Below are positions 1 to 64,000 of a stretch of DNA of 64,000 nucleotides, piece by piece. The position numbers and the translations under genes are program-made. The notes beneath the pieces were generated by a model. It was not told where the DNA came from, did not search any database, and saw only the letters and a program-made list of their open reading frames with translations. Numbering within the stretch: position 1 is the stretch's first letter; the number at the start of each line of letters is the position of its first letter. This stretch comes from Isoetes taiwanensis (Eukaryota > Streptophyta > Lycopodiopsida > Isoetales > Isoetaceae). The stretch is taken from the NCBI GenBank assembly GCA_021234155.1, contig JAJEKV010000054.1, positions 5,567,962 through 5,631,961 on the forward strand. Reading direction: 5' to 3'.

Positions 1-603
1 GGATCAGTCCACAATTTGTTCAATGCTAGCTTTTCCAGCATAGATCGAACCTCCTGCTTTTTGATTGGCCAATTTGATTCATCCAAACCCCATCTACTTG
101 CCCAGACCTTCAAATTTTTCTGCCAGCCCGGATCAGAGTTTTCCATGGCTTGATGGGACAAACGGCCTGTGCTTTGTGCCGTAACCCTGTTATAGAAATC
201 AACTGCCTGATATGAGCCTTCTAGTTCAAGCGGGAACATGCCCACTTCTGCCAGCATTATGGCATAAGGAATCTGAGATCTGATCCCAAGTCCTCCTTTC
301 AGAAACATTTTCTATACTGCCTCGATTTGTGTCCACAGTCGATTTGACATACCTGGTCCCCAGATGGGAACGCCATATAGCACCACAGTTTGAACCAGGG
401 TTTTATATAGGATCTTCTTCAACTCCCAATCCGTGAGAGATGCTTTGTTACATTTCGCTAGCATGCTGTACAAGGCCGCTTTCCCGCCTGAGACTCTCCT
501 ATTTATGCAATTTTTCCAACTGTAGTTGGAAGCAATATCTATTGTACAATATCATTCCACTGTCCTGCCATTTCCAGATTAATGACTAGATGCTTAAAGC
601 TGA
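1..603 (-). mobile_element. LINE (non-LTR retrotransposon) fragment, C-terminal half of ORF2
   Basis: Read on the minus strand this stretch is clearly related to the better preserved LINE at 53.3-55.0 kb, matching roughly 53.70-54.26 kb of that copy. Shared landmarks include the 'cccatggaatg/gattagccc', 'cttcaagttcgaggggaac' and 'gcatgctataca' type segments. No open frame spans it, so it is an inactive remnant. It abuts the first visible THO1 exon and probably lies in a THO1 intron, since the THO1 exon at 621 begins immediately after a good acceptor. The similarity weakens beyond about 540, where a short extra segment is present. What is seen is sequence similarity; that it sits in an intron is inference. 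Confidence 0.75.
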
Positions 604-620
604 AGACATAATTGTTGCAG

Positions 621-3600
621 GGTACTGCAGTCAATGCCGGGGAGCCAGTGATGCATTATGGGAGGCTCATAGATGGAACTGACGATGGTCGTGGGTTGAT
701 TATGCGGCTTCTTGGTAAGTATAGGTGCAGTTTCAGTTTTAAATTTAAATGAGAGAAGTTTGTTAATGTCTAAAGACGACACATCCTGGATTATTATTTG
801 AACAAGGTCCACTTCTATAAATTACATTGAGCAGAACTAAAAGCTGTAAGATTAATGTTTTAGCTTAGATTCATGTCTATCTTCTTAGCTGTGACACCCT
901 ATTTCTTCTGTATGTTTTTTTTATCTTGTATGTTTCTTGACATTTTTCCACTTCTTGGCATCAGATATTGTTTTATACCTCTGTGAACGTGGGCATGTGG
1001 AAGGTGGAATGGTTTTCCAGCTATTGGAGGATCTTACAGAAGTTTCTACTATAAAAGATTGTAAAGAAGTGTTTGGCTACATAGAAAGCAAACAAGAATT
1101 ACTTGGGAGGGTAAGTTCTTGTAACATGGCTTAGGTTATCCGGTGGTCATTTTGGTACTAAATGCTCATGAAACATTCAATACGACAGTCTGAACTTTTT
1201 GGGCGAGGAAAACTAGTGATGTTGAGAACGTGCAATCAACTGCTTCGACGCCTTTCCAAGGTATTGAAAATTTCCAAAGTGAATTAGTAATGATAGCAGT
1301 CGACTCCTTATCAAGAAAGACATACTAAAGAAGGATCTGGTTCTTTTGAGATCACACTTGATGCCATCAACGTTTATTTATCATGGAAATTACATCATCA
1401 TAATGTGCGAATGCAGGCAAATGACGTGGTTTTCTGTGGACGTATTTTAATGTTTTTGGCACATTTTTTCCCCCTCTCAGAACGATCTGGTATGGTATAG
1501 TAGCTTTTCATCCTTCAATTGCTAAGCTCTGGCATTCATGGTTTACTTAACCAATCATGTTTTTTAATTGTTTTTCTCCTTTGTAGCCGTGAACATAAAG
1601 GGAGTCTTCAACACTTCAAATGAGACAAAATATGAGAAGGAACCAGCATTAGATTGTAGGTATCATTTTTTAAAGTGGTTGATCGTCATACAGTTTATCT
1701 CTCTTGCATAAATTAAATAGCCAAGCAAGTCTATTCGTTGTTTGAGTACATCCTGTTTTAGAAGAAATGGTTGAAATAAGCTATGTATGCTCAGCGTAGT
1801 GCATGTCCTACAATTGGAGGCTGCCAATAAAATTGTCCCTGCACTGCAGCAGAGGATGCAATAGAAGAGGATGCAAGGAACTATAAAAACTATGAAGTCA
1901 GCCCTTTCATTAAGGAGTAATGTCAATGTGATCAACATTTACTTTTGTTAAGCCAAAAGCTAATGCATATGCATATTATATCTTTTTGTAAGACGAGCCC
2001 AGTGCTTTCAAACAATGTAGATTAGCACTTAGATTAGGCTTTAATAATAGTGCACAACTAGACTGTGCACATGTCTTCATATGTCTGGTTTCCTCTTTTA
2101 TTCAAACTAAGTAGCAGTTGGTATGTCAGTTGCCTTCTAGGCCCTCTATTGCCATGTGTTGATGGAAAGACGACGTTATATTTTATTAAAATTAAAATAG
2201 CAAAATAGCCATCAGATTATTGTAGGCAACACAAGATAAATAGGGCATTCTCACAAGATCTCAAATAGCGGAATATATTTCATTCCTTGGACCACAAAAA
2301 TTTGTTGCTCACATAGGCCCAGATTGGGTTTTGTATAATTTGTGAATGATACATGCTTTATGTATTTTTTGAGTTTTTTGTATTTCTGCCATTTGCAGGC
2401 TTGCCAATTGATATCAACTTCTATAAAACGTTCTGGAGCCTTCAAGTAATATATTCATTTCTAGTATGCCGTAATATAAGCTGTACCTTGAATGTAATCA
2501 TGGCGCCTTCAATTTCAGGATCATTTTTCTAGTCCGGCATATTTAATTCAACCTGCAAGATGGCAGTCGTTTTCTTCAAGCCTAGCGGTTGAGTATTCTG
2601 GAGAAACCTTCTGTACTTCTGTTATAAAAAATGAATGACATTCTTCCCTGCTTATGTTTTTATGGTTTGGATGTTTGCTGGTCATTCCAATAACATATTT
2701 AATTACTGCAGGTCGTTCTTAGTGCTTTTGAAGCTCAACCTTTAGGAGAGGAGGATGGAAGCTCGACTCAAGGAGATGATACTAGTTTTAATATCAAATA
2801 CTTGACGAGTAGTAATTTATTGAGTTTAGAGGTACGTTTACTATTGCAGGTTTGATGATATTGATATATCCCTTTTTCTTAATGTATATTTGGAATTGGT
2901 ATCATTGTGACAGCTTAAAGATCCAAGCTTCAGACGCCATGTTCTAGTGCAGTGTCTTATTGTTTTCGACTACTTGAAGGTGAGATTTACTGGATATTGT
3001 ATAAGTTTTGCAGTAGTAATGTATAAATTTTGTGCTGTCATATGGCTCCTCTTCAAAAGACCATATAGGGCTTAGTTGAGTTCAATATCTAGGAATTCAC
3101 CGCTCCTGGAACCTGGAATCCATCACGAGGCCTTCCGAATGTTTCCACCCTATAAACATATATTTGCCAATTCAATACTTCCCTCCTCCGTTTGGGATTG
3201 AGAAACCTGAGAATGTTTTCTGGGTTTTGCTAGACCCCAGGGAAAACTGAGAAAGATGGTCCAAAAGAGGACATGGTAAGCTAAGCAATGCTTACAGCGA
3301 AAAATTCTTTCATGTGTTTAAAAGGGGTGTATTTGATTTGACAGAAAGAGGAGGCTACATTACTTGAAGAACGCGTGAAAAGGTTATTGGAGGCAACACC
3401 ACCTAAAGGAAAAGAGTTTCTGGGAAGCATTGAGCACATCCTTAAGCGGGAGAGAAACTGGGTAAGGTTCATGTTATCTTTCTTATGATATCTCTGGGGT
3501 GGAATATCAAAATCTAAGCAGTGCTTCCGTAATATCGATAAATTGCTCAGTGTCATAGTTGTATGACATGTAAGGAAAACTTGAATTGGGAATTAATGCT

Positions 3601-6600
3601 CAATAGCTCTCCTTGAAGTTATTTTGCTGATGTATTTACCTAGTAATGATGTCAAAATATAATTATTTTTTACATGTAATCAGTAGATTTAAGTGGAGGT
3701 TGCATTTGCAATTTTTTTCGCAATGTGGATTCTCAGCAGTTCGCTTGTGGTCAGGTTTGGTGGAAAAAGGATGCCTGTCCAGCATTTGAACGGGCTCCTG
3801 AGCCAAAGCCATCCCAAGAGGGAGGAAAAAAACGGTAATTAATGTTGTCATTTTTTATTGTTTTCTTAGGGAAGTGCAGTATGTGCGTGCTAACCTTTTT
3901 TAGTGGAGGTGGCATATTAATATTAAGTAGTGATATAGGAAGCAACGGTGGCGACTGGGCAACAAAGAGCTTTCACAGCTTTGGAAATGGGCAGATCAAA
4001 ATCCTGTAAGTTTGTGGGTAAACAAGAAGTTAGAAATAAAACGATGTGACCATATTGTGGTACTCCTTCGAAAGGAAGAAAGAACAGAAGGGATTGTTTA
4101 AACATCTACTTATGAACCTTTATCTGACATCTACATAGGAACCCTCTAATGCCTCAATGTATGGAAGTAGAAGTCATCCTGCTTTGGGATTGTGGAAAAA
4201 GTATGGAAATCGAAATTATATACAAAAGAAATAAGAGAAATCATTTATCACTGGCATGATTGCGTGGCTATGATTGGTCTGACAAAATTGCCAATTTGGA
4301 CAGAGCGATTCTCATCTTCTTTGGGACCATTTCCTTCTACCTTCAAAGGCGTATTAAACATTTTATACCCTCCTTTCTGGATCCCTCATTCAAATCTCGA
4401 AAATCTTAGCCAATATACATTCAACGTTACATTTAATCCAAAACAGATCCAATAGTTGTCCCAATGTTTTCGGATGAAAAAGGTGGGAGGGTCAGAGATG
4501 GACATGGACTGTCCATTCTTTGATGAAGTTGGTTTCTTCTGCATGGTCCAATGGATTAAGGAGGAGAAATTGTTCAATTTGGTAGGGAGGCTTTGAAGTG
4601 ACTTTTGCAGCAGTTATTTGCTAATTGATGCAGGTTCTAAATTAATTCATGGTCTAGAGGATTTCCGTGAGAGTATAATTTTGTGGAAAAAAGCAACCAG
4701 TACCTTGGTAGTTCTTCGTGACTTGAGTCTTAGGAAAGGTTGGAAATATCAATGGAGGATTTCTTTTCACCAGGAGTGAAGGCGTTATGTTCAAGCTGCC
4801 AAGACGACGACTACAAATTGTTGGGGGCTCAGACGCATTGCAGCTTTGCGGCGAGGGGGTGATATGATTTGCTAGGCTTAGTGTCAGCCCCGTTAGCAGC
4901 AACACCATATAAGGTTTGTTGACGATGTCCTATTATGGTATAAATGACAACAAAAGCAAGAAATCAAATAGTTTGAAATGCTTTTGGAAGGCAGAAAAGA
5001 TAAGTCAAATGCTATAAAATGGACCATTTTGCCAATGTTTGCTAGAGGAAGAGGGCAAGAAATGCCAAAGGGGTTCGGAATAATTTTTTTTTTTTGGGTC
5101 TTCCATTAATCAAAAACTGCAGCAGCAAACTTGGTGTTCCAGAAAGTTACCTAAAGCAACAGCTTGCGTTGTTGAATTTTTCCCCATCTTTTTTGCGTCT
5201 CTCTTTCCCCGAGGAATGGAACAGTTTCAAAGCACAATCTTAGCGTTTGAAGTGGTGTAATAATTGGGCTCATAGATCCAAGCAGTCTCAGCAGACGTCA
5301 ATATAATATACCTTCTCTTCTGTGGTATCCGTTCCAATTCTTTAATAGTTGGCTCTCATTGGGCTTGGACTGGTGCTGAAGATGGGATCAGATAATTCTG
5401 GTCCCAGGTGAAAAGAATTTCTGCTGAAGAATATGCATTAAGTGTTGTTACCAGTACTTTCTTTTGCAGAAAGTCATCCCATGAGCTTTCCTGATTCGTT
5501 TCAGAAAAGAGAGTATAAGTCATCAGCATGAACCAAGACGGAGGCACATTTCTGCACTATTTAGCCACTGCCAATTGCGATATCTATCCTCCTATTTCTG
5601 GATGCCTTCTGCAAGAGTTATCTGTTTTTGTTCTTTCATCTGAATGGCAACCAAAAAATCTCCACAACAATTTCGTTCCTGCACGTGATATTAGCTAGGT
5701 GCAAAATCATGTTCGTTTTTTCTTGCTTAGTCTATTTTGTATTTGTTTCGAGTATAAATTTATGCTTATTATAGAAAGATGGTGTTTTTGGCAGAATGCT
5801 TTGACAGATACACACCGATTAAAGTTGCCAACTGTCATGGAGTATTGGAAACCTTTGGCCGAAGATGTAGGTTTGCAAGTTGTTGTGAATTATATATAAT
5901 TTCTTTTCGAGGGGAGTCCTTTGTGAGGATAATCTTGCAAGGCCAGCAATTATGGCATAGCTCCAGCCCTTTGTCTTTTTCTTCTGCTCGTCAGTAAAAC
6001 AAGAATGGCAGAGTTGATTTTTAATCCTGTAATTATTGATTTCAGATGGATCCTTCAGCTGGAATCGAACCTGATTATCATCACAAAAATAACAGAGTAA
6101 GCAATGACTGCTTTGCTTTTGCTCTTCTCAAGTTCTGCAGAAGACATGGAATGCCATATGCCTTCTTAAATTACAGGTCTATTGCTGGAAAGGGCTTAGG
6201 TTGTCAGCAAGGCAAGATCTTGAAGGATTTTCAAAGGTTTGTAACTCAGAACTAATGTCATTTCAACTTATTATCGTGTAAAACAGCGTAACGAGATTGG
6301 CATTTTTTTTTTGTGTAGTTCACTGATTTAGGATTTGAAGGCGTTGTTCCTCCTGAACTCTTACCACAGGAGGTCCGGCATAAAATCCACGGGAAGGCCT
6401 CAGAAAAATCGAAACACAAAGTAGCAAAGAAGGACGATGGAGGTGCGTCAGCCCCTCCGCCAGAGGATTCTCAGGTACAATACAAGTGTTCTCCGCTGTT
6501 CTCCCACTGTATTTTTCAGTGCTGATATTTACTTAACGTTTGGTTGGCAGGCAAACAGTGGAGTTACTATGTTGGATGATGCCACAAATGTTCAGGAGGA

Positions 6601-6859
6601 GGATGGAGCACTTCTGGATTCAGATGCGCAATTGGCTACCAAAATGGGCAATGAAGATGGACAGGATCCAGATGTTGATCCAGACAACGATATGGCAGCA
6701 GACATGGCATCTCCAGAAGAAAATTCACCAGATCGGGGAGCATCATTTGAGAATGGATCTCCACCGACAGACATGGTTTCTATGGAAATAGAGAGTCATG
6801 GCATTCTTCCTCAATCAAGTCCTAGACTTCCTGAGAGCAATGTTAGAAAGCATTCATAA
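621..6859 (+). CDS. THO1: THO complex subunit 1 (HPR1/THOC1), 3' 18 exons; 5' exons outside window
   Basis: THO1 is the Hpr1-like core subunit of the nuclear THO/TREX complex, which couples transcription to mRNP assembly and export. Exons joined by GT-AG introns: 621-714, 965-1110, 1189-1260, 1417-1489, 1587-1655, 2399-2445, 2519-2587, 2712-2831, 2914-2979, 3234-3275, 3345-3461, 3755-3834, 3939-4005, 5795-5866, 6046-6096, 6177-6236, 6319-6474, 6551-6859. They total 1,710 nt and stay in one frame (569 residues plus stop). Recognisable family blocks, in order: HYGRLIDGTDDGRGL, FQLLEDLTEVSTIKDC, CNQLLRRLSK, FFPLSERS, NFYKTFWSLQ, VLVQCLIVFDYLK, ATPPKGKEFLGSIEHIL, LSQLWKWADQNP, MEYWKPLAEDMDPSAGIE, HHKNNRVYCWKGLRLSARQ. 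The C-terminus (from 6551) is acidic, rich in D, E, S and P, as in plant homologues. The 3234-3275 acceptor is the least certain. The 1.8-kb intron 4006-5794 holds no clear gene. No disabling change was seen. Confidence 0.93.
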
Positions 6860-7924
6860 TTGCAATCATTCTTTACATGAGGGTGGTGTCAAATTCCCCA
6901 AATACACCTAGCAAGCTACATGTCATGTCCTTCCTTTTATCTTTTCAGTGCCATGGCAAAATTTTGGCTATTGTTGTGTTGGAATCTCATGCAGCATAAT
7001 GAAATGCAAGAGACCTGTTAGATGATTGATGCAATGGCGCTGGACAAGGTATTGCAAATCAAACGAAGTGCCAACCTCAAAGTAACTAAAGGATTGTTTA
7101 GGTTTCAGTCAGAGTGGCCAAGCTTGACAGTTATTGGAAGCGAAGGACTGCAAGGCAATTCAGCAACAAAATGTCTACAAAAGGTGGTTGGAGGCTACAA
7201 AAACAACTGCTTTTGTTGTACGAGAGTTGAAGATGATCAGAGAAAAAGTTGGTTGGAAGGAAATGGACTGGCCATAATCGAAATCTTGCTAAGAAATTGC
7301 TATTATGCCCAGCATAAGAAACGAGCCATAGTGGGTTGTAAGGATATTTTGGACATATATATCATGTATGAGATGTAATTTAAAGCTAGCAAATAATAAC
7401 AATATCACAACATTTATGCCCAATTGTGATTACCATAGGCCTTATAAGCAAATCATAGCTGCAAATGGGTTTATAAGTATTATAAATTTTGCCCGTTCTT
7501 TATCATCACTTTGAATGCGTCTTGTTATGGCTGATGGTTAAATAGGAACAAGTTTATTGCGTTCTTGTTTGCATATGCCAAATAATTTTCTGATCAATTG
7601 TTGGGTTTTGACATATGCCAAATAGTATTGTGATTCGATGGGACATATATCTTTAGAGTCTCGTGTGACTGAGTCCATTGATTCTTTCTCAAAAGGCAGA
7701 GGTCTCTTGAGGACGAAGCTCGAGGATTCATTCACTTGAGAGCTACCATGGATATTTAAGGTTATGTTTTCACAAATCATTAGCAAGAAATCCTATTTGT
7801 TCCGTGTTGAAGTTTTTGGCGGTTTTGGGAGCCATTAGTCCACAAGCAGAAGTAGCAATCGAAGGCAAGGTAAAGCGAGTGTCATTTAGCTCCCCTTATT
7901 AGAAAAAATAAGTCCGATAACTCT
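6860..7924. other. THO1 3' UTR and downstream spacer
   Basis: Nothing recognisable as a gene. The first few hundred bases probably include the THO1 3' UTR and polyadenylation region, inferred only from position. An open frame at 7022-7378 has no motif that I recognise and starts in the expected UTR, so I do not call it a gene. Confidence 0.5.
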
Positions 7925-8962
7925 AATTTTCAGTACTGGTGTAGTGCTGATCTAGTTCAGTATGGTGTCCCCATATTAGTTTAATAAGGAGATTATCGGT
8001 CTTTGCCTCGGTTGATAACCAAAAATATGTGGCCTCGGTTGTACATCCTCGGCCTTCTATTTTGCAATGTAAGGCCCCGGCCCGGTCTTCGGCCCTAGCG
8101 GGCCTGGATCTTGCATACCAAATATCATGCCAATATCTGGCCTCAAACGTACATCCTTGGTCACACATTTTTGGTTATCAGCCTCGGTTAGACTGACAAC
8201 CTTACCTTGATAACCTTACCTTGTTGAGCATATGTTGTAGTCGTACCCACAATGCAATAAGGCTATCCCATGCTCCCTTGATATCTAGATAATGGTATGA
8301 ACAATGCACTCCATAGGCATTTTCCGGGAAGTTGAAGATTCAATAGTTAGAGAAGTCGTTGCGAAGTTAAGATAAAACATACATACAATTCTAAAGAAAT
8401 TCTGTGGTGTAGTTTCATTATTATTATGAAGCTTTGTATAGGCTCTGATTCAATGGACAATTCTCACATAAAAATATACTAATTCTTCCTGGAGCCCATT
8501 AGTAAGAAGGCAAGATTATCAAAGAAGCAGGCTTAGATGACAACGAAGCCTTTGTTAGGATATGTGTTGTGCATTGGCACCAGTCAAACGATTAAGTTTA
8601 TATTAAATAAGTCGAGGTAGCCAACTCTATCAAATGCAAATTTTTAGGAGTTAATATGCAGTCCCCTCTCTGGTTTGTAAAGCAGAAACACAAGGTAAGG
8701 TTATCGGTCTAGCCGAGGCCAATAACAAAAAATGCGTGATCGCTGTATGTCCGAGGCCAAATATTTGGGGCCGAGACCTTACATGTCACTGGCCTCGAAC
8801 GCACAACCGAGGTCATGCATTTTTGGTTATCAATCGAGGACTGATAACCACCTTATCGGTATTATATGGGTGTGGAATAGTTAGTACTAATAACTAGTTA
8901 TCAATACTTCTCCAGTACTATCAGCCTACACCAATAATGAAAACCCAAAAACAAGGACTCTC
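7925..8962. repeat. Foldback element: ~300-bp inverted arms around a ~470-bp loop
   Basis: The left arm (about 7925-8222) pairs with the right arm (about 8690-8962) along its whole length, with mismatches and small gaps. Markers in the left arm such as 'ggtgtag', 'ttatcggtc', 'gataaccaaaaat', 'cctcggttgt', 'catgtaagg/aatgtaagg', 'tttggttatcag' and the inner end 'gataaccttaccttg' recur in reverse complement and in mirrored order in the right arm, whose inner end is 'caaggtaaggttatc'. Loop 8223-8689 has no gene. This fits a non-autonomous foldback or long-TIR transposon, or an inverted duplication. No transposase is present. Target duplications were not resolved. Confidence 0.75.
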
Positions 8963-9022
8963 CCTTTATACTAGAGAGTCCGATAAGAATGAGTTGTCTA
9001 TTTTAAGAAACTAGCGTTAAAC

Positions 9023-9334
9023 TTATTTCCTAGTATGCAAAGACAAGCAACAACAACAAGAGGCAATATGTAAGCAAGTAGAGTAGGTTAACACAAAAAT
9101 ATAAAAACATCCAAGCATAATCTGAGTTAGAGTTAGTACCGCTACACTGCATGCGGTAGTTGCCAATGCTGCAGAGCCACACCAATTAAAAATGCTGCAG
9201 CATTGCCCTTCATCATAGTAGAAATTCCCAGCCGCACTGCAGGTTTTGCATGTGTTTGCAGAGACTACATGAGCTAACCAAACTCCTATTATCATCACAA
9301 TCATAGCCATCGCCATTGCAGGATTGAACTTCAT
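9023..9334 (-). CDS. Possible small secreted Cys-rich peptide (hevein-like spacing)
   Basis: Starting at the Met at 9334, the frame opens with a convincing signal peptide: a charged start, a hydrophobic run rich in Ala, Met, Ile and Val, and a likely cut after 'VVSA'. A short Cys-rich part follows, containing CKTC, then CCSIFNWCG, then a later Cys. The CC-x5-C-G pattern is that of hevein-type chitin-binding peptides, but the N-terminal Cys spacing is not canonical. The remaining ~40 residues are hydrophobic and end in a run of Cys, and may be read through an intron. The upstream Met at 9463 would bury the signal peptide, so I prefer the internal start. Secretion is fairly well supported; the family is a guess. 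Confidence 0.4.
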   Translation of the reverse strand: MKFNPAMAMAMIVMIIGVWLAHVVSANTCKTCSAAGNFYYDEGQCCSIFNWCGSAALATTACSVAVLTLTQIMLGCFYIFVLTYSTCLHIASCCCCLSLHTRK

Positions 9335-9463
9335 CTCCAAATAGATCAAATAGTTCTGCTCAACACTGTAGCTTCTCATCGTCTCATTTACACTCCCCAG
9401 GCTTTTTTTTAACCAATCTGCTGTTATTAGAGATCTCATTTGTCCTCCTAAGGGAAATGCCAC

Positions 9464-11270
9464 ATCACTTTAGGTATTCTTCCATGTCATCATTTTTCAC
9501 GTACTTATTTGAATATACTACTCAACAACCCAATAAGCCCACAACCCTACTCAACAACCTTGCCAACCCATAGAATCAATGTACCTAACAATAATCATGT
9601 AAGACACAATTGTATTGTGATCTTGCCACCAGGCACTTTAGATGACGTGTATTTGTTGGAGACAAGGAAGGATGACGTGTATTTAGTCTGGATATTAGGC
9701 AGATCGTGGATCCTCCCTAAAATCCGCTCTTTCAGCTCCAAAGCTTTAGAACAAAAATCCAATTCATCAATGGTGATATTCGAGTATCTGCCATCTAAAG
9801 AGTATGGTCCAAGTTGGTTTGGAGACAAGGTGGATTGAAGCCCAAATTAGATGAGAACCTTCCGAGAATTATGGGTGCAAATCATTTGGATATATGGGCA
9901 AATCCTATAATACCTGATATCAACTCTGTGTTATTTTGCTACATATTCTGAACGAGGTGCACCTTGGACTACCACAATCGTCGGATTCGTCGATCCTACG
10001 ATCCAAATCCTATATTGGAGCCTCTGAGCACCTCTCGTTTCGCTTATAGTCAATTATGATTGGAGGTGCCTATGATTTTGAAATATGAAATACAAGTTTG
10101 CCTAAAGTTTTGAGGGAATATTGAACCTCTATACGGCTTTGCCTAAGATTTTAGAATATGAAATATGGGGACTTGAACCTCTACCAAAATAACTCAATAT
10201 CCTAATAAAACTATTTTAACCAATGTACCCAATGAGCTAATATGATTATTTTTCATCTTGAATCTATGTTTTTTTTTATAACAACCCATTCAATTGTTTT
10301 AGGAATATATGGACTATGGTTTCAGGAATTGTTATTTTTATATCCATATCAAATCCCCCTGGAACCCCCTGTTATTTTGCTACATATGGGCCTTGTAAAA
10401 TTTAGGTGTGAAGGAAAAGCAAACTTGTTAGGATATTGTGAATATGACGAATTATACAACAATTGTGCTGTAGATTGCAAGAGACAAACAAATTAGCAAG
10501 AAGAGTGAACATCAAATGAGCATAGTGGCGAACAAGCAATTGGAAAAAGAGAAAAACCAATTGGGAAAGCAATTGGAAGCCAAGATAAATTATCTTGAGA
10601 AGAAAATCCTACAAATGCAAGGATTGCTTATTGAAGAATTTTGTAATGGTTCAAGCTAACAAAGAACTGAAAATCTTATCATATCTTTTGTTCAAAAAGA
10701 CATTCTCAAATGGAGTCACTAGTGTGTTAGGACTAGCAAAGACATAACGTATGCTTTGGTCGTGGCAAGCCTATGATATATCAATACATTTAGGGTTCAA
10801 AGGGAAGTTTGAAGGTGATGAATTCACATGCTCAACTGCTAAGAGGTGCATGTATTAATGGAAGCACACAACCACCACATGAAAACATGGAAGGGTGTCA
10901 TAGACATTCAATGGAGCTTAAAATCTCTTGCTTTAAGCAAGAGGAATTGGACCTAAACAAGGGGAATATGGCTCAACTTCACTGTTCTATGGATAATCTG
11001 TAACATACGAAGAATTGATAGAGGCCAAGACTAAAAAAGCCCAAGGGTGAAGGGGAATCAAAGGGTCTCATTATTTATAAATACTGTATAATGGCTTTCA
11101 AGCAATTACAAAAGCTATTATGAAATGCACAAATTTAGGGTTGAGGCATCTGTAAGCTTGGCAATGCTATTGAGACATCCATTAAGGTATCAACTTTCAT
11201 TAATTATCATATAGTATCAATATTACCACGTAAGAATGCCAGAGAGTAGAAAACTAGGAACATTTTCCTT
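9464..11270. other. No gene recognised; decayed repeat sequence
   Basis: AT-rich, with short open frames only and no domain that I recognise. A segment around 10368 ('ccccctgttattttgctac') recurs near 9935 and near 15117, which suggests decayed members of one repeat family. If the copia remnant that follows ever had a 3' LTR it should lie here, but I could not define it. Confidence 0.4.
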
Positions 11271-11272
11271 CT

Positions 11273-12347
11273 CTATATTCTAAATAAATAATACATAATA
11301 GCACATGCTTCTTCCACACATCTACTATACGATGTGGCATAGTCTGAAAATATGGCATCGTCACTCAAACATGTGAAGGCAATATATAATATAAAGTCAA
11401 CAGGAGCACAAACTTCAAAAATTGCATTTACTGCATGTATATTTGGCAGCCGCTTTTCTGAACTTATATATTTCAGTTGTATTACTTCCTTATTAAGCAT
11501 ATCCCTAATGAAGTGCATCTCCGTTTCTATATGCTTAGCTCTTTCGTGTAGAACTGGATTCTTGGTCATTGCTATGCAACTTTGATTATCACAAAACAAG
11601 TCTGTACTTCCCCTTTGTTCTATTCCCAATCCATCCAAAACTTCTAGTCCATATTAGTTCCTTCGCGACCAAAATTGTAGTTGCATATTCTGACTCTGCT
11701 GCTGACAAAAGGAAAGGATGATAGTTTCTTGCTTCTCCAACTTATAGAGACACCTTCAAAAATTAATATGTAGTCTGAGATTGATTTCCTCTCATCCAGG
11801 TTACCACACCAGACAACATCTGAATATGCCTTTAGTCACAAATCATTTGATCGACAAACAATACCTGTTGTTTTTGTTCCCTTGAGGAATTTTAATACCT
11901 TCTTCTCAAGGTTACTGGTATATCTGCTTAGTACATTGACAATAAATGCTTTATCAGATCTGGTGTTATTGGCAATGTATAAAAAACTGCCAATTAGCTA
12001 TCTACATAGAACATTGGCCATTTCTCAGGGTTACTGGTATATCTGCTTAGGGCACATGTGCTTTGACATTTATTCCCAACAATTACTGGTATTTTAACTG
12101 GACTGCAATTTCGCATGTTAAACTTCTCAAGGACTGAATCTATGTACTTACTCTGATTCAATGAAATTGTTCTGTTTCCCCCTCTATTCCCAAAGAATTG
12201 AGATAATTCTCCTAAGTTTGACGGTTTGAATCTCCTTTTGAGTATTGCTTTTCACATCTACATTGCTTGCTGCCAACACACAATCGTCAACATAAATTGC
12301 CATTATGCAGAAATCATTTACTTGTCTAAAGAATGTAAACAACCAAC
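11273..12347 (-). mobile_element. Ty1-copia pol remnant: RT core and RNase H
   Basis: The minus strand carries two copia pol blocks in the expected order. The RT catalytic motif (AIYVDDCVLAAS) lies at about 12262-12303. RNase H lies at 11273-11638, with LFCDNQSCIAMTKNP, HERAKHIETEMHFIRD and EVIQLKYI. Between them the frame is broken by stops and shifts. It is the 3' part of the same eroded element whose integrase and RT N-terminus lie at 15.2-16.8 kb. The two halves are now separated by about 2.9 kb of inserted DNA beginning exactly with the TIR element at 12348. The element is inactive. Confidence 0.85.
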
Positions 12348-12803
12348 ATAACAACCAACATAACTACTATGAACATTAATTAACACAAACCATTACATTA
12401 GACATGTTTAAAATTAAATTCCCCCTTAACCCCCCTTTTGTTTGGGTGCATATTCACACGGGGGGTGACTCCGGGCAACGAGAGCTGTTGGATAGGCATA
12501 TTCACCCCTTATTCCTTAATCTACACCGTACACAAAGTTCCTCGTTTGTGGGGTATGGATGTACAGAATTTGTTATACTGTATAACAAGATTTGCAAAAT
12601 ACTATAAGATTTTACGCAATGTACTATATGGTGTTGATTTTGTACGTGCAAAACATAATTACTGGGGGCTCTATTTGCCCCTCGTCACCCCCGTGTGAAT
12701 ATGCACCCAAACAAAAGGGGGTTTAAGGGGGAATTTAATTTTAAACATGTCTAATGTAATGGTTTGTGTTAATTAATGTTCATAGTAGTTATGTTGGTTG
12801 TTA
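12348..12803. repeat. TIR element with ~120-bp near-perfect inverted arms
   Basis: The left arm (12348 to about 12480) and right arm (about 12670 to 12803) are near-perfect reverse complements over more than 115 bp. The arms include 'ttgtttgggtgcatattcac' (left) and its complement (right), and end in 'ataacaaccaacataacta'. The ~190-bp centre is unrelated and has no gene. The length of 456 bp, the long arms and the lack of coding capacity fit a MITE-like or foldback DNA transposon. It interrupts the copia remnant. The near identity of the arms suggests a young insertion or arm homogenisation. Confidence 0.85.
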
Positions 12804-12900
12804 TATTACAAAATTTTTTTGGCCCTTCGGGCCAAAAAAGAAAAAAAAGACAAAATAAAACAAAATAAAACAAAATAAAACAAAATAAAACAAAAGTACA
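12804..12900. repeat. GGCCC hairpin followed by a decanucleotide array
   Basis: At about 12817-12841 a perfect small hairpin (ttttttggccc ttc gggccaaaaaa) is followed at about 12850-12893 by repeats of the 10-mer caaaataaaa. These are simple repeats with no evident coding role. Confidence 0.7.
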
Positions 12901-13429
12901 AAATGATTGATATATTTTAAATTACATAATTTATAGGCTCCATTAAATTACATAATTCATAGGCTCCAAAATGGCTCCAAAATGACGACATTGTAACAAT
13001 GCACTCAAATTGTCTTGAACATAATCTAGAAATGAAGGTAGCCTAGCAGAAATAGCCAAACAAATTGAATCTAGAGGATGGTTGGTATGAAGAGGTTAGA
13101 ATGGGAAGGACTTACTGTTTAGTGCATCTCACTCGTTTCACCCTTTTAAAGTCATTCCAACTGTTTGAAATAAACCCTGGCCTCAAGGATATTACAATGT
13201 CTTTTTGTCAAGGCCTAGAGTACTTCATCTCTACAGCCTCAATATCATGTTGGGTCGTTATGTATGAAACCCTTCACTCAACGGACTAGTAAGGACTAGT
13301 AACCGGTGGCATAAAAGCATTTGAGTGCCACAAGAGGTAAGAGCATCTGGTGGCGCTATCACTTGCTAAATTGCACCAAGAGACCATTATCTCTTACCAA
13401 CCAAAGACAATGAGCAGACATTGTGCTAG
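12901..13429. repeat. Degenerate duplicate of part of the PPR pseudogene
   Basis: Segments here ('tgtttgaaataaaccctggcctcaag' near 13158 and 'ggactagtaa...ataaaagcatttgag' near 13290-13325) recur at about 13950-14010 within the PPR pseudogene region. This points to a tandem duplication with a period near 0.8 kb. No open frame is kept. Confidence 0.45.
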
Positions 13430-13960
13430 ACCTATTAAATTGCCAACTTTTTCTGTGAAGAAGCTCTATGACAACCAAGCATGGCCGTCCATGATATAGC
13501 ATCAGGAAGGAAAGGCATGTTGCAAATTAAGGCTTTTGCCTCATCTTGGTGCCCCTGTTCTTGAGAAGCGGATCAATTATGCGATTCGCGATCTTGATTT
13601 GGCGTTGGTGTGATTCCATAATCTTTACTCATGGACACAAACATGTGGCATCCCTCATTAAAAGCTGGCCTACATATTTGGTAGCGAAAGCATGCTTCCA
13701 ATGGTAACTTCATTCGGCATCAAGCCCTCATCTTTGCATTTCATCCAAAAGCTTGAGGGCTTTAGTGCTTTGTCCATCTTGAACATATCTTTGTGATAAT
13801 AGTGCTACATATTAGTCAAGGCATTCAGACGGCCGGATCTGAACCAAATTCAGAATTTACAATGCATGTATGTACCCGATCTACCTATAGCTAGAGGCAA
13901 TTTGCAACACATCCATCAAGGATGCTCACAAAGGTGATGTGATCTTCTATTTGTTTGAAA
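13430..13960 (-). pseudogene. PPR (pentatricopeptide repeat) pseudogene fragment
   Basis: Minus-strand pieces read as classic PLS-type PPR text in the right order but in different frames: YFKQIEDHITFVSILDGC (about 13895-13955), LKLLDEMQ and LMPNEVTIGSMLS (about 13695-13765), EGCHMFVSMSKDYGITPTP (about 13590-13650), then NMPFLPDAISWTAMLGCHR (about 13480-13540). Stops and frame changes between them show that it is not functional. PPR proteins are organelle RNA-binding proteins and are very numerous in land plants. This copy lies inside the gap that splits the copia element, so it was probably carried in or duplicated there. Confidence 0.75.
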
Positions 13961-15214
13961 TAAACCACGGCCTCAAGGACTAGTAACCTTTTTGTATAAA
14001 AAGCATTTGAGAGCATTTGAGGCTGAACCGGTGATATCGATGCATAAATTGCAACAGATGTAAACATCTGGCAGTTTTGAGCGGATAAAGTAGCCCCGAT
14101 TTGATACAAAACCATCTTTGGTCCTTGGCTTGCATGAACATCTAATACAACGGAAAAGGGTTTGAAATGCAAGGGGCTAAAAAGGTAGATGGGCGATTCT
14201 GAGCTAGTAATAATGCGAGATACACTCTACTGGCCATTACGCATGAGCCCATCCCGTTCCATAATCTTTGGACAAGCCATTGACGATGTCCCCTAAGCTG
14301 TATTCTTCTTTGGGATCTTAACTCCGCCATTGAGTTCAGCTACACACCATTCGTGTTGACTTCCCACTAAACGCTTCGAGTAGAGGTGTTTTTGGACTTC
14401 ACACATTTTTTGGTTGCCTTTAGACCCACGGATGAGCGGCCGTTGCCTACTCCACAATCCAAACCCTAAAGCCGTACAAAGCTTCTGATAAAATGCTTCT
14501 TTGACAAATAAGTGGAGAATCGAAAGCAGTCTGTGTTATGAAGGATGATAAGGGGAATGGTGATCATGAAGAGCCACGCCTTCTTGAAGCGCAAGCTCCA
14601 ACAGGCTCATAATATTATGAGCAACAATCCAGTGGCCAAAAGGGATCGGGAAAAGAACCAAACTTCAACAGAACAAAATTCGGACTTGAGAAGCGAGTCC
14701 GCACGGATCTTGAATTGAAGCACGAAATGAAAGACTTGAGAATCAATGCAAAAAAAAAGCTTCGGAAAGGAGGTGTTGGGGAGCCGTGATCGCTCGAATA
14801 TGAGAGCAGAGAAGTCGATTCGAAGAGAGAAGAAGAAAGCGTCTTTGAGGCCCTCTTTCGTAAAAAGCCACGAAGGGTCGGCCTTGCCTCGAACCCTAAA
14901 ATATGCCCTCTCGACTCCGCATGCAAAGGGAGGGTTGTACATATATTTTTCTTGTACATCTCGACAAATACATGGGTGCTAACCATTAAAAAAGAGCAAA
15001 AAATCAATGCAGCATGTATGCGCACTCTAGAAATACTTATTAGTACACTCCATCAGATACATTCACCAAATCATAGCAAAACCATAGGAAAAAACAGTAT
15101 AAAAATACAAAAGAAACCCCCTGTTATTATGCTACATATACATTCTCAGCATTTTCACACTTTACAAAGCTCCGTTCTTTTAGGTATTGGCTAATACATC
15201 TATATCATTGTCTG
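13961..15214. other. No gene recognised
   Basis: Several short overlapping open frames (for example minus 14615-15025) lack recognisable domains. 'aaaccccctgttattatgctac' near 15116 matches the repeat near 10368. The stretch is part of the DNA that separates the two halves of the copia remnant. Confidence 0.4.
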
Positions 15215-16802
15215 GGAGACTATCTTAGACCATAATCAACCATTTTCACTCTTCAAATCTTTGTTCTTTCCTTTTCATAACCCTGTGCTTATTTCTTATA
15301 TACCTCTTTTTCTAATTCTACAGTTAGGAAGGTTGTAGCTACTAATCTTGCTTTATATTTTGGAGTTCTGTTTGCATTGATCTTTAATTTGAAAACCAAT
15401 TTGTTCCCAATAGCTTGCTTCCCCTTTGGCAAGTTCTCAAGATAAGTTGAGGTCCTTCCAAAGATCTCATTCCTTCATTCATAGCGTCTCCCCATTTGTG
15501 TGCTTCAGACCCATTTATTGCCTCATCAAATGTTTCAGGCACCAGAGTAAAATTTACGGGCACCCAGTATTTTTTATGTTATTATCCATGGGTGATTATT
15601 TAGCATTTTTAGATTTTTATTGATTAATATATGGGCGGTTTTTTTTGGAAGAGGATTTATATTAATTCTAGTGGGCAATTTTATTTGATGTGCAAGTATA
15701 TTTTTGTCGCAACTCTAGAAGTGCATGTTAGAATTCCAAAGCGCACCAAAAATCAAATATGACAGCATTGCTATATTCTCATGTTGACCTTCGAACCTAA
15801 TATTTTCTCAATTCTCTTTTCTCCCATATAGTTATGTTTTCACATTAGCTCCCTCTCTAAGCCTTTGGCCTTCAGTTTTTCTCTTTCTTTCCCTTCCAAT
15901 AGGTTCAATAATTTTAGTGTTATAATTTTTTTGCAGACTAGTCACCTGTAATTTGGTCAACCACTTGGTCAACTTGCTCAATGCTATGGTTCTCATCGAG
16001 ATTTCCAAGTGAGGTTCTATGTCATCATCATCCTCATCCAAGTCTGCATTCATTTCCAAACTCTTCTTTGTAGCATGTATGCCCATTTACGCCATCATTA
16101 TCTGCAATTGTCTTTTAACATATTCACATATAGAATTTTTGCTTATATTTGGTCTATACAATTCTTCTTCAATAAAAGCAACATCTCTACTTATCAAAAT
16201 ATTGCTTTTTGGTGGATTGTATATTCTAAACCCCTTTGATTCCTCATCATAGCCTACAAGATAGATTATGGTTGGTCTATCATCTAGTTGTAGCTCATTT
16301 CTTCAGGAACGTGTATAGCCGAGGCAACCATAGAACCTAAATTTTTCATAGTTTATTACCCTTCCTGACTACATTTGCTCTGGGATTTTTCCATTTATGC
16401 TATTTGATGGTAGAGTATTCTTTTGCACAGCTATCTTAATAGTTTCTTCCAAAGTGCAAGCCTGCATGCTTAAGCATGGACCTAATAGCATTCAAAATTC
16501 TTTTATTTTTCCTCTCAGCAACCACATTTTGCTGAGGTGTATAGCTACAAGTGTATTATCTTTTTATTTCCTTATCTATGTAATATCTATTAAATTTATA
16601 TGAAAAATATGCACCTCCTTGATCAAACCCTCTTTTTCCAGTTGTACGCTCCACTTCTGCTTCCAATGCCTTGAAGGCTTCAAAAGCCAAGTCCTTTGTC
16701 TTGAAGCAGTACATTTATGTTTTTCTTTTGTTACAATCATCCATACATGTTATAAAACAATGATTACTAGAGATTCCTGTAACATTTAATGGTCCACATA
16801 GA
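15215..16802 (-). mobile_element. Ty1-copia pol remnant: integrase and RT N-terminus
   Basis: On the minus strand, integrase text comes first. FITCMDDCNKRK, FEAFKALEAEVERTTGK and GGAYFSYKF lie at about 16580-16790, then the hallmark YTPQQNVVAERKNKRILNAI at about 16480-16560. The RT N-terminus follows at about 15270-15550: PETFDEAINGSEAHKWGDAM, then RGSKLLGTNW, then LKINANRTPKYKARLV. Stops and frameshifts are frequent. This is the 5' half of the element whose RT core and RNase H are at 11.3-12.3 kb. No LTR or gag was identified, so it is a dead relic. Confidence 0.85.
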
Positions 16803-17019
16803 TGAGGATAAACAGTTCAAGAATTTCCTTACTTTCTTTTTGCCCTAAAAAAGGCCAGCCTATTGTGTTTTCCTTGCAGGCTATTGGTGGCCTCAACTTA
16901 TGCTCGTGCAAAAGGATGATATCTTCCTTCAGAGATCTAATAGCAACTAAAACACGACCACACTTAAGGCCCCCCTTGATACCACACAAGTTCCATGAAA
17001 TACTGACCATCTGGTACAA
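16803..17019 (-). mobile_element. LINE ORF2 endonuclease N-terminus fragment
   Basis: The minus frame begins SISWNLCGIKGGLKCGRVL and continues to DIILLHEHKL, the standard start of an APE-type LINE endonuclease (metal-binding Asn in SWN, catalytic Glu in HEHK). It ends abruptly against copia integrase sequence near 16800. It is a scrap, not a functional gene. Confidence 0.7.
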
Positions 17020-19573
17020 CCAATATTTTTCAATGATACTCCACTAGTAGCAATTACACTAGAGGATTTCACACCTCTGATATTCTAGGTCATGACTTCA
17101 AAATTCATTGTGAACTTTAAATGTATAACCACTTCTCTTATTTCATGCATCTAGGTTTCTTTCAATAGCAACACACCGCCAAAGCAGTTGCTAAAAGAGG
17201 AAGTTCTTTTCATCTCAAGTATTTTATCTCACGTTTGCATCCATCTTATTCTTCTTGCATCTAACAGGATTGCGTATTAAACAGGAGCAAATTATGGACT
17301 ACAGGTAGAGGAGGCATCTCATTATGCATCTATACAGGTGGTTGTGCCTATTTTGAAAGCTCGTTCGTTTGGTTTTTCAACAAGCCTTATATTCATTGTA
17401 AACCATCTTGTACAATGGGGAAATCTTAATCCATCTGGTTTGACCGATTGGTTCTATAATTTTCTCAGTACATTAAAACCTGATCTAGCAGTTTCTCTGC
17501 TGTAAAATCTTTCTAGGTTTTAGAGCACTTGCAAATAAGACTACTGGTACAAATAAGACTCAAATTATAGTTGAGTAAATTAGTGCAATGGGCCCCATTA
17601 ATTTAGAGAGCTGCTTCAATTTTATTCAATTATGTACTCATGTACTGTACAAAAATACCTGACTAGTTATACATACAGGGGCCAAAAGTGAATTAATTAG
17701 AGACATTGGTATTCGCATTCCTGAAGAGGTCAGGCAGCCAGCATAGCTGTGATATGATTAGCATGCTCGACTAGTGAAAAGAGACTGATAAACAATCCAG
17801 TTCCTACAGGCATTTGCTGTTGTTTGAAAAAATCAGCTAGGAGAGGGAACTATGGAGGAACAGGGCTTGGTCTGACAATCTCTAAACATGCTTGTAATAC
17901 CATATTTCAATATGTTTAACTTGGAGGAGGAGTTAAACATTTTCTTTAGCTTAAAGATGTTAATGTTTGTAGTTGGCAGAATTAATGGGACATGAGCTGA
18001 TGACCCACTGTAAAGTTGGAAAAGGATTAATATTCACCTTATCAATTAAGTGGAGATACAGAAAGGATTGCTACAAAGGTACTCTGCATCGTATCTGGAA
18101 TCTTGATGGGCAGAGAGTGTTGGATCGCTACAAGGGATTGTTGTTGCATAATGAAAAGTAGCATTCAAAGATGATCGGGCATCGATTAATGATGCCAGAC
18201 GTCATTCAATGTCATTGATTGGTCAAACATTGTCTAACGACTCGTCCACATCGTTAAACGGTGATCATGGATCTGGTGTGGCTTATACGTCGTCGTGGCA
18301 TGCTTTGTGGACTCGACGTCGTTTAATGACGTCTCGTGGATATGGCGTAGCCGATATGATGTCCTAGCTTGCTGAGGTGTAAGAACATGCCTATCTGACT
18401 AGCTTTCGTGGACGTTGATGTATATGAGACGTCATTAGACAACATCCTGACATCATTCAACTTCATTTAGCTTCAACTTATTATCATTTAGCTGATTTTC
18501 TTCCAAGTCTTTGGCACTTTAGAAGTGTTTCTTATCCTCATAAGATAAGATCATCGCATTGCGTGGATGAAGTGTTATCCGTGCCATCTGTGATATTCAG
18601 GCCCAAGGATAGTAAGAAAGTGATGCAGCCTGGGAGAAGTCTTTTGTTCCAGAAAATGACCATCTAACATTATTGAATGTTTATTTACGCTGAAAAGAGC
18701 CTATATAATTTGTGAAATTATGAAATCCTGAATCTAATCATTCAGTTTACCATCAAGAAATACTTTTCTAATATCCCATCTTAAACTTGCATAAAAAGTA
18801 CAATACTTGAAAAACCTGTATTTGTTAATTCAATGTTCTAGAACTCTTGTGCTAATCTACTTCTAGACAGTTATTTCTTGAAGCTATAAATACAAGAGCA
18901 GAAGGCATCCCCACAATAAGTTCTGAATGAGATTGGATCAAAGAGATCCCTCTGGTTCTAGACTGTAGAGATAATCTAGTGCTTGGAACCACAGGATCAA
19001 TATTTGAACATACCATAGGAAGGCCCTATGCCAGAGAAATTGACATCTTATAGCAGGGCTACGAGGACTCAGCAATAAAAAAAGACAACCCAGATGAGCT
19101 GGCAATGGCAGGCCATACTTCAGAAGAAAAAGCTGGTTGAGTTCAATCTCAAAGAGAAAATGTGACATCCATTGCAACGTGCAAAAGAATCAGGGAGAAG
19201 GGGTTGGTTACGCAGTGTGTTTTGAAGATTAGACTAATCATAAAACTGTTAATTAAATACATGACGGATGGAATGCTATTTTTGCATTACCTGGAATTCC
19301 TATTCTGGACGCCAACTTCAAGATTGTTGATTGCTCATAATCAATGCCTTTGCAGATACCATTATAGACGTCCTTCCAGTAGCACGATCCAATATGATAT
19401 AAACCAAAGTTAGAGAACTTATGTCAAATGATTACAAACAAATGCTTTATTAGATAACTATGAATCTTAGTTCTTTTACAAGCTCAACTGATGTTGAAAT
19501 CTTACCCGATTTCGGTGAATAAAGATCCCAAAACCGAGTCGATCATAGATCGTCTTTGCTCTAAAAATATTGT
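17020..19573. other. No gene recognised; cluster of ACGTCA-type motifs
   Basis: Only short open frames. Between about 18190 and 18480 the text is dense in GACGTC/TGACGT-like and 'gtcattcaa'/'gtcgtttaa' words in both orientations. This reads as a degenerate short repeat and incidentally resembles bZIP sites. The rest is unassigned spacer. Confidence 0.35.
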
Positions 19574-19841
19574 TTACACTGGGATCGCTTGCAAGGCATA
19601 GTAATTCTCAACAGAATGGAGGAAGCAGGGGATCCCAGATAACACTGGAGTTAGATGCTTCCTGAAAATCTTGGCAAGCGATAGCGAACCTGTGAACATC
19701 CCTAATGCTCGTCTTATAAAAAACCATTGCCAAGCAATCCAGAGACAGATCAAGAAAGCCAGGGACAGAACTATGTGGTCCATAACAAATGCAATTTACA
19801 TATATGATACAATATACTCTATATAGCAATCTAAAAAACAA
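19574..19841 (-). pseudogene. F-box (PP2-B-like) gene fragment, copy 1
   Basis: The minus frame contains LSLDCLAMVFYKTSIRDV, then FAIACQDFQEASNSSVIWDPLLP. This is the F-box of phloem-protein-2-B-like F-box proteins (usual pattern LPEDCLA..LS.TSP.DA......V...F..AA.SD.VWE.FLP). Only this N-terminal exon is present and no PP2 lectin-like domain follows. A closely related copy lies at 32074-32277. Both are followed by the same AT-rich repeat, so the F-box piece appears to be part of a duplicated unit rather than a working gene. Confidence 0.6.
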
Positions 19842-20607
19842 AAATAATAGTGCAACAAAAAGCAGTACTGAAAGTTGGACAAATGTTTATAAAGCATCTT
19901 TATCAACAATTTTATAAATAGCTATACTGCAAAAGATTTGAGAAGTGGCAAATTCAAAATTTTTTTTTTTTTCTTTTTTTATAAAGAGTAAACTATAAAT
20001 GCTAATTCTATTAATTAGAGGTTGTATATCAGAAAAAATTTGTTAAAAAGATATATAGATAATGGTATATATATGTAAATAAATTTGTGGGCAATTTTTT
20101 AAATTAAAAAGAAGGAAGAAAATTACTAGCTGCGCGTTAAACATCTTCGATTTCAGCATGGATTAAATTTGAATGTTGTGGTACCATTCTTGAGGCTTCG
20201 GGCTATTCAACAAATGCCAATTTTGTTTTAAGCATGGAGAGAAATGGCTAAGTAAGAAAGTGCCATTCAAATAGAAATGGAGAAACTTAATAGAATTATA
20301 TTGTTTATTTATTTGTAATTTCTGTATCACGACTTTATATGAGTCAAGAATTCCACAATACAAATATATTATGTGCTATTATAAAAGTTAGTTTATATAA
20401 TATAAAGTTTAGTTTATCACACGGACAAATTGGTTATAATACAAACCTAAAACTAAAAAAACCATTGAATACTCTCAATATTTCAGTCCTCAAAAGATAA
20501 TATTTAAAAATATGAACTTTTGTTTGATAGAATGACCTTAAAAATTTAACAATTAGTACTTTTTAAATGTTTGGCAAATGACATTTTATAATAACAAATA
20601 TGATTAG
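19842..20607. repeat. AT-rich repeat unit downstream of F-box fragment, copy 1
   Basis: Markers such as 'tacatatatgatacaatata', 'aaagcatctttatcaacaat', 'gtatatcagaaaaaattt' and 'agtttatcacacggacaaattgg' recur in the copies at 21075-21830, 24570-24916 and 32285-32521. No coding content. It was interrupted by the LINE at 20608-21074. Confidence 0.7.
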
Positions 20608-21074
20608 TGACTGCCCGACATACGGAGACATCAGGGACAGATATAGGAATATAAGGTGGGGAGAACCAGTCCACAAGCTGATGAAGATGACAGAATCACT
20701 AAGTGATCTAGCAGACGCGATCCACAGAATGACGGCCAGACACAGAGAAGTACACAGTGAAAGAGGGCTTGTAATATGATCCGTACAAAACGACTCATAT
20801 AGCCTCACACAAATTGCTCAGCTAAAAGCTGATTGATAACGACGCATCACTGCACGGCCAAGAAGCCGAGGTAAAAGCGGGGTGCCGGTATTAAAAGGAA
20901 AAAGTCAGCCTTCCGAAAAGGCTACATTGTAACAGCGTGATGTGCTAGTAGCACCCTTTTAGGGAGCTCGCCCATGCTACACAAGTCCAGGGGCCTTATG
21001 GCACAAAGGACACAAATGTATTCTATTCTATTCTATTCTATTCTATTCTATTCTATTCTATTCTATTCTATTCT
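20608..21074 (+). mobile_element. 5'-truncated LINE 3' end with (ATTCT)n tail
   Basis: It opens inside the C-terminal zinc-knuckle region of a LINE ORF2: CPTYGDIRDRYRNI, compare HCPAYNDIRSRF in the LINE at 53.3 kb. The frame ends near 20778, then a 3' UTR runs into about eleven ATTCT repeats (21019-21074). The flanks ('aaatatgattag' before, 'aatacatgactaat' after) look like a worn target duplication. Related uninterrupted sequence near 24780 ('aaatatatgactaattt') shows the empty site. A simple-repeat 3' tail instead of poly(A) is common in some plant non-LTR lineages. Confidence 0.75.
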
Positions 21075-21830
21075 AATACATGACTAATTTATAAAGCTAA
21101 ATTTTCACAATTATAATTTACATAAATGATATGATATATACTCTATATCAGGGATAGGTTCAATACTCCGTATGTTTTATATACAATATGTATTATTCGT
21201 ATGATACGGCACAAATTTGTTATATAATATGTAAGAAATACGGCAAAAAACAAGGCATCGGAAGATTTTTACGTATGCGAAAAGAAGTAAAGCGCGTACT
21301 CAAAAGTTTTTCGCGACACTGAAAAACCTGTACACAAAAAGGCAAATTATATTGTTCCGCGTACGCGATAGTTGTTTCGTCAAAACAAAAATGGCAGGGC
21401 AATAAAAACTAGTACTGAAAGTTTGACAAATCTTTATAAAATATCTTTATCAACAATTTTATGAATAGCTATATTGCACAAGATTTGGCATTGGGCAATT
21501 CAAAAATAATTTTTTTATGATGATAAAGAGTAAACTATAAATATTAATATTAATTCTATTAATTAGAAGTTGTATATCAGAAAAAATTTGTTAAAAAGAT
21601 ATATTGATATTGTTATATGTAGTTAAATAAATTTTAGATAATTTTTTAAATTGATAAAGAAAAAAAGCAATAAAACTACTAGCTAAATTTTCAAATTTTT
21701 TATAATTATATTATTTATTTATTTTTTATTTTTTTATCATGAGTTTATATTAGTTTAAAAATTCCACAATATATATATTATAAACTATTACAAAAGTAAC
21801 TAAAGTTAACTAAAGTTTTATATAATACAT
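21075..21830. repeat. AT-rich repeat unit, second portion/copy
   Basis: It resumes the repeat interrupted by the LINE. 'tactgaaagtttgacaaat', 'atctttatcaacaatttta' and 'gtatatcagaaaaaatttg' match 19.86-20.1 kb, 24.87-24.91 kb and 32.31-32.5 kb. No gene. Confidence 0.65.
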
Positions 21831-24569
21831 TACATTTCTCTTTCCAACGTCCCATGTTTAAGGAAGTGAATACTGCTTGGACTTTTGTCCGATTCTTTTT
21901 TATTTGAGGTAAACATCAAAAGCTTGTTTAAATTTGAATGCTCAAAATACTTATACGTCTGCAGTGCCCATAATAGAAATTGAGCACTGCCATGTTAGCA
22001 AAGACATGAGGATCTCTAATGACATGTCATAAACTTGGGCATAAATTGCGATCTTTTGCTATAAGTCCTAAAGACATCCTTTGCTATAAGTCCTAAAGAC
22101 ATCCGCAAAACATTGTGAATCAATTATGTGACAAAACACGAATGTGGAGCGAAATTGGACGAAATGCCATGTATATTATACCTAATTTGAATTGTATCTA
22201 GATTTAAACCCATTATCTCTGTTCCATATACTATAACAAAACATCGACTATAAAAAATATTAGCAATCATGATTTGCAAATGTTAAACTACTGCAAATTG
22301 GCTTGAAAAACCTTCTTTAAATTGCAGCTAACCCCATCAGCATCCCAGCTACGCAGGAAAAATCTACACCTCAGCATGCCACATTCAATCCAGTGACCAT
22401 GTGGAAGCAGAAGATTCGATTATACAATCTAATTTATGCAAATAGTTTAGTGAATCCCCTTCATTATTCCGTGAAGTCCCTTCATTATTCCCAAAAAACG
22501 TTATAAAAATTTAGCAATTCGTTTTTTTCTATTCACAAATCAATATCTGCTAATATTTTGATTCAGTTAATCTCAAATCCTCTTTTAAATGCATTTTTCT
22601 CTTATCAACTTTGTCTGGGATGTGGGGCCTCCAGATAGAAGAGAGCAAAATACGCCTTATTATAGCCATGGCATCACATATCCATCCCCGCAAACCATCA
22701 TGGCATCATAGGTCCATCCCCTGCAAACTATAAATTCATAACTGAGATAAAATATCCGAGCAAAATCTAAAGAATTAGAGAGATTCAAAAGTTTCATGAG
22801 GACACTGAATTGAAATCACTGTTGAAATGGCCCGAGGAAATCAATAGTACAATCCAATAAAAAAATGCGGGTCTAGCAACCACATGCATTCCCCTTCTCT
22901 GATGCAAACCTCTTCTGCCAAAAAATCACACCAAACACTTGGTGCCCTTGTTTGTGACAGCTAATGCAAAGACAATGAAATAGAAGAGTAAAAGAATGAG
23001 GGCATAAATCTATAGCAGCCAGGGTACTCTACAGCATAAACAGACAGGGACGGAAGCAAAGTTGTTTTCCTACAAACATGAGGGTAAATATTCCCCCATC
23101 ATCCCCATGCTGTGTTCTGCAGAGAAGCTCGTTTTCCATAGTCTTCACTAGAATTCTAAGCTAAGAAACAATAAATTGTAAAGAAATAGTTATAACACAA
23201 TATTATTACAAAAATGTCTAAGTATCTTGTTACCCATCAAGATTTGCCGTAAAGAAAATGCTCTTTAAGAAACAGATCATAAAATTTATCATGTACTTCA
23301 AAGCATTAGTTCCTGTGTTCCCTTGAAAATCTGTCTAGCATCACAATGAAAATTTTCCTGCAAAATAGGGGCCCAAGAGATGCAGCAGAGCTATGCAGCC
23401 TGGCCAAAACCTAGGTGAATCTTTGCATGTATCTGTAGGGAATACCCAAAAGCCCAAAAGCATTACACCGAAACAAACACCAGAATGGCTTATCTGGAAG
23501 CAAAACGGCAACAGACCTGCAAACATCTATCGAATACCTGTCAATTCCAAAGCTTAATGCCATTAGCTGCCAATGCCTGTAGTTTCAAGATGGCAAGGCA
23601 AAAAAGGGATCCTTCTACTTCGGCTCTGCAATGACGAAACAGGAAACAGGCTCTCCAGTTTTTGAAAGCTAAAATGGAGCAAAAACTTTGTTAACCTTCA
23701 TTCTTCTACAAATTTGTGGCATATAAGATATAAGATAGGCACAGCTACTATTTGTCTGCCACAGTTCCAGAAATTGTGAAGGATGCCATGCTGAGTCCGT
23801 TGAATCATCCTGTGTTTTTTCCTTGCGAATGATTAGATGGGCAGCTGCATCTATTAGAATCGACTCATGCATATGGCAATACTTCTCACCGATTGTTATG
23901 GCAATACTTCTCACCGACTGTCATTTGCAAAGGGGATGGATGCAACAGCCATAGTTCGCCCGTTGTTTGCCCGCCTTATGATCAAAACTTGGAGCTCCCT
24001 TTGGCAGAATACGGTAGGGCTTGAGCTTTGTTGGAGCTTAGCAAAAACGCCAGCGCCACGGGATTAAAGCAAGCACGGAGCTTGGCTATGGCCGCCGTCA
24101 AACCCATACCTGAAGCAATCTGTAAGTGCAAGTGCTAAGTTAGCTGGAGGTTTTAATCTAAAACAGAAGAATAGAGTGAATAAATAATTCCATGTAAGTA
24201 TGGTGTTTCAACCAGCCGACACTCCAAGAACTCATTGCTTTCGAATGGCGACGACGAGCTTTTGGCTATGGCCGAACATAGATCACTCACACTTACGGTG
24301 CAGAGCATTTGATTCGAAGCAAAGCTTTCTATCCTAACTTGGTTACCCCTCTATTTCTGCATCCGATGCCTCTGTTCCTCTTCTTGGACCTTCAAGCTGT
24401 CGCGACAAATCCAGAGCAGAGGATTGCTTCCAAAGCAAGAAATCCGGGGGCTTCCACAAGCAGGTCTTCCACAAATCCGTCGGAAAACTTTACCGACGGT
24501 TGTACCCAGGAAAAAGACTGGGTACGTGTCACTAAAATATCAAAGGCATAAAAGAATCGAATCTAAGGA
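21831..24569. other. No gene recognised
   Basis: Unassigned spacer. A short tandem duplication ('ctttgctataagtcctaaagacatc') sits near 22055-22105 and another ('gcaatacttctcaccga') near 23875-23920. Open frames are short and featureless. A 7-bp inverted repeat near 24477-24499 is noted but not assigned a role. Confidence 0.4.
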
Positions 24570-24916
24570 AACAGAATTATATATGTGTAGATAAGGTTTA
24601 GTTTGTCACATAGACAAATTGGCTATAATACAAACCTAAAACTCAAACAACCATTGAATATTCTCAATATTTCATTTCTCAAAAAAAATTAAAACTACGA
24701 ACTTTCATTTGATAGAATGACCTTAAAAATTTAACAATTAATATTTTCCATATGTTTGATAAATGACATTTTATACATAATAAATATATGACTAATTTAT
24801 AGAACTAAAGATTTCACAAATGTAATTTACATAAATGATACAAAAAAAGCAAAAATGCCAACAAAAAGCAGGTATAGGAAGTTTGATAAATCTTTAAAAG
24901 CATCTTTATTAACAAT
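24570..24916. repeat. AT-rich repeat, third copy, cut by YR element 1
   Basis: It matches 20.38-20.6 and 21.08-21.46 kb ('gtttgataaatgacatttta', 'atgactaatttata', 'aaagcatctttattaacaat'). It stops exactly where the left repeat of the tyrosine-recombinase element begins (24917). The last bases before the element are 'aacaat'. Confidence 0.7.
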
Positions 24917-25052
24917 CCCATCGATCCGAGCCATCGGATCGCCATTCTGGGAAAGGACGAGCCCCTATATTAGGCTAGTTCCATTCTCAGGCCGGTTATC
25001 GGCGTCTTCTCACAGCAGCATTTTCTTCTTTCTCGTAGCTTCCCTCCCTTCC
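24917..25052 (+). repeat. YR element 1 left repeat A1
   Basis: 136 bp, starting cccatcgatccgagccatcg. Reading by eye I find no difference from A2 at 31001-31136. The first ~43 bases contain the palindrome CGATCCGA/TCGGATCG and the right half of a larger inverted repeat (ATTCTGGGAAAGGAC), whose left half is supplied by B. Confidence 0.85.
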
Positions 25053-25486
25053 TTTACACTTCATGCAACCCTTTTGCTGATTCAGTCTCTTTTCTTGACA
25101 ATGGTTTCTTGCCTAGCTTTTACATGCTTTCGTTTTCATCACAGATACAATCTCATCTTCACGACAATGCTTTTCTTGCTAGCTTTTACATGCTTTTGTC
25201 ACGGATGCAATCTCATCTTCATGGTAGCATCAGATTGGGACCCGTATGATTTCTATGATTCTTAGAAAGGCATCCCGAGGGAATCGTTTACCGGGGCATC
25301 GGGACGCGATTACAGGAGCATTGGTGGCCTCTGTGATTGGTTTTGGATTCATATTTTTTATCTGTTCTTCTATTTCGATTCTTGTTTTATTACATGCATG
25401 CCTTCTTATCTTGCCAGATTTCGATTTTAGATTCGATGCATGCCTTCTTATGTTGCCAGATTTCGATTTCGATTCCTGCTTTCCGA
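25053..25486. repeat. YR element 1 body, left part with short tandem duplications
   Basis: Contains a duplicated ~65-bp unit ('cttgcctagcttttacatgctt' near 25107 and 'cttgctagcttttacatgcttt' near 25175, each followed by 'gcaatctcatcttcatgg'-like text). A second duplication of 'gcatgccttcttat.ttgccagatttcgattt' lies at 25397-25470. No intact gene. Confidence 0.55.
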
Positions 25487-25680
25487 GATCGGCGCACAGG
25501 CATGGGGTATGACAGAAACAACTGCTGTAGGTTCGGGCTGCAGCCCAGATGCACCTTTTGGTTCTGCAGGCGAATTGATGCCAACTCTTGAAGCCCAGGT
25601 AATCGACACAGCAATCGGACAGCTATTGCCGGTACATAACGTAGGCGAGCTTTTATTGCGGGGTCCAGTTGTCATGCAAG
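25487..25680 (+). pseudogene. Captured 4-coumarate:CoA-ligase-like (AMP-binding) exon
   Basis: The plus frame reads GAQAWGMTETTAVGSG, then FGSAGELMPTLEAQVID, LLPVHNVGELLLRG and PVVMQG. These are the A5-A8 core motifs of the ANL adenylate-forming superfamily, in the form typical of plant 4CL and 4CL-like enzymes (GYGMTETTG; FGSAG.L.P..EAKIVD; GELW.RGP..M.GY). The exon ends at a plausible donor (g|gttggt, 25681). No neighbouring 4CL exons are seen, so this is a single captured exon inside the YR element. In the source gene the enzyme would activate hydroxycinnamates or related acids as CoA thioesters; here it cannot be functional. Confidence 0.75.
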
Positions 25681-28190
25681 GTTGGTTCCTTTCTCTCATT
25701 TTCTTTTACGTTACAAGAAGATGCAAGCGAAAAGCAGGTGCAATAGTTTTTGTTTGCCATTGGTGGACTTCTTCTTGCATGCAATACTACAGACGATTCT
25801 TGTTGGCGTGAATCCAATGCCTATGTTATCCAATTCTTTCCCGGTCAGCCTTCTGCACTGTCTTCATACCCGTTCTCACCTTGTTTCTGTTTAGATTTCG
25901 GTTTTGCTCCTTAGATTCGGCATTTTCTGCTCAATCTACATATCGATCTCCACTTTGCTATCTACCTTATAGCCTTTTCATCCTATCTCATTTGCCCATT
26001 CTATCCTCTTCGAAACTGTTCCAGTCCCCTTGGTCCCCGATTTTCTTGTTTCACTTACCTGGGTTTTGCTCCAGCGGTCTGCTCCGGCTTGTTCTGACGT
26101 TTCTCACAGGCATTGGGCATTGTGGGACTTCACTTCCTGCCTTACACTGTTGTTGGAGTTAGATTCATTCACTAGTCTCTTGTTGAATTGGGATCGCGCA
26201 CCACATTCTGCATGTAGAGCAATGAGTCAGGAAGGTCACATCCAGTGTTTGGGGTTGTGTCCATGCTTAGAAGACACATTGTACATCGGGTCAATTCATT
26301 CCCGATTACATAAATTTGTGCTGTTCCATCATTCAGGGAGTGCAGCTGCCACCATGGTTTCTGCGACTTTTTCTGGTAAGCCATTATTCTTATTTGATTG
26401 AGGGTTTTTCAGGATAGCTATGTCCATCACCGAATCTACAGATTTTTTTCTTCTCCTTTGTCGTATTTGTCATTTTCTGGTTTGCTTTGTGCTTTTTTGT
26501 GGTTTAATTTCCTTGAGGGCTCTGCTCATGCATAGATGGAGGTTTCGATTATGGGTATGGGTTTTCTCTGTTTTGCTCTTGATACATGCAGTTGGCTATG
26601 GAGCAGCACAAATCTTGGGCATCGGCGGAATCGAATTTTTCCATAGAAGATGGCAGATTATACGATTGGTTTTGCAGCACAAGCCTCTTCTTCTCGCCCA
26701 TTGTCCTGCCTTACAGCTGGAAATCTGCGCAGTCAAGAACCGAATCTGGAGTGGATGTGGTCGCTGGAGCGTTCGACGGAGTGCTGATGCTGAATCGTTG
26801 CTGGTCCGCCCGTGTTGTAAGTAGATCGATTGTGGGTAAACAGATGGCAGCTTTTTCCTACTATCTTTTTCCTGCCTTCACTCCCTAAGCCGATCTGCCT
26901 GGCCGGTTTCAATTCCGCCCAGCTCGACCAATCTCTTTTGTCTTGCCATAGTCTGTAGATGGCTCGGCCTTTTCTCTACAGCCCTGTTTCTTCGCTAGGT
27001 TTGCTTTTTTCTTTCTCCAGATCGTTATGCAGAAGTAGCTCCTTGGGCAGGCCGTTGGCTGCCTTATTTGAAGATGCCGGTTCAAACCCTGGGTATGCCC
27101 GCATTATCATTTTAATGTTACATTCTAGGTTTGCCCTTTGTTGTTATACACCCACTTAATTTCAACTTCCATCTACTTCCTAGGTTCGTGTTAACCACCA
27201 CGTTTTTCTTTTCAAAATCGACTCTTTTCCGTTAATTATGCCTTTACACTTGTAAGTTGCCACGTCACTTTTGTTCTTATACACGTTCACCACTTAATTT
27301 CAACTTCCACCTACTTCCTAGGTTATTGTCAACCCCCACATTTTTATTTTCACAATCGACTCTTTTCAGTTATTATGGCTTTACACCTTTATCGTGTGTT
27401 AGTTCCCTTGTAAGTTGCTACACGTCACTTCTCCAGCCTCCTTTGCCATCCCAATCTCCGGCCTGTACCTTCTCCATGTCCGTGATCGGGCTCGCTTGTC
27501 CTTTCTCCTTTTTTTGTTACTCTGGCCTTTTTGTGGTCTTTTGCTCTTTGGAGCACATCTTTATTTTTATGTTTCCTTTTTCTCGTACCTAGCTTATGTT
27601 GCCTTTTTGCCAACTTCACCACGCGACAGCATTTGGGATTTGCCAATGTTAAATTTCTAATCTTGTGGTGCTCTTTTATTCTCTTCGGTTCATTCTCATT
27701 TGTGCTTTTGAGGTTGAACACATTACTACGCAACAATTAAGGTAACTTCTCTTGGCAGGTTTCTAGCTTGGCACATACGGATAGCCCTTGGGATTTTCAT
27801 TGTGCAAATGTGGTTTTCGCATGTTTCCTATTTGCTGCATTTGCTCCCATGTGCCTTTCATTCCGTACTCCTTAGCGCAATATTTTGGGGTCATTTGTTA
27901 AGATTCATCTTGTTACATAATCAATTTGTCTAGACATGTTTCTTTCCCGTTGGTTTGGAATTTCTTAGGATAATGGGAGAGCTTTGGCCTTTTGAACTTA
28001 TGGGTGCATTTGCATGGGTTTCACTTGATAATTAATGCGTTTTTTCATGAGGTGTATTTTTGCACGTGTATATTGCTTTTTGAATATGGGGCGATTCTGG
28101 TCCTTATGGCATATTATTAAACATCTATTCGGAACCTTCTGTCAACTTTCGCGTATTGTTAGTTAAAAGTTTTACTTCTCACCTATGCCT
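25681..28190. other. YR element 1 pyrimidine-rich body
   Basis: The plus strand is strongly enriched in T and C. Exon-like islands at about 26150-26375 and 26590-26820 have more balanced composition and end before GTAAG, but I do not recognise the products. A ~155-bp tandem duplication ('cacttaatttcaacttccacctacttcctaggtt') lies at about 27150-27400. Long frames in this body follow from its composition, since stop codons are purine-rich. Confidence 0.5.
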
Positions 28191-28932
28191 CGTTGTTTTC
28201 GGATTTTTCTTCTTTGCACTTGTGTTTTTATCATGGATTCGATGCACCATACTATTTAAATGGGTCTATGCTCTCCTCGCGCCGTTTTTCTCTTGTTTAT
28301 GTTCTAGCTCACTTTTTACCTCGGTTTTGTCTTGTGGTCGTTTCCTTGGGATGTTGTCTTGTTTTCATACTTCTACGCTGCAGTCTCTTGGTTTATTATC
28401 TTTTTATTGCCTATGGATTTGTGGCCATCATCTTCCGGGTTGCATTTGTCTTTTTTATATTGATGCATTCCATTTCCATGGTAGGTTGCAGTATGGCCTC
28501 AATTGCGTGTTATTTCTCCGACATGTATCTCTTTTGTATGTTATTGTGGTTCCCATGTGATTATATGTGGCATTCTTTTCTGTGTTTAGGATTTCCCCAT
28601 GGTGGTTTGGGTTTTATCTTTTGCACTTGTGTTTGTATCTTATGTGTGATGCACTATACTTGGCTCAGGTGGTATACGTTATTCGGGTGGTATTATCTTC
28701 TACATTCTAGGTTTCCCATAGTTGTTGTGGTTTATCTTGTTTTTTCTTCCACCCGCTGGGTGATGTTTTTCTCCACCCCCTGGGTGATGCTGTCCTCTCT
28801 TTTTTCCGGAATCGTTTCTAATCGCTCACCTCCTTTTGAGTGCTTGTCGTTTTGCAGTTTGCCGCTTCGCCATTATGCACGTTCTTGTTCTCCTTAATTG
28901 CTCGTGGGTGCATTCTACATGTTCCATTTCTT
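28191..28932. repeat. Body blocks a and b shared with YR element 2
   Basis: 28195-28325 (block a) matches about 61055-61185. 28347-28725 (block b) matches about 57810-58203. The blocks are adjacent here but separated by ~2.8 kb and in the opposite order in element 2. Similarity is high and collinear within each block. Confidence 0.75.
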
Positions 28933-29105
28933 CTCGCGCTTAGTCGTTGGCGCTCCTCTTCGTCTCACCCTCGCTACGTGCTTCATGCTCGACTCGACCC
29001 CTGGAGTTTTTCGTGGTAGTTTGTGCAGTTCGCCTCATTTTATTGTTACGCTCCATTCGCTACGTGCTTCGTGACCCAACTCAACGCTTGGAGGTTTCGC
29101 GGCGA

Positions 29106-29115
<10 letters not shown>
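28933..29115 (+). pseudogene. Two decayed copies of the recombinase C-terminus
   Basis: One frame reads SRWRSSSSHPRYVL (about 28935-28990). Shortly after, RSIRYVLRDPTQRLEVSRRL appears (about 29050-29105). Both copy the end of the tyrosine recombinase (GRWRSSSSHSRYVLRDPTQ at 62.1 kb), including the catalytic Tyr context. They lack the upstream catalytic domain. The second runs into a (CT)n tract at 29106-29148. Confidence 0.65.
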
Positions 29116-29140
<25 letters not shown>

Positions 29141-29690
29141 CCCCTCTCCTCTTGTCGTTCTTCTGTTCCATTCAAGTATTTTGTTCTTCTGTTCCATTCA
29201 AGTATTTTGTGACATGTTTTCCACCTCTTTCTCCTTTGTGGCTAAATTTCTTATATGTATATTCTATATTTGGTTTGGTCCGATACTGGGTTTTGAATAT
29301 TTAGGGGTTGCGTTTCAGATTTTTCTTCTTTTTTGGCATGATCATCGGGGAGCTCTAGTGTTTGTTGGTTCCTTTGTTCACTTTATTAGCGCACTTATTT
29401 GTTGCTTCATGAAGTTATATTTTCTATCCTTGAACATGGGTGACGGGTGCTTTTGTTCAGTGTACCAATTTTATGGATTTGGGAGCTTCTTTGTTTTTGT
29501 TAGCTCCACTTTGTCATGTTCGCAGTAGACTGATTTTTCGTGCGTACTTTTGCTCCCTATATATGATATTACATACTCATTGTGTAAGTTTCGAGACGTT
29601 GCTTTATTAGACATGGTTGACTTTTCATGTTCTTTTAGCCCCTAGTTTTTATCATTCTTCCCCGTTTCCTCCGTTTTTTGCTCGATATGC
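29116..29690. repeat. Body block c shared with YR element 2
   Basis: About 29150-29690 matches 59430-59945 ('ttcttatatgtatattctatatttggtttggtc', 'gcacttatttgttgcttcatgaagt', 'gacgttgctttattagac'). It includes a duplicated 'ttctgttccattcaagtatttt' at 29158-29210. No gene. Confidence 0.7.
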
Positions 29691-29806
29691 AGGGTCCATA
29701 TGTTGAGGTTCGTACTCACACTTGCTGGCGGTCCTCGTCCTCTCGCGCTCGCTACGTGGTGTGCGACTCTACTCAACTTCTCCATGTTTCTCGTTCGATC
29801 TTTATG
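29691..29806 (+). pseudogene. Third decayed recombinase C-terminus, after a possible splice acceptor
   Basis: After 'gatatgcag' the text reads VEVRTHTCWRSSSSRARYVV, closely parallel to the RTHGRWRSSSSHSRYVL of the better copies. The corresponding place in element 2 (about 59952-59995) carries the same start (RTHG-like) and then breaks off. It is isolated from the catalytic domain. Confidence 0.6.
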
Positions 29807-30154
29807 TCTATGCATTTTTGCATTCCTATGCGTAAGTTTTTCCTCTTTGCCTTATTATCTCGGTTACTTGTTATTCTTTCTTCTTAATTATCGTTATTGT
29901 TTATTCTTTTGGGGATCCATGATGAGGGCTTCCTTTGTTGACTTATCTCCCTCTAGATCTTGGCCACAGGTTCGGAAGGGATAATAGCCACATTCTTGGA
30001 CTTCGGTCCGTAGCTCCATTCACGGACTTCGGTCCGGCATTTGTATTCAAATCAGTCAACTATGCCGGGCCCTTCCTTCGATTCTTCATCGTGGCGGCGT
30101 CCTTTTCTTTTCATTGTTTTTGTTCTCTAATGTTCCTCCCTTTTTCAGGTCATT

Positions 30155-30554
30155 GAGCTGATGCCGTCCATAGCAGGCGTTTTCGGCTCTTCTTCTTCAA
30201 CTTCGCTTTTCTCTCCACGGCTCGCTCGCGCTGCTGGTTCTCGTCGTCAACGCGAAGCTTCCCTCGCGCTTGAACCAGACTCTTCGGACCCTGGTTCCCT
30301 TTCTCCCCCTGCCACTCCAAACGAGACCCACTGCCCGCGCTCATATGATTTCTTTAGCTCGCTTGCCTTCGTTCGCATGCCTGGCCCGTCACTATCCTTC
30401 AGCGCCTCCAGCGGCCCTCTTTTTCGCTCCTCTCCTTCCTCTACGTCCTTTATCCTATCCGATTGCTTGGGTGGTGGTGGCGCTCCTTTTCTTCTCCCCC
30501 CGCTATGTGCTTTGCGACCCAACTCCACACCTGGCGGTTCTCGCTGTCTATTGA
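30155..30554 (+). pseudogene. Recombinase-like segment with internal deletion
   Basis: A GC-richer, coding-like stretch begins after 'tttttcaggtcattgag' with MPSIAGVFGSSSSTS. From about 30330 a second frame reads HMISLARLPSFAC, matching HTISLARLPSFAC downstream of the catalytic Lys region in element 2. It then jumps to FSPRYVLCDPTPHL (about 30500-30540), so the part carrying His and Arg-II is deleted. It is non-functional. The 30155-30330 piece has no match in element 2 that I could see. Confidence 0.6.
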
Positions 30555-30694
30555 GGGTTTTTGCACTTGTAGCGGCTCTTTTTCTATTTGGTATGCTCAT
30601 TACATATCTTTGGCATATTTGCTATTTGGCTTTATCTAGATAGGATGCATATTGCGTTTGGCACTGCGTTGAGATTTTCCGACGTGGGTTTATA

Positions 30695-30940
30695 TTGGAT
30701 TATCTTTCATTTTTATGCTTCTCTTTATTTAGATATGGGGTGTCCTACGTTGTTGTCCACAAGGTATTGTATTGGGCACATTCGGCTCGTCGCGGAGGAG
30801 CTTCAGCGGCTGCCGCTCGGGGAGTTCCACATGATGCTGCACGCACTCACGGTCGTTGGTGCTCCTCTTCTTCTCACTCTCGCTATGTGCTTCGCGACCC
30901 AACTCAACACTTGGGGGTTTCGCGGCGCCTGGGTTTATAG
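30695..30940 (+). CDS. Tyrosine recombinase C-terminal catalytic segment (element 1)
   Basis: 81-residue open frame. HSARRGGASAAAARGVP (His at 30779-30781, Arg-II two codons later) is followed by HGRWCSSSSHSRYVLRDPTQ, with the candidate nucleophile Tyr at 30884-30886, then a stop at 30938-30940. This is the H-x-x-R ... GRW ... Y signature of phage-integrase-like recombinases in the style of DIRS/Ngaro/Crypton YRs. The N-terminal core-binding domain and Arg-I are absent here (they survive in element 2), so this copy is truncated. The stop lies 22 bp before B1, as expected if the YR is the last gene of the element. Confidence 0.8.
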   Translation: MDYLSFLCFSLFRYGVSYVVVHKVLYWAHSARRGGASAAAARGVPHDAARTHGRWCSSSSHSRYVLRDPTQHLGVSRRLGL

Positions 30941-30962
30941 TTAAGGAAGTCCTTTGGTAGTC

Positions 30963-31043
30963 GGCCGGTTTTGTGTCTCTCGCGAGTCCTTTCCCAGAAT
31001 CCCATCGATCCGAGCCATCGGATCGCCATTCTGGGAAAGGACG
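30963..31043. promoter_or_regulatory. B1-A2 junction palindrome, candidate recombinase site
   Basis: B1 ends GTCCTTTCCCAGAAT and A2 contributes ATTCTGGGAAAGGAC, giving 15-bp perfect arms. These enclose a second perfect palindrome, CGATCCGA-gcca-TCGGATCG. Near-identical nested palindromes occur at 62.22 and 63.13 kb and, diverged, at 50.33-50.38 kb. YR target sites typically have inverted recombinase-binding arms around a short core; assigning that role here is inference. Confidence 0.6.
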
Positions 31044-31136
31044 AGCCCCTATATTAGGCTAGTTCCATTCTCAGGCCGGTTATCGGCGTCTTCTCACAGC
31101 AGCATTTTCTTCTTTCTCGTAGCTTCCCTCCCTTCC
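31001..31136 (+). repeat. YR element 1 internal repeat A2
   Basis: Same 136 bp as A1 at 24917; after it the two copies diverge at once. Directly abuts B1. Confidence 0.85.
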
Positions 31137-31199
31137 CGCCCTGCTGCGTGGGCGTGTACGTCTTTTTCATTTGTATTAGTATTGGTTCTTGCCCTCTTT

Positions 31200-31530
31200 G
31201 TTGTTTTTCACCTGTGGGCGTCGCTTTTTCCTTGTTGCTGTTTCCTTGGCATTTTTCTGTGTTTTTCTCCGCCTGCGGGTGATGCTGTTTATTTCCACCT
31301 TGAGGGCCTCTTTTTCATTTATATATTTTTTATTTATGCACTTTTTGTGTTCTCCACCTGTGGGTGTGGCTTTTCCCATGTTGTTGTTTCCTTGGCCTTC
31401 TACTGCGTTATTCTCCACCTGCGGGTGATGCTATTTATTTCCACCTTGAGGGTGCGGCGTATTTTGATATAATGATTTTCCACCCGCTGGGTGATGCTTT
31501 TTCCACCCTATGGGTGATGCTATTTTTTCC
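31200..31530. promoter_or_regulatory. Cluster of short CCACC..GGGTGATGC hairpin motifs
   Basis: The unit CCACCtgcGGGTGatgc (or CCACCcgctGGGTGatgc) recurs around 31205, 31268, 31346, 31412, 31480 and 31502. Each unit is itself a small inverted repeat. The same cluster sits in the same A2-B2 interval of element 2 (62440-62605), near 28742-28785 and 58930-58975, and in the short minus-strand derivative (50085-50137). Retention in the derivative argues for a role in mobility, for example protein binding; this is inference. Confidence 0.55.
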
Positions 31531-31816
31531 TGTTATGTTCTTTTTCTACCTATTTTGATTTCTCGTCTCTTCGGTCCTTTGTTGATCCAGCTTCTTTTTA
31601 TGGCTATGCCTGTTTTGTTTTTCTAACCGTTTACGGGTGTTTTTTTTTTGGGAGTTCTTTGGTGTTGCAGGTTTTCTTGTATTCCGTCAGTTGCTGGGGT
31701 CCTGTTGCGTTTCTGTTCGTCCCCCTCTTCGTTACCTTCGGGGTTTTTCGCCATTGTCTACGCCTTCGCGTTCGTCCGTTCTATCTCTGTTCTCCAGGCA
31801 ACACATTCGAGGTTGG

Positions 31817-31895
31817 TGGCGACCATTTCTCATTAGGGTTTTCCTCGAAAACCCGAAAGGGCGGGGTTTTTTATCCCGATGAGAAGTTGTCGCCA
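31817..31895 (+). ncRNA. Conserved multi-stem structure near the right end of YR element 1
   Basis: Outer stem TGGCGAC/GTCGCCA, inner closing stem TTCTCAT/ATGAGAA, then two hairpins inside: GGGTTTT-cctcg-AAAACCC and CGGG-loop-CCCG. Together they form a three-way junction in RNA or single-stranded DNA. The same structure is at 62901-62979 and, with a compensated stem (GCTTATC/GATAAGC), at 49885-49965 on the minus strand. I label it ncRNA only because no better type exists; it may act as a cis element of the transposon RNA or DNA. Confidence 0.55.
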
Positions 31896-32024
31896 TTGCC
31901 CTTCTATATTGCCTTAGCATATTTTCTTATGGGGTAGTCCGATATTGTTCCTATGGTCGGCTACCCCTCTCTCTTCCAAACATTGTATACTGCTGCTGTG
32001 ATGAATGACAAGCCTATCTATCTA

Positions 32025-32062
32025 GGCCGGTTTTGTGTCTCTCGCGAGTCCTTTCCCAGAAT
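32025..32062 (+). repeat. YR element 1 right repeat B2
   Basis: 38 bp from ggccggttttgtgtc to tttcccagaat, identical by eye to B1 at 30963-31000. The element ends here; host repeat sequence with the F-box fragment begins shortly after. Confidence 0.85.
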
Positions 32063-32073
32063 TTTTTGAACAA

Positions 32074-32277
32074 TTACGGATCCCAGATAACATTGGAGTT
32101 AGTTGCTTCCCCAAAATCTTGGCAAACGAGAGCGAACCTGGCAACATCCCTAATGCTTGTCTTATCAAAAATCATTGCCAAGCAATCCAGAGACAAATCA
32201 AGAAAGCCAAGGATAGAACTGTGTGGTCTACAACAAATACAATTTACATATATGATACAATATACTCTATATATCAA
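32074..32277 (-). pseudogene. F-box (PP2-B-like) gene fragment, copy 2
   Basis: The minus frame has LSLDCLAMIFDKTSIRDV, then FALVCQDFGEATNSNVIWDP. It is slightly closer to the F-box consensus than the copy at 19574-19841. It ends at the YR element 1 boundary, so the rest of the gene is absent. It is followed by the AT-rich repeat (32285-32521), the same pairing as in copy 1. Confidence 0.6.
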
Positions 32278-32284
32278 TCAATCA

Positions 32285-32521
32285 CAATTACAAAAATGAC
32301 AGTGCAATAAAAAGCGGTATTGAAAGTTGAACAAATGTTTATAAAGCATCTTTATCAACAATTTTATAAATAGCTGTAACGCAAAATATTTGGAAAGTGG
32401 CAATTCAAAAATAATTTTATTATGTTGATAAAGAGTAAATTATAAATGTTAATTCTATAAATTAGAACTTGTATATCAGAAAAAATCTATTAAAAATGTA
32501 TTTTGATAATATTATATGTAA
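32285..32521. repeat. AT-rich repeat, fourth copy
   Basis: 'aaagcatctttatcaacaat' and 'gtatatcagaaaaaatct' match the copies at 19.9, 21.4 and 24.9 kb. It is interrupted at about 32522 by the Helitron-like element. Confidence 0.65.
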
Positions 32522-35439
32522 ACAAGAATTTAGCGCCGGCGTAGCCGGCGCCGTATGGACCCTTGGGGGTCAAGTGCAAGTGTGTGTCGTGTAGAAAGAG
32601 CATGAATTCTAATGTATCAAGGTATATGCAGTGTGAAAACTTTGATTTGATATATTTTTTGCTTGGTTTTTCTTTGTCTAATTCCTCGGTTGAACATCTA
32701 GTCAAAACTCTAGGTTGACTTCACGACCAGTCTGTCAAATTGGAAAATATGCGTGTTTGCCTACACTTTCATCAGAACATGTAGAATTATGAAATGACTT
32801 TGCCCAAATTCATTTTGTTGTTGGATATTGACATATATTAAATTTAAATGGGCAATATTTGAGAATAACTGAAAGCTTGATCAGTATACAATAATATGGT
32901 TTGCAATTTTTCGTTTGAAATTGAGAATATTGAGTGGCGACATAAAAGATTGCATAATTAGATTGAATAACCGTGCCATGTAACAGGGGGTATACCACTT
33001 AAATATCTTGCATTGTGCAAATTGCCCTTAGTACAATTGAAGCCTCTGCAAGGTGAAGCTGAAAGGCCCTTATAGCCCAAGCTCTTTCTCCAGTCAAGAG
33101 GATTCTCCGTGCCAAATATCGAATTAAATATTTCTATTGTTATGCAAGAGTGGCCAATGAAAGATGAACAAACACACTATGCAATACTATTTAGATATGC
33201 TATGCCTCTTTATGCCTGATGCTTGCTGTATTGGACCAAATGAGCTCTCTAAAACAGAGCAGGTATGCATTAGATATAATGTGAGTTTACTTATTGAATA
33301 TGAACAACTCCAAACTCCGAAAAACAATTTGCAATTCCCCTAGTGTATATGGAGAGACTCTTTAGGTTAGGGGGCCTCTGGAAGACAAACATTAATTTTC
33401 TAAATTCATATTGATTTTTCCCTTTGTTAATAATGGAATTTAGAACCCATAGCATGATGGATCTGCAGGCATTGAAGGTGAAACATGAGTATGGGCATGA
33501 ATAAGAAGAATGTGGGCTATTCAACTTTAAATTCTCAAAGATGGAAGATTGAATGTAGTGGATTTTATGTCCAACAATTATTCCTTCTTTACCAAGCTGT
33601 AATGGCTCAAGGAGGAGCTAAGTGATTTAAAAGCAAAGTTACAAATTGCGGATATGAACATGCAGCATTTTCCGCAGGTTTGCAATTAGTTACCTATACT
33701 GGGTTAGAACAATTTGGTACTTCTGATACTCATTTGCTTGCTTGAATTGGAGCAAAGTTTCTATGTTGGAACCTGATTCTGGTTGGATTTGTTCAACTGC
33801 GCAAAGCTCAGGTTGCCCAAGCATGAAACTATTTTGCACCTGCTTTGAATCTCAAGCTCCGGTTGAAGAACCTGTGTAAAACAAAAAAGATCAACAAAGG
33901 AGATTGGCCGCTGGCATCTACAAACCCAGTGACATCGAAATTCAGCATTTTTAACATAAAGTTTTGCATATTCCCTGTTTTGCCGTCCTTTTTTTTTTGT
34001 CGGAATTCTAGAAATTTGCTTTTGTGGATGCATTTGTGGCCTGCTAGTAACAAAGCAGCTTTCGCTGCCTATTCCGCTAGGTTCAGGGAGGCACCCAATT
34101 TACAAGTGTTCGAAGCTTTGGTTTTTTTTTCTTTTAGGTGGTTCAATAATGGCCATCAATGTGAAGTGAACCAGATGGGTACTCTGCCAATGCGAACTAG
34201 GCACGAAAATGAAAAATTCTCTTATTTCATGTGCAAGTTGACAGGGTAGAATATTTTGAATTTAAGAAATAATTGATGGATGCATTAAAGAGAAAACCAT
34301 GAATTATTAACTGAATCAGGATAATTAGAAAAGTATTTTTTTTTTTAAGTTTAAACTTCTCCATTGTTGATTTCACCATCTAGTAGCTTCCCTTCCATTC
34401 TACAAGGCAGAGCGTGTATTCCACCTAAACAGTGACCGAAACAATGGCTTTGGTGTTAATGGTTCATGCACCATCTAATACTTTTGAATGCTAAGCATAG
34501 ATCACATTAGCACATTAAAATTACATAAACCTAATACTAAAAACCGATGCCATGAATTAGATTGTCAATTGATGAGTACGGTGCACATATAAATAATATT
34601 TCTCTTCATGAGGGTCTCCCACTCTTGCATTAAGAATATATTAAGACTGCCAAGATAAAAAGCTTCTGCACTATAGCAATGCATATGGAAGCCCTTTGCA
34701 GGGCAGAACACGATAAGCACATATTTTCTTGAGCGGGACAACTTTTTACATGGGTAAACTGATAACAACCAAAGATCACAAGCAATGTCCTTTTACATTC
34801 CTACATAATAGTCAAGTTGGACTCCAAATTTGTTAATCTGCTCATTTATAAATGTAGCCAAATAATCCTTGATTTTGGTGGTCCAAGTCCTCCAATTGTT
34901 CATGTTTGTTGTGATGTGAAGAGACGATTAATCATAGTGGTTTGTTTTACAATTACCCTTGAGTAGGTGTTCTATTTGGTTTACATATTTCTACATACAA
35001 ATTAAACATATTTAGTACCAACCAAAATATCACATGCACTATGAATTAAACTTGTGGGTTGGACCCTACTAATGTCCGACAGTTGACAATGCATTTGCAC
35101 TGAACTTGCCACTCTGGTTAGTAGTCATAGTCATGATTTTGCAGTTGTGAAACTACAGATATTTTATTTATTGAAGTTAATGGAATCTATTCTATTCTAT
35201 TCTATTATTGAAGTTAATGAATCGTATTTCAAAGTCTACTTTGAGAATGAGTTGGCCTAAGAGTCTCAATCGGAGAAATGTGGGACAGTTGAACACTTTG
35301 TTGTTGGCCCAATCTGCAGTTTGGGAACAACAATTTTGTTCTAAGATTTTAGTGCTGGCTGTGTAACCACATGTACTCTATGCAGTTAGTTGGAGGCAAT
35401 GTGTAGCTTTTGAAGGCAACCATCTCCTATATTATTTAG

Positions 35440-35877
35440 ATGAAGTTTGTCACTGTCAAACTACTTACAGATGAATCGCAACACAATGGAACCATCCATC
35501 CTATATCTCGAGTAGACTTCTTTCACCAACCAGATAACCGACCTTGGACAATTCATAGACGTCAACTCCCACTGCGCCCAGCCTATTCAACAACATTCAA
35601 CAGTTGTTTAGGACTAACACTCGACAAAGTTCTTGACCTAAGAACAGAAGTGTTTGCACACGGACAACTATACACAGCTCTCACACGTGTTCGAAGAAAA
35701 GAAGACGTGTTAATCCTCCTAGACGCCAGCAACATAGCACAAACTACAAGAAATGTCGTTTACAAGGAACTTCTACTCTTAACCCTCAAAAAAAAAAAGA
35801 AAAAAAAAACCTTTATCATTTGTCTTGGACAGCCAAACCAGACAATTACCCTTCATACAGCCTTTGCAAGGAAGTAA
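35440..35877 (+). pseudogene. Pif1-like helicase C-terminus (Helitron remnant)
   Basis: The frame reads RVDFFHQPDNRPWTIHRRQLPLRPAYSTTFN, broken here only for length, then CLGLTLDKV, FAHGQLYTALTRV and RRKEDVLIL. These correspond to the last SF1B motifs of Helitron/Pif1 helicases (RRQFPLR.AFAMT.NKSQGQTL; VFAHGQLYVALSRV). The usual KSQGQTL is degenerate (NSCLGLTL), and the upstream Walker A and B region is missing, so it is a dead tail. After about 35790 the frame runs into a lysine-coding A-run and is not helicase. Confidence 0.8.
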
Positions 35878-35906
35878 TTAGAGTCTATTAGCAGCCTAAA
35901 ACACTA

Positions 35907-36329
35907 TCAGGTACAATAATGTTTCAGCCTTGAAATGGTAAACTTCAGAGAAATAAAATCAGAAACATTATCCTTCTCCACTATGGCCTCCTTTCCTTTG
36001 CTTAGATTCTGCTCACAGTCATTGATTATGATGATGTCCTTTGTGATGCCAATATGATCCCCAATAGTATCCCCGAATGTATTAGAACTGTTCTCCATGT
36101 GTTCAGCAGCATTCCCTTTTGCAAATCCAGTGTCTCCAGCAGTATTTGTGGATCCAAGTATGTTAACTCCTGGGTCCCTCTCAGAGACATCTGCAGGGCT
36201 GGATTTAGAGCATTTGGCTACAGCAGATCTACGAAATTGGTAGATCTTCTTTGTATTCCCTTCACTGCTCTTCTCATCGGCCAACCTCTTCCTAGTAGCT
36301 AGGTTGAGGTCGCCTTTCTTCCTTGGCAT
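35907..36329 (-). CDS. Unrecognised basic-N-terminus ORF inside Helitron-like element
   Basis: From the Met at 36329 the product starts MPRKKGDLNLATRKRLADEKSS, with a basic, nuclear-signal-like N-terminus. It continues with Ser, Asn, Thr and Gly-rich low-complexity text and ends near 35907. The start was chosen because upstream residues look like untranslated sequence. I do not recognise a domain. It runs opposite to the helicase remnant, so if it is a transposon gene it is not part of the same polyprotein. It could also be a captured gene piece. Confidence 0.35.
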   Translation of the reverse strand: MPRKKGDLNLATRKRLADEKSSEGNTKKIYQFRRSAVAKCSKSSPADVSERDPGVNILGSTNTAGDTGFAKGNAAEHMENSSNTFGDTIGDHIGITKDIIIINDCEQNLSKGKEAIVEKDNVSDFISLKFTISRLKHYCT

Positions 36330-36824
36330 GCTGGGATCCGGGCAGCAGGACCACGTCCAGGCTAATCTAACTATTACAGAGTAAGAGTAAGGCTTATATA
36401 AGCCCATATTTATACAATAATGCAATCAGTTCTTGTCCTTAGCACCGTCAGTTTAGTGCATACCTAATAGCTCGATCGTGTAACTGATTTCCTCTGCGTG
36501 ATCATCTTCGACAGCGTCATGCATCATTTCGATATACAGGTTCGTTTTGCCCTAAAAACAGAGGGGATAAATACCATATGTATTTCAATGTTAGGTAAAA
36601 ACCATACGAAAAATCCATATTTTGCCATCCCATAGTTATACCATGCTTTCTTGTAGATAGAAACCATTAAATAATGCCATGTTGGTCAAACTGGCCATGG
36701 CACATACATATTATCATGCAAACCATTGGACATTATAGCCCTAATCAATACTAAAAAAAAAAGCTAAAAAATTATTACAACCAACTCAATGGGCGCTGGC
36801 TTCGCCAGCGCGCTAAATTCTTGT

Positions 36825-37097
36825 ATGTAATATCTCTATACATATATCTAATAAGGAAATACCTGTTCATACCATCTTCATTAGATTTTTCCCCATTTGG
36901 TACTTGATTTAAGCTTATATCACAAGATCTGCATCAAATTGCACATAATAACCCTAGGCACACCAAGACAAAGTAAGCATAGAAATAATTATGCTTGTTG
37001 TGTAATTCAGCATTCAAGGTAATGTAGAAGGGGATACAAGATAATGGTATTAATCCTGTCTCTGTTCATTTCACTACAGATTAACTTGTGATGCCAA
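36825..37097. other. Spacer downstream of PPR gene
   Basis: AT-rich, no gene. It would contain the 3' UTR of the minus-strand PPR gene; no E or DYW domain text is visible beyond the PPR stop in any frame. Confidence 0.5.
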
Positions 37098-39026
37098 TCA
37101 TTCTTTACTCATGTCAGCATAAGCATGCAAATTTGACATCTGTACATAGCCACCAGCATAGTAAGAATCTAGGCGAGCTATTTCTTCAAAGCATTTTCTG
37201 GCTAGCTCTAGATTCCCATACATTGTGCAAGCATTAAGCAGGGATCTCCACCCCGACTCATTGGGTTTTATAGAGATACGGGCCAAACATTCTGCTTCCT
37301 TAAAGCATCCTGATCCTCCTAAAAGATCAATCATACAATTATAATGTAAGGTATCAGGTTGGATGCCAAAGGACTTTATCATATATTCAAAATACCAATG
37401 ACCTTCATCAGCCAAACCTGCACGACTACAACAGGCAAGTATGCCATTAAACGTCAGGCCATCCAATTTGATGCCACTCCATTCCATGTCCATAAGACAT
37501 TGGATAGCACATGAAGCCTTGCTATGATGTGCATATCCTGCAATCATTGCATTCCATGACACAACACTTTGGTTTGCCATATTCCCAAAGATTATCAGGG
37601 CCTCATCCAAGCCCCCACATTTGACGTACATGTCAATGAGACTGCTGGCTAGAACAACATCTGATATGATCCCATATACAAGGATCTGGTGATGAATCAA
37701 CTTGCCTTCTCTTATGGCTCCAGTGTTTGCACATGCTTTCAACATGCTCAAAAATATAACTTTATTGGGCACTATGCCTTCCAGTTGCATTAGTCCATAA
37801 CATGAAAGAGCAAGATGACCTTTTTCATGCGAAGCAAATGCTGTCATCATTGCACCCCATGTTACAGCATTCCGATTCGACAATTTATCAAAAATCTTAG
37901 ATGCCTCCACCATGCTTCCACATCTGGCATACATATCAACAACACTACTACCTACAACAATATCTGATTGAAATCCACTTTCAACAACTTGATTCCAAAT
38001 GAGCCTGCCCTGCTCAATGGCTCCAATGCTGCCACAAGCTTTTAAAATACTTGAAAACGTAAATTCATTAGGCCGTATGCTTTCATGATACATTCTATTA
38101 AAGCATTCAAGAGCTAGCATGCCTTTCCCATGGTGTGCATAACATGCAACCATTGCATTCCATGCCACCAGATTTCTACTTGATAATTTATCAAAGGCCG
38201 TGAGTGCCTCTTCCACACTTCCACATTTGGCATACATATCAACAATTGCATTTCCCACAACATGAGATTTGAAACATCTTTGGATGATCTGCTCATGTAT
38301 GAACCTACCCTTGTGTATGGCTTCAATGGTCCCACACGCCTTCAAGATACTTGAATACGTAAATTCATCTGGCTTCCTACCCTCTGTATGCATAATTTCA
38401 AAACATTCAAGAGCAAGGAAACCTTTTCCACTTTCAGTATATCCAACTATCATTGTGTTCCAAGCAATTACATCTCGATGAGGCATGTGGTAGAACACAT
38501 TGTGGGTCTCTTCTATGTTGCCACATTTAGAATACATGCGCATTAAAGCAGTGCTTACAACAAGGTCTGTTTGTAGTCCAAATTCTATAATTTCCAAATG
38601 GATAATCCTTGCATGCCTGAGGGATGTTGTTGCACTGCAGGCTTTCAAGACTGTAATATAAGTGTACTTTATTCCTTTAATACCTGATACTTGCATCCTG
38701 TTATATAGGTGGAAAAATGTTTCATCTTTGCCAAACGAAGCATGAGCCGAAATTATTGAATTCCAAGCATCCAAACTTGGCCATGAAATTTTCTCAAAGG
38801 CCTGATGTGACTCGACCAGGATCCCACATACGGCAAACATGCAAATCAGGTAGCTACCAGAAAGAGCATTACAGACAACACCAGAGTGCATTAAAAGACT
38901 CTGTATCATTCTTCCATAATTAAGATCTTTGCTTGTAATGCATTCTTGTAATAGGACGCACATATAAGATTCGGACATAGTATCTTTACCCTTGATAATA
39001 GCAACAGCTTCATTTCGTCGACCCAT
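37098..39026 (-). CDS. PLS-type pentatricopeptide repeat protein, intronless, C-terminus truncated
   Basis: About 642 residues from the Met at 39026. It consists of tandem PPR motifs of ~35 residues arranged as P/L/S triplets, with repeated signatures such as DMYAKCGSVEEA, NLVAWNAMVACYAHHGKG, RPNEFTFSSILKACGSIGAI and DALHYN/DTLHYNCMIDLLG. PPR proteins bind organellar RNA one base per repeat, and PLS proteins usually act in C-to-U editing or processing in chloroplasts or mitochondria. The frame ends at MSNLHAYADMSKE, where an E domain would normally follow; there is no E, E+ or DYW domain. At the 5' side an in-frame TGA lies just upstream of the WDDLKKLCKMG text, while a second frame at 39046-39303 looks like the natural N-terminus. 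It is either a truncated but working binder or a recent pseudogene. Confidence 0.8.
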   Translation of the reverse strand: MGRRNEAVAIIKGKDTMSESYMCVLLQECITSKDLNYGRMIQSLLMHSGVVCNALSGSYLICMFAVCGILVESHQAFEKISWPSLDAWNSIISAHASFGKDETFFHLYNRMQVSGIKGIKYTYITVLKACSATTSLRHARIIHLEIIEFGLQTDLVVSTALMRMYSKCGNIEETHNVFYHMPHRDVIAWNTMIVGYTESGKGFLALECFEIMHTEGRKPDEFTYSSILKACGTIEAIHKGRFIHEQIIQRCFKSHVVGNAIVDMYAKCGSVEEALTAFDKLSSRNLVAWNAMVACYAHHGKGMLALECFNRMYHESIRPNEFTFSSILKACGSIGAIEQGRLIWNQVVESGFQSDIVVGSSVVDMYARCGSMVEASKIFDKLSNRNAVTWGAMMTAFASHEKGHLALSCYGLMQLEGIVPNKVIFLSMLKACANTGAIREGKLIHHQILVYGIISDVVLASSLIDMYVKCGGLDEALIIFGNMANQSVVSWNAMIAGYAHHSKASCAIQCLMDMEWSGIKLDGLTFNGILACCSRAGLADEGHWYFEYMIKSFGIQPDTLHYNCMIDLLGGSGCFKEAECLARISIKPNESGWRSLLNACTMYGNLELARKCFEEIARLDSYYAGGYVQMSNLHAYADMSKE

Positions 39027-39045
39027 TTTACATAATTTTTTCAAA

Positions 39046-39303
39046 TCATCCCACGTCCTGGTATCTTGCCCATATCAAATCTAAGAAAAACAAATCAGAG
39101 TATTCAAAGGAAGGCACCAAATCTGACCTGTTGGGATATGATTGATGCAAGCTAGGCTTGTGGCAAGGAACACCAAGATTTTTGTGGCAAAGAGCCATTG
39201 ACTGAAATGCAGCTTCTTCTGAAAACGAACATCTGAGTGGCATAGCCATACTGTTTGAGATTTCCATCTCCACATCATTAAAATCCCAGTGGCACCATTT
39301 CAA
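39046..39303 (-). pseudogene. Likely N-terminal part of the PPR gene, out of frame
   Basis: An 85-residue frame from the Met at 39303 ends at 39046, two bases from the PPR frame and in a different phase. The overlap zone in the PPR frame (TRTWDDLKKLCKMG) is typical of text just before the first PPR, so the gene probably continued across. A one- or two-base indel near 39060-39075, or a small intron, would explain the break. Whether it carries an organelle targeting peptide cannot be told, but it is Ser-rich and starts Met-Lys-Trp. Confidence 0.45.
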
Positions 39304-42300
39304 TAAGGATTTTGCGACCTCCCGGAGTTAAAACCAAATACGACTATATTGATGCGGGGACCGAATACTGCATTTACTTACCTTAGGGCCAGCCACTTCA
39401 CACTGGGGGTTAGGCCTTTATCCACAGTAGTCGCAAAATGTGGCTGCCATATACACCATTTCACACTGAAATTTAAACTTGTTTTTCCACTGCATGGTAG
39501 TCATAAAATATGACACCACTAAAATACTAGTGGAAAACATGAAAAAATAAGACGTCTTATTTTTAGTTATATTTCAAATAAGACCAGGTGTCTTTTATTT
39601 TATGATAGGGGCTGCCTAGTGGCGTGACGTTAAAAACTCTATAAAACTCTACTAGTAAACGGGTGCTCGGCGTTGCCGGGCTAATGTCTTGGCATCTGTT
39701 TTGACTCGGCCTCTAACGTCCATAGGCGCCAACTTTGACAACATCGCATCTAACGTCCATATGTCGAACTTCGACAACATCGCATGTTGATATTGGCAAG
39801 AATGGACATTATTTACTTTTGTAATTATTTTTGTTACTAAAATTGTCTAATGACAGTATCATCAATGTATTAACTTTGCGTTTATGGATTTCAGTAGAGA
39901 AAAGAATGTTTTTTAAGGAATAGGGGGCGAAGTTAAATCTACCTCTATGTTAATAACTACCTTCGTAAATGTAAGGAAACGGCTATTCTGCCCATGGAGC
40001 CAACGACAGCATACCATGTGGCACCAATTCTTTTTAACCTAAATTTCATAGTGACGATTACCGCGGCGATTACAGTCACAGCCGAATATCAATCAGTAAT
40101 TACGACCCGTTCTCAAGCAGTACTTCCATCCCTGAACACTTGAGCATTGTAATGACATCCATTGGTCTCCGTGGACGATAAAAACATATTCTATTCTATT
40201 CTATTAATGGTTTTGTCTATAAAAATGGATGTCAAGCCAGGAGTCATTAATAACTATGTAGGCATGTGTGTGTGTGTATATCTATAGAGTGCCTTTGTGC
40301 ACTTACTAATATTGATGCATTTATAATTCTAATTGCCATAGCCATAACATCCATCTTCTATCATTGCTTGCTCGAGGAGGGCATAATGTCCTTCCCTAGA
40401 CCACTATACATACCTAAAGACCTAGCAAGATAGGATGAGACAAAAATGGACACTTTGCTCTCACTTTTATTTAAATAGTTGACGGGTTTTATGGAGATCA
40501 TAATTGATGCAATTGACAACATGCCAATGAAATATGTGAAGATTTGCATTTGTGTGGCAGTGCATTTGCAATAGATTATGCAATTTTTGGTTGTGTATGT
40601 GCAATTTCTTTGTTTTTCTTGTTTTAGTGGATAATTTATTTGCTTTTCATGGACTGTAACAATGTGAAGCATGCAACCTATCACTACCCACTTGTACAAT
40701 TATTGAGTAAAAGGACGTCGAGAAAGATAATGGGAGTAAAAACACTATACAACAATTTATTATGACAGATGGAATCCACAGGTTTGTAATGTCTTAATTC
40801 TATTGAATTTGACCAGTAATACAAAGGGAAAGTGTCTTCCAATTCTTTCAAGAATACTTGGAATTACAAAGGACAAAGTATCTTCCAATTCTGTTGGCAA
40901 TACGTGGAACCTCTTATAGGGGTTGGTAATCCTTGTTGCAAAACATTAACCAACTGAAAAACCTTTTATGGTAAGAGTACTTAACCTGTGGACCACTTAT
41001 AATTGCATGCAACCTAATTAATCTCTTCTAGCCTATTGATTTCTCCTTTAGAGCTTCAAAGTGCTTCTGGATGCAGGCCTTTCCTGCAACGTTTATTCTC
41101 CAAATTCTGCAGTGAGATTCAGTTTAGCTATAATGGAGTTAGTATCCATGATATCATGAAGCTCATCATTGTTCTTTCCCTAGACAGAATAAATAATAAG
41201 ATTCACAAAATAGCATGTAACTTGATCGTGAAGATGTCACATTCTAACATGCTAATTCAACTTCATCGCCCCGGCTTCTATAGATATAGTGAATTGTAAA
41301 TGGAATGTTTTTCTCGCAAATATAGCCCATGGTTCGCAAAACATGCTATCTTCTTCCTCCCCATTGCAACTTCTCTAAACTTTGCTAAGCCGTGATTTGC
41401 TCCTTTAAATGTAGAACCCAAATCGATAACCAAGGCTCCAGCATGGCCGCTTTGTAAGAAAGAGATACATTCTCATTTCTACATGCTTTAGCTGTTCATC
41501 CTCATTTGTACATGCATGTGGAATAGCCTCTTGAAAATTGAGAATGAAGGGGTAGAGGTACACATAGCAGAGGTACTATGAGGAAGAGCAAATGCTATGC
41601 AAAGGCATTTTTATAGGAAATCCAATATAGTAGCCAAAACATAAACAAATAGAAGAAAATGTGCGACCGTCATAAGATGCTCAAGCTTTCCTGTTTGATG
41701 ACTAAAGCAGTATACCTTTCTGCATAAAGAGAGAAATATCAAGCACGCGCAAAAAATTTTAAATGCTCTTAGATGAAGGAAGAAGCATAAGAATTAGAAA
41801 GAAGTGCAAAAGAATTAGCAAAGATGAAATAAAAAAACAGGGATGTGTTCTTGATTATTCCAACCGTTATGTAAACCGTCAGATCCGTCTTTGTCTCTCA
41901 GAGATCTCTACTTCCATATGTCCGCCACCAACACCTATAAATGACAAAAATGAAATGAATCAAGATTCTAGCACCGAACTAAGGTTGCTTGCTTGTTCCT
42001 AAATCTGTGGAGGAAAATGGCAAAAGAACGAACCGCGCATTTCGTTTGTTCCTAAATCTATGATAAAATGGAAAAAGAACTAAACTGCATTTATGTCTTG
42101 CCTCTTCAACAGAACAGAAGTTGGAATCCTTTGTTTGTGTGAAAATTCTAGTTGTAGGCATCCTTAAAGCTGGATTGGATGCCATTCTATAGACCCACAT
42201 AAAAATCGGTGAAGAATCGCTTCTGTAAAGATTATATCCGACGTTACCTGCTTAATCGCGGTGCTATTTTATAGAAGTCTTCAACGACGGTTTTGCTCGT

Positions 42301-42386
42301 GTTTGCAAGTTTGCATGTGTCACTACAACTACATCGCCATATCTGCAGCTCCATCGCGATATTGAACCTAAAACTCCATCGCTACA
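39304..42386. other. No gene recognised; LINE/SINE-like tail near 40.0-40.2 kb
   Basis: At about 40010-40207 a segment ends '..gataaaaacat' plus four ATTCT units, resembling the LINE 3' end at 21.07 kb and probably a truncated retroposon. A small GC-rich hairpin (gctcggc-gtt-gccgggc) sits near 39665. Open frames such as 41036-41299 and 41763-42002 show no domain. Confidence 0.4.
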
Positions 42387-42683
42387 ATGGCAGAGCACAC
42401 AGAGAACAGAAATCACAAACCCCTAAATGTTACAAACCGCCACATACCTTCTCACGAGGGGAAAAATCGGGCGGGCTATGGCTATGGCAGGGCCGGACCG
42501 GTGTACAAATTTTTATTTTCCACATTCAAGCAAGGAAAGCAAAAACCGGAATCCAAGAGCCTAAGATTACTATATTCACCTGCTTCAACCGCTCAGCTTC
42601 AAGTAAATGACCTGATTGATGGTGTCCTAACCTCAAATACTACATCTGAGGTTATTGAAAGATGCAAGAGAGGAGGTTGTTAA
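42387..42683 (+). other. Unrecognised open frame entering the tandem array
   Basis: 98 codons starting MAEHTENRNHKPLN. The last ~25 codons (NDLIDGVLTSNTTSEVIER) lie inside the first tandem unit and recur in the other two units. No domain recognised. It may be the end of a host exon that was caught in the duplication. Confidence 0.25.
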
Positions 42684-44198
42684 TCTGAAAAAACAGAGAA
42701 GATGCAGAGGATTTAGGTGTTAGAGTGCTACCTGCTGCTCCAACGATCAAAGAATGGCCCGGAGAAAAATATCCGACGCTTGTAGCTCCAAAACAACCGA
42801 TTCACAAACCGCACCCCCGGACCGCCTCCAAGCTCCAAGCTCCAAGCAAACACCTTGATAACCCCAGCGATTGCTCCAGCTCCAAGCTCGAATGCAAACA
42901 CCTCTGCAATGAGACCGTTGTAGCACAAACCCTCTGCAATGAGACCGTTTCTATTGAACCCAGCCAGATCACTGCCCAAGATTTTAGCTGCTCACCCGTT
43001 TCGAATTTTCGTATGATTATCTTGGAAGGGAAAAGGGGAAAGAACGACGGAAAACCAAGACATCACCGGAAAACCCATTTTTTTGCCAATGTAACGCCGG
43101 AAAAAATCAAAGCAAAAAGAACCCAAGAAACTTTTTAAATAAGTAGATGACGATTGATGGTGTCCTAACCTCAAATACTACATCCGAGGTTATTGAAAGA
43201 TGCAAGAGAGGAGGTTGTTAATCTGAAAAACAGAGAAGATGCGAGAGGATTTAGGTGTTAGAGTGCTACCGGCTTGCTCCAACGACAAGAATGGCCCGAG
43301 AAAAAATATCCGACGCTTGTAGCCCAAAACAATCGATTCACAAACCGGCACCACGGACCGTCTCCAAGCTCCAAGCAAACACCTTGATAACCCCAGCGAT
43401 TGCTCCAGCTCCAAGCTCGAATGCAAACACCTCTGCAATGAGACCGTTGTAGCACAAACCCTCTGCAATGAGACCGTTTCTATTGAACCCAGCCAGATCA
43501 CTGCCCAAGATTTTAGCTGCTCACCCGTTTCGAATTTTCGTATGATTATCTTGGAAGGGAAAAGGGGAAAGAACGACGGAAAACCAAGACATCACCGGAA
43601 AACCCATTTTTTTGCCAATGTAACGCCGGAAAAAAATCAGCAAAGAACCCAAGAAACTTTTTAAATAAGTAGATGACCTGATTGATGGTGTCCTAACCTC
43701 AAATACTACATCTGAGGTTATTGAAAGATGCAAGAGAGGAGGTTGTTAATCTGAAAAAACAGAGAAGATGCAGAGGATTTAGGTGTTAGAGTGCTACCTG
43801 CTGCTCCAACGATCAGCAATGGCCTGGAGAAAAAATATCTGACGCTTGTAGCGCTCCAAAACAACTGATTCACAAACCGGCACCCTGGACCGTCTCCAAG
43901 CTCCAAGCAAACACCTTGATAACCCCAGCGATTGCTCCAGCTCCAAGCTCGAATGCAAACACCTCTGCAATGAGACCGTTGTAGCACAAACCCTCTGCAA
44001 TGAGACCGTTTCTATTGAACCCAGCCAGATCACTGCCCAAGATTTTAGCTGCTCACCCGTTTCGAATTTTCGTATGATTATCTTGGAAGGGAAAAGGGGA
44101 AAGAACGACGGAAAACCAAGACATCACCGGAAAACCCATTTTTTTGCCAATGTAACGCCGGAAAAAAATCAGCAAAGAACCCAAGAAACTTTTTAAAT
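42601..44198. repeat. Three tandem ~530-bp units
   Basis: Units 42601-43140 (540 bp), 43141-43666 (526 bp) and 43667-44198 (532 bp) are near-identical, differing by small indels. Each begins 'aagtagatgacctgattgatgg' (with small changes) and ends 'caagaaactttttaaat'. Each unit holds an internal direct repeat of 'ccctctgcaatgagaccgtt' and a 'ccaagctccaag' reiteration. Open frames recur in each unit but differ in length through the indels, so coding is unlikely. This is a local tandem duplication rather than a CRISPR-like or telomeric array. Confidence 0.9.
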
Positions 44199-44592
44199 AA
44201 GTAGATAAAATAAGACTCTATTTACAATCCGAACCTATTCTGAACCTATTGGACGTTAAAAAAACTATTCTATTCATAGTGGAAAAATGATTTTCTTTTA
44301 GGACAATAGGTGGCCAAATACCATTGGATAAAATATGTGACTTTTCGAAATACGACTATCGTGGAAAAAAGGCCTTATTAAACTCGTTATGTTAGCAAAA
44401 TTAGCTATTTGGAGGTTGGGGGTTAAAAGATAACGGTTGGGTTTGGTTCACATATAGATTAAGAGTTAACGAGAGCTAATATACAAAAAAAAAGGTGATG
44501 TGCACGTAGGGTTGCCCTCCGATGATGCCCTGAGGGTGTGTTTGCATAATTTACTATCAATATAAAAATCCAGCCTTTAAGTCTATCAGATT

Positions 44593-44853
44593 CTAAGACC
44601 TTAGGCTTTCTAGAACAAAAGCATAATATAATTGGCAGCAAAACCCAAGTGTCTTGCTTTTCATAAGCATGGAGTACTCTTCTTGCATCGCATTAGTCCA
44701 TTGTTTATGTCCTACAGCCTCATTGAAACTTTGACAGGCGGGGCTTTTTTTTCTGCATAATACTCCCCTTCTGTTTTGGACGGTGTTCTTGAAGTTGTTT
44801 TTCACGTGCTTGTTCTTAATTTTGCAAAGGAATTTAGCAGAAAATTGGGGCAA
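44593..44853 (-). mobile_element. Ty1-copia RT N-terminus scrap
   Basis: The minus frame contains SPACQSFNEAVGHKQWTNAM, then QEEYSMLMKSKT, the conserved opening of copia RT (EP..F.EA.....W..AM.EE...L..N.TW). Only this ~35-residue piece is convincing; the continuation is broken. It is an isolated dead fragment. Confidence 0.65.
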
Positions 44854-45243
44854 CTAGTATCGCCCTTCCAAATTCAAAACATGCCAAATCACTGAGTCAA
44901 TATTTAGACACGCAGGTGCAATAGGTAGGTATCATCACTTTATTTGCTCAATTTAAAACATTTGTGGATTTTGTGCTCATGCTTTCGTATTCTTTGAGAA
45001 TGTTTAACACAAATCTAAAGGGTAGATTAACCAATCCTTAGAAAGAGTGACTCAATAACATGAACGTAACCAACACGCAATTCCCTAAATGTGGAGTTTC
45101 AAATTCTTGAACTTGTTTTACATGCGCAATTAGGCGCAGTATTATTGTTGGTCTCGGCTAGATTATGAAAATCAACAATGTACTTAAATCCTTTGAGGCC
45201 AAGGGCAGTAGGCTCTCTCTAGCGTTGAATTTTTTTTTTTCCA
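44854..45243. other. No gene recognised
   Basis: AT-rich spacer ending in a T-run at 45230-45241, directly before the LINE endonuclease text. Confidence 0.4.
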
Positions 45244-46320
45244 GATATTGTTTGTTTACAGGAGCATAAATGTAAGAAGGAAGAAATTGGGATTTTGCTT
45301 AAGGCATTATATCGTCTAGTGGCAGCTCTAGTGCAGGAACCTTTATTGCATGGAGAAAACAGTTGAAACTTTTATCGACATATACAGACCATTTTGGGAT
45401 GTGCACAATAGTAACCTGGTATGCTCATGGTAAAAAATGGGAAGTGATAAATATTTATGCACATAATCAAGCCAGACAAAGAGCATCCTTATGGGCCAGT
45501 GTGAAGAACAAATTGAAAAACTTTGACAGAGATATATGGTACATTATGGTCGGGACTTTAATATGGTGGAAAGTAGCAGTGATAGATATGGGAGTCGGAT
45601 CGATGTTGTACATGGATAACGAAAGGGAACAGTGGCTGAGCATGCTCAATGAATTGGGATTCATGGAACTACAGGGTGACCCAGGTTTGATGTGGTGTAA
45701 TGGTTGGATTGGAGATGACAGGGCATATGCACGACACGATAGGTGTTATGTAAGCTCTCAGGTCTTGCAAGAAATGAACACGTCATTGTATCGCCATAAT
45801 CTCTTAGAGAATTCCATTTCAGATCATAATCTGCAGATAATATGCTCTTCTAGAGTTATTACTTCTGAACCGTTAAAAACAGTCTTCAAGTTGAACCCCG
45901 GATTTCTTAAGGATGCAGATTTTAAAGATCAATGTAAGCAGATTTGGATTGCGGCTAGCAGAAATAAACAGGGAATAGAAGTAATGATTGCGTCTCTAGC
46001 AGCAGTTAAAAAATTTGCTAAGGCTTGGGGTCGTAATAAGGTGGTCAAAGAACATGCTTTGCTGAAGTCACTTTTCAAAGAATTGACATAACTTAGAAGA
46101 ATTGGTACTAGATCAGGCGAAAGGGAAAAAATACTTCTAAAGGAAATTAAGAGACTAGAACTAGTCAAAATTCAACAAGCTAAGGTTAAAGCAGGATTGA
46201 CGTGGATCAAGGAAGGTGAGAAATGTATAGGTTTCTTTTTTAGGGTTGCAAAGCAGAGGAAACAAGCAGCCACATTGTCCTCAGTACAGGTGGAGGATGG
46301 ATCCATTAGAGAAAAAATGA
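45244..46320 (+). mobile_element. LINE ORF2 endonuclease and linker, 5'-truncated
   Basis: It starts mid-endonuclease with DIVCLQEHKCKKEE (catalytic Glu in QEHK). After a broken stretch the 242-residue frame 45363-46091 continues with WEVINIYAHNQARQRASLW, an eroded MVGTLIWWK where GDFN would stand, YARHDRCYVS where LDR would stand, and NSISDHNLQI for the SDH motif. Thus Asn and Asp of the catalytic GDFN are lost. It then runs on (one stop) through AKVKAGLTWIKEGEKCIGFF, the usual ORF2 linker before RT. RT sequence on the same strand resumes at about 50.92 kb, so a single LINE may have been split by insertions. Confidence 0.85.
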
Positions 46321-47158
46321 GGTCTCTTCGTGTTCCCCTAAGGGGAAATTAGTTTTATTTTTTACATTATATTTTAGCTGAAGTTTTTCGAGGCATTGTA
46401 TTTATTTCGAATCCAAAGCCTTTTAACATATCCAAATGAGTTTATATTCACCTCTCTCTTTTTGCCACGTAGTGTTCCACGAAAAAAGCTCAGTCGACGA
46501 GCAAGATACCCAAATCTCCCAAATCGAATTCGCTCGTGCTCAGATTCGAGTTTCCCCAGGCTTTCAAATTCGTTCCTGATGCTCGATTTGCCAGATTCAT
46601 ATTCCAACGACCAGCCTTTCTTTCTCCAGGTCGTGTTTAGGTTAAGTTTACCTCCATCATACAGTTTACGGTATTTTAAATTGAGCTCGCCTCCATCGTA
46701 CAGTTTCAGAATTTTGATTACAGCTTGCCTCCAGATTCTGCATTTCCACTCTACTGTGTAAAGAAACTAATGAAATCTATTGTTGAGGTTCAATCCATTC
46801 TTTTGCTGAAATTTTTGACACTACCACAACAGTATATCAAGAGGCTATAAGGGTGAATATGATCCATATACTTGTAAAGACCTTTCACATCGGCCAAACA
46901 ATGGGCAGTAAATAAAGGGCTTCCGTATTTTCTTTGTCATATCTAGCTTCAACTCCATTAATTATAGTCTTCTTGCAAAATTACAAGGTTCTCTTTCATA
47001 TTTCATATACATCAAGTTTATGAATGTTGAAATTAAAAATTCTATTCAAATTCCTTACTAAACATCTATCTACATACACTTTTGTTGATTCAAAGAAAAC
47101 TTGTGATGGAGGATCTCAAGTGTCAACCATTGGATATAAAGAATCAACTTAATTAAAC
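46321..47158. other. No gene recognised
   Basis: Open frame 46396-46761 lacks any recognised domain. 'cctccatc.tacagttt' is repeated near 46650 and 46690. It may belong to DNA inserted into the LINE. Confidence 0.35.
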
Positions 47159-47452
47159 TTCGTTGCAGCTCCAAGCTCCCCTCAAGAGTCTTTCATACCT
47201 TTGGAACTATTTCCCGATATGTGCGGATGCATGGAGTAAATACACACTGGGATTACATAACAGTAAATTAGAAAGGAGAAATTTTAGAATGAAGCATAAC
47301 TCTTCTGCCTTCAAAAATGCTATTGTTGCATAATCTTCGTTGCATTTTAAAGCTCCAAGCTCCCCTTATATGAGTTTTTCATACCTTTGGGGCTATTTCC
47401 CTATATGTGTGGATGGCACAGAGTAAATACACACTGGGATTACATAACATGA
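47159..47452. repeat. Direct repeat of ~120 bp (period ~180 bp) below the BTF3 fragment
   Basis: 47159-47268 and 47330-47450 share 'cttcgttgca', 'gctccaagctcccct', 'tttcatacctttgg', 'ctatttccc', and 'gagtaaatacacactgggattacataaca'. Position suggests duplicated BTF3-like 3' UTR sequence. Confidence 0.65.
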
Positions 47453-47540
47453 TTCTAAAGCAAAAGTGATACAATGGAACATATATTTGAAGCCATATCG
47501 TAGCATAAGCACAGTAAGAGCCCCATCATAAGAACCTTCC

Positions 47541-48268
47541 TCAGGCATCCTTTGCTTCTTCTTTTGCAGCTTCTTCAAATGTCTCCCCAGCTACAAGATC
47601 AGGTACTTCATCATCATCATCTGCTGCTGCAGCATTCTCCTGTCTCTGAAACTGCTGTGCAAGTTTCTTAAGAATGGAAGTGCAAAGAGCATACCAAGCT
47701 GATTGATTATTCCTGGCAAAAGCTCTTGAAGCTCTGCATTAGGTAGTGTCAAACTCAGAAAACGCATATATAACCAAGTGTAGCTAAGAGAGAGCACGAT
47801 TTAGCATTTCTTACTTTTCTGCTGAGGGGTGCCACTAATAACCCATGTATTAGCAGCTATAGAAGCCTGGACTGAAAACAACAAAAGAAAATAGGAATCA
47901 AAATAAGAAATGAGAAATACACACATCTAACGAACCATACCTTTTGGGTTCACAAAATGAATGACACTATCATCCTTAAAAATGTTTCTCAATGCCTGGT
48001 ATCGTGTTCACACAGAGCCTTTTCAATGTATTCTGCAACCTTTTATCATCAGTTGTAGTGGTCTTGTGAACTGCCTTCTTTTTTCTGAAAAAATAAATAT
48101 GTCAATACTGCAGGCCACACTGACCTTCCTTTAGATGCAATGTGAAATTAATTAGATGTTGAAAAATGCAGAAACAAGGAAGTAAGGAAGAATTAAATAC
48201 CTGCTAACGCTGCCTTTGGCCCCAGTGCGAACCGCACTGGCCATCTTCATGAGCTTCTCCCTATTCAT
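47541..48268 (-). pseudogene. BTF3 / nascent-polypeptide-associated complex beta, four-exon pseudogene
   Basis: Exons 48201-48268, 47941-48084, 47815-47871 and 47541-47733 keep splice sites and family text: [113 protein letters not shown]3/NAC-beta is a ribosome-associated chaperone partner of NAC-alpha. Two lesions break the frame: a ~5-base loss after GIE in exon 2 (leading to an early stop) and an indel after NQLG in exon 4. Introns are retained, so it is a DNA-level duplicate, not a processed copy. It lies beside fragments of two unrelated genes on the same strand. Confidence 0.85.
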
Positions 48269-48439
48269 CTGCTCAATACAGCAAAAGAAGAACCATAAAG
48301 CAGTGAAGCACCATCCATAATCCCTAATCCCTAAACCCAAAAACAAATTCCATTCTACAAATCCAGTATGCTGTATGCTAACAGACCACAGAAGGAATCG
48401 AACATTTCCGCTTGCTGCAAAGTTGCCAGAAGAGAAAAC

Positions 48440-48505
48440 CTAAATAAACCAGCTTCTTGTGTCACTATTGGAAGAGCAAGAATACCAGCACCAATTTGTA
48501 ATGAA
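48440..48505 (-). pseudogene. Fragment resembling a Tyr/Trp-type amino-acid permease exon
   Basis: A short minus frame reads IGAGILALPIVTQEAG, which matches the conserved first transmembrane block of plant tyrosine/tryptophan permease-like transporters (GAGILALPAVTQEAGF). The text after this point does not look like a transporter, so the exon appears to stop near 48450. With only ~17 matching residues, chance similarity cannot be excluded. Confidence 0.4.
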
Positions 48506-49063
48506 GGCGCATGAATTACAAAAATCCTTAGATTACTTGAACATCTACAGAAATACGTAAAACTCATGCAAAAAGGAATTAGACTTATAACATTTTAAGA
48601 GAAACAACGAAACATCCATATACTCTTCAGGAATTGAACCTGACAAGCCTAGTGTTTTTCTTTTCACAGATTACAGATATATAGCTTTCAGATCAGGCAA
48701 ATCAATTGGTATATATTTCTTCATAATTGTACACGCTTGCATGAAGTATGGTTGAATACTTATGGAGTTTAAAATAGAAATGTGTTAACGATTATGGATG
48801 TTCCTTCTTCTGCCATGTTCTAAGGTCCATGAATAAGCAGAGCTGGAATTCCTTTCTTGCCAAGCAAATTAGCAGATATCTAGCATAAAACAATCCAGCA
48901 AGAAAGTTGAGCAGCACGAGACAATAAACGCATGTGCAGAGTTTGCAAATAAGGTGAAAGGCATTGTACTGATGCATCACAACTGAGGACAAAATAAACT
49001 ATTAAGAACCTAAGCTACCCAAACATAATGATTTTACACATTCAAGAGCTAACATGGACATAC

Positions 49064-49496
49064 CATGCGAAACTTCTTACAGAGTTCAACATCTTTTGTT
49101 GCCAGAAAAAAATATTTAGGGTTGTCTGCGCTTATAAGATCCTCCAAAAACTCAGAACCTGACTTGAGAAGTTCATGATCACATCTGAAATGCATACAAA
49201 GATATATACAGGTCGATCCAAAATACTAGCAACAAAACCCATAAGCGACATACTTGGCAATGTGAACTCGTCTAGCTGCCAATACAGTTCCTGAGAATGA
49301 CTCGCCTGACTTCTTTAGATCTGCAATGATGCATCTGATATTAACCTCAAATTAATCAAAATTAATCAATGGCCTTATACAACTCAACAAAGAAAAATGA
49401 AGAAGACTTAACCGATAAGAGCAGCTCAGGCAAGATGGCCTGAGGAGCATTCAAGCGTTGTTCTAAGGCATAATGCAAAACGCTTCCATCGTATTA
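49064..49496 (-). pseudogene. UTP23-like rRNA-processing PIN-domain protein, partial gene
   Basis: Three exon-like blocks joined by GT-AG signals. 49413-49496 reads YDGSVLHYALEQRLN, then PELLLS. 49254-49334 reads CIIADLKKSGESFSGTVLAARR. 49064-49184 reads AKCDHELLKSGSEFLEDLI, then NPKYFFLATKDVELCKKF. This is the order of the PIN-like domain of UTP23, a small-subunit processome factor for 18S rRNA maturation (CDG.F; TTRC...EL..LG; C.H......A..C; NP.H.FVA.QD..L..K). No C-terminal exon (PGVP block) follows within the window, and the N-terminus is unclear, so the copy is partial. It lies 31 bp or more below the YR derivative insertion. Confidence 0.65.
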
Positions 49497-49658
49497 TACC
49501 TGGCAAGCGTAAGAACCAGATTGGTCTTCTCCAGATTTTCTCTGTTCGTCCAAATCAATCCTAGCAGCACATCAATAGATCTAATGCCAAAAAAACGTCT
49601 TAGCATATCGTATGCAACCGGATGGCTGATACGCAACTCTAGATTGGGAGTTGTGTAC

Positions 49659-49689
49659 TTTTGAATGTAATAACTATTGGATGCTCAAT
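49659..49689. repeat. Left copy of 31-bp flanking duplication
   Basis: The text from 'ttttgaatgtaataac' to 'ggatgctcaat' matches 50710-50740 with one mismatch. It directly abuts the end of the short YR-element derivative. Reads as a target-site duplication of unusual length. Confidence 0.8.
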
Positions 49690-50181
49690 TCTAGAATAGG
49701 ACTCGCAAGAAACCAACAAACCGCCATAGATAGGCTTCTCATTCATCTCAGCAGATTTTCTGCAATGGTGGACAGTGGGTAGCCGCACACATGCGAACTA
49801 CCCACGAAAAATAAAGGGAAAATCCAATTATATCATTTGGACCCCAAAACAAATACAATGCTAATAGATGAGTGGCTGATGTACCTGCCGAAAGCTTATC
49901 TTAGGGATTAAAAACCCCGCCTCGCTCGGGTTTTCGAGGAAAACCCTAGTGATAAGCCTTCGAGCAAGGGGCTTAGACAAACGAAGGCATAGAATCGCCC
50001 CAAAACCCCGCATGGAGAAGTCGAAACGGATGCCGCCGCCAACCTGCACCGCACATCACCAACACAACAAACGAGAAACATACCAGAGAATAGCATCACC
50101 CGGTGGAAAAGCATCACCCAAATGGGTGGAAAAAACATGATAAACGTAACTTAATAAACAAAGAAGGGGGGGAGGGTGGGT

Positions 50182-50357
50182 TCAAAGAGAATAAGGTACT
50201 GCTGAGAGAAGAGGAAGCGCCGATGAGACGTGGATGCAGAAACGCGCCTGAAATAGCGAACTCCCAACCAAAAACAGGCATGCGCCGCCCACATGCATGC
50301 ATGACATGCATGCTCGTCCCATTCTAGAATGGCGATCCGATGTCTCGGATCGATGCG
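50182..50357 (-). repeat. A2 of the short YR derivative
   Basis: ~176 bp, differing from A1 (50532-50708) at only two or three positions. It includes the alternating 'catgcatgcatgacatgcatg' region and the start palindrome CGATCCGA/TCGGATCG with loop variant gaca. Confidence 0.8.
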
Positions 50358-50531
50358 ATTCTAGATAGGACTCGCAAGAAACCAATAAACCGCCCGACTA
50401 CCAGAGAACTTCCTTACAAACTAGGATCGAGGACGAAGGTCACAGGACGAGGCCAAAGGCCGTAAAGGAAGAAAGATACGCCAAATTGGCTAAACCAGGC
50501 AGGAAGAAGCCCCTCCCCCGCCTGGAAACAA

Positions 50532-50708
50532 TTCAAAGAGAATAAGGTACTGCTGAGAGAAGAGGAAGCGCCGATGAGACGTGGATGCAGAAACGCGCCT
50601 GAAATAGCGAACTCCCAACCAAAAACGGGCATGCGCCGCCCGCATGCATGCATGACATGCATGCTCGTCCCATTCTAGAATGGCGATCCGATGTCTCGGA
50701 TCGATGCG
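50532..50708 (-). repeat. A1 of the short YR derivative
   Basis: Left terminal repeat on the minus strand; ends at 50708 against the right-hand copy of the 31-bp duplication. Confidence 0.8.
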
Positions 50709-50709
50709 A

Positions 50710-50740
50710 TTTTTAATGTAATAACTATTGGATGCTCAAT
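50710..50740. repeat. Right copy of 31-bp flanking duplication
   Basis: Matches 49659-49689 with one mismatch (T for G). Beyond it the host sequence continues as LINE linker/RT. Confidence 0.8.
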
Positions 50741-50919
50741 GCATCGAATGCTTTGTAATCATTTCCCACCTTACCTACATAAGATTCCTAAATATCTAAC
50801 ATATCTTTTTGCACTATTTTCTAAATATTTGGGGCATTCCCTTAGCCATGTAGACATGCCATTTAAACAAAGAGCAAGGCCCTTATTGGTTGATAGCAAA
50901 ATCCGATGTGGAATTTCGA

Positions 50920-51340
50920 GATTTATTAAAAGGACACTAAGAGACTCCATATTTTCTCAAATGCATCATCCGGAACCCACAACAGGTGAAGGGGATTGTT
51001 TTTAAACATTTTGAAGATTTCTTTAAAAAGAAGAATATATATTTTCAAGATTGCTTTGACGAGTTAATCCTTTCAAAGATTATATCTAAAGTATCCGCTA
51101 CACAAAGGGAACAGCTCAGGCGACTGGTATCCATTCAAGAGATGCGTGAGGCCATGGCCAAAAATAAATGCCCGGGTCTAGATGGCATTCTAGTAGAATT
51201 CTTTCAGGACTATTGGGAATGGATACAACTCTTGTGTACAGTGCTTATCAGGACTTTCTACAAGTAGATAAGCTTGACAACAAACTAGACATTGGATGTA
51301 TCACCTTAATCCCAAAGGTGAAGGAACCGAAGTCCATAGG
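50920..51340 (+). mobile_element. LINE ORF2 RT N-terminal fragment
   Basis: VFKHFEDFFKKKN, then IQEMREAMAKNKCPGLDGI and VEFFQDYWEWI. These are the standard LINE block before the RT domain (I..A......K.PG.DG....F....W). A stop follows, and CITLIPKVKEPKSI continues in another frame. The strand matches the endonuclease piece at 45.24-46.32 kb, so the two may be halves of one insertion. Ends against the ParB-like remnant. Confidence 0.8.
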
Positions 51341-51732
51341 GGACTCAGACCATAGTAAACTGCACAAAGGACCGAGAGGTATCTCAGGTTGTTCTTTTCC
51401 TTGTACAGTTCCCTCCTGGCTTTGAAGCTATGGTTTCCCTCCAAGACGTAGTGCATAAGGGTGTCAGCATTTTTCCTGTCATAGTCTTTGCGGGCAGTGC
51501 ACTGAGTTCTGTCCACAAGGACAACAATCGGGGCTACATGTGCATTTGGGTTGCTCCTGATCCTGTTTTTCAGGTTTTTTAGATGGTCACCATAAATTTT
51601 ACGGACCTGAAGGGGCCTCTCTCCAGCTTCGTTCTTGGGTGGCAACCTCATTGATGTCACAGGCAAGTGAATTACGCCTTGCACGTACTTATGCATGTTT
51701 ATTTCTTCCATTCTTTTCGAGGTTTTGTCCAC
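51301..51732 (-). CDS. ParB-like nuclease-fold domain fragment (transposon-type gene)
   Basis: The minus frame, 143 residues, reads VTSMRLPPKNEAGERPLQVRK, then HVAPIVVLVDRTQ, MHYVLEGNHSFKARRELYK and LSVLCAVYYGLSPLW. The layout of a parameter list ending in P, a hydrophobic 'pivvlvd' strand and GNHS-x-x-ARREL matches the ParB/sulfiredoxin fold (ParB GERR.RA box). GNHS variants occur in uncharacterised eukaryotic proteins, often repeated in genomes. The ~40 residues at the C-terminus overlap LINE sequence and are probably not native. Upstream frames 51749-51952 and 51885-52226 (same strand) look like earlier parts in shifted phases. Function unknown. Confidence 0.45.
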   Translation of the reverse strand: MDKTSKRMEEINMHKYVQGVIHLPVTSMRLPPKNEAGERPLQVRKIYGDHLKNLKNRIRSNPNAHVAPIVVLVDRTQCTARKDYDRKNADTLMHYVLEGNHSFKARRELYKEKNNLRYLSVLCAVYYGLSPLWTSVPSPLGLR

Positions 51733-51748
51733 CTTTTTCTCCTTTATG

Positions 51749-52226
51749 TCACCCCTGGTGCCTTTCTTTGCCCTTCTTCTTCTTGGAGATTTCCTCTAGA
51801 ACAGGTTCCACATCAAATTTGCTGCACCTTGCGTTTCTTTGGTTCTTTGGCTGCAATGGTGTCTCGAGGCCTGCTCCTATGTTGCTACTTGGGGCTGCCT
51901 TCCGAATCTGTTGAACTTGGGGCTTCTTCATCTTGACTCGCACCACCAACATCTACCCTTTCTTCTTCAACAAACTCGTCCTCAGAGGCACTGTAGGTGA
52001 AGTCCTCACTTTGTGTAGAACACACCCTTTTAATAATGTCGGCGAGCCTCTGCTTGTTAATGTAATGTGCTATATATTTGTACAGAACAAGATTGCATTT
52101 GAAACGGGGGCAAATCTTTGAAACGGGAGCAAAAGGGCAAAAGTATGCTGGTGGGGTACAAATAAACGCGATGCAGCACCCAGCACTTTCCAGCACTTTT
52201 TTTTTTTGTTTTTCATAATCGGCCAT
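51749..52226 (-). pseudogene. Upstream, frame-shifted acidic/basic region of the ParB-like gene
   Basis: Frame 51885-52226 starts MADYEKQKKK, has a Cys- and Pro-rich middle, then ADIIKRVCSTQSEDFTYS and an acidic Ser-rich tail (EDEFVEEERVD). Frame 51749-51952 continues with KKKGKERH basic text. The 'basic helix, Cys, acidic Ser-rich' run is reminiscent of the frame at 55146-55481 (INLLKKACNYEEEDEEEV), which suggests two copies of one repeated gene. This is inference from low-complexity text and is weak. Confidence 0.3.
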
Positions 52227-53042
52227 GCAATTCGATCATATATGCAAAATTTCAGGGCCTAATTTGGGATATTGAGTGAGCAATTAGAGAAAACCCATTT
52301 CTGCAGCAATTTTGGTAAAACAGAACAAAATTTCTTAATTCAACCCAAATTAAGCTAAATCAGATGGGGCTTTTCAGATTTTCATAATCGGCCATGCACC
52401 CATATCCTACATGCAAAATTTCAGAACCTAATTTGGGATATTGTGTGAGCAATTAGAGAAAAACCATTTCTGCAGCAGTTTTGGTATAGTGAAGAATTTT
52501 TTAATTCAGCCCAAATTAAGCTAAATCAGCTGGGGCTTTTCAGATTTTCATAATCGACCATGCACCCATATCCTATGTGCAAAGTTTTAGAACCTAATTT
52601 GGGATATTGAGTGAAAAATTAAAGAAAAATCATTCTTGCAACAGGTTTTTTGTAAAACAATAAGAAATCTCTTAAGTCAGCCCAATTTAAGCAAAATTAG
52701 ATGGGGCTTTTAGGCTGAATATGGTCGAAATGACAATCCTACCTTGGTGGATAAGTTTTATGAAAAGATATGATGGATTGAGCAACTAATTGGAGATTCA
52801 CATGCCAATTTGGAGTTTGGGTCATTTCTGCGCACTAGTCAGACTCCAATCTAATGAAATCGATGCTAATCTGATGGAAAATTCGAGCAATGTGGAACGA
52901 TTCTTGGCTGAAGAATCCTCTTAACAAATGAAGGGTGTGAAAAAACGAACCCACCAGCACCCAAAAAAAAGCAGGAAGCAGGGGTGCTAAAAGCATGCGT
53001 CCGGACGCGTGCTTTTGCACCCCACCAGCATACTTTTGCCCA
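52125..53042. repeat. Element-like block: inverted ends and three ~165-bp tandem units
   Basis: 'gggcaaaagtatgctggtgggg' at 52134-52156 recurs inverted at about 53012-53040. Between them, units starting near 52211, 52377 and 52544 share 'ttttcataatcg.ccatgca', 'gcaaaatttcag', 'cctaatttgggatattg', and 'agctaaatcag.tggggctttt'. Next to the right inverted copy is a perfect palindrome around GCGTCCGGACGC. No coding evidence. Confidence 0.7.
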
Positions 53043-53249
53043 AAAGGAATATTCCTTGAAGATTCCCTGTTTTTCTGCAAAAAATGGCTAAAATGAGGTG
53101 AAAAAAAAGGGGGCATAAAAGTGTATTTTGACCCCCCCAAAATCACTAATTTTTTTCTCCAAATAGAGAATTGACTATGTCAAAGTGACACTTTTTTTCG
53201 CAATTATAATTTGCCTGAATTATCTTTTTAGAGCAAACCTCTAATTTAA

Positions 53250-55035
53250 TTTAATTTAATTTAATTTAGTCTTGCTCTCATAGGGCTCTATAAGGCCATG
53301 TAGCGCTCAATTACATGCTACATCAGAGTTTAATCAATAAATTATGGTGTGCATCCACCGTCTTAATATATTGCCCTAACTTATAATATGATTCTGAAAA
53401 TAACGCATGAAAACTAGTATAGTAGAAAGCAAATCTACTCCTAATATCATTGTATGCTGGGCAGTGAACAAACACATGGTCTTCGTCTTCAACACTACCT
53501 GTTTCACAAAATTTACAAATTCTCTCTTCCAGTGGTACTTTGCGCCATCTACCTGTCTCCACTTCCAACCTGTGAGAGCTTGTTCTGTATCTTGCCATGA
53601 TTTGCCTCAACGATATCGGGATATCAGCTGATAAGTATCCTTGATGTTCATATTCCTGCATAGGATTTACCTTAGCTTTGTAATGTCTCATCCTGCTGCC
53701 AGGGTTTTGCCATAATTTATCAATAGCCAGCCTCTCTAAGAGTGCTCTAGCGTTCGATTTACAATCCGGCCAATTGCTGGCCTGCACCCCCCATCGATTA
53801 GCCCATTCCATGACATCGTGTAACCAACCTTGTTGCTCAGATGCTAACATTGCTTGATGGAGTAAGCGGTCTACAGATAGCTTCTTAACCCTGTTAACAA
53901 AGTTTATGGTTTGAAATAAAGCTTCAAGTTCGAGGGGGAACATACCTGCTTCCGCTAAAATAATAGCATATGGCAATTGGTTTTTTATGCCCAACTCCTG
54001 GCGCAAAAACAATTTCTGGACCACTTCGATCTGTCCCCAAAGCTTATCAGAAGTATTGGGCCCCCATATAGGTACACCATATAGCAACACGGATTGAACC
54101 AGTGTTTTAAAAAGCATCTTCTTAAGCGTCCAACCATGGAGAGAATTGGAGCATTTAGTTTGCATGCTATACAATGCCATTTTCCCACCTGTAACTCTCC
54201 TCTTTACGCAGTCTTTCCAAGTGTACTTAGCAGAGAAGTCTATGCCTAGGTACTTGAAGCACTCTACTATTTCAATATCCTGCCCATCATAAAAGAATGC
54301 CTCCCTATCCCGCGTACCAAATATCATGATCTTTGACTTGCTAATGTTCACCTTCATTTGTTTCAGCTCACAAAACCACCTCAAATGATCTAAGTGGGCT
54401 TGCAGCACCTGTCTCTTATTAGCTAGCAATACCACATCATCAGCATAAAGCAGTAATTGAATGATGTAAGCCCCTAATCGTGTCCCAGCAAATGAATGTG
54501 CTTTTATCCAATCATCTAGTTCATCAATATACAAACCAAAGAGTGTTGGTGACAGAGGGCACCCTTGCCGAACACCAATCGTATTCTTGACCAGTGCATC
54601 CATTTCATGGGACAATTTAATTAAGACTTCCGAATACAATTGAGACACAGCCCCTCTAAGCTCTTCTGGAACCCCAATCTGCTGCATTCTCTCGCCTAAT
54701 CCCCTTCTAGGCACTGTGTCGAAGGCTTTGGTAAAATCAATAAATGCTACATAAAGTGCTGAATTTGGTGCCTTCGCTTTTTCCACCATTACACGGAGTG
54801 CCATAGCATGATCAAGCGTATTGTGGTTTTTACGAAATCCAGCTTGACACATGGAGCGCTTCTTATTGTCCTCAGCCCAAGAACTCAACCTTCTTTCCAG
54901 CAAACTGCCAAGAATTTTTGAAAAAGTGCTGCTAATCAGAATTGTTCTATAATTATATACTGAACACCTGTCTCCAGATTTGTGAATGGGGTGTACCCTA
55001 TTCAACTTCCATGCAATTGGTAATCCCTTCTTTGG
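53250..55035 (-). mobile_element. LINE, 5'-truncated, with near-complete RT and C-terminal zinc knuckle
   Basis: The 560-residue frame (55005-53323) is uninterrupted. RT blocks in order: HKSGDRCSVYNYRTI, AGFRKNHNTLDHAM, ALYVAFIDFTKAFDTVP (catalytic Asp), GVRQGCPLSPTLF, IIQLLLYADDVVLL (catalytic YADD), KSKIMIFG, IVECFKYLGIDFS. The C-terminus has a CCHC-like knuckle, CKFCETGSVEDEDHVFVHCP. It is truncated before RT block 0 at about 55035, so the endonuclease is missing. On the minus strand the 3' end is a run of TTAAA-type repeats (53251-53270) rather than poly(A). With an open RT it is the youngest-looking LINE in the window but not autonomous. Confidence 0.92.
53323..55005 (-). CDS. LINE reverse transcriptase ORF (5'-truncated)
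   Basis: Coding part of the LINE above. Converts LINE RNA to DNA at the insertion site in an intact element. The start given is simply the first Met; coding text extends a few codons upstream (LPIAWKLNRVHPIH) to the truncation point, so the native start is lost. Confidence 0.9.
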   Translation of the reverse strand: MNRVHPIHKSGDRCSVYNYRTILISSTFSKILGSLLERRLSSWAEDNKKRSMCQAGFRKNHNTLDHAMALRVMVEKAKAPNSALYVAFIDFTKAFDTVPRRGLGERMQQIGVPEELRGAVSQLYSEVLIKLSHEMDALVKNTIGVRQGCPLSPTLFGLYIDELDDWIKAHSFAGTRLGAYIIQLLLYADDVVLLANKRQVLQAHLDHLRWFCELKQMKVNISKSKIMIFGTRDREAFFYDGQDIEIVECFKYLGIDFSAKYTWKDCVKRRVTGGKMALYSMQTKCSNSLHGWTLKKMLFKTLVQSVLLYGVPIWGPNTSDKLWGQIEVVQKLFLRQELGIKNQLPYAIILAEAGMFPLELEALFQTINFVNRVKKLSVDRLLHQAMLASEQQGWLHDVMEWANRWGVQASNWPDCKSNARALLERLAIDKLWQNPGSRMRHYKAKVNPMQEYEHQGYLSADIPISLRQIMARYRTSSHRLEVETGRWRKVPLEERICKFCETGSVEDEDHVFVHCPAYNDIRSRFAFYYTSFHALFSESYYKLGQYIKTVDAHHNLLIKL

Positions 55036-55691
55036 ATTTTAACCAAAAATTGAAGTGAAGTTTACAACTGAAATAGTAGCATTTTTAAAATTGAAGATAA
55101 AATCTTCATATTCACGTTCAAAATTTACTTCTTTTTTTCTAAGACTCAGTTATGTGCAAAAGTGTGAGGAGTGATAAGAGAGGGATCCAAGACATCTTCA
55201 TGCTCGTTTATGCCATCTTCGTCAGTTTCACTTCTTTCACTGTCACTTTGGGAAGTGCTTGAGTTATCTTCCTCGTCATTATCAATAGAGGGTGAAGCAT
55301 TCCCAACCTCTTCTTCATCTTCTTCTTCATAGTTACAAGCCTTCTTAAGCAAGTTGATTGTTCTCTGGCGTAAACGATTGTCTAATTTCAATTTGAAATC
55401 ATAGCACATAATACTCACTTGTCGTAAGTCTAGCTCAACCTGTTTTGGCTCTTCATAAAAATTGCATTGTGTTTCGAACACGGCAGGCCAACATTGAAAG
55501 AAAGATGGTCCTCTAGTTTCCCTCTTTAAGGTTCCCCTAGATTCCTCAAAATTTCTTTAGATTTCATTCAAATTCTTTTAAACTTTATGAGATTTGATTC
55601 CCTTTAGATTATCTAGGTTTCCCTCGAGACTCCCTAAGAATCCCCAAATTTCTTTGACCTTTCCTCAAAGTTCCTCGATATTTCATAAAAT
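55036..55691 (-). CDS. Unrecognised acidic ORF (55146-55481) and flanks
   Basis: The frame 55146-55481 encodes 111 residues: DLRQVSIMCYDFKLKLDNRL, a basic helix INLLKKACNY, then a long acidic Ser-rich run and NEHEDVLDPSLI. No domain is recognised. It may relate to the region upstream of the ParB-like gene at 51.9-52.2 kb. From 55482 to 55691 lie short 'ttccct.aga.t' degenerate repeats, ending in 'tttcataaaat' where YR element 2 begins. Confidence 0.3.
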
Positions 55692-55818
55692 CCCATCGAT
55701 CCGAGCCATCGGATCGCCATTCTGGGAAAGGACGAGCCCCTATATTAGGCTCGTTCCATTCTCAGGCCGGTTATCGGCGTCTTCTCACAGCAGCATTTTC
55801 TTCTTTCTCGTAGCTTCC
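55692..55818 (+). repeat. YR element 2 left repeat A1
   Basis: Matches element 1 A over 127 bp with one difference seen (ggctcgttcc for ggctagttcc), then diverges at 'atggttg'. Confidence 0.85.
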
Positions 55819-57809
55819 ATGGTTGTTTGACCCACGGATTTCTTTACCAGCTTCTCTACCAGTCTTTTACTCCACCTCTTTGTCACCGGCATCGTCTTTG
55901 CGAGTTTGCTCATCATTCTTCGGAAGGTACGCTTCCTTCTTTTCCTGCTCTTTACGTCAGGTTCTTGCAGATTCTTTGTTCTGTCAGGTTCTTGCAGATT
56001 CTTTGTTCTATCGTTTCTCTTGGTGATCGCATGGCTCTTCCTTGTCCATTTGCATGTTTGATTTTTGGGACTTGGGCTATTCCATCCTTGCGAGACGGCA
56101 TATGGTTCGGGGTAATTATGTTTTCAAGTTTTAGACTGAGCATTTCGCTTTTCTGTCTGATCGGATGGGTTCGTCTCTCTGGGTGTTGGTTGATCTGTTG
56201 GGTGGTTGGATCGGTTTCAGTGGCATGCTCTCTGTATTTCTTGTGTAGTAGCACGGTTTCCTGTTTGGGGCGGGGCACGTGTTCTTTGTTGCTTCTATCT
56301 TTTTCTTGTTTCCCCTTAGTTCTTCTTCTGGTTTTCAGCTTGGGGTGGCGACTACGGAATTCTGGTTTCCATTTTCTGATCCGCCCTCTCTCATCGTCTT
56401 TGGTTGGGTTTTGCCCTCTCCTAATCCAATTGCTGGCGTGCGCTTATCAGGGGATCTCCACCCCATTCCTGCTGGCCTAGTTCCCTTCCCGTAGTTTCCG
56501 CTCCATACCTTGCCTTCTGTTCCTTTCAATTTCGGTTTCCCCTCACTCGGCCTCTGCTCGTCCTTGTTGCCATGATCTGCTCCTCCATCACCCGATTAGC
56601 TCCCATTTTGGGAGATTTGGAGTTTTCGGCTCTCCATTGGTATCACGGGTGTTGTGGCGGGTTCTCCCTCATTCTCCTTTCTCAGGCCGACCTAGACCAA
56701 ATCCAACGTCCCCTGCTCTCCCTGCGGTTTGCTTTTTTCGCTCCATTCCTAATTGGTATTCCTTTGTATTTTTCCGCTGCTCCCTTTTGGCCTCGCTTAT
56801 TTTGCCCTCGATCTTATTTTGCCATTCATTCCTTCTCTTGCATGCTTTTTTCTTGATTCGCGGGTTTCCATTCATTCTCCTTGCATGTCTTTTTGTGGCC
56901 TTCGTCTTGTCATCATCTCAGGCTTTTTCTTGGTCTCACCTCTTTATATTCCCCTCATATATTTTATCACCCCTCCGCATCCTTTAATTATATGCGTTCA
57001 CATGATTGTTGACTTTTTATGTTCGGTCATTTGAATTTGCCTTTTTCATATATACTATGTCTTCTTGACTTCGTTTCCATGTTATGCTTATCATACTATA
57101 AGGGTTGCTTTTTCTTTTTTCATATTGATTGAACGTTGTTTCTTTTTTGGGCATACTAACCATTTCTATGGTTGCATTTGCTTTTACACGTTCTTGCCCA
57201 ATATGTTTTTTCGCTATATGTTGGCATCTTTTTGAATCATATCGTTCACATGGTTGTTTTGATTTTTTTATGTTCTAAGGTCATTTGCATTTGCCTTTTT
57301 TCATATATACGATGTCTCAACCTAGTTTCCACGTTATGCTTATTATGTATTATGACGGTTGATTTTTTCTCATCTTGTTGCACATGGTTTCTTCTTTTGG
57401 GCATTCGAAGCATTCCAATGGTTGCATTTGTTTTTTCACGTTCTTGCCTCTATCATGTTTCCACTTGTTTTCTACGTTACTATGCACTATCAGGGGTTGA
57501 TTTCTTTTTCGTATTGTTGAACGTTGTTTTCCTCTTTTCGGCATCGACACTTTACATGGTTTTATTTTCGTTTTCACGTTCTTGCCTACATCGTGTTTGG
57601 GCCTCCTTTTTTGCATTATATGCATTAACGGGGTTGGTTTTTTCTTCTCGTGTTTATGCATCATCGGCAATTGCATAGCTTGATTGTTCCTACCTAGCTG
57701 GATATTGGCTCCTATCATTCGAGTCGCATTCTCCTTAGTGGGGTTGGGTTTTTTGCTTATATTCTTGGTTTTTTGCATTTATCCTTATTGTTGTTATCCT
57801 CGGGGGGGC
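55819..57809. other. YR element 2 pyrimidine-rich body, left part
   Basis: No recognised product. Contains a duplicated 'ttcttgcagattctttgttct' (55962-56010) and recurrent 'ttcacgttcttgcc' words at 57180-57600, suggesting decayed internal tandem units. Long open frames arise from the T/C bias. Confidence 0.5.
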
Positions 57810-58203
57810 TTGGGGATGTTGTCTTGTTTTCATAATTTCTACTGCAAATCCCATGGTTTATTATCTTTTTATTGCCTATCGATTTGTGGCCACCATCTTC
57901 CGGGTTGCATTTGTCTTTTTTACATTGATGCATTCCATTTCCATGGTAGGTTGCCGTATGGCCACAATTGCGTGTTATTTCTCCAACATGTAACTCTTTT
58001 GTATGTTATTTTTTATATATTGTGGTTCCCATATGGTTATATGTGGCATTCTTTTCTGCGTTTGGGATTTCCCCATGGTGGTTTGGGTCTTATCTTTTAC
58101 ACTTGTGTTTGTATCTTATGTGCAATGCACTACACTCGGCTCAGGTGGTATACGTTATTCGGGTGGTATTATCTTCTACATTCTAGGTTTCCCATAGTTG
58201 TTG
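57810..58203. repeat. Body block b shared with YR element 1
   Basis: Collinear match to 28347-28725 with a few differences. Confidence 0.75.
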
Positions 58204-58909
58204 GGTTTTATTTTTTGCACTGCTTTCTTTTATTAAGGACCATAGATTGTTTGAATAAGACAATTGTTTTGCTTTTTTATGTTATATTGTTCGGTGTTCT
58301 ATATGTGTTTTCTTTTATTAAGATTCATACTTCTTGTTGTTTATGTGTATGGCACATCTATAGGGGCTTTCTGACGGGATGTTTTATGGGTTTGGACTTG
58401 GGCTTCTCTCTCATTCCTTGTGTTGCTTTTTTACTTTGTTCCGCATTTGGTTGACAATGACGGTTTCTTTATATGTTGGCATCCTCTTATGAACCATAGA
58501 TTGTTTGATGTTTTATGTTGGGCATCATTTGAATTTTATAGTTGTATCCCACTAGTTCCACATTATATGTACTATACATTATTGGAGTTTGATTTTCTTT
58601 TTCGGCCTGGGTGCTTTGGTTGAGTTGATTTGTTGTCCGGTTGATTTGTTGTAATCGTTGAATTTCCCCTTTTGAAAGATTGGTCTCGCACGTTGTTTTC
58701 CTTGTTTTTAGGCATACGGCACATTACGGTGGTTTCCTTTCCTTTCGCATTCTTGTCCATGTCGTGTTTTGGATTCTGTTGCTTCACTGGCTTGGTGTTT
58801 TCTTGTTCATCATTGACGAGGTTGCCTTTTTTCTTTTAACGGGTATCCTTATGCATTGTGCTACCCCCCACATCATATTTGATATTTAGCTCTATTTGCA
58901 CACACATGT
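58204..58909. other. Element 2 specific body segment
   Basis: No match elsewhere in the window that I could see, and no gene. Confidence 0.4.
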
Positions 58910-59277
58910 CTCGTTTATCCTGTTTTTCTTCCAATTACTGGGTGATGCTTTTTCCACCACGGGTGATGCTATCCTCTTTTTTTTCATGAATCGTTGATTT
59001 TTCTCATTTCTAATCGCTCATCTCCTTTTGAGTGCTTGTCGTTTTTTGCGTTTGCCGCTTCGCCATTATGCACGTTCTTGTTCTCCTTGACCGCTCATGC
59101 GTGCCTTCTACATGTTCCACTTCTTCGGCGCTTGGTCGTTGGCTCCTCTTCGTCTCACCTCACCTTTGTTACGTCGGAGGTTAGTCTCGACCGACAGGTT
59201 GTTCGCGCGGTTCGCTTATAGTTTATGCGGTTCGCCTCATTTTTTTTTTTGCTCCAACTTGTGTGTTGACTCAACTC
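58910..59277 (+). repeat. Body block c, first part, with decayed recombinase tail
   Basis: Matches about 28735-29105, including two GGGTGATGC motifs (58935-58975) and a corrupted recombinase C-terminus around 59129-59200 ('cgcttggtcgttggctcctcttcg'). Confidence 0.6.
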
Positions 59278-60009
<732 letters not shown>

Positions 60010-60290
60010 GTGGCTTCCCTCCGTCTTTCCTTGTCCATTGCTTCCCATCTGTCTTATCATCTTTGCTTCCCTCTGTTTTCCTATCACAGATTCTGAATTT
60101 TTCCTGCTCTTCAACCTGCATTTGTTTCACATTTCTTTTTGGCTCATCATCTTCTGGATTTGGCCATTTGATAGCTAGGCTGCTCTTGCTGTTTTGTTTC
60201 AACTTATGATGTATACAAGTATCGCTTATGAGGTATGGATTTCTCTCCCTATGCCGAGGTTCTTCTACACACAGGCGGATTTGCCCCACT
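60010..60290 (-). other. Unrecognised coding-like minus-strand segment in element 2
   Basis: The minus frame reads RNPYLISDTCIHHKL, SSLAIKWPNPEDDEPKRNV, then VEEQEKFRICDRKTEGSK. Codon-like composition and mixed residues set it apart from the pyrimidine-rich surroundings. It could be a captured host exon (possible boundaries near 60095 'cacag' and 60240), but I do not recognise the gene. Confidence 0.3.
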
Positions 60291-61054
60291 CCCGATTGTT
60301 TTGGCGGATTTGTACGCTATGGGTTGGCTTCCGTGGCTTTGCTTGCTAGTTCTTTTATGCTCATGGGATAATCTCTCAACTCCCTAGCATTCGGCTTTGG
60401 CGGATAATCTTCAGATAAATTTTTCGAATTCCACATTTTCTTTGGGTTGTGCATTGACTCAGGTTAAGTTTAGTTGTGCATTTTTCTTTGTCAAGCTTAT
60501 TGCGGAGTTTATAGTTTAGAAGGGGCTCTACCATGTTACTTGGTTTTTGTGGCATAGGGTGAATTATGATATCCGAATATCCGCATTTTTTCCTCTGGGG
60601 TTTCTTACTATATTACTATCTAAGTTTGGGTTTTGCAAACACTCACATTGTGCGGTGAATCAGGTTAAGTTTAGTTGTGCATTTTCTTTCTCAGGCTTAT
60701 TGCGGAGTTTATAGTTTAGAAGAGGCATGTTACTTGGTTTTTGTGGCATATATAGGTTATCTTATGCCCCCTTTACATATACCCTCGGAGGGAATTACGA
60801 GTCACATTTACACTATATTTTCTATCATTGGGTGTCCCTTTTCTTTTTCCTATGCGGGGTTTGCGATTGTTATGTTTTTCTCATGTCTTATTCATAATTG
60901 CATTAGAATATGAGGAATCTAGGGGCTTTTGTTTTAGGGGGTGGTTTTTCCCTCCCATGTTATCTCTTTCATATGTTACCTTTTCTAAGTTGATGGACAT
61001 CTAGTTTTTCTATATGTGACAGTATCCTTTGAATTTGAGGCTTTTTCATGGTTG
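60291..61054. repeat. Element 2 body with ~240-bp direct repeat
   Basis: 'caggttaagtttagttgtgcattttt.tttgtcaagcttattgcggagtttatagtttagaag' at 60458-60520 recurs at 60661-60721. No gene recognised. Confidence 0.6.
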
Positions 61055-61190
61055 TTTTCGGATTTTTCTTCTTTGCATTTGTGTTTTTATCGTGGATTCG
61101 ATGCACCATACTATTTAAATGGGTCTATGCTCTCCTCGCGCTGTTTTTCTCTTGTTTATGTTCTGGCTCATTTTTTATTACCTCGTTTTC
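61055..61190. repeat. Body block a shared with YR element 1
   Basis: Collinear match to about 28195-28325; here it sits directly upstream of the recombinase gene. Confidence 0.75.
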
Positions 61191-61244
61191 ATCTTTGTGA
61201 GCGTCAATTTGAATGAAATTAAACATGGTTTTTTATGTTGTTGT

Positions 61245-62175
61245 GACAGCTACTTCTCGCTTGCTCACCTCCCAGGAGGTTCTCTTTTTCTTTGCGACTT
61301 TGCCTTTAGTTTTTTCCTCCCGTGCCCCATCTACTCTTTTGTCTTACTTCGCTATGTTCCGCCGCTTTGTTGCTTGGTGCCGTCTACATGCTGTTCCTTA
61401 TCTTCCAGCTTCTCCTTTTGTTGTTGCGGCCTTTTTTGCCTCTCTTCATCATCCTCAGATGTCGGCCTCATCCATTTCTTCGGCCTCGGAAGCCATATCC
61501 TTTTTTCATCAACTTTTCAACCTTCCCTCTCCCGCCATTTTACCTTTACCCTCGTTGGCTCATCAGTCTACCTTTCGTCACGCTCGCCCTCCTCGTACCT
61601 TTCTTCCTCTCACCGCCTCGGCATGTATTTTCGATTGTTCTCCACTTTGCGCATCCCTGCGGCTTCTTTTCCCTCTACGGCCCGGCGCCCATCGTTTATA
61701 GTTTCCTTTGCCGCTTTTTTGCGCATCTCGGAGGCCCTTGCCCTCAATTGGCGGGATCTTTCTTTTTCCTTATCGCATGTGGATCTTCTTATTCGTCATT
61801 CCAAGTGTGACCAGCTTGCCCGCGGTCATACGATTTCTTTAGCTCGCTTGCCTTCGTTCGCATGCCCTGTCACTATCCTTGGTGCTTGATTTCTACCGGT
61901 TCTTATCATCTCCTCGATCCTCCATCCGGCGGCCCTCTTTTCCGTTCCTCTCCTTCTTCTTTGCGTCCTTTATCCTATCTGACTGCTCGGGAGTGGTGGC
62001 GGGAGTACTCATTTGGCTTTCGTCAGCGGAGGGCTTTGGTAATTTTGCCTTTCGGGGAGTTCCACATGATGCTGCGCGCACTCACGGTCGTTGGCGCTCC
62101 TCTTCTTCTCACTCTCGCTATGTGCTTCGCGACCCAACTCAACACCTGGAGGTTTCGCGGCGCCTGGGTTTATAG
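61245..62175 (+). pseudogene. Tyrosine recombinase, near full-length but frame-broken (element 2)
   Basis: After a possible splice acceptor (gtgacag) the frame opens with TSRLLTSQEVLFFF, then APSTLLSYFAMFRRFVAWC and PFVVAAFFASLHH, a SAM-like core-binding domain. In another frame, from about 61690, comes FAAFLRISEALALNWRDLSF with Arg-I (near 61722), then LLIRHSKCDQLARGHTISL with the beta-hairpin Lys (near 61803), then CPVTIL. In further frames come RPLSYLTAREWWR and finally RTHGRWRSSSSHSRYVLRDP with the nucleophile Tyr near 62119, and a stop at 62173-62175. The His/Arg-II box (HSARRGG in element 1) is deleted. At least two frameshifts make it inactive. It resembles DIRS/Ngaro/Crypton-type recombinases. 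Confidence 0.82.
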
Positions 62176-62197
62176 TTAAGGAAGTCCTTTGGTAGTC

Positions 62198-62285
62198 GGC
62201 CGGTTTTGTGTCTCTCGCGAGTCCTTTCCCGAGAATCCCATCGATCCAGAAGCCATCGGATCGCCATTCAGGGAAAGGGCGAGCC
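62198..62285. promoter_or_regulatory. B1-A2 junction palindrome of element 2 (eroded)
   Basis: Same nested palindrome as at 30963-31043 but worn: CCCGAGAAT for CCCAGAAT, two inserted bases in the inner loop, and CAGGGAAAGGGC in the right arm. Confidence 0.55.
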
Positions 62286-62369
62286 CTATTAGGCTCGTTC
62301 CATTCGGGGGCGGTTATCGGCGTCTTCTCCTGGCGGCATTTTCTTCTTTTCGTAGCTTCCCTCCCTTCC
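62237..62369 (+). repeat. YR element 2 internal repeat A2
   Basis: A-type repeat with several substitutions and small deletions relative to A1 at 55692. Confidence 0.75.
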
Positions 62370-62439
62370 GCCTGCTGGCATTAGGCGTGTCGTCTTTTCA
62401 TTTGTATTAGTATTGGTTCTTGCCCTCTTTGTTGTTTTT

Positions 62440-62605
62440 CACCTGTGGGTGTCGCTTTTTCCTTGTTGCTGTTTCCTTGGCATTTTTTGTGTTTTTTCTC
62501 TGCCTGCGGGTGATGCTGTTTATTTCCACCTTGAGGGTGATGCATCTTTATATATCATGTTTTCCACCCGCTGGGTGATGCTTTTTCCACCTTATCGGTG
62601 ATGCT
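62440..62605. promoter_or_regulatory. CCACC..GGGTGATGC motif cluster of element 2
   Basis: Units near 62441, 62505, 62529, 62562 and 62586, in the same order and spacing as in element 1. Confidence 0.55.
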
Positions 62606-62900
62606 ATCTTTTTTTGTTATGCTCTTTTTCTGTCTATTTTTATGCCTTATATCTTAGGCTTTCTTGATCTGAGATTCTTTTTATGGCTAGGCTTGTTTCT
62701 CTAACTCTTACGGGTGTTTTTGAGTTTTTGGTATTGCAGGATTTCGCTATCTTCCGCCAGCTGTTGGGGTCCTGCTGGTTTTCCGTTCGTCATCCTCGTT
62801 GTTACATGGGGTTTTTTCGCTGTTGTTTGGGGTCGTGCTTTGTGTTTGCCTTCGCTCTCGTCCGGTTTCTCTGTTCTCTAGGCAACACATTCGAGGTTGG

Positions 62901-62979
62901 TGGCGACCATTTCTCATTAGGGTTTTCCTCGAAAACCCGAAAGGGCGGGGTTTTTTATCCCGGTGAGAACTTGTCGCCA
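62901..62979 (+). ncRNA. Conserved multi-stem structure near right end of YR element 2
   Basis: Same fold as 31817-31895: TGGCGAC/GTCGCCA, TTCTCAT/GTGAGAA (one wobble pair), GGGTTTT/AAAACCC, CGGG/CCCG. Confidence 0.55.
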
Positions 62980-63104
62980 TTGCCCTCCTATAATGCCTTA
63001 GCACATTTTCTTTTTTGGGGTAGTCCGATGTTGTTCCTATGGTCGGCTACCCCTCTCTCTTCTTACACATTGTATATTGCTGCTGTGATGAATGACAAGC
63101 CTAC

Positions 63105-63142
63105 GGCCGGTTTTGTGTCTCTCGCGAGTCCTTTCCCAGAAT
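63105..63142 (+). repeat. YR element 2 right repeat B2
   Basis: 38 bp, same as B1 and B2 of element 1 by eye. Confidence 0.85.
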
Positions 63143-63276
63143 CCCATCGATCCGAGCCATCGGATCGCCATTCTGGGAAGGGACGAGCGCCTATATTAGG
63201 CCATTTCTGTTTTGGCTCGGTTATCGGCGTCTTCTCACAACAGCTCTTCTTATCCTCTCGTAGCTTCCCTCCCTTC
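63143..63276 (+). repeat. Third A-type repeat (A3) after element 2
   Basis: Begins cccatcgatccgagcc directly after B2 and runs to 'cttccctcccttcc' with diverged middle ('ggccatttctgttttggctcgg'). It is the start of another element whose body is lost, or a trace of tandem head-to-tail insertion. Confidence 0.7.
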
Positions 63277-64000
63277 CCGCCCTGTTCACGGTGGCGCATG
63301 CATCAAGGTTCTCATTAGTTCTTATTGGATTCCTGAAGGTGTGTCAAAACACGGGCATATTCATTCCAATGTTCTTGATGAGCAGCTTTCAATGGTGGCA
63401 ATTCTCAATTCTGACACGGCACACAAGTTATGGGCATTTCAAATCAATTAGTGCATTAAATGCATCTTATTACTCGTATTTTTTAAGTGAACATCTATAG
63501 ATGTCACACATGGTGGCTAATGATATTAATACCTTGTAGCGATGATTCTAGCGGTGGAATTTTGCAGAGATATCACAACTTGTCGCCACATTAACTAGGT
63601 AGTCAAAATGATTGTGTCTGCCTTTTAAAGGCATTTGAATGAATTTTTTGCTAGACGATTTCTCCTACGATACTCAAGCATCTCAGTTTGTTCCAATTTA
63701 AGGTAACTCAAAATGGGATACCGCATAAGAACAGTTATTAGCAAAGAAAAAATGAACTAAAGTGCTTCGGTAATGAACCAAGCGTAAAGATCGGTGAAAA
63801 CCATGTAGTAAGCATGTAATTGCGCAGTTGGCCACCCAATGTTTGTTGCACCCAATGCAATGGTTGGGGGCTACTCCCATGCATTACATTCACAACCAAT
63901 CATAAACATTCACACATAGTTTGTCATATGCCATGGAATCAAAGAATATAACAATCCTTCCTCCCACACAGAAAGCCAACACAGATTTTCTTTTCCTTAA
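63277..64000. other. No gene recognised
   Basis: AT-rich sequence after the A3 repeat. Short open frames only. Confidence 0.4.

What the first reader, a model, noticed from the sequence alone, without database searches (positions are those of the whole stretch)
24917..32062. Tyrosine-recombinase element with split direct repeats in a plant genome
The sequence shows A1 (136 bp)-body-B1 (38 bp) A2 (136 bp)-tail-B2 (38 bp), with A and B copies identical by eye, and a reading frame ending 22 bp before B1 that carries HSARRGGASAAA, GRW and RYVL. Known: A1-...-B1A2-B2 is the layout of PAT/Ngaro-like YR retrotransposons, and YR retroelements are well described in green algae and animals. I know of no well described family with this structure in ferns or seed plants. 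A second long copy (55.7-63.1 kb) and a short one (49.7-50.7 kb) repeat the plan, so this is a family and not a coincidence.
Basis: partly seen in the sequence, partly recalled or inferred. Interest (0 to 1): 0.9.

Follow-up and report, generated by a model that had tools for sequence, protein, structure and literature searches.

The report
Plant transposon with split direct repeats
Three related mobile elements in what looks like a land-plant genome share an unusual split-repeat layout, and two of them carry remains of a Cre-like tyrosine recombinase, a kind of mobile element that a 2022 review leaves out for land plants.

Summary
E1 (24914-32062) is A1(139 bp)-body-B1(38 bp)A2-tail-B2, both repeat pairs 100% identical. 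E2 (55689-63142) and short minus-strand E3 (49690-50714) share the plan, and separate motifs before B1 and before B2 are conserved in 3 of 3.
A profile of ten outside tyrosine recombinases (YRs) hits E2 (E 6.5e-12, 2.5e-7) and E1 (1.4e-11); the reversed window's best is 2.2. That family matches Cre (2.6e-26). No copy has an intact YR, and 158 ORFs of E1 and E2 show no reverse transcriptase. Best reading: non-autonomous members of a PAT/Ngaro-like retroelement, moved in trans by an unseen relative.
Extra features: complementary outer ends, with three compensatory changes in E3; a structured stem in the tail; an adenine-poor YR-sense strand; an acyl-CoA-ligase exon in E1.
Against: E3 has a flush 26-bp flanking repeat, which YR integration should not make; E2's internal junction is decayed.
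A PPR neighbour points to a land-plant host. A 2022 review keeps DIRS elements out of land plants, though automatic annotations print small counts. Filing as PAT or Ngaro is withheld for lack of reverse transcriptase.

The parts
24914..25052 (+). E1 repeat A1 (139 bp)
   Evidence: 100% identical to 30998-31136
25431..25808 (+). E1: captured host exon, acyl-CoA ligase superfamily (4CL/luciferase-like); homology stops at ...GPVVMQGW, at a GT
   Evidence: PF00501 E 5.8e-13; luciferase chains E 3.3e-8, query residues 17-85
26596..26815 (+). E1: exon-like stretch between ...TGCAG and GTAAGT, identity unknown
   Evidence: splice-like edges read by eye; no significant Pfam match
28943..30544 (+). E1 body: four partial copies of the YR C-terminal coding end (28943-29010, 29057-29107, 29695-29793, 30478-30544)
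   Evidence: matches to 62061-62165; repeat family D10
30644..30940 (+). E1: C-terminal part of tyrosine recombinase with HxxR, HGRW and RYV boxes and stop codon
   Evidence: YR profile E 1.4e-11
30963..31000 (+). E1 repeat B1 (38 bp)
   Evidence: 100% identical to 32025-32062
30986..31042 (+). E1 B1A2 junction: 15-bp outer stem around an 8-bp inner hairpin
   Evidence: fold z -5.5 and -6.4 in two shuffle sets for 30974-31040
30998..31136 (+). E1 repeat A2 (139 bp)
31161..31526 (+). E1 tail: 146-bp tandem pair and repeated CCACC-N-GGGTGATGCT units
31815..31897 (+). E1 tail: long structured stem with invariant core TAGGGTTTTCCTCGAAAACCCGA
   Evidence: fold z -5.4 for 31815-31896; 3 compensatory pairs against E3; core in 3 of 3 elements and nowhere else in the window
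32025..32062 (+). E1 repeat B2 (38 bp), right end
55689..55818 (+). E2 repeat A1
   Evidence: 99.2% to E1 A1
61213..61698 (+). E2: YR N-terminal SAM-like core-binding domain
   Evidence: YR profile E 6.5e-12; PF13495 E 0.0018, below the Pfam cut-off
61695..61874 (+). E2: YR stretch with LRISEAL (catalytic Arg) and SKCDQ (Lys), another frame
   Evidence: profile E 2.5e-7, residues 193-252 of frame 61119-61886
61843..62172 (+). E2: YR C-terminus (HGRW, RYVL), third frame, stop follows
   Evidence: weak profile hit E 0.083; 97% DNA identity of 62046-62230 to E1 30811-30995
62198..62236 (+). E2 repeat B1
   Evidence: 97.4% to E1 B
62234..62369 (+). E2 repeat A2 (87% to E1 A, small indels)
62899..62981 (+). 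E2 tail structured stem
63104..63142 (+). E2 repeat B2
63140..63277 (+). third A copy directly after E2's B2, then truncated
   Evidence: 88.7% to E1 A1
49690..50714 (-). E3, short copy on the minus strand: A1 50532-50711, B1 50358-50394, A2 50181-50360, B2 49688-49725 (B2 and the flanking repeat share two bases)
   Evidence: A copies 98.9% identical over 180 bp, B copies 94.7%
49888..49965 (-). E3 tail structured stem
49664..49689 (.). 26-bp direct repeat, left flank of E3
   Evidence: identical to 50715-50740, flush with E3
50715..50740 (.). 26-bp direct repeat, right flank of E3

Best explanation
E1, E2 and E3 are non-autonomous or decayed members of one family of tyrosine-recombinase elements with split direct repeats, working like PAT/Ngaro retroelements. 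Shown here: the plan A1-body-B1A2-tail-B2 in three copies; remains of a Cre-like recombinase ending 22 bp before B1 in E1 and E2; outer ends that are complementary to each other. Inferred: an RNA that spans the element lacks complete ends; the internal B1A2 junction is the template from which both ends are rebuilt, which is why A1=A2 and B1=B2 within a fresh copy; a circular intermediate is closed at B|A; a recombinase supplied in trans by a relative outside the window recombines the 'AAT' at the B|A junction with an AAT in the target. The base-paired ends and the tail stem are probably the cis signals that let RT-less copies such as E1 and E3 be copied. The E1 body also holds a host acyl-CoA-ligase exon, perhaps picked up from a pre-mRNA by template switching.
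For: Exact A and B pairs in E1. E3's two A copies agree 98.9% over 180 bp, although E3 and E1 share only about the first 50 nt of A, so repeats are renewed within a copy. Separate motifs before B1 and before B2 are each conserved in 3 of 3 elements, so body and tail are not chance neighbours. YR profile hits E 6.5e-12, 1.4e-11 and 2.5e-7; reversed-window control best 2.2. tblastn of 12 homologues: best 9.7e-10 in the window, 0.064 in the reversed window. YR family to Cre E 2.6e-26. The R, K, HxxR, H/W and Y positions survive in the pieces of E2 and E1 taken together. An AAT stands at the left and right edge of each of the three elements and once in each internal junction. Outer ends 100% paired with 3 compensatory pairs in E3. 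E1 has no flush target duplication.
Against: No RT, RNase H or gag match in 158 ORFs of E1 and E2. E3 is flanked by a flush 26-bp direct repeat, which conservative YR recombination should not produce. E2's A1 and A2 are 13% different, and its B1A2 junction folds no better than many shuffles (z -1.8, 14 of 300 as low). Counted on the internal junctions instead of the outer ends, covariation is weak: 1 compensatory pair, reached by 135 of 500 shuffles. Only three elements, from one 64-kb window. No autonomous member was seen; its existence is inferred.
Confidence: 0.7

Rival explanations
1. A YR-only DNA element: the family never had a reverse transcriptase. It moves as an excised or replicated DNA circle, Crypton-like, with split repeats kept alike by recombination at the folded B|A junction.
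For: YR is the only mobility gene detected in two 7-kb copies. Complementary ends and a hairpin junction in E1 would suit a recombination site. The listed Pfam domains of P0002-P0013 are integrase domains or none, which says little because they are single proteins.
Against: In the passages seen, the A1-B1A2-B2 layout is described for RT-encoding elements and a short derivative. A DNA element gains nothing obvious from a second A and B. The YR is broken in both copies, so an RT may have been lost too.
Confidence: 0.16
2. LINE-type (target-primed) retroposition in trans of the family's RNA, at least for E3; the split repeats are then relics.
For: 26-bp flush flanking repeat of E3; a LINE RT frame of 571 codons without stops lies at 53326-55038.
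Against: E1 and E2 show no such duplication at the edges tested; E3 keeps closely matching A and B pairs; no poly(A) tail at the right end of E3.
Confidence: 0.09
3. Two independent rolling-circle (Helitron/Helentron) units standing in tandem, each with a conserved 5' end A and 3' end B; complementary subterminal ends resemble Helentron termini (recalled).
For: Complementary ends; captured exon in E1.
Against: No Rep/helicase match in 158 ORFs; YR remains stand 22 bp before B1 in E1 and E2; the same body-tail order in 3 of 3 elements.
Confidence: 0.03

Closest known systems
PAT group of DIRS-order elements (Pat1, Toc3, Kangaroo; nematodes, sea urchin, green algae)
   Same: Split direct repeats A1-B1-A2-B2; tyrosine recombinase (definitions from passages of PMC4157794).
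   Different: No RT/RNase H or methyltransferase matched here; complementary ends, tail stem, adenine-poor strand and captured host exon are extra; host looks like a land plant.
Ngaro
   Same: Internal repeats downstream of the YR, no methyltransferase found (definition).
   Different: No RT/RNase H found; no tree placement possible.
VIPER and its short derivative SIRE (trypanosomatids)
   Same: SDR pattern, repeats 100% identical in some copies; a short non-autonomous derivative exists (passages of PMC6681497).
   Different: SIRE corresponds to the A2-B2 part, whereas E3 keeps the full A-B-A-B plan; unrelated host group.
Klebsormidium nitens Gypsy-Dnmt3 elements (charophyte alga)
   Same: Figure legend says their repeat structure is that of a DIRS retrotransposon (PMC5890265, passage); closest host lineage seen with such repeats.
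   Different: Domain composition is said to be typical of Gypsy, so no YR; carries a DNA methyltransferase.
Crypton
   Same: YR as the only mobility gene seen.
   Different: Cryptons are not known for split direct repeats (recalled).
Cre recombinase
   Same: Profile of the 12 homologues matches Cre over profile positions 9-304 of 320, E 2.6e-26.
   Different: Phage enzyme acting on loxP; here it belongs to a eukaryotic mobile element.

Membership tests
PAT (DIRS order) | split direct repeats A1-B1A2-B2 | tested here: met
PAT (DIRS order) | tyrosine recombinase | tested here: met
   broken but significant in E1 and E2
PAT (DIRS order) | reverse transcriptase + RNase H | tested here: not met
   0 of 158 ORFs of E1 and E2 at E<=0.01; decayed pieces under 48 aa not covered
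PAT (DIRS order) | methyltransferase domain | tested here: not met
PAT (DIRS order) | no target-site duplication | tested here: inconclusive
   E1 none, E2 none at two candidate right edges, E3 26-bp flush repeat
[quoted passage not shown]
Ngaro | reverse transcriptase + RNase H | tested here: not met
Ngaro | position in RT/YR trees | not testable with these tools
   no named reference YR or RT sequences were at hand
Crypton | YR gene as sole mobility gene, no RT in the family | tested here: inconclusive
   no RT in two copies, but both YRs are broken
Helitron/Helentron | Rep/helicase protein | tested here: not met
LTR retrotransposon | DDE integrase / RT / protease | tested here: not met
Penelope-like / retrozyme | hammerhead ribozyme in the repeats; RT | tested here: not met
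   no Rfam match at gathering in the window; at E<=5 only CRISPR-DR65, E 2.2, in 24850-32150; no RT

The most novel reading that the evidence does not exclude
A tyrosine-recombinase mobile element lineage native to vascular plants. Its complementary ends form a folded junction that is itself the recombination substrate (integron attC-like, on single-stranded cDNA or a circle). It has an adenine-poor strand, a conserved structured tail RNA and the capacity to carry host exons, and it is spread by RT-less copies.
Probability: 0.27. Interest if true: 0.87.

Novelty: new variant of a known kind. Interest (0 to 1): 0.7.

Why it matters
[quoted passage not shown] A YR element with a clear split-repeat plan in a land-plant-like genome would fill that gap. 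It suggests either survival of an old algal lineage or horizontal entry, and it offers short, recently moved copies whose repeats and hairpins make the poorly understood replication of such elements testable.

Tried and rejected
Helitron, LTR, Penelope and retrozyme readings were considered and set aside. An empty site for E1 was sought in paralogous flanks: the flanks are old diverged repeats (19630-20082, 20402-20601, 21385-21621) in a different order, so no clean empty site was found. The viral and prokaryote collections held no exact copy of the A core, and the viral collection no confirmed YR locus (5 pattern matches, none confirmed). Sub-threshold Pfam hits judged chance: Ig_NOMO 0.0016 (18.9 bits against a cut-off of 27.5, minus strand), Trypan_PARP 0.0013 in two frames and DUF3796 0.0069. 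The strand skew as a mere sum of host introns was considered; the YR and tail are themselves among the most skewed parts, so it looks like a property of the family. AATAAA is 0 in sense and 15/10 antisense, but this follows from base composition. Against the claim of novelty: papers print 'DIRS' or 'Ngaro' counts in plants from repeat annotation: conifers (PMC6301336, table passage), Ceratopteris 361 copies, 45 kb (PMC6890710, table passage), plant TE atlas (PMC8729191); [quoted passage not shown] None of the passages seen describes an element; no supplements were looked at. The ten literature searches were made; they cover open-licence PMC papers only. One search counted pairs with a wrongly registered bracket string of mine and is void; one search repeats it correctly.
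Full report
OBSERVATION. The repeats are as described. In E1, A1 24914-25052 equals A2 30998-31136 over 139 bp, and B1 30963-31000 equals B2 32025-32062 over 38 bp. The 23-nt A core with up to 3 mismatches is found 6 times (two in E1, two in E3, E2's A1, and a truncated third A just behind E2), with none in 100 shuffles; the 23-nt end of B is found 3 times at that stringency. E3's A is 180 bp and its copies are 98.9% identical to each other, but only about its first 50 nt resemble A of E1. The repeats are therefore kept alike within a copy. E2 is the exception: its A1 is 99.2% identical to E1's A1, while its own A2 is 87%, with small indels.

ONE ELEMENT, NOT TWO NEIGHBOURS. Before B1 stands GTTAAGGAAGTCCTTTGGTAGTC or a close variant, and before B2 stands GATGAATGACAAGCCTA or a variant with one change, 3 of 3 elements each. 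Body end and tail end are therefore distinct conserved parts in a fixed order, although the stretch between A1 and B1 is 5910, 6379 and 137 bp long.

THE RECOMBINASE. Reading the frames by eye gave three broken pieces in E2 and one in E1. A two-row alignment then found 13 proteins at E<=1e-5, P0002-P0014. To test without my joining, I built a profile from ten of these (P0002-P0011; the more distant P0012-P0014 were left out) and scanned the 2092 six-frame fragments of at least 20 aa of the window: E2 61213-61698 E 6.5e-12, E1 30644-30937 E 1.4e-11, E2 61119-61886 E 2.5e-7, next 0.083 (E2's YR C-terminus). The reversed window (2156 fragments) gave nothing better than 2.2. tblastn with the 12 homologues gave 9.7e-10 at best in the window (P0013, E2) and 0.064 at best in the reversed window. 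The homologues were found with the composite, so this is not fully independent, but no window sequence is in the profile. Pfam alone sees only a sub-threshold SAM_4 (E 0.0018) and Phage_integrase (0.075), while P0002 itself passes the Phage_integrase cut-off. The profile of the twelve rows of alignment A2 (P0002-P0013) matches Cre over profile positions 9-304 of 320, E 2.6e-26. The R, K, HxxR, H, W and Y positions are shared by P0002 and the composite. The labels of the boxes are recalled.

WHAT IS MISSING. Of 163 stop-to-stop ORFs of at least 48 aa listed for E1 and E2, I scanned 158; 5 crossing or beyond the outer edges were left out, frames crossing E1's left edge were not in the list, and E3's frames were not scanned. 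At E<=0.01 only AMP-binding (E1), SAM_4 (E2), Ig_NOMO, Trypan_PARP and DUF3796 appear; there is no RT, RNase H, gag, methyltransferase, DDE integrase or Rep/helicase. Divergent or badly decayed RT pieces would be missed. With repeats without a difference (139 and 38 bp) but a broken YR, E1 looks recently moved by enzymes made elsewhere; this is inference.

STRUCTURED ENDS. The last 15 nt of B2 are complementary to nt 31-45 of A1. At the internal B1A2 junction of E1 they close a stem around an 8-bp hairpin (z -5.5, -6.4). E3's B1A2 junction folds less well (z -2.9 and -2.8), E2's is decayed (z -1.8, 14 of 300 shuffles as low), and E2's B2-third-A junction folds well (z -4.7 and -5.5). With outer ends joined (B2 with A1 for E1 and E3, B2 with the third A for E2), the 69 cells pair without exception, with 3 compensatory pairs in E3; shuffles reach the covariation score 18 of 500 times, slid partners reach at most 0.095 against 0.203, but further pair types are not unusual (163 of 500). 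On the four internal junctions 96.3% of cells pair, with 1 compensatory pair, which 135 of 500 shuffles equal. The tail carries a second long stem (z -5.4, -4.3, -4.1) with 95.5% paired cells and 3 compensatory pairs; shuffles reach the covariation score 26 and the number of compensatory pairs 56 of 500 times. The inner pairing predicted for E3 differs from that of E1 and E2. The core TAGGGTTTTCCTCGAAAACCCGA is exact in 3 of 3 elements and absent elsewhere in the window. Three or four sequences are few, so this is moderate evidence. Rfam has no match at gathering.

STRAND COMPOSITION. The YR-sense strand is adenine-poor: AT skew -0.42 in E1, -0.50 in E2 and -0.34 in E3, against +0.01 (sd 0.087, range -0.17 to +0.24) in the 44 1-kb windows free of the elements. 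In E1 it starts and stops within 500 bp of the edges. YR of E2 (-0.54) and the tails (-0.56) are among the most skewed parts, the zone with the captured exon the least (-0.30).

CARGO. E1 25431-25808 holds an acyl-CoA ligase exon (PF00501 E 5.8e-13; luciferase-family chains E 3.3e-8). Homology ends at MQGW at a GT, so it was perhaps taken with intron sequence; E2 shows no counterpart. The bodies are mosaics: shared segments stand in different order in E1 and E2, and E1 holds four extra fragments of the YR end.

INSERTION SITES. AAT stands at both edges of each element and once in each internal junction, as expected if a circle recombines at a 3-bp core. E1 and E2 show no flush duplication at the edges tested. 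E3 has a flush 26-bp one (49664-49689 and 50715-50740); of 2987 random flank pairs two shared 18 bp or more. I cannot reconcile E3 with YR integration unless it landed at the border of a pre-existing tandem repeat.

HOST AND LITERATURE. A 658-codon PPR frame at 37101-39074 has 5454 relatives at E<=1e-30 among 7987 candidates scored; among the 120 listed, those with an organism name are land plants, often Ceratopteris, Adiantum, Diphasiastrum and Cryptomeria, none above 41% identity. Definitions of PAT, Ngaro and SDR were read as passages in PMC4157794, VIPER/SIRE in PMC6681497, and A-coding-B-A-B elements of Symbiodinium and DIRS-like repeats on Gypsy elements of the charophyte Klebsormidium in PMC5890265. 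PMC9033089 leaves DIRS out of land plants. PMC3537659 says complete ALOG-type DIRS elements are not known from streptophytes. Against this, annotations print small DIRS/Ngaro counts for a fern and conifers, and two reviews name DIRS among plant elements. No described land-plant element turned up in the ten searches, which cover open papers only.

VERDICT. A YR element family with split direct repeats in a genome that looks like a land plant's: well supported. Retrotransposon mechanism: likely but unshown. Filing as PAT or Ngaro: withheld, since RT was tested and not found.

Noticed in passing
window 53326-55038 (-): LINE-type reverse transcriptase frame of 571 codons without stops (RVT_1 E 2.9e-32).
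   Followed up: partly
window 37101-39074 (-): PPR protein frame of 658 codons without stops, used to judge the host.
   Followed up: yes
window 35440-35874 (+): Frame resembling the C-terminal helicase part of a Helitron protein (label recalled; no Pfam match at E<=0.01).
   Followed up: no
window 11276-11653 (-): Frame resembling a copia-type RNase H remnant (label recalled; no Pfam match at E<=0.01).
   Followed up: no
window 42601-44155: About 530-bp unit in three tandem copies, partly up to 99% alike.
   Followed up: no
window 63140-63277: Third A repeat directly behind E2's B2, then truncated; could be an older element used as integration target at its own left end.
   Followed up: partly
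window 49664-49689 and 50715-50740: 26-bp flush direct repeat around E3, not expected for tyrosine-recombinase integration.
   Followed up: partly
window 12345-12807: Inverted repeat with 120-nt arms, 98% complementary, 223 nt apart, MITE-like.
   Followed up: no
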